A stretch of DNA of 36,176 nucleotides from a virus. The stretch is from positions 1 through 36,176 of the IMG/VR virus record IMGVR_UViG_3300006100_001587. One strand, written 5' to 3'. How positions within the stretch are numbered: position 1 is the first letter of the stretch; every line of letters starts with the position of its first letter. The position numbers and the translations under genes were made by a program. Shown here piece by piece: positions 1-36,176 of the stretch. The notes under the pieces were generated by a model. The model searched no databases, was not told where the DNA came from, and saw only the letters and a program-made list of their open reading frames with translations.

Positions 1-267
1 TATATTGAGACTATAGAACGTATCTAATTCAGGGTCTTTTTCCCAAACTACTGTAGTATGATCAAATTGTTCCTCTAAGGCAGTCTTGAGCTTTTTGAGG
101 GCGCCAAAATCTACTACCCAATTGTTTTCATCTAGTTTATCACAACTAAACCAAAATTTTGCTTGTAATCTATAGCCATGTAAAAAATGGCAGTGGCTTT
201 GTGCATAAGGTTGACGGAAAGCACACGAACCTAACGGTATTATTTTTGTGGATGTGTATTTACCCAT
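1..267 (-). CDS. queD: QueD-like 6-carboxy-tetrahydropterin synthase (3' end outside window)
   Basis: The reading frame is open from the ATG at 265-267 to the left edge (89 residues), so the C-terminus is missing. It reads as a divergent member of the 6-pyruvoyl/6-carboxy-tetrahydropterin synthase family: a Ser-His-Cys-His run at 24-27 supplies the catalytic-type Cys26, His30-Gly31 follows at the family spacing, and Val51-Val-Asp-Phe-Gly55 and Asp69-His70 match later conserved blocks. In this family the enzyme turns dihydroneopterin triphosphate into carboxy-tetrahydropterin, the second step towards preQ0. The second His of the usual His-Gly-His is Tyr32 and the early zinc His is not obvious, so metal binding may differ from the E. 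coli enzyme. FolE, QueF and a DpdA-like gene in the same window support the pathway role. Confidence 0.8.
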   Translation of the reverse strand, partial: MGKYTSTKIIPLGSCAFRQPYAQSHCHFLHGYRLQAKFWFSCDKLDENNWVVDFGALKKLKTALEEQFDHTTVVWEKDPELDTFYSLNI

Positions 268-294
268 AATACACATTGTATATGCTTAAATTAA

Positions 295-648
295 TTAATC
301 AAGACTATCTAAGTAACTTTGTACCCAATTAATGAGTGTGTCTTCATCAATATCGTTGGGTGCACACATCATTGCATTGTTATCCGGGTCATTGTGCTCA
401 AAAAGACTTCTTTGTAATGTTCTTTTTTCTTCTTTTTCGTCAATTTTAAAATATATGAAAGCTCTTTTATCTTTAATAACCGTATTACCAGCCAGCACTG
501 AATGCATACAATTTACTTTTAGAAAGGTACCTAACTTATAGTATTGCAGTAGATTAATAAAGTCTTTTCTATTTTTATCCGTTTTGAAATATATAAAAAT
601 AGGCAAATCTTCACTGCTATAAATTTTATCCCTGTATTTAATATTCAC
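295..648 (-). CDS. Hypothetical protein, 117 aa
   Basis: I do not recognise this protein. It is a soluble-looking 117-residue product rich in Lys, Asp and Ile, with two similar strands (Ile-Phe-Ile-Tyr-Phe-Lys near residue 17 and Ala-Phe-Ile-Tyr-Phe-Lys near 63), which may reflect a repeated alpha/beta unit. The C-terminal third is acidic. No signal peptide or membrane segment is visible. It lies 27 nt upstream of queD on the same strand, so the two may be co-transcribed. The plus-strand frame inside it is a shadow. Confidence 0.7.
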   Translation of the reverse strand: MNIKYRDKIYSSEDLPIFIYFKTDKNRKDFINLLQYYKLGTFLKVNCMHSVLAGNTVIKDKRAFIYFKIDEKEEKRTLQRSLFEHNDPDNNAMMCAPNDIDEDTLINWVQSYLDSLD

Positions 649-666
649 TTATTACGTTTTATTTAT

Positions 667-675
667 TATAAGTAT
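667..675 (+). promoter_or_regulatory. Possible late-promoter-like box TATAAGTAT
   Basis: The box TATAAGTAT lies 5 nt before the ATG of the cell-wall hydrolase gene and resembles the T4 late promoter TATAAATA read by the gp55 sigma, which is encoded in this window. The same nonamer occurs on the minus strand at 3574-3582. Transcription from it would give a nearly leaderless mRNA. In an AT-rich genome this may be chance. Confidence 0.25.
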
Positions 676-680
676 TAGTA

Positions 681-1184
681 ATGCAAACGGTTAAAAGTAA
701 AACTATTACCCCTCTTAAAGAAGCTCCTATGATTACTATCCCGAATGTGCCTCCAAACGTAACACATGTACAAAATGTATCTACATTTGCAGGATATTAT
801 AATTCAGAGGCAATGAGACAAGCTGAAACTGTAGTTGCATGCTTAGTGCTTGAAGCTGGTGGTGAAGGTAAAATAGGTATGGAAGCTGTAAATGAAGTTA
901 TTCATAACAGAGCACATAAATTAAACAAATCTCTGTACGATGTAGTAACAGCACGTAAGCAGTTTTCTTGCTTTAATAACGGTATAGCATCAGCTGTAGC
1001 AAAAGCTAAAAAACATCCTATGTGGAAAACAGCAATCGAAATATTGCAAGCCCCTGTAACAAACCACACTCATGGTGCTACACAATACCATACAACACAC
1101 ATACACCCTTACTGGGAGCAAGATTTCTTAGATAAAGGTTATAAAACAGTGGTTATTAAACACCACAAGTTTTATTACCGTTAA
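681..1184 (+). CDS. SleB-type cell-wall hydrolase (endolysin candidate)
   Basis: Residues about 45-145 follow the SleB/CwlJ cell-wall hydrolase pattern: Glu58-Ala-Gly-Gly-Glu62 followed by an Ala-Val-Asn-Glu-Val-Ile-His-Asn-Arg helix (69-77), Gln-Phe-Ser-Cys-Phe (94-98), Gly-Ala-Thr-Gln-Tyr-His (132-137) and Pro-Tyr-Trp (143-145). Family members cleave peptidoglycan glycan strands; Glu58 is the likely catalytic acid. There is no signal peptide or transmembrane anchor, so it would need a holin or be delivered with the virion. The start at 681 gives 167 residues; Met17 is an alternative. It is the only plus-strand gene among minus-strand genes here and its stop overlaps the end of the next, convergent gene by 4 nt. 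Confidence 0.82.
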   Translation: MQTVKSKTITPLKEAPMITIPNVPPNVTHVQNVSTFAGYYNSEAMRQAETVVACLVLEAGGEGKIGMEAVNEVIHNRAHKLNKSLYDVVTARKQFSCFNNGIASAVAKAKKHPMWKTAIEILQAPVTNHTHGATQYHTTHIHPYWEQDFLDKGYKTVVIKHHKFYYR

Positions 1185-1519
1185 GTGCCTTCTACTATTT
1201 CTCTAATACGCTGAGCTACTTGTTCGGCGTTATCTTTTGTAACTTTTGTTTCAAATATAGCTTTGTCTTGTTCACTAATAGTAGATGAATCTACTGCTAA
1301 TGCTTTAAGAGCTAGTTCTACTAAAAATACTTTTCCTTCTGGAGTCATTTGTTGCGGCTCTTCAGGAGCTGGTGCTGGAGCTGGTGCTGCGGGAGCAGCA
1401 GGTGCTGCGGGAGCTGCAGTTGGATCAGTAGGCCCACCATCTTGTGGCACAGCTGCAGGTGCATCCGCTTCTAATAACTTAAAATATACTTCATTAAGTT
1501 TTTGATTAAATTTGCTCAT
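1181..1519 (-). CDS. Ala/Pro-rich small protein, possibly virion internal
   Basis: This 112-residue protein is of unknown function. It has three parts: an N-terminal amphipathic stretch (residues 1-19) ending Lys-Leu-Leu-Glu-Ala, a low-complexity Ala/Pro linker (about 20-56), and a helical acidic C-terminal domain. The N-terminal pattern recalls T4 capsid-targeting leaders, which end at a gp21-type site (Leu/Ile-X-Glu before Ala or Gly); Leu-Leu-Glu|Ala fits. That comparison is inference. It overlaps the stop of the upstream Gln-rich gene by one base (TAATG), so the two are probably translated together, and its 3' end converges on the hydrolase gene. Confidence 0.75.
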   Translation of the reverse strand: MSKFNQKLNEVYFKLLEADAPAAVPQDGGPTDPTAAPAAPAAPAAPAPAPAPEEPQQMTPEGKVFLVELALKALAVDSSTISEQDKAIFETKVTKDNAEQVAQRIREIVEGT

Positions 1520-1875
1520 TATGTTGTTGGTTGTGTTTGTTGTTGAGTGTTTGCAGCAAGACTCTGTATAGCAGCAATAGTGTCTTTATCCATTTCTGTA
1601 CCATCTGAAACATGTTTAGCTACTTTTTGTTGAGCTTGTTGCAATGCTGCTTGTATAGCTTGAGCTTTTTGTTTATTAGCGTTCGTTACAGCTTGTTGTG
1701 CTTGCTGTACTGCTGGATCAGGCTGTTGTGTAGCTTGTTGTACTTGCGTACCAGTTTGTGTAGTTGGTGCAACTGGTGTGGTTGCATCTTCTTTCTTTAA
1801 CGTTGTTTTATGTATTTCCTTTAACAGCTTAAGAAATCTACTGTTAGCTTTTACTTTATTATAAACCTGTTCCAT
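1519..1875 (-). CDS. Gln/Ala/Thr-rich small protein
   Basis: I recognise no family for this 118-residue protein. A basic N-terminus with a helix (residues 1-25) is followed by a Thr/Pro/Gln linker, a long Gln/Ala helix (about 50-85) that looks coiled-coil forming, and a Gln/Thr tail. Composition and position suggest a structural or packaged protein together with the Ala/Pro-rich gene directly downstream. The minus-strand sequence AAGTAAATAT lies just upstream of the start. Confidence 0.72.
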   Translation of the reverse strand: MEQVYNKVKANSRFLKLLKEIHKTTLKKEDATTPVAPTTQTGTQVQQATQQPDPAVQQAQQAVTNANKQKAQAIQAALQQAQQKVAKHVSDGTEMDKDTIAAIQSLAANTQQQTQPTT

Positions 1876-1933
1876 TTTGTATATTTACTTGCTTACAACA
1901 AAAATAAAGAACTATAGTTGATTTTTTGTGGAT

Positions 1934-2062
1934 TCAATTAATATAATAACGAGGAGAGAAAAAGACATACCCTGTACCAATAGTGATTAGTACGTTTAGT
2001 TGGTATATAGGTTTTCTTTGTAATATTTTTAATAGGCTCGCTGCGCTCGCCTGTGATATCAT
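1934..2062 (-). CDS. Possible small ORF, 42 aa
   Basis: An ATG at 2060-2062 opens a 42-codon minus-strand frame ending in TGA at 1934-1936. It fills most of the otherwise empty 215-nt gap between the genes ending at 1876 and 2091. The product would have a hydrophobic middle (Leu-Asn-Val-Leu-Ile-Thr-Ile-Gly). There is no obvious ribosome-binding site and part of it encodes the GC-rich repeat at 2036-2052, so it may not be a gene. Confidence 0.25.
   Translation of the reverse strand: MISQASAASLLKILQRKPIYQLNVLITIGTGYVFFSPRYYIN
2036..2052. repeat. GC-rich direct/imperfect inverted repeat
   Basis: The 17-mer GGCTCGCTGCGCTCGCC contains two copies of GCTCGC separated by TGC and can fold imperfectly with GGC/GCC ends. 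It stands out in an AT-rich spacer. Function unknown; it could be part of a terminator or a mobile-element remnant. Confidence 0.4.
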
Positions 2063-2090
2063 ATATAATATATATATCTCGAGGGATATT

Positions 2091-2564
2091 TCAAGTAATT
2101 GATTCGGGTTTAATGTTGTGTTTTTTTAAAAAACTTTCTAATATTCGCGGAGAAAAGGGTGTTGGTTCGAAATTATATCTAAATTCTTTTATACTATTTA
2201 AGAGCTCTATAGATTCCCCGGATTTGCTGTTAATACAATTAAAATTTAATGTATTGGTATAAACAGGTACTTTAAGCGCTTTAGCTATTAATTTTAATTT
2301 GTTTTTTACAGTAATGTAATCTTTACAACTACTATTAACATAAAATATTACGTTTTTTTTATCATTAAACAGCTTTTGTGTGTTTAGTACGTGTTTTAAC
2401 GTAAAAAACATTAATAACCGGTTCATATCCTTTTTTGGTATACTTTCTTGTTCGTATACTCCGTACACCGTAATTAACTCACTTAAACAGTTTTGTGTAA
2501 TTGTTTCCGCTAAACTTTCAAAGTCCACTACTATCAATCCCAGTGATGTCTTGTAGTGTTTCAT
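2091..2564 (-). CDS. Hypothetical protein, about 157 aa
   Basis: I do not recognise this family. The frame gives 157 residues from the ATG at 2562-2564, overlapping the 3' end of the GIY-YIG gene by 47 nt. Later TTG or GTG codons at residues 10 and 13 would give a start just before a hydrophobic strand and Asp-Phe-Glu, which looks like a natural N-terminus, so the true start is uncertain. The product is alpha/beta in character with many Lys and Asn, and has no membrane segment. Co-transcription with the upstream GIY-YIG and ferredoxin genes is likely. Confidence 0.6.
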   Translation of the reverse strand: MKHYKTSLGLIVVDFESLAETITQNCLSELITVYGVYEQESIPKKDMNRLLMFFTLKHVLNTQKLFNDKKNVIFYVNSSCKDYITVKNKLKLIAKALKVPVYTNTLNFNCINSKSGESIELLNSIKEFRYNFEPTPFSPRILESFLKKHNIKPESIT

Positions 2565-3018
2565 TTGTATTATTATTAATACTTTTAGTGTTTAATGCAA
2601 GTATTTTTTTTAACAAAGCATCTGGAGCTCTACCGATTCTACAATTTATAATGCCGTTATAGAATCCTTCTTTTAATAACACATCATTTTCAAATTGTAT
2701 TTTGGCTTCATAATAAGCAAGTTCAAACTTACTATCACAAAAACGTAATATTTCAAACTTGAATTTCTCTTTACCTAATAACTTTATATCCTCATTAACA
2801 TCGTTAGATGAAGATGTATATGTTTTCCAGTCTGTTTCTACGTCAAAGTGTCTTTTGTTTTTTTTGCCTTTAAGTGGTTTGAGTTTTTTGACGCTTTTAA
2901 TCTGTTTTTTTCCAAAATAAACCTTGCCGTTGATCGTATTTGTAATACGATAAATAAAACCGTAAGGCAAATTGTTGCTATCAACAGGTTCATTAGTTGT
3001 CCAATGACCTAAATCCAT
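2518..3018 (-). CDS. GIY-YIG family endonuclease-like protein
   Basis: Residues 20-36 carry a GIY-YIG-type core: Gly-Phe-Ile-Tyr-Arg at 20-24, then Asn-Gly-Lys-Val-Tyr-Phe-Gly at 30-36, followed by a basic loop. A Trp-Lys-Thr-Tyr-Thr-Ser-Ser segment near residue 64 and a Tyr-Tyr-Glu-Ala helix near 102 fit the rest of the fold; that Glu may be the metal ligand. Families of this type include homing endonucleases and phage nucleases. There is no evidence for an intron. The start abuts the stop of the ferredoxin gene, so it is part of a minus-strand operon. Confidence 0.72.
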   Translation of the reverse strand: MDLGHWTTNEPVDSNNLPYGFIYRITNTINGKVYFGKKQIKSVKKLKPLKGKKNKRHFDVETDWKTYTSSSNDVNEDIKLLGKEKFKFEILRFCDSKFELAYYEAKIQFENDVLLKEGFYNGIINCRIGRAPDALLKKILALNTKSINNNTNETLQDITGIDSSGL

Positions 3019-3258
3019 TTAACGATAACCACCATTATTGCCTATAGCGTTAACAGGGCATTGTTCTAATGCTTCCATACATAACTCTATATCTTCTTTA
3101 GTCTTAGGCTGTCTGTAAACATAAGAATGACCATCCTGATCGTTTCTTTTAAAGAAATCAGGTGCTTTTTCTCTACATAAATCACAATCAATACACGTAT
3201 TGTCGCAGTAAAAACTGCCAGGTGCATTGTATTTTAATTTATCTCTTAAATTTGCCAT
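3019..3258 (-). CDS. Small [4Fe-4S] ferredoxin
   Basis: This 79-residue protein matches single-cluster bacterial ferredoxins. Cys22-X2-Cys25-X2-Cys28 followed by Ala-Pro, and Cys67-Pro with Val-Asn-Ala-Ile, form one [4Fe-4S] site; Cys18 and Cys60 are extra. It would carry single electrons in the cytoplasm. The partner is not shown by the sequence. A radical-SAM enzyme such as QueE, needed between QueD and preQ0, or an anaerobic ribonucleotide reductase activase are reasonable candidates, but neither is in the window. Its ATG overlaps the upstream stop by one base. Confidence 0.85.
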   Translation of the reverse strand: MANLRDKLKYNAPGSFYCDNTCIDCDLCREKAPDFFKRNDQDGHSYVYRQPKTKEDIELCMEALEQCPVNAIGNNGGYR

Positions 3259-3548
3259 TATAAACTAGGAGGATTTCTGCGGATTATTTTAAACGGTGTT
3301 TTAAAGCCAGGATTTTTTTTAGGTGCTTTAAACTTACTCTTTTTTTTAGGTTTATCCACTGCAGTACCAAATAGGTTACGAGCATCACCCGGAGCATATA
3401 TTTTATCACTACTTTGACCTATAGGTACATTGTTTGCTGCACTTGTGCTGCCTATACCGGCTGATCCAGTTGAGACTCCCGCCCCTGCAGCTGGTGCACC
3501 ACCTACATCTTCCATAAGTTTTTCGTATTTTTTATTAAAGTTTTTCAC
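3258..3548 (-). CDS. Ala/Gly/Ser-rich protein with basic C-terminus
   Basis: This 96-residue protein is of unknown function and starts at GTG (3546-3548). The short N-terminal helix (Phe-Asn-Lys-Lys-Tyr-Glu-Lys-Leu-Met-Glu) resembles the N-termini of the genes ending at 1519 and 35980. It is followed by an Ala/Gly/Ser linker and a strongly basic Lys/Pro-rich tail suited to binding nucleic acid. A packaged or head-associated role is possible. It is first in the minus-strand run with the ferredoxin and GIY-YIG genes. Confidence 0.68.
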   Translation of the reverse strand: MKNFNKKYEKLMEDVGGAPAAGAGVSTGSAGIGSTSAANNVPIGQSSDKIYAPGDARNLFGTAVDKPKKKSKFKAPKKNPGFKTPFKIIRRNPPSL

Positions 3549-3573
3549 AGTTGAATTTTTTTTGTATTAATAT

Positions 3574-3582
3574 ATACTTATA
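3574..3582 (-). promoter_or_regulatory. Possible late-promoter-like box TATAAGTAT
   Basis: Read on the minus strand the box is TATAAGTAT, 25 nt before the GTG start at 3548. It lies in the only spacer between divergent transcription units (3549-3591), so promoters for both directions must be near here. Resemblance to the T4 late consensus is the only evidence. Confidence 0.3.
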
Positions 3583-3591
3583 ACGTTAATT

Positions 3592-3993
3592 ATGGACTTA
3601 CCTGATTTAGATACACTATTTGCTAACTATCAAGCTGAGATAATTCAAGATATACAGGTGGATGAGTTATCTTTGAAGGAAAAAACTATGCTTGTACCTA
3701 CAATTAAGCACAAGTGGGTTGCACGAATGATGCAACATAAAAATCAGTTACGCAAGTGCCAAGCTAAAAAGAAAGAACTGATTAAGTTAGCTGCTAATGC
3801 AAGCCCTGTTTCATTAAGCAAAGCTGCTATGGAACAGTTAACACAAAATAACCCAAACATTATACAATTACAAGAGTACGTGGATAAACTGGAAGGAATT
3901 ATTGAATATCTTGAAAAAGTTGAAAAACTTACAAGCTCACTCACATACGATTGTAAAAATGTAATAGATCTACAAAAACTCGAAACAACCTAA
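3592..3993 (+). CDS. uvsY: UvsY-like recombination mediator
   Basis: The 133-residue protein has the size and helical make-up of T4 UvsY (137 aa): Lys-rich helices with a conserved-looking Trp (Lys-His-Lys-Trp near 40-43), a Lys/Gln helix, and a C-terminal helix with Leu-Glu-Lys and a final Asp-Leu-Gln-Lys-Leu-Glu. UvsY loads the UvsX recombinase onto gp32-coated single-stranded DNA; UvsX and gp32 homologues are both in this window. Position directly before uvsW supports the call. Sequence similarity is weak by eye, so a different small coiled-coil protein is possible. Its stop overlaps the next ATG (TAATG). Confidence 0.55.
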   Translation: MDLPDLDTLFANYQAEIIQDIQVDELSLKEKTMLVPTIKHKWVARMMQHKNQLRKCQAKKKELIKLAANASPVSLSKAAMEQLTQNNPNIIQLQEYVDKLEGIIEYLEKVEKLTSSLTYDCKNVIDLQKLETT

Positions 3994-5459
3994 TGAAAGT
4001 TGAGTTTTTATATGATTCTAAACGTAAAGAAGTAAAGATTGTTTCGGATTACCTTAACAATATTAAGGAACATTTTAGTGTAAAGAACCCAGGTGCAAGA
4101 TTTAATCGTTACCAAAAATTTTTACCACAACGTATATATGCTATAACAAATTCAGGTTATTGCGGTGTAGGGTTAGTACCAGAAATCGTAGATTACCTTA
4201 ATTCTCAAACTATACCCTTTAATGTTGTATATAATCAAGAGTATAAAGATATATTACAAAAAACGCACATACTAACACCTGGCCCTCTTATTAAGAAACT
4301 TAAAAGTGAGTTTGAACTTAGAGATTACCAGCAAGTTGCTGTAGAAGAAGCTTTAGAACATGGTTATGGAGTGGTTGAACTAGCTACTGGTGGCGGTAAG
4401 ACACTAATTATTGCTAATTTGGTGTATGCATCATTGTGGGCTATAAACCTCCTGGAAAAAATATTAATTGTAGTGCCCGATTTAGGTTTAGTTACACAAA
4501 CCTTCAAAGACTTTGAATCGTACAACTTTCCGATGCACTTAGTTAGTAAATGGACCGGAGATACTGAATTAGATCCTGATGCACGTGTTATTATAGCTAA
4601 TATGGGTATATTACAAAGCAAATCATCAGATATCACCTGGTTTGATAAGGTAGGGTTGCTTGTAGTTGATGAATGTCATAAATTACGTAGAGGTAATAAA
4701 GTTTGTAAACTTATTGACAAAATACCTACTTTAAGGCGTATAGGTTTCACCGGTACGTTACCGGAAAACAACATAGATAAGTGGAATATTAACAATTATC
4801 TCGGCCCTGTAATTTTTAAAAAAACCACTACCGAACTAAGAGAGGCAGCTGGTGGAGAGTATATTGCTAACGCTCAATGCTTAGCTATTAAAGTAAACTA
4901 TGAATTTAAACCAGATTATACTTCTGTACCTTCTTCACAAAGATATTTGTTAGAATTAGATTACATACATAATAGTACTTTTAGAAACAAAATAATTAAA
5001 CAATTAGCATCTAGTTTTAAAAACAATTGTCTTATTCTTATAGATCATATAGCTCATGGTGATAATCTCTATAAAGAGTTATCCACGTTAATAGATAAAC
5101 AGGTTTTTTTCATACAAGGTAGTGTTGAGGTGGAAGATAGACGCAACGTACAAGAAATAATGGAAAAACATGACAACGTTGTATGTATTGCTATAAGTAA
5201 AATATTCTCTACCGGTATTTCTATAAAAAACATACATTACATTGTATTTGCTGCGGGTGGTAAATCAAAAATCAAAACCCTGCAATCAATTGGACGTGGA
5301 TTACGTGTACACGAAAATAAAGACGTATTGACATTATTAGACGTTGTTGATGAATTAATTTATGGTACAAAGCATTACGAAAAACGCAAAGAATTTTATG
5401 CCCTTGAAAAAATCAAAGTCACCGAAAAACGAATTACCGAGTCAACCGCCAGTGGTTGA
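3993..5459 (+). CDS. uvsW: UvsW-like SF2 DNA/RNA helicase
   Basis: This is a 488-residue superfamily 2 helicase with a T4 UvsW-like N-terminal domain (1-105). Motifs in order: Arg110-Asp-Tyr-Gln-Gln (Q-motif-like), Walker A Ala-Thr-Gly-Gly-Gly-Lys-Thr 131-137, Asp-Glu-Cys-His 226-229, Gly-Phe-Thr-Gly-Thr (motif III) and Gln-Ser-Ile-Gly-Arg-Gly-Leu-Arg (motif VI). UvsW unwinds R-loops and branched recombination intermediates and helps switch from origin-dependent to recombination-dependent replication. Length agrees with T4 UvsW (about 500). Its 3' end overlaps the gene 55 homologue by roughly 60 nt. Confidence 0.9.
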   Translation: MKVEFLYDSKRKEVKIVSDYLNNIKEHFSVKNPGARFNRYQKFLPQRIYAITNSGYCGVGLVPEIVDYLNSQTIPFNVVYNQEYKDILQKTHILTPGPLIKKLKSEFELRDYQQVAVEEALEHGYGVVELATGGGKTLIIANLVYASLWAINLLEKILIVVPDLGLVTQTFKDFESYNFPMHLVSKWTGDTELDPDARVIIANMGILQSKSSDITWFDKVGLLVVDECHKLRRGNKVCKLIDKIPTLRRIGFTGTLPENNIDKWNINNYLGPVIFKKTTTELREAAGGEYIANAQCLAIKVNYEFKPDYTSVPSSQRYLLELDYIHNSTFRNKIIKQLASSFKNNCLILIDHIAHGDNLYKELSTLIDKQVFFIQGSVEVEDRRNVQEIMEKHDNVVCIAISKIFSTGISIKNIHYIVFAAGGKSKIKTLQSIGRGLRVHENKDVLTLLDVVDELIYGTKHYEKRKEFYALEKIKVTEKRITESTASG

Positions 5460-5907
5460 AATAAAACCGGTTAAGGAACTTTCTCCTTCTGCAAAAGCTA
5501 AAAAGGTTTACTATGTAAACCCTTCCGACTTTACTGCTGAACTTAAAAAGTACTACGAAACTGATGTCATTACTGATGAGCTAGCGCTTATGATTAAAAA
5601 CATTGCATATGGACTTGCACACGCTTCAAACTTTATCAATTATACATTTAAAGAAGATGCAATAGGGGATTCCTTAATTAATATGTTTAACGCGTTAAAA
5701 GATAAAAAATACAACTTCGATAAAGGCAGTAACCCGTTCTCATATTTTAATTCAATTTCTTTTAACTGTTGGAGAAGTCGTATTAAAAAGGAAAAGCGTA
5801 TGAGGGACACTTTAGCTGCATACCAAGAAGAGGTTTATAGTGTTATAGGTCCAGGAGTAGGTGTAGATAACCCTGCAAACCCTGCTAAAACAAATGAACA
5901 TAACTAA
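5398..5907 (+). CDS. 55: gp55-like late sigma factor
   Basis: This protein resembles T4 gp55, the sigma-family protein that directs host RNA polymerase to late promoters. The clearest part is a sigma-region-2-like block: an acidic helix with Ala-Ile-Gly-Asp, then Asn-Pro-Phe-Ser-Tyr-Phe and Asn-Cys-Trp-Arg-Ser-Arg-Ile-Lys-Lys-Glu-Lys. The start is uncertain: the frame runs from 5362, but the ATG at 5398 (169 aa) gives the smaller overlap with uvsW and I chose it. The first 50 residues are Lys/Pro-rich and disordered. Its 3' end overlaps gene 47 by 14 nt. Confidence 0.82.
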   Translation: MPLKKSKSPKNELPSQPPVVEIKPVKELSPSAKAKKVYYVNPSDFTAELKKYYETDVITDELALMIKNIAYGLAHASNFINYTFKEDAIGDSLINMFNALKDKKYNFDKGSNPFSYFNSISFNCWRSRIKKEKRMRDTLAAYQEEVYSVIGPGVGVDNPANPAKTNEHN

Positions 5908-6949
5908 ACCTTTAGTTGGAATTTTTTCAGACCCTCATTATGGTGTGCATCGCAACAGCGAAATGTGGCATAAGATCGCTTTGGATCATGCTAGGTGGGC
6001 AGCTGAACAGTTTAAACTTAAAGGCATAAAAGACATAATAATACCAGGAGATATATTTCATGATCGCAATGACATTGCTGTTAATACTTTGCACGTGGCT
6101 ACTGACATTTTTGATATATTGCGTGATTATAACATCATTGTTACTGTGGGTAATCACGATGCTTACTACCGTGATAATTCTTCAGTTAATTCCGTATCCA
6201 TACTTCGCGGTTGGAGTAATATTACTGTTATTGATAAGCTTACGGTCGAAACACTCCAAGGAAAAAAAATAGCGTTTTGTCCGTGGGGACAAGATGTTAA
6301 TGCAATACCTGAGTGTGATTTAATTGTAGGTCATTTTGAAATAAACAGTTTTAAAATGAACTCTTACAAAGTGTGTACTCATGGTTTAAAAACCACCGAT
6401 CTTACTAGTAAAGCACGTCTTATTATTACTGGCCATTTTCATCACAGAGAAGAACGTAAATACGAAAATAGTACAATTCTTTATGTAGGTTCTCCTTATC
6501 AACAGGATTGGGGTGATTATAACACTAAAAAAGGATTGTATTTGTTAAATTTAAATACACTCACATATGATTTTATTGAAAACAACATATCTCCTCAATA
6601 CAATAAAATATATTATAAAGAGTTAGAGGATGGTAAATACACTGTAGAAAATCTTAAAAGCCTTATCAAAGGTAATATAGTTAAGTTTTATATAGATAAA
6701 CAGTTAGAGCCAGATGTAATAGATAAACTTGTTAGAAAACTTACTTCTATCAAACCTGTAGAATTTACTATTGAGTATGATTTCAACGAAACTGCAAAAC
6801 TTAATATTGAAGAAGCTAACGCAAAAGATTTCAATATAAGTGTAGAAAATTCCATAGCTGAATTTATTGATTTACTTGAAATAAAGAGTAAAGATAAAGT
6901 GAAAGCTTACGTTAACGAACTTTATCATAAAGCACAAAATATAACATGA
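5894..6949 (+). CDS. 47: gp47-like (SbcD/Mre11) nuclease subunit
   Basis: This 351-residue calcineurin-like metallophosphoesterase has all family motifs: Asp13-Pro-His15, Gly52-Asp53-Ile-Phe-His, Gly86-Asn-His-Asp89, Gly-His-Phe and Gly-His-Phe-His-His-Arg. With gp46 it forms the Mre11/Rad50-type complex that resects DNA ends and degrades host DNA in T4 infection. T4 gp47 is 339 aa. Here gene 46 lies about 4.3 kb downstream, separated by glycosyltransferase genes. Its stop overlaps the following ATG. Confidence 0.93.
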   Translation: MNITKPLVGIFSDPHYGVHRNSEMWHKIALDHARWAAEQFKLKGIKDIIIPGDIFHDRNDIAVNTLHVATDIFDILRDYNIIVTVGNHDAYYRDNSSVNSVSILRGWSNITVIDKLTVETLQGKKIAFCPWGQDVNAIPECDLIVGHFEINSFKMNSYKVCTHGLKTTDLTSKARLIITGHFHHREERKYENSTILYVGSPYQQDWGDYNTKKGLYLLNLNTLTYDFIENNISPQYNKIYYKELEDGKYTVENLKSLIKGNIVKFYIDKQLEPDVIDKLVRKLTSIKPVEFTIEYDFNETAKLNIEEANAKDFNISVENSIAEFIDLLEIKSKDKVKAYVNELYHKAQNIT

Positions 6950-7743
6950 AAATAGGAGCTGCAATTATAGCCTGTGACCGTGTAGAATATACTAAGCAAA
7001 GCGTAGCTGCTTTGCTCGCTAATAAAGGACCGGTTGAAGATCTTATTTTAATAAACGACGGTGCAACCATACCTGATGGTGTATTACCGGAAGGTATCGA
7101 TATAATTAACAATGTACCACCTTATCAGTCAGTTGGTAGAGCTAAAAATAAAGCAATGCAGGTATTGGTGAATAGAGGTTGTGAACATATATTTCTTATT
7201 GAAAATGATATTATTGTTCAAACATCAGGTGTATGGCAAAAATATATTGATGTTGCTATGGCTACTGGTATTAAGCATTTAAATTTCGGTTACCACGGTC
7301 CTGCTAACAGAACACCTGATTATAAAAAACCTAACCCTAGATATGTTGTAGAATATCCAAACAATATAAAAGTTGCGCTTAACTTACATTGCGTTGGGGC
7401 ATTTTCGTATTTCTATCATACATTTATGAAAGATGTTGGTTATCATGATACTTTTTTTAAGAATGCATGGGAACATGTAGAACTATGTCAAAGAGCTATT
7501 AGTAAAAACTATTTACCTGCTTTTTGGTGGTTCCCTGATGTAGATGGTAGTGATGAAATGCTTAAAGAAATACCAGGCTCTATACAAAATAGCTCAATTA
7601 CACATACTGAAAAATGGACAGAAAACATGAAAAAAGGAGCTGAACATTATAGAAAAATACATGGTGTTTCAGCTGTAGAAAACCCAGATACAGATGTATC
7701 AATTGTATTAAAACGTTTAAAAGAAATTTATAAATGCAAGTAA
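6946..7743 (+). CDS. GT-A fold glycosyltransferase (GT2-like)
   Basis: This 265-residue protein starts with a GT2-like nucleotide-sugar domain (Ala-Ala-Ile-Ile-Ala-Cys-Asp-Arg near 4-11, Leu-Ile-Asn-Asp-Gly near 35-39) and has a Glu86-Asn-Asp88 site in the place of the usual Asp-X-Asp. Trp-Glu-His-Val-Glu near 180 fits the acceptor or catalytic base region. Donor and acceptor are unknown. It is the first of a glycosyltransferase block, coupled to gene 47 by ATGA and overlapping the next gene by 10 nt. Confidence 0.8.
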   Translation: MKIGAAIIACDRVEYTKQSVAALLANKGPVEDLILINDGATIPDGVLPEGIDIINNVPPYQSVGRAKNKAMQVLVNRGCEHIFLIENDIIVQTSGVWQKYIDVAMATGIKHLNFGYHGPANRTPDYKKPNPRYVVEYPNNIKVALNLHCVGAFSYFYHTFMKDVGYHDTFFKNAWEHVELCQRAISKNYLPAFWWFPDVDGSDEMLKEIPGSIQNSSITHTEKWTENMKKGAEHYRKIHGVSAVENPDTDVSIVLKRLKEIYKCK

Positions 7744-8516
7744 CACATCTAGGTATAGCTAACGGCAAAGGTGGCAGATTTGGTAATCAATTATTTTTAA
7801 TTGCCAGTACTATCGGTATTGCTATTAGCAATGATTTGAAATACGGTTTTCCTGATTGGAAAAACAATATATATTTCAAAGAAAAGCTACCTGGTTTAGC
7901 GCCAGGACCTGGTAGTATAATAAAAGAACAAAGTTTCGATTATAACCCAGTAATAATACCAAAAACTTCGTTTACGTATCTTGAAGGTTACTTTCAAAGT
8001 GAAAAATACTTTAACACCCCGGCAGCAATAGATGTAATACGTAACACCTTTACATTTAAAGATGAATACATACAACCAGTAAAAGATTCTTTAAACGGTA
8101 TAACTAATACATGCTCTATACATGTACGCCGTGGTGATTATTTAAATTATCCTGATATACATATACAGCAACCAGTAGAGTACTGGCATAACGCTCAAAT
8201 TAATATAGAAAACAGTACAAATGTTAGCACATATATTGTAATGTCTGATGATATTAATTGGTGTAAAGAAAACAAACACCTGTTTACCACAACAGGCAAA
8301 AAAGTATTGTTTATGCAAGGTAGAAATGATATTGATGATTTTATTATGATGACACTTTGTGAACATAATATTATTACAAACTCTACGTTTTCATGGTGGG
8401 CAGCTTGGTTAAACGCAAATAAAGATAAAGTTGTAGTTACCCCTAGACAGTGGTTTGGTCCTAACGGGCCATCTGATGGTAAAGATCTGTATGTAGAAGG
8501 GTGGATAAAAGTATGA
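7734..8516 (+). CDS. GT11 alpha-1,2-fucosyltransferase-like protein
   Basis: The 260-residue protein shows GT11 motifs: Gly-Gly-Arg-Phe-Gly-Asn-Gln-Leu-Phe at 13-21, His-Val-Arg-Arg-Gly-Asp-Tyr near 130-136 (GDP-fucose binding) and Asn-Ser-Thr-Phe-Ser-Trp-Trp-Ala-Ala-Trp-Leu near 215-226. GT11 enzymes move L-fucose from GDP-fucose to a galactose in alpha-1,2 linkage. No membrane anchor is seen, as in bacterial members. GDP-fucose would be taken from the host. The stop overlaps the ATG of the next gene (ATGA), itself a fucosyltransferase. Confidence 0.9.
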   Translation: MQVTHLGIANGKGGRFGNQLFLIASTIGIAISNDLKYGFPDWKNNIYFKEKLPGLAPGPGSIIKEQSFDYNPVIIPKTSFTYLEGYFQSEKYFNTPAAIDVIRNTFTFKDEYIQPVKDSLNGITNTCSIHVRRGDYLNYPDIHIQQPVEYWHNAQINIENSTNVSTYIVMSDDINWCKENKHLFTTTGKKVLFMQGRNDIDDFIMMTLCEHNIITNSTFSWWAAWLNANKDKVVVTPRQWFGPNGPSDGKDLYVEGWIKV

Positions 8517-9334
8517 AAAAAGAACTATATATAAAAGACTCCAATTTCGCGCATTGTGCATTCAGTAATAATCCAACACCACCAGTAAGTTTTTCTGAGC
8601 ATATTATATGGAACCGTAATGATGCTCCGCATGGAACTGATGTTGTATGTACAGATTATCAGTTAAACAAAGGTAATATTGCATGGTTATTAGAACCTTA
8701 TGATATTAACCTGCAACCATATGAATATGTAAGGTCTAATTCTGGTTTTTATAAAGAAATATGGACGCACGATAAAGAGTTCTTAAACCTACCAAATGCT
8801 AAATGGTATCCTGTAGGGGGATGTTGGTTAGAAGTACCCGAGAGAAAAATATATGAAAAGAGTAAAATGTTTTCTATTATTGCTTCTAATAAAAATCAAT
8901 TACCCGGCCACAAACTAAGACATCAAATTATACAATCTGCCGGTAATAAAGTAGATGCATATGGTCATTCTTATAAACAATTTATAAAAAACTCGATGCA
9001 CAAGATAGAAGGTCTAGCAGAATATCGTTATCATTTTGCAATTGAGAATTGTAAGAGAGATTATTATTTTACAGAAAAACTCATTGATACCTTGATGTCC
9101 GGTACAATTCCTATATACTGGGGGTGTCCTTCTATCGATAAGTTCTTTAATACTGATGGTTTTATTATTTTTAACGACTTGTATGATTTAAAAGAAAAAC
9201 TTAAAAACTGTACAATAGAGTTTTATGATAGTAAAAAAGCTGTTATTGAAGAAAACTTTAAATTAGCTCAAAACTATATTTTATCTGAAGATTGGATATA
9301 TAATAACATATTACAAAATGAAAAGACAATTTGA
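8513..9334 (+). CDS. GT10 alpha-1,3/4-fucosyltransferase-like protein
   Basis: I chose the ATG at 8513, which overlaps the upstream TGA in the common ATGA form; the GTG at 8501 is less likely. The 273-residue product has the GT10 signature at about residues 170-205: Tyr-His-Phe-Ala-Ile-Glu-Asn, Tyr-Phe-Thr-Glu-Lys-Leu, Ser-Gly-Thr-Ile-Pro-Ile-Tyr-Trp-Gly. GT10 enzymes add fucose in alpha-1,3 or alpha-1,4 linkage to N-acetylglucosamine or glucose. Next to a GT11 gene this suggests a doubly fucosylated glycan. The product and its site of attachment are not shown by the sequence. Confidence 0.9.
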   Translation: MKKELYIKDSNFAHCAFSNNPTPPVSFSEHIIWNRNDAPHGTDVVCTDYQLNKGNIAWLLEPYDINLQPYEYVRSNSGFYKEIWTHDKEFLNLPNAKWYPVGGCWLEVPERKIYEKSKMFSIIASNKNQLPGHKLRHQIIQSAGNKVDAYGHSYKQFIKNSMHKIEGLAEYRYHFAIENCKRDYYFTEKLIDTLMSGTIPIYWGCPSIDKFFNTDGFIIFNDLYDLKEKLKNCTIEFYDSKKAVIEENFKLAQNYILSEDWIYNNILQNEKTI

Positions 9335-9632
9335 TACAGGCGCACAAAGAGATACAGATGTTGGTAAACCAAGAATAAGCTTAGTACCTCATGAAGAGTT
9401 AATGAGAGTGGCAAGCCATTTCGTTTCTGGTGGTCAGAAATATGGTTTTAATAACTGGAAAAAAGGTATGAACGCTTCAGTTTATTATGATAGTGCACAA
9501 CGTCACTTAATTAAATACTGGCAGGGAGAAGAAAATGAAGATCATGCTGCTGCAGCGGTTTGGAATATTATGTGCATGATGTGGACAGAAAAAAACAAAC
9601 CTGAACTAGACGATAGAAAAGAATATCAATGA
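9318..9632 (+). CDS. dATP/dGTP diphosphohydrolase-like protein (DUF5664 type)
   Basis: The 104-residue protein matches the small phage family annotated as dATP/dGTP diphosphohydrolase N-terminal domain: Lys-Pro-Arg-Ile-Ser-Leu-Val-Pro, Ala-Ser-His-Phe...Gly-Gln-Lys-Tyr-Gly near 30-43, Asn-Trp-Lys-Lys-Gly-Met, Arg-His-Leu...Trp-Gln-Gly-Glu-Glu-Asn and a C-terminal Ala-Val-Trp-Asn helix. It is MazG-like all-alpha. A role in trimming purine dNTP pools fits a phage with modified guanine, but the reaction is not proven here. It overlaps both neighbours slightly. Confidence 0.72.
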   Translation: MKRQFDTGAQRDTDVGKPRISLVPHEELMRVASHFVSGGQKYGFNNWKKGMNASVYYDSAQRHLIKYWQGEENEDHAAAAVWNIMCMMWTEKNKPELDDRKEYQ

Positions 9633-10384
9633 AAATAGATTTAAAAAACTTAACGTTTACTATACCTGTTAGGATTGATAGCGAAGATAGAGCATTTAAT
9701 CTTAACTACATTATTGAGTATTTATTACATAACTTTGATACAAATATAATTGTGTATGAGAACGGGCCTAGACCTGTATTCAAAAACAAGTACAATATAA
9801 CACATGTTTATGAGCAAAACGATGGTGTTTTTCACCGTACTCGTTATCTCAATAACATGGCTAAACAAGCTACTACAGATTTTATCGCTAACTATGATTG
9901 TGATGTGATATTCCCTGTAAAACAAGTAGTCAAAGCATATAATTTGTTAATTAATAATAGTTTAGACTGTGTTTACCCTTACAGCGGGTACTTTGTTAAT
10001 ATTAAACGAGATGTATTAAATGAAATAGTAGGTTTAGATCCAGTTAATTTGAATCCTGATATATATCAAAACTTCGGTAAAAACTCTTTCGGTGGTGCAG
10101 TTTTTTGGTATAAAAAAGCTTTTATTGAAGGTGGTATGGAAAATGAAAACTGTATTTCTTGGGGATGTGAAGATTGGGAACGTTTGAAACGATTCGAAAC
10201 ACTAGGTTATAAAATTGCTAGAGTTAACGGCCCATTATATCATATTGATCATGTAAGATCTCAAGACAGTAGTGAAGCTAATCCATTTTATAACAATAAC
10301 AGAAAAGAATTTGATAAAATACTAAACTCAAAAAAAGAAGACTTGTTAAAGTACGTTAAAACTTGGTCTTGGGTTAAATCTTAA
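9629..10384 (+). CDS. GT-A glycosyltransferase, GT7-like C-terminal domain
   Basis: The 251-residue protein has a nucleotide-sugar domain with Asp90-Cys-Asp92 as the metal site and a C-terminal block typical of galactosyltransferase family 7 and related GT2 proteins: Gly-Gly-Ala-Val-Phe-Trp-Tyr then Trp-Gly-Cys-Glu-Asp-Trp-Glu, followed by His-Ile-Asp-His. It probably adds a galactose or N-acetylhexosamine to a growing glycan. Coupled to both neighbours by ATGA or TAATG overlaps. Confidence 0.82.
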   Translation: MKIDLKNLTFTIPVRIDSEDRAFNLNYIIEYLLHNFDTNIIVYENGPRPVFKNKYNITHVYEQNDGVFHRTRYLNNMAKQATTDFIANYDCDVIFPVKQVVKAYNLLINNSLDCVYPYSGYFVNIKRDVLNEIVGLDPVNLNPDIYQNFGKNSFGGAVFWYKKAFIEGGMENENCISWGCEDWERLKRFETLGYKIARVNGPLYHIDHVRSQDSSEANPFYNNNRKEFDKILNSKKEDLLKYVKTWSWVKS

Positions 10385-11178
10385 TGAAAAAACTATATAT
10401 TACGTTTAGTGGTAGCTTGTATGAAGATACCACCAGTATAATAGTTGAAAACGGTATAAATGCCGGGGCCGATGAAGTTAAAGTGTACGATGATAAATGG
10501 CTGTTAAAACAACCGTTCTATTATCAGAATAAATGGCTTTGGGATCATCCGCACAAGAGGGGTTTTGGTTGGTATTGCTGGAAACCATTTATAATATATC
10601 ATGCATTACAGGACCTACAAGATGGGGATATAGTGTTATTTACTGATGCTGATTGCTACCCGATCGGTAATTTAAATGTATTGTTTGATCAGTGTAATAA
10701 AGATGGTGGTATAATGTTATTTGCAGCTTGCGGTCAAAAACACATACATTGGTGTAAAAAAGACTGCTATATTGTTATGGGACAAGATAATGAGAAATAC
10801 TATGACGTACAAGCTGGTGTAGCACGTTTTATGTTATTTCAAAAAGGTAAATGGAGAGCTACGCAGTTTTTAATGGAATGGTTAACATACTGTGTTAACC
10901 CTTTAGCTACAACATTTGATAAAAGTGTGTTAGCTGAAGAACCAGTTGAATTTGTCGAGCACAGAACTGAGCAAGCTATAATGACCAATCTTGCGCATAA
11001 ATACGGTTTAAAGCTTTATAGAGAAGCATGTCAAGCAGGTAACAACTATAAAAACGATAAAGAACTATACGAGCAATTATTTATTCAGTATAATCCCACT
11101 GACGTGCCAGGAGATGCTAAAGTTACTCTCGAACCTATAGGTTCAAAATACGCAAATGTTAATTGTGTGATGCAGTAG
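10384..11178 (+). CDS. GT-A type glycosyltransferase
   Basis: The 264-residue protein contains Phe-Thr-Asp88-Ala-Asp90-Cys as a clear Asp-X-Asp motif and an aromatic N-terminal region (Gly-Trp-Tyr-Cys-Trp-Lys-Pro near 62-68) seen in phage and capsule glycosyltransferases. A late His-Arg-Thr-Glu-Gln motif may be part of the acceptor site. The exact family and sugar are unknown. It ends the first glycosyltransferase run; gene 46 starts 33 nt later with its own AT-rich leader. Confidence 0.78.
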   Translation: MKKLYITFSGSLYEDTTSIIVENGINAGADEVKVYDDKWLLKQPFYYQNKWLWDHPHKRGFGWYCWKPFIIYHALQDLQDGDIVLFTDADCYPIGNLNVLFDQCNKDGGIMLFAACGQKHIHWCKKDCYIVMGQDNEKYYDVQAGVARFMLFQKGKWRATQFLMEWLTYCVNPLATTFDKSVLAEEPVEFVEHRTEQAIMTNLAHKYGLKLYREACQAGNNYKNDKELYEQLFIQYNPTDVPGDAKVTLEPIGSKYANVNCVMQ

Positions 11179-11211
11179 AAAAAACGCAGTTCTATATTAT
11201 ACTGTTATACA

Positions 11212-13035
11212 ATGCGCTATGTTTACTTTAAAACTTTAAAACTATCTAACTTTTTATCTGTTGGTAAAAAACCGGTAGAGATTAATTTTAAGTCTGGCTT
11301 AAATATTATTACAGGTAAAAATTATGATAAAGCTGATCGTGCGAATGGCGTTGGAAAGTCCACTGTTGCTGACGCAGTGCATTTTGTTTTGTATGGTAGC
11401 ACTATACGCGATCTTAAAAAAGAAAACATAGTTAACAATCAAGCGCCTGATTCTCTTTGTGAAGTAGAGCTGGATTTTGATATACATAAAGGTGAAGATG
11501 TAGATCGGTGTAAGATTATTAGATCTATTAATCCTACTAGATGTGTGTTCTTTATTAACGACGTAGATGTATCTAGATCAGGTATACCTCAAACAACAGA
11601 ACTTATTACAGAAACAATTAAAACATCTTCTGAAATATTTCAGAACAGTGTTATAATGACCATAAACAATACCATACCGTTTATGGCTCAAAAAAAGGTA
11701 GAGAAACGTAAATTTATTGAAGGTATACTTGGATTAGAAGTATTCGGTAATATGCTCTTACAGGCACGTGCCGACTTTAATGAGGTTAAGAAAAGCCTGG
11801 ATATAGAAGGTACTAAACTTGACGAAACTACTCGTTCACTTTCAGACGCTATTAAACAAAAAGATACATACGAAGAGAGTAAAAAAAAGAGACTTGTTGT
11901 ACTTCAAACACGACAAAAAAACAACGAACAAGAATTAAATACTTTAAGCGAGAAGCTCAGTAAGTTTGATGCTGTAGACTCGGCAGCCCTTAAAAAAATA
12001 GAAGATAACGTTTCTGTGTTAAAAACGGCAGAAAAAATATGTGATAAGAAAATAGCTGCTATCAATAAAATCATTACAGAAGCTGAAACCTATGTTAAAC
12101 TTAATAATGATCGCTCTAAAAAGCTTAAAAAAGTAGATAATAAATGCCCGCACTGTGGTAAAGATCTTGCTGAAGCTGCAAACAAGCAATATGATGTTGA
12201 TTTGGCTGAATGTATGTCTGAAGTACAGAAGTTTGTAGAAATAATTAATGCAGAAAAACCTCGACTAGTAGAAGCTCAAAACGAACTAGATAGGGTCGAA
12301 AATGCTATTGTTTTAAATCAAAAGAAATTAAATGATTTTACTATACGCAAAAAAGAAGTAGAAAACATTAATAACAGAGTAAAACAGTTAAACGAATGGC
12401 AGCAATCTTTAGTTGTAGATATCGATCATCTTAACAAAGATTCCAACAACTTTCAAGAAGCTATCGATAAGATAAACTTAAGACAGGAAGAAATTAAAAA
12501 TAACATCATATTGTTACAAGATAGAATTGATATTATTGAATCCGCTAAGTTTATTACTGACGAAAAGGGAGTAAAGTCGTTTATTGTTAAGAAAATACTA
12601 CAAGTGCTTAATACAAGGCTGTCTTTGTATCTACGTAAGCTTGAAAGTAATAGTATTGTTACTTTTAATGAGTTTTTTGAAGAAACTATTACTAATGAAA
12701 GAGGTACAAACTGTAGTTATTTTAACTTTTCTGGGGCAGAACGTAAAGCTATTGACCTCGCAATGTTGTTTACATTTCAAGATATTCGCAGAGCACAAGC
12801 AGATGTTTGGATAAATTTAAGTATGTTTGACGAGTTATTTGACTCGTCTTTAGACGAGAAAGGTATTGAGTTAGTACTTGATATTCTTAAAGATCGAGTA
12901 GATAATTATAATGAATCAATTTATATCATTTCTCATCGTAAAGAAAGCAAAAAATACTGTATTGGTGGGGAAATAGTCTACCTTGAGAAGAAAAACGGTA
13001 TAACTACAAGAACTACAAATTATGACATTTCCTAA
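11212..13035 (+). CDS. 46: gp46-like (SbcC/Rad50) ATPase subunit
   Basis: This is a 607-residue ABC-type ATPase of the Rad50/SbcC family. Walker A is Asn45-Gly-Val-Gly-Lys-Ser-Thr51; a long coiled coil (about 175-310 and 335-450) is joined by a zinc hook Cys312-Pro-His-Cys315; the signature Phe-Ser-Gly-Ala-Glu-Arg-Lys and a Walker B-like Met-Phe-Asp-Glu-Leu-Phe-Asp lie near the C-terminus. Slightly longer than T4 gp46 (560 aa). It should pair with the gp47 homologue at 5894. It overlaps the next glycosyltransferase by 14 nt. Confidence 0.93.
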   Translation: MRYVYFKTLKLSNFLSVGKKPVEINFKSGLNIITGKNYDKADRANGVGKSTVADAVHFVLYGSTIRDLKKENIVNNQAPDSLCEVELDFDIHKGEDVDRCKIIRSINPTRCVFFINDVDVSRSGIPQTTELITETIKTSSEIFQNSVIMTINNTIPFMAQKKVEKRKFIEGILGLEVFGNMLLQARADFNEVKKSLDIEGTKLDETTRSLSDAIKQKDTYEESKKKRLVVLQTRQKNNEQELNTLSEKLSKFDAVDSAALKKIEDNVSVLKTAEKICDKKIAAINKIITEAETYVKLNNDRSKKLKKVDNKCPHCGKDLAEAANKQYDVDLAECMSEVQKFVEIINAEKPRLVEAQNELDRVENAIVLNQKKLNDFTIRKKEVENINNRVKQLNEWQQSLVVDIDHLNKDSNNFQEAIDKINLRQEEIKNNIILLQDRIDIIESAKFITDEKGVKSFIVKKILQVLNTRLSLYLRKLESNSIVTFNEFFEETITNERGTNCSYFNFSGAERKAIDLAMLFTFQDIRRAQADVWINLSMFDELFDSSLDEKGIELVLDILKDRVDNYNESIYIISHRKESKKYCIGGEIVYLEKKNGITTRTTNYDIS

Positions 13036-14209
13036 CAATATTGGTGCTTTTGGTGCACCACAATTACCACTTGGGGCACCTCAATTACCTTTAGGTGCCC
13101 CTGTAATAGGCACTCCTTTTAATAATAATTCTGCCCCTGCTGTTCTTGAAGTACCAGGCGGCATGAAAAGAGCGGTAAGTTACGCTGCAGACCATCAAGG
13201 ATGTGGTTTTTGGAGAATGCATTGGCCGGAAGCCGTTATTAATGGTAATCAGCTAGGTATCATTAATAATAACAATTTTATGATTTTACAAGAGAACTTT
13301 TATCAAGGTATTTCTTGTGTGAGAATACAAAGACAGGTTACACCCACTCAATTGCAATTTGTTAAAGCATTAAGAGCTATTTCTGAAAGAACCAATAAAT
13401 TTAAAATTTATTATGAAATTGATGATGTAATATTTGCTGAAGATATACCTCTTTATAATAAAGCTCGTGAAGCATTTACCGATCCTAATATAGCAAAGAC
13501 AGCTATTGAAATAATGAGGTTGTGTGATGGTATTACTACCCCTACCACGTACATGTCTAAATACTATGAAGAGAAGTCAGGTATAAAAGGTATAACTATA
13601 CCTAACTATATACCGAAGTTTTGGATGGATCGGTTTTATAGTAAAACTAAAATTTCAGAAAATTACGAAACATTTAAAAAGCGTCCTCGGGTAGGATACA
13701 TTGGTAGCCCTACTCATTTTAATATAGCAGGTACCCCTGGCATAAAAGATGATTTCGGAGACATCATTGACGTAATTAAAAAAACCGTTAAACAATTTAA
13801 ATGGGTATTGATGGGTGGTTGCCCTATGGAATTGGCAGAATTTGTACGCAGCGGTGATATAGAATATATCAGTTGGGTTAAATTGTGGGATTATCCTTAT
13901 GCATTTAATGCTTTAAATGTTAATATAGTTATTGCTCCTCTACAAAATAATAAATTTAACCTTGCTAAAGCTAACATTAAACACATTGAAGCTGGAGCAC
14001 TAGGCATACCTTGCGTGTGTCAAGATTTAGAACCTTATAAAGAAGCACCTTTAAGGTTTAATACTGCCGACGAAATGGTTAGTATTATTAAAAGAACACT
14101 AAATGATCGTCGGATCTATTTAACTGAATCAGATGTAGCGCGTAAAAATGCTACCAAATATTGGCTAGAAGATCACATTCAAGAACACTGTAATCTATAT
14201 TTCTCTTGA
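13022..14209 (+). CDS. GT-B type glycosyltransferase (GT4-like) with repeat-bearing N-terminus
   Basis: The 395-residue protein has a two-domain GT-B look: an N-terminal acceptor domain (about 40-220) and a C-terminal nucleotide-sugar domain beginning at Arg-Val-Gly-Tyr-Ile-Gly-Ser-Pro-Thr near 223-231, with His-Ile-Glu-Ala-Gly-Ala-Leu-Gly-Ile-Pro near 321-330, the usual GT4 Glu region. Residues 10-28 contain repeated Gly-Ala-Pro-Gln-Leu-Pro-Leu units ahead of the catalytic part, which is unusual. Substrate unknown. Its stop is 32 nt before the DNA polymerase start. Confidence 0.78.
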   Translation: MTFPNNIGAFGAPQLPLGAPQLPLGAPVIGTPFNNNSAPAVLEVPGGMKRAVSYAADHQGCGFWRMHWPEAVINGNQLGIINNNNFMILQENFYQGISCVRIQRQVTPTQLQFVKALRAISERTNKFKIYYEIDDVIFAEDIPLYNKAREAFTDPNIAKTAIEIMRLCDGITTPTTYMSKYYEEKSGIKGITIPNYIPKFWMDRFYSKTKISENYETFKKRPRVGYIGSPTHFNIAGTPGIKDDFGDIIDVIKKTVKQFKWVLMGGCPMELAEFVRSGDIEYISWVKLWDYPYAFNALNVNIVIAPLQNNKFNLAKANIKHIEAGALGIPCVCQDLEPYKEAPLRFNTADEMVSIIKRTLNDRRIYLTESDVARKNATKYWLEDHIQEHCNLYFS

Positions 14210-14222
14210 TATATTCGTAATT

Positions 14223-14247
14223 GTACACATAATACTTAACTGTGTAC
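14223..14247 (+). promoter_or_regulatory. Hairpin enclosing the DNA polymerase GTG start
   Basis: GTACACA (14223-14229) and TGTGTAC (14241-14247) form a perfect 7-bp stem with an 11-nt A/T-rich loop. The GTG start codon (14242-14244) lies in the 3' strand of the stem. T4 gp43 represses its own translation by binding a hairpin next to its start; this element is placed similarly. Function here is inferred. Confidence 0.55.
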
Positions 14248-16806
14248 CGTAACGTTTATTATAATCAGAGAGATAGTGTGTGTCATCTTTTTACTTGGGA
14301 TGATAAAGGTAACCGTATAGTTAATAAAGTACCTTACCAGCCTTATTTTTATATTGAGACTGATTCAAGTAATGCTGATGCATTATCTATTTTTAATACT
14401 AAACTTAAAAAGAGAATATTTAAAAGTAACTTTGATCGTAATAAGGCTGCTCAAGACGGGGCTATTAAAAGACTTTACCATAATATTCAAGTAGAACAGC
14501 AATTTCTCATTGAAACATATAAAGATGATTACGAGAAGCCTGAGTTTTCTGCTAACCCGTTAAAAGTCTGTTTTCTTGATATTGAAGTTTACTCTCCAGA
14601 TGAATTCCCTGAAGCTAAAGACGCTAAACACCCAATAAATCTTATCACAATTTATGATAATTTATCTGAAACGTTTTATACATGGGGATGTAAACCGTAT
14701 ACGCCTACTCGTAATAATGTAGTATATGTTGAATGTACTAGCGAGTATGACTTGTTAGAAAAGTTTTTATTGTTTTGGGAAAATGGTTATCACCCTGATA
14801 TTTTATCGGGATGGAATACTGACTTTTTCGACTTCCCGTATTTAATTAACCGTATCAATCAGCTTTTGGGAGAAGATGCAGCTAAGCGTTTATCTCCTGT
14901 AAAGAGTCTATGGTGCCGTAAAGGTATATTTGTAAAAGGACAAGAACTTGATCGTTGGTACATTCACGGTATATCTGCAATGGATTATCTTGAAGTGTAT
15001 AGAGGTTTTGCGCGTGGGTTGTTAGAATCATATGCTCTAAACTTTGTAGCTCAACATGAGTTAGGTGAAGGTAAATTAGCTATAAATGCTACTAATTTAG
15101 CTTCTCTCTCTACTAATGATTGGAACAATTTTGTAGACTATAACATTCAAGACGTTGATCTACTTGTACGGATGGAAAAGAAATTACAGTTCTTTAAGAT
15201 CATTCGTATGTTAGCATATAAAGGGTTAACCTCTTTTGAAGCAGCTTTAGGTAAAGTTTCTATTGTCACCGGGTGCGTAGCACTACAAGCATATAAACAT
15301 GGTATGGTTATACCTACGTTCGTTGATGGGCCTATCAGAGAAGAAATACAAGGCGGATTTGTTAGGGACCCTGAAAGAGGCCTACAAAAGTCAATTGTGA
15401 GTTATGACGCTAACTCACTATACCCTAACACTATTATTACCCTGAATATATCCCCTGAGACTAAGTTTGGTAAGATAGTTAGTAAGAATGATAAGGAAAT
15501 TGTTATACGTTATGGTAACAATAAAGAGCAGCCTATATCGCATGAAAGATTTATACAGTTCATGCAAACCGAGAAACTAGCACTTTCTAAGGCTAATGTA
15601 CTATACACACAAAAGAAAAAAGGGGTTGTGCCGGCTTTGATTGACGGATTGTATAACGAACGTGTAAAAAATAAAAACCAATACGTAGAACTTAAAAAGA
15701 AACTAAGTAAACTAACCCCTGACACAGATGAATACAAAACGTGTAAGTTTAATATGGAACGAGCCGACACCATACAGCACGTCATTAAAATTCTACTTAA
15801 TTCCATATATGGTGTTTTTGCTAATAAGTTTAGCCCTATATGCGATAGTGATCACGCCGGTAGCATTACTCTTACTGGTCAGTCTGTGGTTAAACAGGCA
15901 TCTGATATCATTGATCAATACGCTAAAGAAAAATTTGGCTACACGGGTAAATCGTTGACTATATATAACGATACGGATAGTACTCATGTTACTATTCAAC
16001 CGCTGTTGGATCAAATGAAACTAAACATATTAACTGATAACAAAGTTAATAAAGAAGGTTTAGCGTTTATCGACGATGAACTAGGAGTGTATCTCAATGA
16101 ACATATCAAACAATGGGCTAAGGATAAACTTAACTCTATTGATCCGCGTTACTATTTCAAGCGTGAATCTATTTGCGATGTGGGTGTTTATCTTGAAAAA
16201 AAGCGCTACATTATACATGTTTTAAACGATGAAGGGGCGGATGTAAATAAGTTTAAATACGTTGGAGTTGAAATTGCTCGTTCTACTACACCTAAAAAAG
16301 CTAAAGAACTCATTAAGAAAGTAATTGAAAATAGTTTACTAGTACAAGATCAAAATAAAGCTAATACAATTTATAGAGATGTTTATGACGGGTTTAAAAA
16401 ACTTTCTATTGATGATGTAGCTATTAGAGGTGGATTAAGTGATATAGAAAAACATGAAGTAAGAGCAGAAGGATTTAAAATAGCTAAAGGCACCCCTAAT
16501 CATGTAAAAGGTGCTATATGGTATAATATGCTTTTGAAACACCGTAATTTGGAAACCAAATATGAACGTATCACTTCAGGTGGTAAAGTTAAAAAGATAT
16601 ATATTGCTCCAAATAAGTACAGAATTGATACTCTTTGCTATCCGGTTAGCTTTCCACCAGAATTAAACGATTTTCAAGTTGATTATGAAGAAATGTTCGA
16701 TACTATTATCGTACCACCAGTGAAAGCTGTATATGAAGCTCTCAACTGGCACTTACCTCAACTAAACAATCAAGCACAAACCGACTTATTTGATTTATTC
16801 ACATGA
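14242..16806 (+). CDS. 43: Family B DNA polymerase (gp43-like)
   Basis: The 854-residue replicative polymerase has both proofreading and polymerase motifs. Exo I is Phe-Leu-Asp-Ile-Glu near 111-115, Exo II Gly-Trp-Asn-Thr-Asp-Phe-Phe-Asp near 190, Exo III Tyr-Asn-Ile-Gln-Asp-Val-Asp near 300. Motif A Asp-Ala-Asn-Ser-Leu-Tyr-Pro is near 389, motif B Asn-Ser-Ile-Tyr-Gly near 520, motif C Asp-Thr-Asp-Ser near 577-580. The start is GTG; an upstream in-frame TAA at 14230 rules out a longer form. Slightly shorter than T4 gp43 (898). Its stop overlaps the DpdA-like gene by ATGA, coupling polymerase to the modification genes. Confidence 0.95.
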   Translation: MYRNVYYNQRDSVCHLFTWDDKGNRIVNKVPYQPYFYIETDSSNADALSIFNTKLKKRIFKSNFDRNKAAQDGAIKRLYHNIQVEQQFLIETYKDDYEKPEFSANPLKVCFLDIEVYSPDEFPEAKDAKHPINLITIYDNLSETFYTWGCKPYTPTRNNVVYVECTSEYDLLEKFLLFWENGYHPDILSGWNTDFFDFPYLINRINQLLGEDAAKRLSPVKSLWCRKGIFVKGQELDRWYIHGISAMDYLEVYRGFARGLLESYALNFVAQHELGEGKLAINATNLASLSTNDWNNFVDYNIQDVDLLVRMEKKLQFFKIIRMLAYKGLTSFEAALGKVSIVTGCVALQAYKHGMVIPTFVDGPIREEIQGGFVRDPERGLQKSIVSYDANSLYPNTIITLNISPETKFGKIVSKNDKEIVIRYGNNKEQPISHERFIQFMQTEKLALSKANVLYTQKKKGVVPALIDGLYNERVKNKNQYVELKKKLSKLTPDTDEYKTCKFNMERADTIQHVIKILLNSIYGVFANKFSPICDSDHAGSITLTGQSVVKQASDIIDQYAKEKFGYTGKSLTIYNDTDSTHVTIQPLLDQMKLNILTDNKVNKEGLAFIDDELGVYLNEHIKQWAKDKLNSIDPRYYFKRESICDVGVYLEKKRYIIHVLNDEGADVNKFKYVGVEIARSTTPKKAKELIKKVIENSLLVQDQNKANTIYRDVYDGFKKLSIDDVAIRGGLSDIEKHEVRAEGFKIAKGTPNHVKGAIWYNMLLKHRNLETKYERITSGGKVKKIYIAPNKYRIDTLCYPVSFPPELNDFQVDYEEMFDTIIVPPVKAVYEALNWHLPQLNNQAQTDLFDLFT

Positions 16807-17609
16807 TTAAAATATCTCACGAATCACCTTTAAGTATGCTCGAGATCTCTCGTACATACAACGATTATGATTATGCTCTCGTGCATTTATTTGAAGAGCA
16901 ACCAACTTACTATAAATTTTTTGAAGATAGTGTTAAAGCCGGTAGGCATGTTTTGTTAGATAACTCTATCTTTGAACTAGGTACATCTTTTGATCCTAAG
17001 CGTTATGCATATTGGATAGAAAAACTCAACCCTACAGAATATATCATACCTGATGTTTTAGAAGATTGTAACGGTACGATTGAATCTGCCAAGAAATGTC
17101 TATGGAGAGAATGGGACTTCATTAATAGTTCCAAGACCATTGGTGTAGTACAGGGTAAGACTTACGCTGAATTAGTTAAATGTTATGTAACTTTAGATCA
17201 AGAAATTGATGTAGATAAGTTAGCAATTTCATTCGATTATTCTTATTACCTCAAACTATTTCCACACCCTAACAAGTGGGTGTCTTATATGATGGGCAGA
17301 GTAATGACATTAACTCAATTAATGAATGATGGCATTATTAATAAAGATAAACCTCATCATTTATTAGGTTGTGCTTGCCCGAGAGAGTTTAGCTTTTATC
17401 AAGGATCGGAATATAACTGGATAGAAACATTAGATACTTCTTCTCCTATTGTACATGGTATTAAAAGAGTTAGATATTCTGATGCTATAGGTAACTGGAA
17501 AAAAGAATCTACTAAACTTATAGATCTTTTAGATGTTGTACCAGACGAAATACAAGAAAGAATTATTGCAAGTAATTTGATTGAGTTTAGAAAATATGTT
17601 AATGGATGA
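16803..17609 (+). CDS. dpdA: DpdA-like DNA guanine transglycosylase
   Basis: The 268-residue protein shows the order of motifs of the tRNA-guanine transglycosylase TIM barrel: Leu-Leu-Asp53-Asn-Ser-Ile-Phe-Glu (compare Asp-Ser-Gly-Gly-Phe-Gln in TGT), Pro-Asp84, Val-Val-Gln117-Gly118, His-Leu-Leu-Gly189 with Pro193 (compare Leu-Met-Gly-Val-Gly-Thr-Pro) and Glu-Thr-Leu-Asp211-Thr-Ser-Ser-Pro, where Asp211 fits the nucleophile. The C-terminal zinc site of tRNA enzymes is absent. Known phage paralogues (DpdA) exchange guanine for 7-deazaguanine bases in DNA. Neighbouring formyltransferase and QueF genes, plus FolE and QueD, support this over a tRNA role. Subfamily not assigned. Confidence 0.8.
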   Translation: MIKISHESPLSMLEISRTYNDYDYALVHLFEEQPTYYKFFEDSVKAGRHVLLDNSIFELGTSFDPKRYAYWIEKLNPTEYIIPDVLEDCNGTIESAKKCLWREWDFINSSKTIGVVQGKTYAELVKCYVTLDQEIDVDKLAISFDYSYYLKLFPHPNKWVSYMMGRVMTLTQLMNDGIINKDKPHHLLGCACPREFSFYQGSEYNWIETLDTSSPIVHGIKRVRYSDAIGNWKKESTKLIDLLDVVPDEIQERIIASNLIEFRKYVNG

Positions 17610-17836
17610 CCACCCTTGAAACTATAACCAACTCTGTATATGCTAACTATCCCCATCTCCTGGCAAATAATATTTTTATTAGGGATTATTATTTTTGGGA
17701 TTGTATACGTAATTGTGAACTCCCGGTAAAAGAATTATCTGAAGTCAAACCTTACCTAATAAAACACGGTATTGTAGACTTTACGCTGGTAATTTATTTT
17801 AGTGATAATACAATAGGTTACCGTCTAAAAATATGA
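17606..17836 (+). CDS. Small unknown protein inside the deazaguanine operon, 76 aa
   Basis: I do not recognise this protein. It is 76 residues, mixed alpha/beta, with several aromatic residues (Tyr-Tyr-Phe-Trp-Asp-Cys near 28-33) and a C-terminal strand pair. It is joined to the DpdA-like gene upstream and the formyltransferase gene downstream by ATGA overlaps, which implies translation with both. An accessory role in base modification is possible but unproven. Confidence 0.75.
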   Translation: MTTLETITNSVYANYPHLLANNIFIRDYYFWDCIRNCELPVKELSEVKPYLIKHGIVDFTLVIYFSDNTIGYRLKI

Positions 17837-18417
17837 AACGAACTTTAATATGGAAAACTTTCTTTTCTCAGAGCGGATCTGAGATATACGAGATATCTAA
17901 AAATATCGGTAAGTTTCCAGATGCTATTATAACTAATAAAAGTCTTGAAGAAATGGATAAAATTAATCCAGATCTTCTCGAGCGCTGTTTTGATCGTTTT
18001 ATTTTTTTACCTAAAAAGCCATCTATAGAAGAATATAGAGAGGCTATAAGAAATGTTGATGTTATTACGTTGCACGGTTATCTCCGTATAATACCGCCAG
18101 AAATTTGCAATAGATTTAAAATATATAATGGCCATCCAGGTCTTATAACTAAGTTTCCTGAATTAAAAGGTAAAGATCCGCAAGCTAAAGTATGGTATAA
18201 TCATGCTGAAAGACCGTACTACCAGCACGGCCATGTAATTCACGAAGTTACAGCTAAGGTAGATGATGGTAGAGTGGTTTCTGAAAAAGAATTTTACAGT
18301 AAAAACATATATAGTGATTTCAACGGTTTAGATGAATACATTAAAGCATTACACGTTCTAGCAATTGAAAATTGGGTTGGCTTTATGCGTAAAACTATAT
18401 TAAATAACAAACTATGA
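17833..18417 (+). CDS. dpdN: Formyltransferase of the PurN/Fmt fold, DpdN-like
   Basis: The 194-residue protein has the folate-dependent formyltransferase pattern: Ser-Gln-Ser-Gly-Ser near 12-16, the catalytic Asn99-Gly-His101-Pro-Gly-Leu (Asn-X-His), and Val-Asp144-Asp145-Gly, which supplies the third catalytic Asp. Family members move a formyl group from 10-formyl-tetrahydrofolate to an amine. Purine synthesis (PurN) is less likely: no other purine genes are present, and the gene is locked between a DpdA-like gene and queF. A dPreQ1 formyltransferase (DpdN) has been predicted in phages with 7-(formylamino)methyl-7-deazaguanine. The exact substrate is inferred. Confidence 0.68.
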   Translation: MKRTLIWKTFFSQSGSEIYEISKNIGKFPDAIITNKSLEEMDKINPDLLERCFDRFIFLPKKPSIEEYREAIRNVDVITLHGYLRIIPPEICNRFKIYNGHPGLITKFPELKGKDPQAKVWYNHAERPYYQHGHVIHEVTAKVDDGRVVSEKEFYSKNIYSDFNGLDEYIKALHVLAIENWVGFMRKTILNNKL

Positions 18418-18989
18418 GATTAAATTATAAAGCTGCTATTTGCGGTGCTCATTCACAAGGTAAAACTACGCTAGTAAAAGCACTAAAAGATGATCATTTT
18501 CTAGATGATCAGCATTTTAGCTTTAGAACTAATCTCACTAGAGGGTTAAAAGAATTGAATGTACCTATTAATGAAGGAGGTACTTCTCTAACTCAATACT
18601 TGGTAATGGCTAGGCATTTAGAATATGCTTTGACCCCGGGTAACTGGATTTTAGATAGAGGAGCTTTAGATGGTATTGCTTATACATCTTATTTTTATGA
18701 AAAAGAACAAGTCAGTAAAGAAGTATATCAAGCAGCTTTAGTTATATATGAGTCTTTATTAAAGACATATGATAGGATTTTTTATGTTGTACCTGAACTT
18801 GAATTAAAAGATGATGGAGAGAGAAGTACTAACAAAGAGTTCTTTGATGGTGTAGTAAAGCAATTTGATTTTTATATTAAACATCATTCAATGCCTACTG
18901 ATAAACTTGTTTATGTAATGGGTTCTGTTGAAGATAGAGTTAAAATTATAACCGACACAATGAAGAAAGATTTTACTAATGAGCTATAA
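18414..18989 (+). CDS. P-loop NTPase/kinase-like protein (AAA_28, NadR-like)
   Basis: The 191-residue protein has Walker A Gly11-Ala-His-Ser-Gln-Gly-Lys-Thr18 and a later Ile-Leu-Asp-Arg-Gly-Ala-Leu-Asp-Gly-Ile-Ala-Tyr block near 78-89, typical of the NadR-like AAA_28 group and of nucleoside or nucleotide kinases. The reaction is unknown. It lies in the run polymerase-DpdA-unknown-formyltransferase-this-QueF with overlapping ends, so a link to nucleotide or deazaguanine metabolism is plausible. A generic dNMP kinase is the alternative. Confidence 0.75.
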   Translation: MRLNYKAAICGAHSQGKTTLVKALKDDHFLDDQHFSFRTNLTRGLKELNVPINEGGTSLTQYLVMARHLEYALTPGNWILDRGALDGIAYTSYFYEKEQVSKEVYQAALVIYESLLKTYDRIFYVVPELELKDDGERSTNKEFFDGVVKQFDFYIKHHSMPTDKLVYVMGSVEDRVKIITDTMKKDFTNEL

Positions 18990-19899
18990 TACTAATAATA
19001 TTGATAAAGTACTTGGTCAGAGAGTTGATTCTCCTACCACCTACACGCCTGAAATTTTAGTGCGTGAAGAACGTCAACGTAATCGTACCTATTTAGGTTT
19101 ACAAAACGATTCTTTACCTTTTATAGGATATGATATCTGGAATGGCTACGAGTGTAGTGCTTTAACAGATAGTGGTTTACCTGTTACTTGCGTAGCTAAA
19201 GTGGTGTATCCTGCTACTAATCCGTATATTGTAGAGTCTAAATCTATGAAGCTCTATTGGAATTCGTTTAATATGCAACCAATGGGTAAAAACACTAAAG
19301 AAGTGCTTAAGAACATTAAGCAAACCGCTTCTAAAGATTTATCATCATTATTAGAAACAGAGGTTAGTGTGGAGTTGTTCTCACAAATAGCTGATCCTGA
19401 AACAGAAGAAAATAGAGTAATATGGTTTTCAGATCATAGTTCTAGAATTTGGCGCCCACTTGAACAAATTAAAAGTGCAGAAAAAATTAAATTTACTGTA
19501 TTTAATGAAAATGCGGATTTATTAGTAGCTAACGATACTGAAACTACTGAACAGCATTTTTATATGAGCACGTTATTGCGCTCTAACTGCAAAATTACAA
19601 AGCAACCGGACTCAGGTGATATTTTTATCTATTATAAAGGAGATAAAGAAGTAACTGAGCAATCGTTACTAGAGTGGATTGTATCGTTCCGTAATGAGTG
19701 TCATTTTCACGAAGAAATATGTGAAGCTGCATATAAACGTTTATGGGACTTACTACAGCCCGAAGAATTAATGGTAACTTGTTATTATGCAAGACGTGGT
19801 GGTTGGGATATAGTTCCTACTCGTGCATCTCATAAGAAATTACTTAACAAATATCTTGTTAACGCGAAATCTCCTTACTTTAAGTTCCCACGTCAATAA
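18979..19899 (+). CDS. queF: QueF, NADPH-dependent preQ0 reductase
   Basis: The 306-residue protein matches the long, two-domain (E. coli-type) QueF. Visible motifs: Leu-Pro-Phe-Ile-Gly-Tyr-Asp-Ile-Trp near 46-54, Glu86-Ser-Lys-Ser-Met-Lys-Leu-Tyr, the catalytic Ser-Asn-Cys204 with Gln-Pro-Asp211 at the same seven-residue spacing as E. coli Cys190/Asp197, Ser-Phe-Arg with Phe-His244-Glu245, and Tyr-Ala-Arg-Arg-Gly-Gly-Trp-Asp-Ile near 270-278. It reduces the nitrile of preQ0 to the aminomethyl of preQ1. It overlaps the kinase-like gene by 11 nt and closes the modification run. In the phage it would supply preQ1 for DNA. Confidence 0.93.
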   Translation: MSYNTNNIDKVLGQRVDSPTTYTPEILVREERQRNRTYLGLQNDSLPFIGYDIWNGYECSALTDSGLPVTCVAKVVYPATNPYIVESKSMKLYWNSFNMQPMGKNTKEVLKNIKQTASKDLSSLLETEVSVELFSQIADPETEENRVIWFSDHSSRIWRPLEQIKSAEKIKFTVFNENADLLVANDTETTEQHFYMSTLLRSNCKITKQPDSGDIFIYYKGDKEVTEQSLLEWIVSFRNECHFHEEICEAAYKRLWDLLQPEELMVTCYYARRGGWDIVPTRASHKKLLNKYLVNAKSPYFKFPRQ

Positions 19900-19901
19900 C
19901 C

Positions 19902-19937
19902 TTGATTTAATTTAAACTTATATTAATATACATACAT
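19902..19937 (+). promoter_or_regulatory. Candidate promoter upstream of the uvsX unit
   Basis: The spacer between queF and the 116-aa gene holds TTGATT, then TATATTAATATAC close to the ATG. A similar TATTAATATATAC stretch sits in the spacer before the uvsY-like gene (3566-3577). The shared motif and the break in gene overlap suggest a promoter, but AT-rich chance matches are common. Confidence 0.3.
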
Positions 19938-20288
19938 ATGAACCAAGATCAAATAGTAGTATTCCTAGACAGTATTCAACGCACAATTGTTGCTACAGTT
20001 GTAAGTAACGACAAAAACACTTTGTCCGTTACAAAACCGGCAATTCTTAACGTAACACCTTCTCAAGATAAAAAACTTCAAGTACAACTCTATCCTTTAA
20101 TGTTTAGAGAGTTTTTTGCAGACCGAGATGTTTTCCCTACATGGACATATTCAAAAGCTGCAATTGTACTAGCTGATAATATTACACTAGAAAATAACCT
20201 AGTTGCACAATATACAGAAATGTTTAAAGTCGTTAAAAACGAGCCAGCACCTACAATTAAGCTTTTTGACGCAGACGATAACACATAA
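19938..20288 (+). CDS. Hypothetical protein, 116 aa
   Basis: I do not recognise a family with certainty. The first half is beta-rich (repeated Val/Ile strands at 6-26 and 45-58), suggesting a small beta barrel; the second half is mixed with an acidic tail. It starts a new unit after a 38-nt AT-rich spacer with no Shine-Dalgarno sequence and is followed by two tiny basic ORFs and uvsX. Confidence 0.75.
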   Translation: MNQDQIVVFLDSIQRTIVATVVSNDKNTLSVTKPAILNVTPSQDKKLQVQLYPLMFREFFADRDVFPTWTYSKAAIVLADNITLENNLVAQYTEMFKVVKNEPAPTIKLFDADDNT

Positions 20289-20292
20289 TAAT

Positions 20293-20433
20293 ATGCCACG
20301 CACTAATAAAGCAGGTGTAGTACTTCCGCAAGGTACTATTTCAAAATCCCAGTCTGCCGAGTATCGTAGACGTGGTGGTTGGACAGCAACTATCAGAGCT
20401 ACACGCTCTGATAAGGGTAAAAAAAGAAAGTAA
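20293..20433 (+). CDS. Tiny basic protein, 46 aa
   Basis: An ATG 5 nt after the upstream stop opens 46 codons. The product is highly basic (Arg-Arg-Arg near 25-27 and a Lys-Gly-Lys-Lys-Arg-Lys C-terminus) and includes Gly-Gly-Trp. Tight spacing to both neighbours and the basic tail shared with the next ORF support a real gene. A nucleic-acid-binding role is a guess. Confidence 0.6.
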   Translation: MPRTNKAGVVLPQGTISKSQSAEYRRRGGWTATIRATRSDKGKKRK

Positions 20434-20436
20434 TTT

Positions 20437-20571
20437 ATGCCCACTAAAAATAAAATAGTAACAAATAGACCGAGTTACTGTGTAAGTGCTGCTAGCCACG
20501 CAGCATGGCTTCGTAGAATTGGTCAAAAAGCCCGTAAACAACGTTCCGACGCAGGTAGAAAACGAAAATAA
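20437..20571 (+). CDS. Tiny basic protein, 44 aa
   Basis: This 44-codon ORF starts 3 nt after the previous stop and ends 14 nt before uvsX. The product has an Ala-Ala-Trp-Leu-Arg-Arg segment and a Lys/Arg-rich end (Gly-Arg-Lys-Arg-Lys), similar in size and charge to its upstream neighbour, though the sequences do not align well. Function unknown. Confidence 0.58.
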   Translation: MPTKNKIVTNRPSYCVSAASHAAWLRRIGQKARKQRSDAGRKRK

Positions 20572-20585
20572 AAATAAATTAAATT

Positions 20586-21734
20586 ATGGCCCGCAAACAA
20601 TCTAATACAGAGTCTAAAGTTTCCGAAACTAAGGCTTCATCTTTAACGGATATATTCGAAGCAGTAGATGCGCTTAATGCAGATGCGTCTATGTTATCAG
20701 AAGATAACTCTCTTTCAATTGTAGGAGATTGGATTGATACAGGTTCTTATGCGCTTAATGCAATATTCTCTGGATCTCTTCATAAAGGTATTCCTGTTGG
20801 TAGGATTACTGGTTTCTCCGGTCCGTCCGGTGCAGGTAAGACGCTTATTGTTAATAAGATCGTTGCTAATGCTCAAAAGAAAGGTTACTTTGCGGCTGTT
20901 TGGGATACAGAAGCTGCAGTAGACCGTCAATCTGCTGAGGGAGTTGGTATTGATCCTAAAAGACTTAAGTATTATCCTGTAGAAACAGTAGAAGACTGCC
21001 GTAATCAAATTGCTACATTTTTAGATAAAATTATTGCGGCTAACGACCCTAATTTAAAAGTTATTATAGCTATTGATAGTCTTGGTAATTTAGCTAGTGC
21101 AAAGGAACTTCGAGATGTTACTGAAGGTAAAGATGCTGCTGATATGGGCACAAAAGCTAAAGCTATGAAATCTATGATGCGGGCATTAACGTTTAAAGCT
21201 GCTAAAGCCCGTGTACCTATTTTATTTACAAATCATATTTATGACAACCCTACGTCTTTATATCCTGAGCTTGTTAAACGTCAGTCTGGTGGTAGTGGTC
21301 CTGTTTATCTTGCTTCTCTGTTGGTACAACTTGCGACACGTAACGAAAAAATCGACAAAAACGAAGGAGAAGAATCAATCGCAGTAGCTCACAATGTAAG
21401 TGGTGTTACTTTGTCAGCAATGACAGTAAAAAACCGTTTTGCACCTCCTTTTTTAAAAGCAGAACTTTATAACAACTTTCGTACCGGTTTAAGCCGTTAT
21501 GCAGGATTAAAAGACATGGCTGTTGCGTTTGGTGTTATACAACAAACAGGTTCTACTTTTCAGTTTAATGGAGAAAAAATCGGTTATGCTAAAACATGGG
21601 AAAATGATGACAACTTTTGGGAAACTAAAGTTATTCCAGTTTTAGAAGAAACACTTAAAGAAAAAGTACGTTATGGTGGTGCATTAGATGTACCACCGCT
21701 AGATAAAGCTGAAGTAACTGAAACAGCTGAATAA
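20586..21734 (+). CDS. uvsX: UvsX, RecA-like recombinase
   Basis: The 382-residue protein is a phage RecA/UvsX homologue. Walker A Gly79-Pro-Ser-Gly-Ala-Gly-Lys-Thr86 follows an Arg-Ile-Thr-Gly-Phe strand; Walker B-like Val-Ile-Ile-Ala-Ile-Asp-Ser-Leu is near 160-167; Thr-Asn-His-Ile-Tyr and the Gly-Gly-Ser-Gly-Pro segment fit the L1/L2 region. UvsX (391 aa in T4) catalyses strand exchange with UvsY and gp32, both represented here. The ATG lies in an A-rich leader without a Shine-Dalgarno sequence. A rho-independent terminator follows. Confidence 0.94.
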   Translation: MARKQSNTESKVSETKASSLTDIFEAVDALNADASMLSEDNSLSIVGDWIDTGSYALNAIFSGSLHKGIPVGRITGFSGPSGAGKTLIVNKIVANAQKKGYFAAVWDTEAAVDRQSAEGVGIDPKRLKYYPVETVEDCRNQIATFLDKIIAANDPNLKVIIAIDSLGNLASAKELRDVTEGKDAADMGTKAKAMKSMMRALTFKAAKARVPILFTNHIYDNPTSLYPELVKRQSGGSGPVYLASLLVQLATRNEKIDKNEGEESIAVAHNVSGVTLSAMTVKNRFAPPFLKAELYNNFRTGLSRYAGLKDMAVAFGVIQQTGSTFQFNGEKIGYAKTWENDDNFWETKVIPVLEETLKEKVRYGGALDVPPLDKAEVTETAE

Positions 21735-21737
21735 GCT

Positions 21738-21768
21738 AAAAAAAGCTAAGGGCAACCTTAGCTTTTTT
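21738..21768 (+). terminator. Rho-independent terminator after uvsX
   Basis: AGCTAAGG and CCTTAGCT form an 8-bp stem with a GCAA loop (A-run before, six T after the stem begins to close). It follows the uvsX stop by a few bases and ends this transcription unit before gene 41. Confidence 0.9.
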
Positions 21769-21792
21769 AATTTTATATATTATAATTAAAAA

Positions 21793-23136
21793 GTGAAGAA
21801 CGAACTTCAAATAAACACTGAGTATTTTGAAAATGTAGTGGCATGTCAATCCTTGACAAACAGCTACTACACTTCTTTAGTATTTGAACATTTAGTACCA
21901 GAGAATTTTAAATCTCCTGGCAATAAACTTATTGTAGGTATAGTGAAAGATTTTTACTTGAAACGTAAAAATATCCCTACTATTACTGAAATCAAAACGT
22001 ACATTAAAAAAGATGAAGATTTAAAGTTAATAAAAGACACGCTTACTAGCTATAAGCAGATAGATTTAAAAGGTAATTTTGATGAATTAGTACAAAACAC
22101 TGAAGCGTATTTTAAAGAAAAAACTGTTTATAATACAGTTTTAAAAATAGCCGACGATATGTCTAATCAAAGAATAGATACGGCTAAATTTCTTAAGCTA
22201 TTTGAAAAAGCTTGCAATATAACCCTTATTAATGATATTGGATTAGATTTTTACAGTCATTATCAAAAGATACTAGACGAACTAGGTACACCTAACGAAA
22301 CTATTCCAACAGGTTGGGATTTTATTGACGAAAAGATTGGCGGGGGGTTGTCTAAAAGAGGTAGAGCTCTTTATTTATTTCTCGGACCAACTAATGTAGG
22401 TAAATCAATATTTTTAGGTAACATAGCTTCAAATATGGCAGTACGTGGTTTAACCACGGTTCTTATATCACTTGAAATGCCTGAAATGATGTATGCAAAA
22501 CGTATTAGTAGTCATCTTTCAAAAATACCTATCAGTGATATACAGCAGCAAATAGGGGCACTAAAAACCTACTTTGAAGAAGTTTCAGATGTACGTAAAC
22601 AAAAGCTTATCATTAAAGAATTCCCACCAAAATCAATTACTATAGGCGGTATTAGAGCCTATCTTGAATCTCTTGTAAAGAGTGGGATAAAACCGGATAT
22701 ACTCGTTATAGACTATCTTGGACTAATAAAAGCAAGTAGCGGCGATAATTCATATGAACAAGGCAAAAATACAGCTGAAGAGTTAAGAGCACTATCGTAT
22801 TTTTTTAGTATACCAATTGTAAGTGCAATTCAAACTAATAGAGAAGGTATGGAACGTCCAGCTCTTGATACTGTAAGTGAATCCCTTGGTGTAGCTTTTA
22901 CTGCAGACGTGGTATGGTCTATTCACCAAGAAGAAGGCGATCAGGAACTTGGTATTATTAAAGTAGCTGGCATTAAAAACCGGGTAGGCCCGAAACACGG
23001 TGCAACAGCTATGCGTATTGATTATAATACATTAACACTTACCGAAGAAAGAGACTATATAGGACTTACAAACAACAATAAAGATACAGATGAGATGTCT
23101 AGTCTGGAAAGAAAGCTGGAAAAAATAGCTGGTTAA
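21793..23136 (+). CDS. 41: DnaB-type replicative helicase (gp41-like)
   Basis: The 447-residue protein has an N-terminal helical domain (1-150) and a RecA-like ATPase domain with Walker A Gly198-Pro-Thr-Asn-Val-Gly-Lys-Ser205 and Walker B Ile-Leu-Val-Ile-Asp-Tyr-Leu-Gly near 300. It corresponds to T4 gp41 (475 aa), the hexameric 5'-3' helicase at the fork. It begins with GTG (21793) 25 nt after the uvsX terminator, so a promoter should lie in or near the short AT-rich spacer. No primase gene is in the window. Confidence 0.9.
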   Translation: MKNELQINTEYFENVVACQSLTNSYYTSLVFEHLVPENFKSPGNKLIVGIVKDFYLKRKNIPTITEIKTYIKKDEDLKLIKDTLTSYKQIDLKGNFDELVQNTEAYFKEKTVYNTVLKIADDMSNQRIDTAKFLKLFEKACNITLINDIGLDFYSHYQKILDELGTPNETIPTGWDFIDEKIGGGLSKRGRALYLFLGPTNVGKSIFLGNIASNMAVRGLTTVLISLEMPEMMYAKRISSHLSKIPISDIQQQIGALKTYFEEVSDVRKQKLIIKEFPPKSITIGGIRAYLESLVKSGIKPDILVIDYLGLIKASSGDNSYEQGKNTAEELRALSYFFSIPIVSAIQTNREGMERPALDTVSESLGVAFTADVVWSIHQEEGDQELGIIKVAGIKNRVGPKHGATAMRIDYNTLTLTEERDYIGLTNNNKDTDEMSSLERKLEKIAG

Positions 23137-23150
23137 GTTAAATAAGCCTT

Positions 23151-24089
23151 GTGATTACCAAGAATATATATGTTTTTACAGATATCGATCTAGATGGATC
23201 GACAAGCCTCTTGGTATTGCACTGGGGTTTAGGTGCGAAGTTAGGTGAATTAAAATATAAAGCAACTACTGTTAGTAATTTAAGAAGAGAACTCTTAAGA
23301 TGGCTAGAAGAAGATAGTTTTAGTAACTATGATGAAGTATATTTTTTAGATCTTGATACTAGTAACTGTGGTGATCTTATAGACAAAACAAACGTTAACA
23401 TTATTGATCACCATCTTACTCATGTACAAGCTATACAAAAAGGAGTATACAAAAATGCAACAGTTAATGTTATTGAAAACACTTCTTGTGCAAAACAACT
23501 ATACAAACACTTCAAGACAATAACCCCTGGTTTTGAAAGTACCCTATCTGCAGAACAGAAAATTTTAATAGCTTTAGCTGATGATTATGATAGTTATCAG
23601 CTTAAATTAGAAGATTCATACAACTTAAATTGCCTTTTAATTAACACACAGAAAACACTTGACAAAACACGAGTAGATAAATTTGCTGAACGGTTTTACG
23701 TTGGTTTTAAAGGATTTAACCAACAAGAAAAAAACATTATTAAAGAATACATTACTGGAAGAGACTTAGCAATTAAAAACTTACAAATATATACCGGTAG
23801 TATTAACATTAGTAAACAAAACCTTATCGTTACCGGTTCAATGGGTACAAAGTATGTTAACGATGTGTGTGATTATTTGCTTAAAAATTACAACTCTGAT
23901 ATAGTGTTCTTTGTTAACACTAACAGTTCACATGTATCGTTTAGAAAGAAAAAAGAATGTACGGTGAATATGTCTAAACTTGCTAATAAACTCTGTGAAG
24001 GTGGTGGGCATGAATACGCTGCTGGTGGTAAAATTACTGACACGTTTATGGAATTTGTTAAACAATTAACTTTAACGGAGAAATTATAA
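23151..24089 (+). CDS. DHH/DHHA1 family phosphoesterase
   Basis: The 312-residue protein (GTG start at 23151) shows Asp11-Ile-Asp-Leu-Asp15-Gly, Asp67-Leu-Asp69, Asp86-His-His88 and a C-terminal Gly-Gly-Gly-His-Glu-Tyr-Ala-Ala-Gly-Gly at 284-293 (DHHA1). These are the metal- and substrate-binding motifs of RecJ and nanoRNase/NrnA-like enzymes. Without the extra RecJ domains it is more like a short-oligonucleotide phosphodiesterase. T4 has no equivalent in this position. It abuts the 98-aa gene. Confidence 0.85.
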   Translation: MITKNIYVFTDIDLDGSTSLLVLHWGLGAKLGELKYKATTVSNLRRELLRWLEEDSFSNYDEVYFLDLDTSNCGDLIDKTNVNIIDHHLTHVQAIQKGVYKNATVNVIENTSCAKQLYKHFKTITPGFESTLSAEQKILIALADDYDSYQLKLEDSYNLNCLLINTQKTLDKTRVDKFAERFYVGFKGFNQQEKNIIKEYITGRDLAIKNLQIYTGSINISKQNLIVTGSMGTKYVNDVCDYLLKNYNSDIVFFVNTNSSHVSFRKKKECTVNMSKLANKLCEGGGHEYAAGGKITDTFMEFVKQLTLTEKL

Positions 24090-24385
24090 TGTCCGGGGTA
24101 ATAGGTGCTTTAGAATCAGCAGTGTTAAATAATCCATTAGATACTCTAATGGAAGAAGAAGTAGAAACAGCATTAGTTAAGTTTAGTTCGTTTTGTTCTA
24201 TTATTCACAATAAAAAGCTAAACAACGTTACTGTATTCTCTTTAATAATTAAGCACCCTATTTACAAGAAAATATACATGAAAATGTTGCAGGTAGATAA
24301 TGAAAAAGAAGCAATTTTGATATTTTTAAAGTATAATTCTAACCTTTGTCGTAGCAAAGTAGTGAGAGAGGTACTACAATCGTAG
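24089..24385 (+). CDS. Hypothetical protein, 98 aa (position of T4 gene 33)
   Basis: I do not recognise this all-helical 98-residue protein. It has one of the few Shine-Dalgarno-like sites in the window (GGAG nine bases before the ATG). The three genes from here match the T4 order 33-59-32 in size and order (112-217-301 aa in T4), but sequence similarity to gp33 is not evident by eye. Confidence 0.7.
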   Translation: MSGVIGALESAVLNNPLDTLMEEEVETALVKFSSFCSIIHNKKLNNVTVFSLIIKHPIYKKIYMKMLQVDNEKEAILIFLKYNSNLCRSKVVREVLQS

Positions 24386-24391
24386 TACTAA

Positions 24392-25024
24392 ATGAACGTA
24401 TCAGAGATCTATAATACATATCTTGCAGTTTCTAGAGGTTTTAAAAACAAACCTTGGACACCTCGTAAAGATTTCAGTAAGTTTGACACCACACCAGATG
24501 GTGTGATATGTAAACGTTTAGAGTTATTTTTTAAGAAATTTCCACAGATACAGCCTAGAGAGTTCTTTACTGCTCCGTACATAATATATAAAGACGAAGA
24601 ATTATTTCCTCTTAGTTTTTATACCACACAAAAAGCGATATCAGTGTGGAATACTATGCAAAAGCAAAAAGCAGAAGAGTTGCCTGATACAGAAAACCAG
24701 ATAGAGGATATTAAGAAAAGCTTAAAATACATAGCAACTACTTGTGTAAATGAAGGAATAACCCTTTCTCAGTACTGTAATCACAAAAAAGGTTATACAT
24801 ACAGGTTGTTTATTGATTTTAAAAACAAATTAATTAATATTTATGTGTTGATTAAGTTGCCTTTCTTTGAAAATAATTTAAACTCACTTAACCTTCAAGA
24901 TAAAGAACTTTACCTAACAGATTTAAACAATAACGTTTCAAAATATAAAATGAGATTGAATACTTCTACTAGAGCAAAGAACATTATTGAAGAGGGTATC
25001 AAACTATTAACTAAAATAAAATAA
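24392..25024 (+). CDS. Possible gp59-like helicase loader, 210 aa
   Basis: The 210-residue protein lies directly before the gp32-like gene, where T4 has gene 59 (217 aa), the loader that puts gp41 on gp32-coated forks. The N-terminus (Glu-Ile-Tyr-Asn-Thr-Tyr) and the block Cys-Lys-Arg-Leu-Glu-Leu-Phe-Phe-Lys-Lys-Phe followed by an aromatic helix and a Trp near 86 recall gp59. The match is weak; the call rests largely on position and length. It is basic, as expected for a fork-DNA binder. Confidence 0.42.
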   Translation: MNVSEIYNTYLAVSRGFKNKPWTPRKDFSKFDTTPDGVICKRLELFFKKFPQIQPREFFTAPYIIYKDEELFPLSFYTTQKAISVWNTMQKQKAEELPDTENQIEDIKKSLKYIATTCVNEGITLSQYCNHKKGYTYRLFIDFKNKLINIYVLIKLPFFENNLNSLNLQDKELYLTDLNNNVSKYKMRLNTSTRAKNIIEEGIKLLTKIK

Positions 25025-25042
25025 CCAAATACTAATAAAATC

Positions 25043-25996
25043 ATGAAAACTACATTCAATGCAAATATGTTCGATAGCATTAAAAATGCTCTTGAATCCG
25101 CTAAAAGTAAAAACACTGGCAGTAATTATAAGAACATTTTTTCTATCGCAAAGCCAGCTACGTACGTTGTACGTTTAATACCTAACACTAAGAATCCTGC
25201 TGAAACTTTTTTACATTACTATCATCACGGCTGGAATAGTATTTCAACCGGTCAATATGCAAGTATTACCTCGCCATCTACTTGGGACGAACGTTGCCCT
25301 ATTAGTGAATTATATTTTAAAATTTTACGTAACGGTACGTCTGACGAACAAGAAAAAGCTAAGGCTAATTTACGTCGTAAAGAAAATTGGTACGTTAACG
25401 TATATGTTGTTTCTGATCCAGTAAATCCAGAAAATAACGGGACTGTTAAAGTACTTCGTTATGGTAAACAATTAAACAAGATTATTGAATCAGCTATTAA
25501 TGGAGACGATTCAGCGGAGTTCGGTTCCAAGATTTTTGATTTTAGTGAAAACGGTTGCAATCTTCGTATTAAAGCAGAATTAGTTTCCGATAAGCCAGGT
25601 GCACCTAAGTACCCAACTTATGTATCATCTAAATTCTTAGCACCAAGCGCTATTGAAGGATTAGATGAAGACAAGATTCAAAACATATATAATAGTATTT
25701 TTGATCTTAATACGTTTGTTGAACATAAGACACCAGCTGAAATTCAAACTTTTATTAATACTCATTATTATGACAATGAAACCGGTAGTTCAGATAGTAC
25801 AACAACTACAACTACAGTAGAAGAAGACATTGACGATGTACCATATGATACACCTGCTAAACCTGTAGCAAAGACTGTATCTGTTTATAAATCTACTACA
25901 AAAGCAGTACCTGTAAGCGTTCCTGATGACGAAGAAAGTGCAGCTACAAACGATAGTAAAGTTAAAGATATTCTTGATAGTTTAGAAGATCTATAA
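25043..25996 (+). CDS. 32: gp32-like single-stranded DNA-binding protein
   Basis: The 317-residue protein follows the gp32 plan: a short basic N-terminus, a DNA-binding core starting with Tyr-Val-Val-Arg-Leu-Ile-Pro near 41-47, His-Tyr-Tyr-His-His-Gly-Trp near 58-64 and Cys85-Pro-Ile, and a Thr-rich linker leading to an acidic C-terminal tail. The Cys-X-Cys pair that completes the T4 zinc site is not visible, so zinc may be absent or bound differently. gp32 coats single strands and organises replication proteins through its acidic tail. No Shine-Dalgarno sequence is present. Confidence 0.87.
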   Translation: MKTTFNANMFDSIKNALESAKSKNTGSNYKNIFSIAKPATYVVRLIPNTKNPAETFLHYYHHGWNSISTGQYASITSPSTWDERCPISELYFKILRNGTSDEQEKAKANLRRKENWYVNVYVVSDPVNPENNGTVKVLRYGKQLNKIIESAINGDDSAEFGSKIFDFSENGCNLRIKAELVSDKPGAPKYPTYVSSKFLAPSAIEGLDEDKIQNIYNSIFDLNTFVEHKTPAEIQTFINTHYYDNETGSSDSTTTTTTVEEDIDDVPYDTPAKPVAKTVSVYKSTTKAVPVSVPDDEESAATNDSKVKDILDSLEDL

Positions 25997-26001
25997 ACTA
26001 A

Positions 26002-26607
26002 ATGACTGAACAACAAAGAAGACAGCAAATTATGGAAGCAAGGCAGCGGGAACAAAGACCCGCTGCCCCGTCTATTACTGATACAGAAGCTGAGCGTATG
26101 GCTTCTGCACAGCAAGGGCTTACTCAGGAGCAAATGATTGCTATTGCTATGCTTGGTAAAATGGTGTCTAACGATATAGGCGGTATTAAAAAGAACGCCA
26201 TAGGGGATAGTTTGAAAGTAACAGATGTGGATATGTCTAAAGTAATGCCTTCCGGTATTATGAAAGCTATGGGTACTCCAGTTCCACAGTTTCAATCTCC
26301 GCAATCATTTCAACCCCCACAACCACGTCAACAACCAACACAGCAACAATTAATACCTGTTGCACCGGTAATAAATTCGATACCATCGCCGCAATTGCCT
26401 TTTGTAGATACTCTCACAACACAACCTTATATAGATCCTAATCAATTAGAGCTTGACCTAAATAAACAAACCCGTTACGAAGATATTATTAACGCTATTG
26501 ATAAATTACAAAATTCAGTTAATATACTAACTGATAAAGTAAACACATTAATTGACAGCAGTAATAAAAAAAAACCGAAGGTAACAAATGGAACTCAAGC
26601 TGGCTAA
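26002..26607 (+). CDS. Hypothetical Pro/Gln-rich protein with C-terminal coiled coil
   Basis: The 201-residue protein starts 5 nt after the SSB gene. It has a charged N-terminal helix, a Met-rich middle, a long Pro/Gln linker (about 95-125) and a C-terminal heptad-like helix (Ile-Asp-Lys-Leu-Gln-Asn-Ser-Val) ending in a Lys-rich tail. The layout suggests a scaffold or adaptor rather than an enzyme. Placement between SSB and clamp genes suggests a replication or late-transcription role. It overlaps the clamp gene by 20 nt. Confidence 0.75.
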   Translation: MTEQQRRQQIMEARQREQRPAAPSITDTEAERMASAQQGLTQEQMIAIAMLGKMVSNDIGGIKKNAIGDSLKVTDVDMSKVMPSGIMKAMGTPVPQFQSPQSFQPPQPRQQPTQQQLIPVAPVINSIPSPQLPFVDTLTTQPYIDPNQLELDLNKQTRYEDIINAIDKLQNSVNILTDKVNTLIDSSNKKKPKVTNGTQAG

Positions 26608-27322
26608 AAAAGATTTTGCCGATAATTTTTTAAATATAATAAGTAAAGCAGTTGATGTAGCTTGTGTTAAAGTTACTAAAGACGGGTTATATGTGTTATG
26701 CAACAAACCTGACACAAGTATTATTTTACTTGGTAAATATAATACACCTATTGATATAGATAAAGAATTATCTCTCAACATCGGAGATATTAAAAAACTT
26801 TTAAGAGTAATAGATTGTATAGAAGAAGATGATTTTGCGTTTATTATTAACAGTAATCACCTGTTGCATAAATCTAACTCTATGCAGTTTAAGTATCACT
26901 TTCTTGATGATACTGCTATACCAAAAGCTTCAATTAAAAAAGATAAAGTTGAAGCTTTGCAATTAGATACCTTTTTTGACATAGATTACCGTAAATTACA
27001 AGAAATTTTAAGAGCAAGCTCGTTTACTACAGAAACCAATAAAATTTATCTTTACGGTCAACCCGATGGTATATATTGTGAATTAGGAGATAAAGAAACA
27101 GCCAACACAGACAGTGTATCTCTTAAAGTCACAGATAAAATAGAAGGACTACCATTGACTCAAATTATACCGTTTAACTTAGATATTTTCAGAGTATTAA
27201 CAGGCGTTAAGTTTGATAACGCAAGAGTAGGTATAAATCTTAAATTAAAGATTATGTCCTTTTATGTAAAACCAACACCTGAAACCGAATTTAAGTTTAT
27301 TATATCAGGGTTAGTAAAATAA
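26588..27322 (+). CDS. 45: Sliding clamp (gp45-like)
   Basis: The 244-residue protein has the beta-alpha-beta pattern and length of T4 gp45 (228 aa), with two similar halves: an N-terminal helix then Val-Lys-Val-Thr-Lys-Asp-Gly-Leu-Tyr-Val near 33-42 and a second half with Lys-Ile-Tyr-Leu-Tyr-Gly-Gln-Pro-Asp-Gly-Ile-Tyr. The trimeric clamp tethers the polymerase and, in T4, also activates late transcription with gp33 and gp55. The clamp-loader genes are not in the window. Its stop overlaps the next ATG. Confidence 0.82.
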   Translation: MELKLAKKDFADNFLNIISKAVDVACVKVTKDGLYVLCNKPDTSIILLGKYNTPIDIDKELSLNIGDIKKLLRVIDCIEEDDFAFIINSNHLLHKSNSMQFKYHFLDDTAIPKASIKKDKVEALQLDTFFDIDYRKLQEILRASSFTTETNKIYLYGQPDGIYCELGDKETANTDSVSLKVTDKIEGLPLTQIIPFNLDIFRVLTGVKFDNARVGINLKLKIMSFYVKPTPETEFKFIISGLVK

Positions 27323-27660
27323 TGTCTAATAAAATAACAACTCAAAGCTATTTTATAAAGAGGCTTAAAGATTCAGGTTATATGGTCTTTAAGATGTTTG
27401 ATAACTACGGGGAAGCAGACCCACGTTCATGGACTGTAATGATAGATCCTGGCAATGCATCAGTATTTTGTACATGCTATGTTAACCATGAAGGCATGTT
27501 TGGTGAAACGTTTTTTGAATTTTATGACGGTGGTCAATATATTCCTGAACGTTTTAAGTTGAAAACTGATTCAATAGAGGTTATAATAAGCTATTTAGTA
27601 AAATACGGTATTAACAATAAAACAGAAACATACAAAAATAATTTAATATATGTCAAATAA
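27322..27660 (+). CDS. Hypothetical protein, 112 aa
   Basis: I cannot assign a function. The protein is alpha/beta with an N-terminal helix, Trp-Thr-Val-Met-Ile-Asp-Pro near 37-43, two Cys residues (Cys-Thr-Cys near 50-52) and a Phe-Phe-Glu-Phe-Tyr-Asp strand. It resembles conserved small proteins seen beside replication genes in marine T4-like phages, but this is from memory only. It is joined to the clamp gene (TAATG overlap) and overlaps folE by 11 nt. Confidence 0.75.
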   Translation: MSNKITTQSYFIKRLKDSGYMVFKMFDNYGEADPRSWTVMIDPGNASVFCTCYVNHEGMFGETFFEFYDGGQYIPERFKLKTDSIEVIISYLVKYGINNKTETYKNNLIYVK

Positions 27661-28309
27661 GACTGAACACCCTAAACTACCTACAGCAAATAGTAATGTC
27701 CCTCGTACAGAAGACGAAAAGACAGAAATCATTAACAATGCTACTAAAGCATATGAAAACTTCTTAGATGCATTACAAATAGATTGGCGTAACGATCCTA
27801 ATAGTGAAGGCACACCTAAACGTGTAGCTAAAGCATATGTTTGTGATTTAATTCGTGGTTGTTATGACCAACCACCGAAGATTACTACTTTTCCGTCAGA
27901 TGGTTATGATGGCATTGTAAGTCAGTGTAATATACCATTAACTTCAATGTGTTCTCACCATCATTTAGCTTTTACAGGTGTTGCACATGTTGCTTATATA
28001 CCTAGTAAAGAAGGTCGAGTTATTGGTTTATCTAAACTTAACCGTATTGTAGAACACTATGCAAGACGTCCACAAGTTCAAGAAGCTCTTACAGTACAAA
28101 TACATAAAGCTATTGATGAAATTTGTGAAAAGAACCAGGGAGTAGCGGTTGTAGTAAAGTGCTCTCATACATGTGCTTGCCATAGAGGTGTTAAGCACCA
28201 CGGTGCTGTAATGATTACATCTAAGCTTTCTGGGGATTTTATGGATGAACCTGAATGCAGGAAAGAATTTTATGATTTTGTTGCATCCGCAGAAAGAAGT
28301 TCTAAGTAG
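27650..28309 (+). CDS. folE: FolE, GTP cyclohydrolase I
   Basis: The 219-residue protein is a clear type I GTP cyclohydrolase. Zinc ligands Cys101, His104 and Cys175 sit in Ser-Met-Cys-Ser-His-His and His-Thr-Cys-Ala-Cys-His-Arg-Gly-Val; Val-Ile-Gly-Leu-Ser-Lys-Leu-Asn-Arg (124-132) and Arg-Arg-Pro-Gln-Val-Gln-Glu (139-145) bind GTP and form the active site. It makes dihydroneopterin triphosphate, the first intermediate of both folate and 7-deazaguanine synthesis. With QueD, QueF and the DpdA-like enzyme here, the deazaguanine role is the better explanation; it may also raise folate for the formyltransferase. A stem-loop follows the stop. Confidence 0.96.
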   Translation: MSNKTEHPKLPTANSNVPRTEDEKTEIINNATKAYENFLDALQIDWRNDPNSEGTPKRVAKAYVCDLIRGCYDQPPKITTFPSDGYDGIVSQCNIPLTSMCSHHHLAFTGVAHVAYIPSKEGRVIGLSKLNRIVEHYARRPQVQEALTVQIHKAIDEICEKNQGVAVVVKCSHTCACHRGVKHHGAVMITSKLSGDFMDEPECRKEFYDFVASAERSSK

Positions 28310-28330
28310 TCTTTAATTTTAACTACTTAG
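28302..28330 (+). other. Stem-loop at the folE stop
   Basis: CTAAGTAGT and ACTACTTAG form a perfect 9-bp stem around an 11-nt loop and include the folE TAG stop. No T-run follows, so it may stabilise or process mRNA rather than end transcription. Confidence 0.5.
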
Positions 28331-28343
28331 GAACTAAATAACT

Positions 28344-28796
28344 ATGGTGAGCAAAGAACAAAAAAATTCTAAGGCTACTAAAAAAACTACTTCTAAAAAA
28401 CAAAATAAAGAAATAGTACCTACGCCCACCCCTACTATACCTGTAGCACCCGTTGAAACTAACAAAAACGTGTCATTGTTTACAGAAGTGGATGAAAAAA
28501 AGATTAAAGATGCAATACTACTTGCTCAAATAGAGTTTGCTAAGTTAAAAAGCACTGTAAGACGTGAGCAAAAAAGAGATATAGATGCCCTTGAACATCA
28601 AATTAAAGAGTTTATGGGGCCGTTTATGTTGATTGGATATGATCTTAATAATAACCCTATAGAGATGGTATCCGCGTATTCAGTTGCAGAACATGATGCT
28701 TTATTAGAACGTTTCAGACGGGTAATGTACAAAATTAACCAAAACATTGCTAATTCTGGTGGTGAAGATCCGTATGGTCACCAAAATACTGAGTAA
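28344..28796 (+). CDS. Hypothetical protein with Lys-rich N-terminus, 150 aa
   Basis: I do not recognise this protein. Residues 1-30 are Lys/Thr/Ser-rich and disordered, followed by a Pro/Thr linker and a helical domain (50-140) with a long charged helix (Lys-Ser-Thr-Val-Arg-Arg-Glu-Gln-Lys-Arg) that could form a coiled coil. The C-terminus ends in a Gly-Gly-Glu-Asp-Pro-Tyr-Gly tail. It overlaps the following gene by 23 nt. Confidence 0.72.
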   Translation: MVSKEQKNSKATKKTTSKKQNKEIVPTPTPTIPVAPVETNKNVSLFTEVDEKKIKDAILLAQIEFAKLKSTVRREQKRDIDALEHQIKEFMGPFMLIGYDLNNNPIEMVSAYSVAEHDALLERFRRVMYKINQNIANSGGEDPYGHQNTE

Positions 28797-29088
28797 ATTA
28801 AAATTATTATTTTTACCTAAACGTAGAATAATTTACGTTGTACTTGAAGGTAAATTTAAAGGAGAGTGGTTAGTAAAGATAAAAGTAGAAAAAGATACTA
28901 CCGTATGCTTTTCTTTACCAGATAAATATATCCGTAAAATACCAAATAATGAGTTTGAATGGGGTATAAAAAATAAAGTATTAGAACCTGTCGATGTTTT
29001 ACCTGAAGGTGTTTACAATGTCTGTATAGCAGAATATAACCTTAAAGCTACAGATATCCAGAAGAAAGAAGCTATTAACAAGATGTAA
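28774..29088 (+). CDS. Hypothetical basic protein, 104 aa
   Basis: I chose the ATG at 28774; the TTG at 28747 would extend it by nine residues and deepen the overlap. The N-terminus is basic and hydrophobic (Lys-Leu-Lys-Leu-Leu-Phe-Leu-Pro-Lys-Arg-Arg), and the rest is beta-rich. No function can be assigned. An 85-nt spacer without visible features follows. Confidence 0.65.
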   Translation: MVTKILSKLKLLFLPKRRIIYVVLEGKFKGEWLVKIKVEKDTTVCFSLPDKYIRKIPNNEFEWGIKNKVLEPVDVLPEGVYNVCIAEYNLKATDIQKKEAINKM

Positions 29089-29173
29089 GTGTTGCTTTAT
29101 AGTTTATTAATAAAACATCCAATTATAACATATTATCTGGGTATTTTAAATAAACTATGTAAATAACTGTAAT

Positions 29174-29365
29174 ATGTTACAAAATAAAGTAGAACCACGT
29201 CCATCTTCTTGTGTTACCTGTGGTCAACCTGCAGTTCATCCGCGTATTATGCAAGTTAAGCGTGGAAAAGATATTGTTACTGAAGCACAATGGATTTGCC
29301 CAAGATGTAATAGTAGATTCATGTCGGGTATAGTAAGTATAACCAGTGAAACCAAGAAAAACTAA
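29174..29365 (+). CDS. Small zinc-ribbon protein, 63 aa
   Basis: The 63-residue protein carries two Cys-X2-Cys knuckles, Cys-Val-Thr-Cys-Gly near 13-17 and Cys-Pro-Arg-Cys near 42-45, a classic zinc ribbon. Such proteins often contact RNA polymerase or nucleic acids. The partner is unknown. It has a non-Shine-Dalgarno leader and overlaps the next gene by 20 nt. Confidence 0.72.
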   Translation: MLQNKVEPRPSSCVTCGQPAVHPRIMQVKRGKDIVTEAQWICPRCNSRFMSGIVSITSETKKN

Positions 29366-29786
29366 GAAAATCCTTGACGAAGCAACTTCTTATACCGGTA
29401 AAAAACGGGTAAAGCTTAAGGAATCTTCATACTACACTGGTCAATACAGCGGCCAACAAGCGCCTGAAACGGCCTCTGCATATGAATTTAGTAAAGATAG
29501 TGTACCTACACTAAACAAAATAGAAAAACTTAAAAACAAAGATAATAATTTAGGTGTACCACAAGAACTACCGTTTCCTTTTCAAGATTCAGTAAGAGAA
29601 CTTGCTGATTTATATTTAAAAGCGCAAGATTTGAGAAATAAAGCTCGTAATGCTGCAAATTTACCATTCTATAAAGGTAGAGAAGCAAAGCTTGAAGTGT
29701 TTCGTAAAAAATTAAACGGTATAATGGTTACTTGTAAAAAATTAGCCACCGATTTACACAATTTTTCTCTTGCACCGAGACCATAA
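29346..29786 (+). CDS. Hypothetical protein, 146 aa
   Basis: Unknown. GTG start at 29346. The first 45 residues are basic and polar with Ser-Tyr-Thr-Gly and Tyr-Tyr-Thr-Gly-Gln-Tyr-Ser-Gly repeats; the C-terminal half is helical with many Lys/Ala/Leu. No membrane segment or catalytic motif is visible. A long hairpin overlaps its stop and the next start. Confidence 0.68.
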   Translation: MKPRKTKKILDEATSYTGKKRVKLKESSYYTGQYSGQQAPETASAYEFSKDSVPTLNKIEKLKNKDNNLGVPQELPFPFQDSVRELADLYLKAQDLRNKARNAANLPFYKGREAKLEVFRKKLNGIMVTCKKLATDLHNFSLAPRP

Positions 29787-29809
29787 TAACGCTTTAATAG
29801 TGTTATTAT
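29783..29809 (+). promoter_or_regulatory. Hairpin between stop and next start codon
   Basis: ATAATAACGCT and AGTGTTATTAT pair over 11 bp (one G-T) around a 5-nt loop. The base of the stem contains the upstream TAA and the first two bases of the next ATG (29808). It could limit initiation of the membrane-protein gene or act as a weak terminator. Confidence 0.5.
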
Positions 29810-30233
29810 GAGAGAAAAGTTATTTGTACTGTTACGATCGTTATTTGTTACAGCAGTTATATCTGCACTTGTAGGTGGAGTTGTTAAATTTTTTGGGTAC
29901 TCATTTTTTTTATGGTTCGGAGTATCATTTATTTGTCAATTCTTAGTATCTTATGTGTTTAATACAATTTTAGAGTACAATGCATTAAAAGATATCAGAC
30001 AAATACAACTAAAAGAAGCAGAAATTTTAGCTCAAAACACTATGCGTGTAAGTTGCACCTCTTGTAAGAAAGAAAGCGATGTAATTGTACGCACTAATCA
30101 AGAAAATCGCTTTATTTGTGGTTTTTGTAATACAAAAAATGCAGTATATTTAATAGCTGAAACAGCTGCCGTTACAGATCCTATATACGAAGCACCTACA
30201 CTTAATACTATTTCACCTAATGGAAATCAATAA
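29808..30233 (+). CDS. Membrane protein with C-terminal zinc ribbon
   Basis: The 141-residue protein has two hydrophobic helices (about 8-28 and 32-52) followed by a cytoplasmic-looking helix and two Cys-X2-Cys pairs (Cys-Thr-Ser-Cys near 83-86 and Cys-Gly-Phe-Cys near 104-107) forming a zinc ribbon. The tail is Thr/Pro-rich. It is likely an inner-membrane protein; function unknown. Its start sits in a hairpin and its end overlaps the next gene by 14 nt. Confidence 0.75.
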   Translation: MREKLFVLLRSLFVTAVISALVGGVVKFFGYSFFLWFGVSFICQFLVSYVFNTILEYNALKDIRQIQLKEAEILAQNTMRVSCTSCKKESDVIVRTNQENRFICGFCNTKNAVYLIAETAAVTDPIYEAPTLNTISPNGNQ

Positions 30234-30513
30234 AATAGACAATAAACTTACATTATATGAATTTACGCGATGGGCGGCTCTTTTAGAAGCAGTTGAAATT
30301 ATTGCTGAAAAATGTAAACAAAGAGGTATTAATTTTGATAGTTATGAAGGTATGAAATATATTAAACCTTTAGATATTCAAGATTATGTTAATACTCGCT
30401 CAGATGCGCTTGTAATGAAAATTAAAACAGCTCGAGAGATAGAAAAAAACCTAAACAACATCAAATGCCTACAAATCGAAAAACAGTTAAAACGCTTGGA
30501 AGTAGTAGAGTGA
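30220..30513 (+). CDS. Hypothetical helical protein, 97 aa
   Basis: I do not recognise it. The 97 residues are mostly helical and charged with two Cys; Tyr-Glu-Phe-Thr-Arg-Trp-Ala-Ala-Leu near 13-21 is a possible amphipathic helix. It overlaps the ClpP-like gene by 49 nt, an unusually long overlap for this genome, so its last codons or the next gene's start may be set differently. Confidence 0.68.
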   Translation: MEINKIDNKLTLYEFTRWAALLEAVEIIAEKCKQRGINFDSYEGMKYIKPLDIQDYVNTRSDALVMKIKTAREIEKNLNNIKCLQIEKQLKRLEVVE

Positions 30514-31028
30514 TACGATTATCCGGAGACATTGATGATGAGTCAGCCGGTAAAATTATTGATCAACTTATAAAGTTAGATAAGAAAAACGGTAATGATA
30601 TTCTATTAATACTTGACTCTCCGGGTGGGGATATAGATGCAACTATTTCAATATATCAAGTTACACAATTACTAAGGTGTGATGTAGCCACGCTTGCTCT
30701 ATCTAATGCTGCTTCCGCTGCAGCCGTGCTTTTAGCTTGTGGTACCCTAGGTAAACGTATGGTAATGGAACATAGTATTGTTATGCTTCACGATATTAGT
30801 CAAGAATTATCAGAAGATTATCATCGTTGTTTAGAAAGTGAACTGATAAGTTTGAGAATTTCTAAAAAAATTCTTAATGAAATGCTTTTAAAGCAAAATA
30901 TAAAAAACCCCGAACAATTTTTAAAAGCAGAAGCTACATACATGTACGGTAAAGAAGCAGTAGATAATAAACTTGCCGATCATGTTATAACTAACTTAAC
31001 TGAAGTGCTAAAAATTACTAATATTTAA
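30465..31028 (+). CDS. clpP: ClpP-like serine protease
   Basis: The 187-residue protein has the ClpP/crotonase fold pattern: Asp-Ser-Pro-Gly-Gly-Asp-Ile (51-57), a nucleophile Ser84 in Asn-Ala-Ala-Ser-Ala-Ala-Ala (compare Gln-Ala-Ala-Ser-Met-Gly-Ala) and His109 in Met-Leu-His-Asp (compare Ile-His-Gln-Pro). The third triad residue is unclear: Glu150 seems to fall where E. coli has Asp171. ClpP forms barrels that degrade proteins delivered by a ClpX/ClpA partner, but phage ClpP-like proteins can also act as head proteases. No ATPase partner is in the window. A phage tmRNA lies 5 kb downstream. Confidence 0.82.
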   Translation: MPTNRKTVKTLGSSRVIRLSGDIDDESAGKIIDQLIKLDKKNGNDILLILDSPGGDIDATISIYQVTQLLRCDVATLALSNAASAAAVLLACGTLGKRMVMEHSIVMLHDISQELSEDYHRCLESELISLRISKKILNEMLLKQNIKNPEQFLKAEATYMYGKEAVDNKLADHVITNLTEVLKITNI

Positions 31029-31029
31029 A

Positions 31030-31281
31030 ATGACACCAGAGTACATTATAGCTGATAGTTCTGTAAAGTTTTTAAATGCACGTAACCCGCTTGAAGAATA
31101 TCTTTTTTATAGTAATAACAATACTTGGACACGAAAACTAACAGAATTTATAATGTATGCTGATTCTAATAGTGCAGTAGAAAGTGCAAAAAAACTTCAA
31201 TTAGAAGAAAGTTTACCGAAAAAAGTTTTTTTAATACAAAAACAAGGTAATACAATTAATATTGGAGAAGTAAAATTTTAA
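31030..31281 (+). CDS. Hypothetical protein, 83 aa
   Basis: Unknown small protein. It is mixed alpha/beta with an Asn-rich centre and no Cys, membrane helix or motif I know. It starts 1 nt after the ClpP-like stop and overlaps the HNH gene start by one base, so it is part of the same unit. Confidence 0.68.
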   Translation: MTPEYIIADSSVKFLNARNPLEEYLFYSNNNTWTRKLTEFIMYADSNSAVESAKKLQLEESLPKKVFLIQKQGNTINIGEVKF

Positions 31282-31925
31282 TGAGTTTAGTAGAGCCGGA
31301 AACCCGTACAACGTTATTAATTAACAAACTTTACCAAGCATTTTCATTTTGTTCCGCTAAAGCTGCAATTAGACACTTAGTTACAGGTAGAGTAAAAGGT
31401 ATAGACGCTAATGGTAATATAGCTTCCTGGGATAACGAAGATATAGACACATATCCTCCAGTTAAGTCTTCTATATCGTGGAGTGACAATACTGTAGCTC
31501 TTTATGACGATCAACCTTATCTACGTAGTGCACCTAATCGTATAACCGGGGAAGAATCTAAAAGATATATTCCAACTATAGTTATATGTGGTTACCATTT
31601 TGGGTTCCATCACCGCAAAAGTGATAATATATCTTTAAAAACATTATATTCAATTTATAAAGGAACTTGTCAATACTGTCTTAACCCTATAACATTTAGT
31701 AATGCTACTAAGGATCATGTATATCCTAAATCAAAAGGCGGTACTAATCATGATTTTAACTTAGTTCTTGCATGTCGTAAGTGTAACAGTAGTAAAGATA
31801 ACATTTTTCCTTATTATAATGTTAACGGTCAAGAAGTTAAACCACGTAAAATGTTGCCGGCAGGTATGTTTATACCTGAAAAAAATAATATAAGAGAAGA
31901 ATGGAAACCTTTTCTTTATATGTAG
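31281..31925 (+). CDS. HNH endonuclease-like protein
   Basis: The 214-residue protein has a zinc-binding HNH domain at about residues 130-175: Cys-Gln-Tyr-Cys, then Lys-Asp-His-Val-Tyr-Pro-Lys-Ser-Lys-Gly-Gly, Asn-His-Asp-Phe-Asn-Leu-Val and Cys-Arg-Lys-Cys-Asn. The N-terminal half has no motif I recognise. It could be a free-standing homing endonuclease or a nuclease with a role in host DNA breakdown. Confidence 0.86.
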   Translation: MSLVEPETRTTLLINKLYQAFSFCSAKAAIRHLVTGRVKGIDANGNIASWDNEDIDTYPPVKSSISWSDNTVALYDDQPYLRSAPNRITGEESKRYIPTIVICGYHFGFHHRKSDNISLKTLYSIYKGTCQYCLNPITFSNATKDHVYPKSKGGTNHDFNLVLACRKCNSSKDNIFPYYNVNGQEVKPRKMLPAGMFIPEKNNIREEWKPFLYM

Positions 31926-31963
31926 TTGATTTTGTTGGTTCGTATATTATATATATATACATT

Positions 31964-32362
31964 ATGATTATTAAACTTACAAACACAACTCCAGGTTTTG
32001 AAAATCAACCTATTTTATTAAATACAGATTATATAGTTTCTTCACTAATTAATAATATTACGCGGCCAGATGGTACTACTGCAAATAGCACGACAATTCA
32101 CTGCCCCCCACATGGTATTTGGGAAGTAAAAGAAAGCGTGGAAGAAATTTACTCACTGATTGATAGTAAATCATGTGGCTGTTCAGGTAAATGTGCAAGT
32201 AAACGCGCAAACACAACTATATTAAACGAGAATACTAATTCAGCCTCCGCCCCTGCTCCTTTATATTTCCCTGCAAATAATACAGCTACCGACAATATAC
32301 GCAGATCAAAGCCCGTAGAGCCAGCTAATGCTAAGAAAGATAACAAGAAAAAGCGTAAATAA
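31964..32362 (+). CDS. Hypothetical protein, 132 aa
   Basis: I chose the ATG at 31964 (after a TA-rich leader); a longer frame from 31901 overlaps the HNH gene and starts with unlikely sequence. The product has a beta-rich first half, a Cys cluster (Cys-Gly-Cys-Ser-Gly-Lys-Cys near 71-77) that may bind metal, and a disordered Lys-rich tail. Function unknown. Confidence 0.68.
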   Translation: MIIKLTNTTPGFENQPILLNTDYIVSSLINNITRPDGTTANSTTIHCPPHGIWEVKESVEEIYSLIDSKSCGCSGKCASKRANTTILNENTNSASAPAPLYFPANNTATDNIRRSKPVEPANAKKDNKKKRK

Positions 32363-32390
32363 GCTTGTATTTTATATAAATATTAATTAA

Positions 32391-32468
32391 ATGAACGTAC
32401 AATCAACATCTCAAATAATAACACGTCAAGCATATTGGCCTTGTTACTGTGTGGGGTTTGAGGTATAA
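32391..32468 (+). CDS. Putative 25-aa peptide
   Basis: An ATG preceded by ATTAATTAA opens a 25-codon ORF ending in TAA, 23 nt before a terminator. The peptide is polar at the start and aromatic/Cys-rich at the end (Trp-Pro-Cys-Tyr-Cys-Val-Gly-Phe). Its isolated position between gene end and terminator suggests a real micropeptide or a leader, but it may be chance. Confidence 0.4.
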   Translation: MNVQSTSQIITRQAYWPCYCVGFEV

Positions 32469-32491
32469 AGTTTATTTAAATTATATACTTT

Positions 32492-32520
32492 AAACCTTAA
32501 GCTCAAAGCTTAAGGTTTTT
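32492..32520 (+). terminator. Rho-independent terminator before the tRNA cluster
   Basis: AAACCTTAAGC and GCTTAAGGTTT form an 11-bp stem with a 5-nt loop, followed by a T-run. It ends the plus-strand protein-coding run just upstream of tRNA-Thr. Confidence 0.9.
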
Positions 32521-32538
32521 TTATAGATCTTTGACAAT

Positions 32539-32613
32539 GCCCTTGTAGCTCAGTGGTAGAGCACCAGTTTTGTAAACTGGCTGTCACTGGTTCAATCCCA
32601 GTCGGGGGCTCCA
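32539..32613 (+). tRNA. tRNA-Thr(TGT)
   Basis: Complete cloverleaf: acceptor GCCCTTG/CGGGGGC with G-T pairs, D-arm AGCTC/GAGC, anticodon stem CCAGT/ACTGG with loop TTTGTAA (anticodon TGT, reads ACA), T-loop TTCAATC and an encoded CCA. Confidence 0.95.
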
Positions 32614-32626
32614 TTTTAATATTTTT

Positions 32627-32728
32627 GCTCTAGTGGCGGAATCAGTCGCGGGGGTGTGAAAGCCCTTGTACCTGTAGGATGCGCGCAATCCAAAGGGCGT
32701 GGAGGTTTAAACCCTCCCTAGAGCACCA
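32627..32728 (+). tRNA. Atypical tRNA-like RNA, anticodon unclear
   Basis: Acceptor strands GCTCTAG/CTAGAGC pair perfectly and are followed by A and an encoded CCA. A GGAGG/CCTCC T-arm with loop TTTAAAC and a GCG/CGC D-stem (loop GAATCAGT, like tRNA-Leu) are present. Between D and T stems lie about 51 nt, more than even class II tRNAs need. No anticodon arm with a 7-nt loop and T33 forms cleanly; a GGG/CCC stem gives a 9-nt loop with GTGTGAAAG. A competing hairpin GCCCTT/AAGGGC (32662-32667 with 32693-32698) encloses GGAT/ATCC. It may be a class II tRNA with an insertion, or a tRNA-like RNA with another role. Confidence 0.6.
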
Positions 32729-32830
32729 ATTTGCAGACCTGTAAACACATTAGGAACTTAATGTATCTGCAACCGTCAGAGCGAAATCAGGATGGGCTGC
32801 TGCTACGGGTTTAATAGTTTCCTGACACAC
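32729..32830 (+). ncRNA. Structured RNA candidate: hairpin plus pseudoknot
   Basis: The spacer between two tRNAs folds well. Hairpin: TTGCAGA (32731-32737) with TCTGCAA (32766-32772), then a 9-nt 5' bulge, ACATTA (32747-32752) with TAATGT (32759-32764) and a single A opposite. Next, CCGT (32773-32776) pairs with ACGG (32805-32808) while TCAGGA (32787-32792) pairs with TCCTGA (32820-32825); the two helices cross, giving an H-type pseudoknot. No ORF or known ribozyme core is present. I do not recognise the family. Confidence 0.55.
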
Positions 32831-32849
32831 AAATAACTATCTTTAATTT

Positions 32850-32924
32850 ATAGACGTGGTATAATGGTTGTGCAGCAGTCTCCAAAACTGCCTTATGTAG
32901 GTTCAATTCCTACCGTCTATGCCA
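32850..32924 (+). tRNA. tRNA-Trp(CCA)
   Basis: Acceptor ATAGACG/CGTCTAT, anticodon stem GCAGT/ACTGC with loop CTCCAAA (anticodon CCA, reads TGG), T-loop TTCAATT and encoded CCA after discriminator G. Confidence 0.95.
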
Positions 32925-32957
32925 TCTTCTTTAGAGGTTTACGGAATAAAATCTCCA

Positions 32958-32980
32958 CGGGAGTGAGATGCTCCCGCCCT
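32958..32980. terminator. Bidirectional terminator-like hairpin
   Basis: CGGGAG and CTCCCG form a 6-bp GC-rich stem with a 7-nt loop between the plus-strand tRNA-Trp and the end of the convergent minus-strand GT17 gene. Flanks are A/T-rich on both sides but lack a strict T-run. Confidence 0.55.
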
Positions 32981-32981
32981 A

Positions 32982-33746
32982 TTATTTTAACATATGTATA
33001 TGTTTAGGCAAATATTGTTCATTCTGTACATGCTCAAATTGCATGTTAGATCTAAAAAATATATCTTTACCTTGTTCGATAGCTTCTTTAATTTTTACCG
33101 GGTCGGTGTATTTTTCGTTGTTGTATTCTTGATGCGAGAAGCTTTTAATCTTTTTTATTATAGCTTGTATATCTCCAAAATAAGAAAAATGCCACCCGGT
33201 TACTCCACCATTCAATGTGATGTCAGCTATTACAAACCTACTATCTCTTAATTGTTGCATATCTGAACCTATTGTTTTAAATGTAATAGCATCAGTTATA
33301 ACGGTACCAGACCACAAACCTTTACACCTACATTTTATATTGTAGTAATAAAAATGTTGTAAAAACTTATATTGACCACGTAAATTAGCACCTCGTATTT
33401 GTTTTAACACGTTAGTATCCGGTATCTCATCTACATCTGAAAGAAGTACTAGGTCGTTATCGTTTAAATTCTGTAAACCTACTTGTAGATGTTTTCTTTG
33501 ACCTATTTCATTAGCCCATGCATCCGTAGATGAATATAATGTTATATTAGGTAGATATACTATTTTATTTTTAAAAGTTGAGAGAGAACTTTCTATTTTA
33601 GGAAACTGTAATTCTTTTTTATCCCCTTTAAATGTATATACGCATTCTGTAATAATAAAGTAATCTACAAAGTCGTTTAATTCATGCAAACGGAAATTTA
33701 GCATGTCAGTTTCTCCATTATACATAAAACAATCATATATATTCAT
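32982..33746 (-). CDS. GT17-like glycosyltransferase
   Basis: The 254-residue protein matches family GT17 (beta-1,4-N-acetylglucosaminyltransferase type): Tyr-Asp-Cys-Phe-Met-Tyr-Asn-Gly-Glu near 4-12, Ile-Ile-Thr-Glu near 31-34 followed by Thr-Phe-Lys-Gly, and Leu-Leu-Ser-Asp104-Val-Asp106-Glu-Ile as the metal-binding motif. Donor is probably UDP-N-acetylglucosamine; acceptor unknown. It stands alone on the minus strand among plus-strand tRNAs, far from the other glycosyltransferases, and looks like an independently acquired gene. Confidence 0.87.
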   Translation of the reverse strand: MNIYDCFMYNGETDMLNFRLHELNDFVDYFIITECVYTFKGDKKELQFPKIESSLSTFKNKIVYLPNITLYSSTDAWANEIGQRKHLQVGLQNLNDNDLVLLSDVDEIPDTNVLKQIRGANLRGQYKFLQHFYYYNIKCRCKGLWSGTVITDAITFKTIGSDMQQLRDSRFVIADITLNGGVTGWHFSYFGDIQAIIKKIKSFSHQEYNNEKYTDPVKIKEAIEQGKDIFFRSNMQFEHVQNEQYLPKHIHMLK

Positions 33747-33798
33747 ATTTGTTAATTACCCGTTGTTATTATTTAATACAGGTTTAAATATGTTTTTT

Positions 33799-33875
33799 CG
33801 GGGTATAGGTCAGCCTGGTAGACCGCCTGGTTTGGGACCAGGATGTCGGGTGTTCAAATCACCCTGCCCCGACCA
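33799..33875 (+). tRNA. tRNA-Pro(TGG)
   Basis: Acceptor CGGGGTA/TGCCCCG, anticodon stem CCTGG/CCAGG with loop TTTGGGA (anticodon TGG, reads CCA), T-loop TTCAAAT and encoded CCA. Confidence 0.95.
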
Positions 33876-33891
33876 TTTAGTAAGTATTATT

Positions 33892-34086
33892 ATGGTTTTA
33901 ATACGTAGAGCATTTAAAGGTGGTAAAGATTATACTGTTATTATGTTAAAAGGTGAAGAACTTAAATGGATACTCACATCCAATTACGAACATAACCGCA
34001 TATTGGAAATATTTAAACAAGACAAATACTATGAAGGTATTGAAAATGATTTTACTGATTTTAAAGAGTTGTTTAGTAAATCATAA
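33892..34086 (+). CDS. Hypothetical protein, 64 aa
   Basis: I place the start at the ATG at 33892, 16 nt after tRNA-Pro, because the longer open frame runs through the tRNA. The product is a small basic alpha/beta protein ending in an acidic helix. Function unknown. It ends 2 nt before the cupin gene. Confidence 0.6.
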   Translation: MVLIRRAFKGGKDYTVIMLKGEELKWILTSNYEHNRILEIFKQDKYYEGIENDFTDFKELFSKS

Positions 34087-34088
34087 CA

Positions 34089-34457
34089 ATGACACGTTTA
34101 TCTGGATATGTTAAAAAAGGTTGGGGTAACGAACTTATATGGGCTACCAATGACAAATACTGTGGCAAGCTTATGCAGTTTAATGAAGGTGCAAAATTTA
34201 GTATGCATTTCCATTCTGAAAAAGATGAAACGTGGTATGTTTTGTCCGGTAAGTTTGTTGTAAAAACTATTGACCCTAAAACTGCTTTCGTACAAGAAGC
34301 ACCGTTAAGCGTAGGAGATATATGGCATAATAAACCATTATACCCGCATCAGCTTATATGCGTAGAAGCGGGTACTGTTATAGAAGTTTCTACCCCAGAT
34401 AGTGTTGAAGATAATTATAGAGTAATGCCTGGAGATAGTCAAACACAGAGTAAATAA
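34089..34457 (+). CDS. Cupin-domain protein, sugar-isomerase-like
   Basis: The 122-residue protein is a single cupin barrel. Metal motif 1 is His-Phe-His-Ser-Glu-Lys-Asp-Glu-Thr-Trp-Tyr-Val-Leu-Ser-Gly (about 40-54) and motif 2 is Pro-His-Gln near 86-88 followed by a Glu-Val-Ser-Thr-Pro end. It resembles the small cupins of mannose-6-phosphate isomerase/mannose-1-phosphate guanylyltransferase type II. A role in GDP-mannose or GDP-fucose supply for the glycosyltransferases is tempting but unproven. Confidence 0.78.
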   Translation: MTRLSGYVKKGWGNELIWATNDKYCGKLMQFNEGAKFSMHFHSEKDETWYVLSGKFVVKTIDPKTAFVQEAPLSVGDIWHNKPLYPHQLICVEAGTVIEVSTPDSVEDNYRVMPGDSQTQSK

Positions 34458-34465
34458 TAATATAT

Positions 34466-34540
<75 letters not shown>

Positions 34541-34551
34541 ATTTTTTTAAT

Positions 34552-34752
34552 ATGAACACCCACATTGTATCTTTATTAAAAGCTATTACCTACAGAATAT
34601 TAGGTAGTCTTACAACGTTTTTAATTAGCTACCTTTTAACTAAACGCGCCGGGCTATCTTTAGGTATAGCTGGTATTGATTTTTTCGGTAAAATAGCATT
34701 ATACTATCTACATGACAGAATATGGAATAGAATTATTAATAAGAAATTTTAA
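34552..34752 (+). CDS. DUF2061 family membrane protein, 66 aa
   Basis: The start is the ATG at 34552, after tRNA-Gly. The product matches the DUF2061 pattern: Lys-Ala-Ile-Thr-Tyr-Arg near 10-15, a hydrophobic helix with Leu-Thr-Thr-Phe-Leu-Ile-Ser-Tyr, Gly-Ile-Asp-Phe-Phe-Gly-Lys and Tyr-Tyr-Leu-His-Asp-Arg-Ile-Trp near 51-58. Two short membrane segments are likely. Family function is not known. Confidence 0.85.
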   Translation: MNTHIVSLLKAITYRILGSLTTFLISYLLTKRAGLSLGIAGIDFFGKIALYYLHDRIWNRIINKKF

Positions 34753-34795
34753 CACCTTATTGATAATTTTTTTTAAGCAATTATAATATTGTTTA

Positions 34796-35368
34796 ATGCC
34801 TTGTAAACAACAGACAGATAATGTTGATATAGTTGAAAGTAATTTTTTAAAATATAGATGTTTTTTAAAACAATTAGTTATACCGTATCATCCTACATTT
34901 GCATATAATCATAATATAAGTTATGTATTAAATAACCCGTTAGCGTATAATATACCACTATTAGTAGAAGAAGCAATCGCATATCATGGTAAATTAAAAC
35001 GATCTTACACGCACGGAGAAGATTTTAAAGATGGAAGTGATTGCAAAACGTCTTCAATACGTGCATATCTAGGGGTAGGAAATAAAAATACATATAGTGG
35101 CAATATAACAAATGTTATAGGTACTTCTGGAAAGCATAAAACAGGGGCGCTGCGAATTATTATATATAACCCACATAAAGATGAGCTTAATTATTTTTTT
35201 ATAGACAAAAAAGATTGGGTAGAGTTAGCTGTTAAGCCAAAAAAATACAGTACAACTAAACCCTATAAAAGTTACATACATTTTAGATGGCATAAAAAAA
35301 CCAATACTATTCCTAAGTTAGAAATTTATAGAGTGAAAAGTTTTAAAAAACTAGCAAAAGCCTCTTGA
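34796..35368 (+). CDS. Hypothetical protein, possibly nuclease-like, 190 aa
   Basis: I do not recognise it with confidence. A central block (Glu-Asp-Phe-Lys-Asp-Gly-Ser-Asp-Cys-Lys-Thr near 75-85, then Gly-Ala-Leu-Arg-Ile-Ile-Ile-Tyr) resembles the beta hairpin with Asp...Asp-X-Lys of PD-(D/E)XK nucleases. The C-terminus is basic (Phe-Arg-Trp-His-Lys-Lys). A restriction- or Vsr-like nuclease is one reading. It follows a 43-nt AT-rich spacer. Confidence 0.65.
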   Translation: MPCKQQTDNVDIVESNFLKYRCFLKQLVIPYHPTFAYNHNISYVLNNPLAYNIPLLVEEAIAYHGKLKRSYTHGEDFKDGSDCKTSSIRAYLGVGNKNTYSGNITNVIGTSGKHKTGALRIIIYNPHKDELNYFFIDKKDWVELAVKPKKYSTTKPYKSYIHFRWHKKTNTIPKLEIYRVKSFKKLAKAS

Positions 35369-35405
35369 CGTTTAATTGTTTTTAGTTATTATAGCTTAAC
35401 TTTAA

Positions 35406-35478
35406 GGTCTGGTAGCTCAACGGTTAGAGCGAAGCACTCATAATGCTTGGGTTACAGGTTCGAATCCTGTCCGGACCA
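35406..35478 (+). tRNA. tRNA-Met(CAT), elongator or Ile2 type
   Basis: Acceptor GGTCTGG/CCGGACC, anticodon stem AAGCA/TGCTT with loop CTCATAA (anticodon CAT), T-loop TTCGAAT. A G1-C72 pair argues against an initiator. The 3' end reads A-CTA, so CCA is not encoded, unlike the other tRNAs. Lysidine-modified Ile2 cannot be excluded. Confidence 0.92.
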
Positions 35479-35489
35479 CTATTTTTTTT

Positions 35490-35564
35490 GCCTCTGTCGT
35501 TCAACGGATAGGACAACCGCCTTCTAAGCAGTTTATGTGAGTTCGATTCTCGCCGGAGGTACCA
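35490..35564 (+). tRNA. tRNA-Arg(TCT)
   Basis: Acceptor GCCTCTG/CGGAGGT with G-T pairs, anticodon loop CTTCTAA (anticodon TCT, reads AGA), T-loop TTCGATT and encoded CCA. The anticodon stem ACCGC/GCAGT has one C-A mismatch. Confidence 0.9.
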
Positions 35565-35566
35565 AT

Positions 35567-35980
35567 TTAAATCTTAAGACTATTTGGTTTAGTAGCTCTT
35601 ATATAAACCTCACCCCAGACCTCTAATTCACCCATAAGAGCTTGAAACTCTTTTTGTGATAATTTATCTAAGTCTGCTAACTTTGCATAAACTTCCTCTG
35701 CCATTTTTTTGTAATGAGCATTGGTTTTATCGCAGTCTTTATTAGGGTCTTTTTCCATTTTTTCAGCTTCTGCGTATGGTTTTGCTTTTGCTGCAAAATG
35801 AATAGATGTCAATGTAGCAAAACCACCTTTTTCTTTTGAACTATGAGCTATTTTAGCAGCACCAGCAGCTCTTTTAACTAGGAATTGTTCTAAAGCTTCC
35901 TCTGTCTCTGGCTTAGGTTGAACACGTTTTTCGAGTATTAATTGATACTGTTCAGCTAACATTTTTAAGTTGTTATTCAT
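35567..35980 (-). CDS. Hypothetical protein with leader-like N-terminus, 137 aa
   Basis: Unknown protein, 137 residues, mostly helical and rich in Ala, Lys and Glu. The N-terminus (Met-Leu-Ala-Glu-Gln-Tyr-Gln-Leu-Ile-Leu-Glu) resembles capsid-targeting leaders of T4 internal head proteins, with Ile-Leu-Glu at about 15-17 as a possible cleavage point. That is inference. It is transcribed towards tRNA-Arg and away from the tmRNA. Confidence 0.72.
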   Translation of the reverse strand: MNNNLKMLAEQYQLILEKRVQPKPETEEALEQFLVKRAAGAAKIAHSSKEKGGFATLTSIHFAAKAKPYAEAEKMEKDPNKDCDKTNAHYKKMAEEVYAKLADLDKLSQKEFQALMGELEVWGEVYIRATKPNSLKI

Positions 35981-36024
35981 AATAAATATATTATATTACT
36001 TATTGTTATTTGATATATTTTAAT

Positions 36025-36176
36025 GGGCCTGTACTAGATTCGACTCTGTGGCAGACGTATTAGAAGCAAGCAGGATTAGTAAATCCTTTATAAATTACTA
36101 CAAAAACAAACGGCATTATTCAAAGCCTCAAGAACGCAGTCGCTTCTGTAATGGATTCATTCAATACAAGCGAAAG
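36025..36176 (+). ncRNA. ssrA: tmRNA (SsrA-like), 5' part; 3' end outside window
   Basis: The start GGGCCTG, then CTAGATTCGAC, matches the 5' end of tmRNA (compare GGGGCTG...TGGATTCGAC in E. coli). A perfect pseudoknot follows: GGAT/ATCC (36073-36076 with 36083-36086) and TAGTAA/TTACTA (36077-36082 with 36095-36100), in the place of PK1. Twelve bases later GCA (36113) opens a 12-codon frame to TAA (36149), the likely tag. Its end is Ser-Leu-Leu, not Leu-Ala-Ala. The +2 alternative starting at GGC stays open to the window edge. The tRNA-like 3' half should lie downstream. Confidence 0.78.

Follow-up and report, generated by a model that had tools for sequence, protein, structure and literature searches.

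Genes at the locus

The window (the whole stretch of DNA that was analysed, 36,176 bases) is an entire IMG/VR record and represents a piece of a tailed-phage genome. At positions 14242 to 19899 it carries, in this order, genes for a family B DNA polymerase (PolB), a DpdA-like transglycosylase, a 76-aa ORF, a formyltransferase, a P-loop kinase and QueF, with every start overlapping the preceding stop by 4 to 11 bases, and in the window the block has the polymerase on one side and RecA-like genes on the other. An earlier note on this DNA had described an overlapping run of polymerase, TGT-fold protein, formyltransferase and QueF, with FolE and QueD nearby. These genes, their coordinates and their overlaps are confirmed, with QueD truncated where the window ends, but the 76-aa ORF and the kinase in the same run had been overlooked. 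The genes considered here are:

14242-16806, plus strand: family B DNA polymerase, its stop overlapping the dpdA start (DNA_pol_B PF00136, 6e-23; PF03104, 6.8e-19)
16803-17609, plus strand: short DpdA-type transglycosylase without the zinc subdomain, 268 aa (PHROG 19058, 1e-51)
17606-17836, plus strand: 76-aa ORF (in 34 of 100 loci)
17833-18417, plus strand: PurN-type formyltransferase (PF00551 Formyl_trans_N, 5.8e-9)
18414-18989, plus strand: AAA_28 P-loop kinase of the deoxynucleoside kinase / thymidylate kinase / NadR group (AAA_28, 9.5e-11)
18979-19899, plus strand: QueF, NADPH-dependent preQ0 reductase (QueF_N PF14819, 3.6e-28; QueF PF14489, 4.4e-19)
27650-28309, plus strand: FolE, GTP cyclohydrolase I, first step of the preQ0 pathway (PF01227 GTP_cyclohydroI, 1.3e-48)
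1-276, minus strand: QueD, truncated by the window edge (PTPS PF01242, 2.9e-12; PHROG 2389 "QueD-like", 2.6e-24)
9318-9632, plus strand: dATP/dGTP diphosphohydrolase-like (MazZ-like) protein (PF18909, 2.9e-25)

The same block was found again in dozens of viral contigs, and this recurrence indicates that it is more than a chance assembly. Scans of viral contigs gave 93 loci, which together with annotated relatives and the window formed 46 DpdA clusters at 85% identity; the order DpdA, formyltransferase, kinase, QueF is seen in 18 of the 34 sequence clusters with enough flank. Among annotated phages, DpdA, formyltransferase, thymidylate kinase and QueF are annotated in Flavobacterium phage vB_FspM_immuto (immuto, MW353175 to MW353177), which shares with the window the order DpdA, small ORF, formyltransferase, kinase, QueF (identities of 50.6% for DpdA, 43% for the formyltransferase, 36% for the kinase and 42% for QueF) and carries QueC, QueD, QueE and FolE upstream of its DpdA block. 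It differs in having a MazG-like gene upstream of DpdA and, about 3 kb downstream, a polymerase of family A, whereas the polymerase in the window is of family B, upstream and overlapping.

The FolE protein reaches 162.2 bits against NF006826 (cut-off 162), and in the 15 viral contigs of relatives that were searched QueC is present in 13 and QueE in 12. With FolE and QueD in the window and QueC and QueE on these larger contigs, the proposal in the earlier note of a DpdA-type operon for 7-deazaguanine modification of DNA is supported. A dGTP-to-dGMP step by the MazZ-like protein is possible, its membership in the system being uncertain; we rejected it as a core part, since the gene occurs in just 2 of 15 contigs, both from close relatives of the window, and never within 3 kb of DpdA. 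MazG-like neighbours occur at 7 of 43 short-type DpdA loci and 1 of 18 controls, with no clear separation, and are suggestive in a single clade only.

A short transglycosylase of the DpdA type

The 268-aa protein had been read in the earlier note as having a TGT fold without the zinc site of the tRNA enzymes, and both halves of this reading stand. Its AlphaFold model (pLDDT 92.6, built on 43 viral homologues) aligns with tRNA-guanine transglycosylase over 229 residues (Z 17.9, rmsd 3.0; Foldseek against TGTs, E 6e-9), and the protein sequence contains no CxCxxC zinc motif. Residues D53, D84, Q117 and D211 are invariant in the 43 sequences and, by motif reading, would correspond to D102, D156, Q203 and D280 of Z. 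mobilis, a set comprising the two catalytic aspartates of TGTs and the Asp and Gln that bind the base. The protein has no Pfam match below 1e-3; the Pfam TGT profile gave a best E-value of 0.028 among the 43 members and 0.2 for the window protein (11.1 bits, cut-off 26.3), and when the DpdA profile was run against PDB sequences nothing was returned up to E 1. Among annotated proteins it is most closely related to immuto DpdA (50.6%) and to its counterpart in CP220-type Campylobacter phages (42%), so that a placement among tRNA-specific transglycosylases, which the earlier note had named as an outcome that would refute its reading, is not what was found. This short type is probably the DpdA3 of the literature. 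Used as a scan query, the DpdA of Youna2 returned zero loci. The charge of DpdA, considered as a sign of a DNA or a nucleotide substrate, was uninformative, DpdA1 and DpdA2 also being mostly acidic.

Judged by its fold, conserved residues and relatives, the enzyme very probably inserts 7-deazaguanine in phage DNA. Both sequence identity and the DpdA tree show its kinship with the branch of CP220 (Campylobacter Firehammervirus), and for Firehammervirus a complete replacement of dG by a 7-deazaguanine is cited in PMC10273834. Because these 42% relatives have complete replacement, the earlier suggestion that the phage replaces some or all of its guanines is plausible by analogy, although the base reported for CP220 is dADG and that predicted for the window a formylated 7-deazaguanine.

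FolE, QueD and QueF are also common to the queuosine pathway, and 48 phages with preQ0-pathway genes and without DpdA have been discussed as queuosine- or folate-related (PMC6884629), so the genes of the window might serve host tRNA queuosine or folate metabolism and not phage DNA. We regard this as very improbable: the transglycosylase is of the DpdA type and not a zinc tRNA-TGT, the block lies between polymerase and RecA-like genes, and none of the six tRNAs in the window (anticodons tgt, cca, tgg, gcc, cat, tct) is of the queuosine type.

Formyltransferase, QueF and the predicted base

The formyltransferase retains the N-H-D triad (N99, H101, D144, conserved in 67 to 68 of 68 sequences) and falls well short of the PurN equivalog cut-off (TIGR00639, 36.5 vs 150.1 bits). 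It is coupled with DpdA and QueF by gene context, its relatives among annotated phages occur only in the four immuto records, and its presence switches at least 5 times on the DpdA tree. Its likely substrate, as far as sequence and context can tell, is (d)preQ1. Formylated dPreQ1 in phages was reportedly described by Cui and colleagues in 2023, who are said to have introduced the names DpdN for the enzyme and DpdA3 for the DpdA subfamily; the formyltransferase of the window is presumably DpdN-like. In QueF, C204, D211, H244-E245 and the NADPH motif E86SKSxKLY are conserved in 57 to 58 of 58 sequences, and QueF is therefore expected to reduce preQ0 to preQ1; the protein scores above the Pfam cut-offs and under that of NCBIfam TIGR03138 (226.8 vs 293). 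The 76-aa ORF is conserved only among close relatives of the window and has no match in Pfam or PHROG.

In the proposed pathway FolE and QueD, with QueE and QueC encoded outside the window, would produce preQ0, QueF would convert the nitrile of preQ0 to an amine, yielding preQ1, DpdA would swap guanine for the deazaguanine base, and the formyltransferase would cap the amine to give 7-(formylamino)methyl-7-deazaguanine; the final steps may take place at the level of the base, of the nucleotide or of DNA. This compound is the predicted base, and its chemistry, its timing and the extent of replacement are what we infer from the genes, whose content, order and linkage are observed, as are the folds and conserved active-site residues of their products. 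That the block at 14242-19899 is a phage operon that makes formylated 7-deazaguanine and installs it in the phage's own DNA appears, on its sequence, highly likely. The modification system thus belongs to a known kind, and the question added here is the role of the strongly linked kinase.

The polymerase and the DpdA1 phages

Expression tied to the polymerase had also been proposed. The ATGA overlap of the PolB stop and the DpdA-like start at 16803 is real in the present lineage, but this proposal is less well supported than the rest of the earlier reading: a polymerase was detected within 3 kb in 13 of 43 short-type DpdA loci (a lower bound), and several DpdA1 phages likewise have a clamp and a polymerase beside DpdA. 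We therefore rejected polymerase adjacency as the key signal; the linkage is real here and lineage-specific. Scans of the region for sigma-70 promoters and terminators remained at or below chance. DpdA1 phages, for example Enterobacteria phage 9g (dG+), have a TGT-fold DpdA together with FolE, QueD, QueE and QueC in common with the system described here, but their DpdA is longer and of a different subfamily, a formyltransferase is not annotated, and an AAA_28 kinase was found neither near DpdA1 genes nor in the DpdA1 records searched whole.

A kinase linked to the short DpdA type

The kinase has the features of its superfamily (AAA_28, dNK, TMPK), namely a P-loop, a DR motif, a LID arginine and the kinase fold. 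PF13521 is present in 35 of 35 family members, the P-loop residues G11 and G16-K17-T18 as well as D81-R82, Q61 and R137 are invariant or nearly so, and the nearest families by sequence are deoxynucleoside kinase, NadR, deoxyguanosine kinase and thymidylate kinase. In structure the model comes nearest to NadR (Z 17.3), followed by human deoxyguanosine kinase at Z 16.5, and it also resembles thymidylate kinase.

Among the clusters with at least 1.5 kb of flank on each side, 32 of 38 have an AAA_28 kinase no more than 3 kb from DpdA; when the rule for the downstream flank is tightened, the figure is 29 of 34. None of 18 DpdA1/DpdA2 control loci has one at that distance. The Fisher value of 8e-10 ignores relatedness and is not readable as a probability, and the counts themselves are inflated by common descent. 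In whole control phage records only KVP40 (25.5 bits) and ACP17 (15.8 bits) gave weak matches, compared with 174 bits for CP220 and 209 for immuto. In the reverse direction, wherever the sequence upstream of a kinase exceeded 2.5 kb, DpdA was present (54 of 54 loci); this set consists mostly of close relatives of the window and also takes in loci whose kinase is just 39-50% identical. Across 50,697 phage records, kinase relatives at 80% coverage or more occur in exactly 18 (four immuto, 14 Campylobacter), and these are the same records that have a window-type DpdA at more than 40% identity.

At two control loci, fainter signals were seen: a 0.0037 kinase match within a longer ORF slightly more than 3 kb from DpdA (L107), and a 138-aa ORF with a P-loop motif that does not match the kinase profile (L120).

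The position of the kinase varies: it may follow the formyltransferase, follow DpdA immediately, or precede DpdA either immediately or at a distance of about 2 kb, so that the linkage is not tied to a single fixed gene order. It is also retained where formyltransferase and QueF are absent (L043, L089, L090, L094, L096 and CP220), and L043 and L184, which belong to the same clade as the window, have kept the kinase but have neither of these two genes. In CP220 the AAA_28 kinase lies immediately downstream of the 42% identical DpdA; here, unlike in the window, formyltransferase and QueF are not beside DpdA, and an HD-domain/P-loop gene lies upstream. The kinase is the most constant neighbour of the short DpdA type, and it is a core partner of this DpdA and not of base decoration.

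At the remaining loci, an AAA_28 kinase was not found in the stretch or record searched for L087 and L088 (both fragments), L200 and L201; L003, L097 and L098 carry or adjoin a kinase of another family, and that of L091 lies elsewhere on the contig. In the Bacillus-phage DpdA clade a PHROG 761 kinase overlaps DpdA, and in Brevundimonas phage StAshley a dNMP kinase (PHROG 139) lies about 6 kb from it. By phmmer the Bacillus-phage kinase showed no relation to PDB kinases, and it does match PHROG 761, "thymidylate kinase".

Many phages have dNMP or thymidylate kinases near their replication genes, and PHROG 2107 and 761 are both labelled thymidylate kinase; the protein might thus simply be another such dNMP kinase, raising the supply of dNTPs and only co-travelling in a replication cluster. 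However, annotated phages without this DpdA contain no kinase relative at 80% coverage or more, and both the empty DpdA1/DpdA2 controls and the constant presence of DpdA at kinase loci with upstream room count against such co-travelling, which we consider unlikely.

Exchange before or after replication

DpdA is described as acting after replication, by base exchange in the DNA polymer (PMC12707154). If the enzyme of the window acted only in this way, on finished DNA, the kinase-fold protein could be an ATP-driven DpdA accessory or a DNA-handling helper, and its tight linkage with DpdA in many gene orders is what would be expected of a complex. Bacterial DpdA requires the ATPase DpdB, which offers an analogy. 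Yet the protein has kept its kinase features, its matches by sequence and by structure are to nucleo(s)tide kinases and not to motor ATPases, and other DpdA lineages have kinases of two other nucleotide-kinase families (PHROG 761 and 139), which suggests that an activity is wanted and not a specific interface. To us an exclusively post-replicative scheme with such a helper seems rather improbable, about on a par with the co-travelling dNMP kinase.

The kinase tracks DpdA and not the decoration enzymes, and CP220 keeps it even though the final base reported there requires no phosphate. Most simply, this would mean that the kinase handles the nucleotide that DpdA acts on or releases. The substrate of the DpdA base swap might then be free deoxyguanosine, as nucleotide or as nucleoside, and the kinase would phosphorylate the product to a modified dGTP analogue before replication. 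We consider this the likeliest of the three readings of the kinase and tentatively put it at a probability of 0.38 to 0.4; a pre-replicative exchange at the nucleotide level is plausible but unproven. The exchange in the polymer described for DpdA counts against it, and all TGT-fold enzymes known to us act on a polynucleotide. Crippen and co-workers are also said to have looked, in 2019, at infected Campylobacter and to have found no dADG phosphates, which argues against a nucleotide pool.

In dZ-DNA systems of the cyanophage S-2L type, the nucleotide enzymes PurZ, MazZ and DatZ alter the dNTP pool before replication. Nucleotide-level exchange by DpdA, if right, would share with them a change of the pool before replication, but the enzymes and the base are different, and we claim homology only for the PF18909 protein at 9318-9632.

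Significance

Swapping guanine for 7-deazaguanine in phage DNA is a known kind of anti-restriction armour, and complete replacement is known in some phages, although how and when it comes about is unsettled. The recurrence of the formyltransferase version in many uncultivated viral contigs suggests that the formylated base may be common in nature. What this analysis adds is that no gene accompanies the short DpdA type more constantly than the kinase, and this near-obligate link with a deoxynucleotide-type kinase provides a concrete, testable partner and a clear alternative to post-replicative exchange. If true, exchange at the nucleotide level would explain how such phages reach complete replacement, and it would be, as far as we know, the first known transglycosylase route to a base-substituted dNTP.

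Acetyltransferase variant of the operon

The operon of a close relative of the Flavobacterium phage immuto, found on a MAG contig (L198), consists of the short transglycosylase DpdA, the AAA_28 P-loop kinase-like protein and QueF, and is devoid of the formyltransferase. A gene encoding a GNAT acetyltransferase (8477-8926; PF13508, 1.9e-8) lies between the kinase (7975-8520) and QueF (8916-9818). The presence of an acetyltransferase in an operon without formyltransferase suggests an N-acetylated form of dPreQ1 in this relative. A 332-aa protein (6980-7975) is also inserted in this operon.

Glycosyltransferases and tRNA genes of the window

Several predicted glycosyltransferases (GT11, GT10, GT7C-like, GT17 and PHROG 7162) are encoded in the window, where they flank the replication module (6946-11178, 13022-14209 and 32982-33746). 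The stretch 32539-35564 encodes six tRNAs (for Thr, Trp, Pro, Gly, Met and Arg), and two of their genes are overlapped by ORFs (33703-34086 and 34480-34752) which may be spurious.

Nucleotide metabolism genes near DpdA

Genes for MazG/PRA-PH-like pyrophosphohydrolases adjoin DpdA in the immuto-type clade and in the compared locus L200.

MazG/PRA-PH-like genes beside DpdA (coordinates of each locus)
L001, 14282-14806
L074, 4598-5128
L083, 9850-10431
L198, 5143-5802
L200, 182-553

The kinase directly 3' of DpdA in L074 (6123-7079) is a 318-aa ORF, about 140 aa above the usual length, with a C-terminal extension. The Campylobacter phage CP220 (L002) has two members of the AAA_28 kinase family, the second of which (94 bits; record positions 5416-5931) is more distantly related.

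In locus L088, DpdA and the formyltransferase are followed by a gene of the IMP dehydrogenase/GMP reductase family (9373-10332; PF00478, 3.1e-56), and a similar gene is found at most 3 kb from DpdA in L092. Such genes near DpdA could shift the guanine nucleotide pool.
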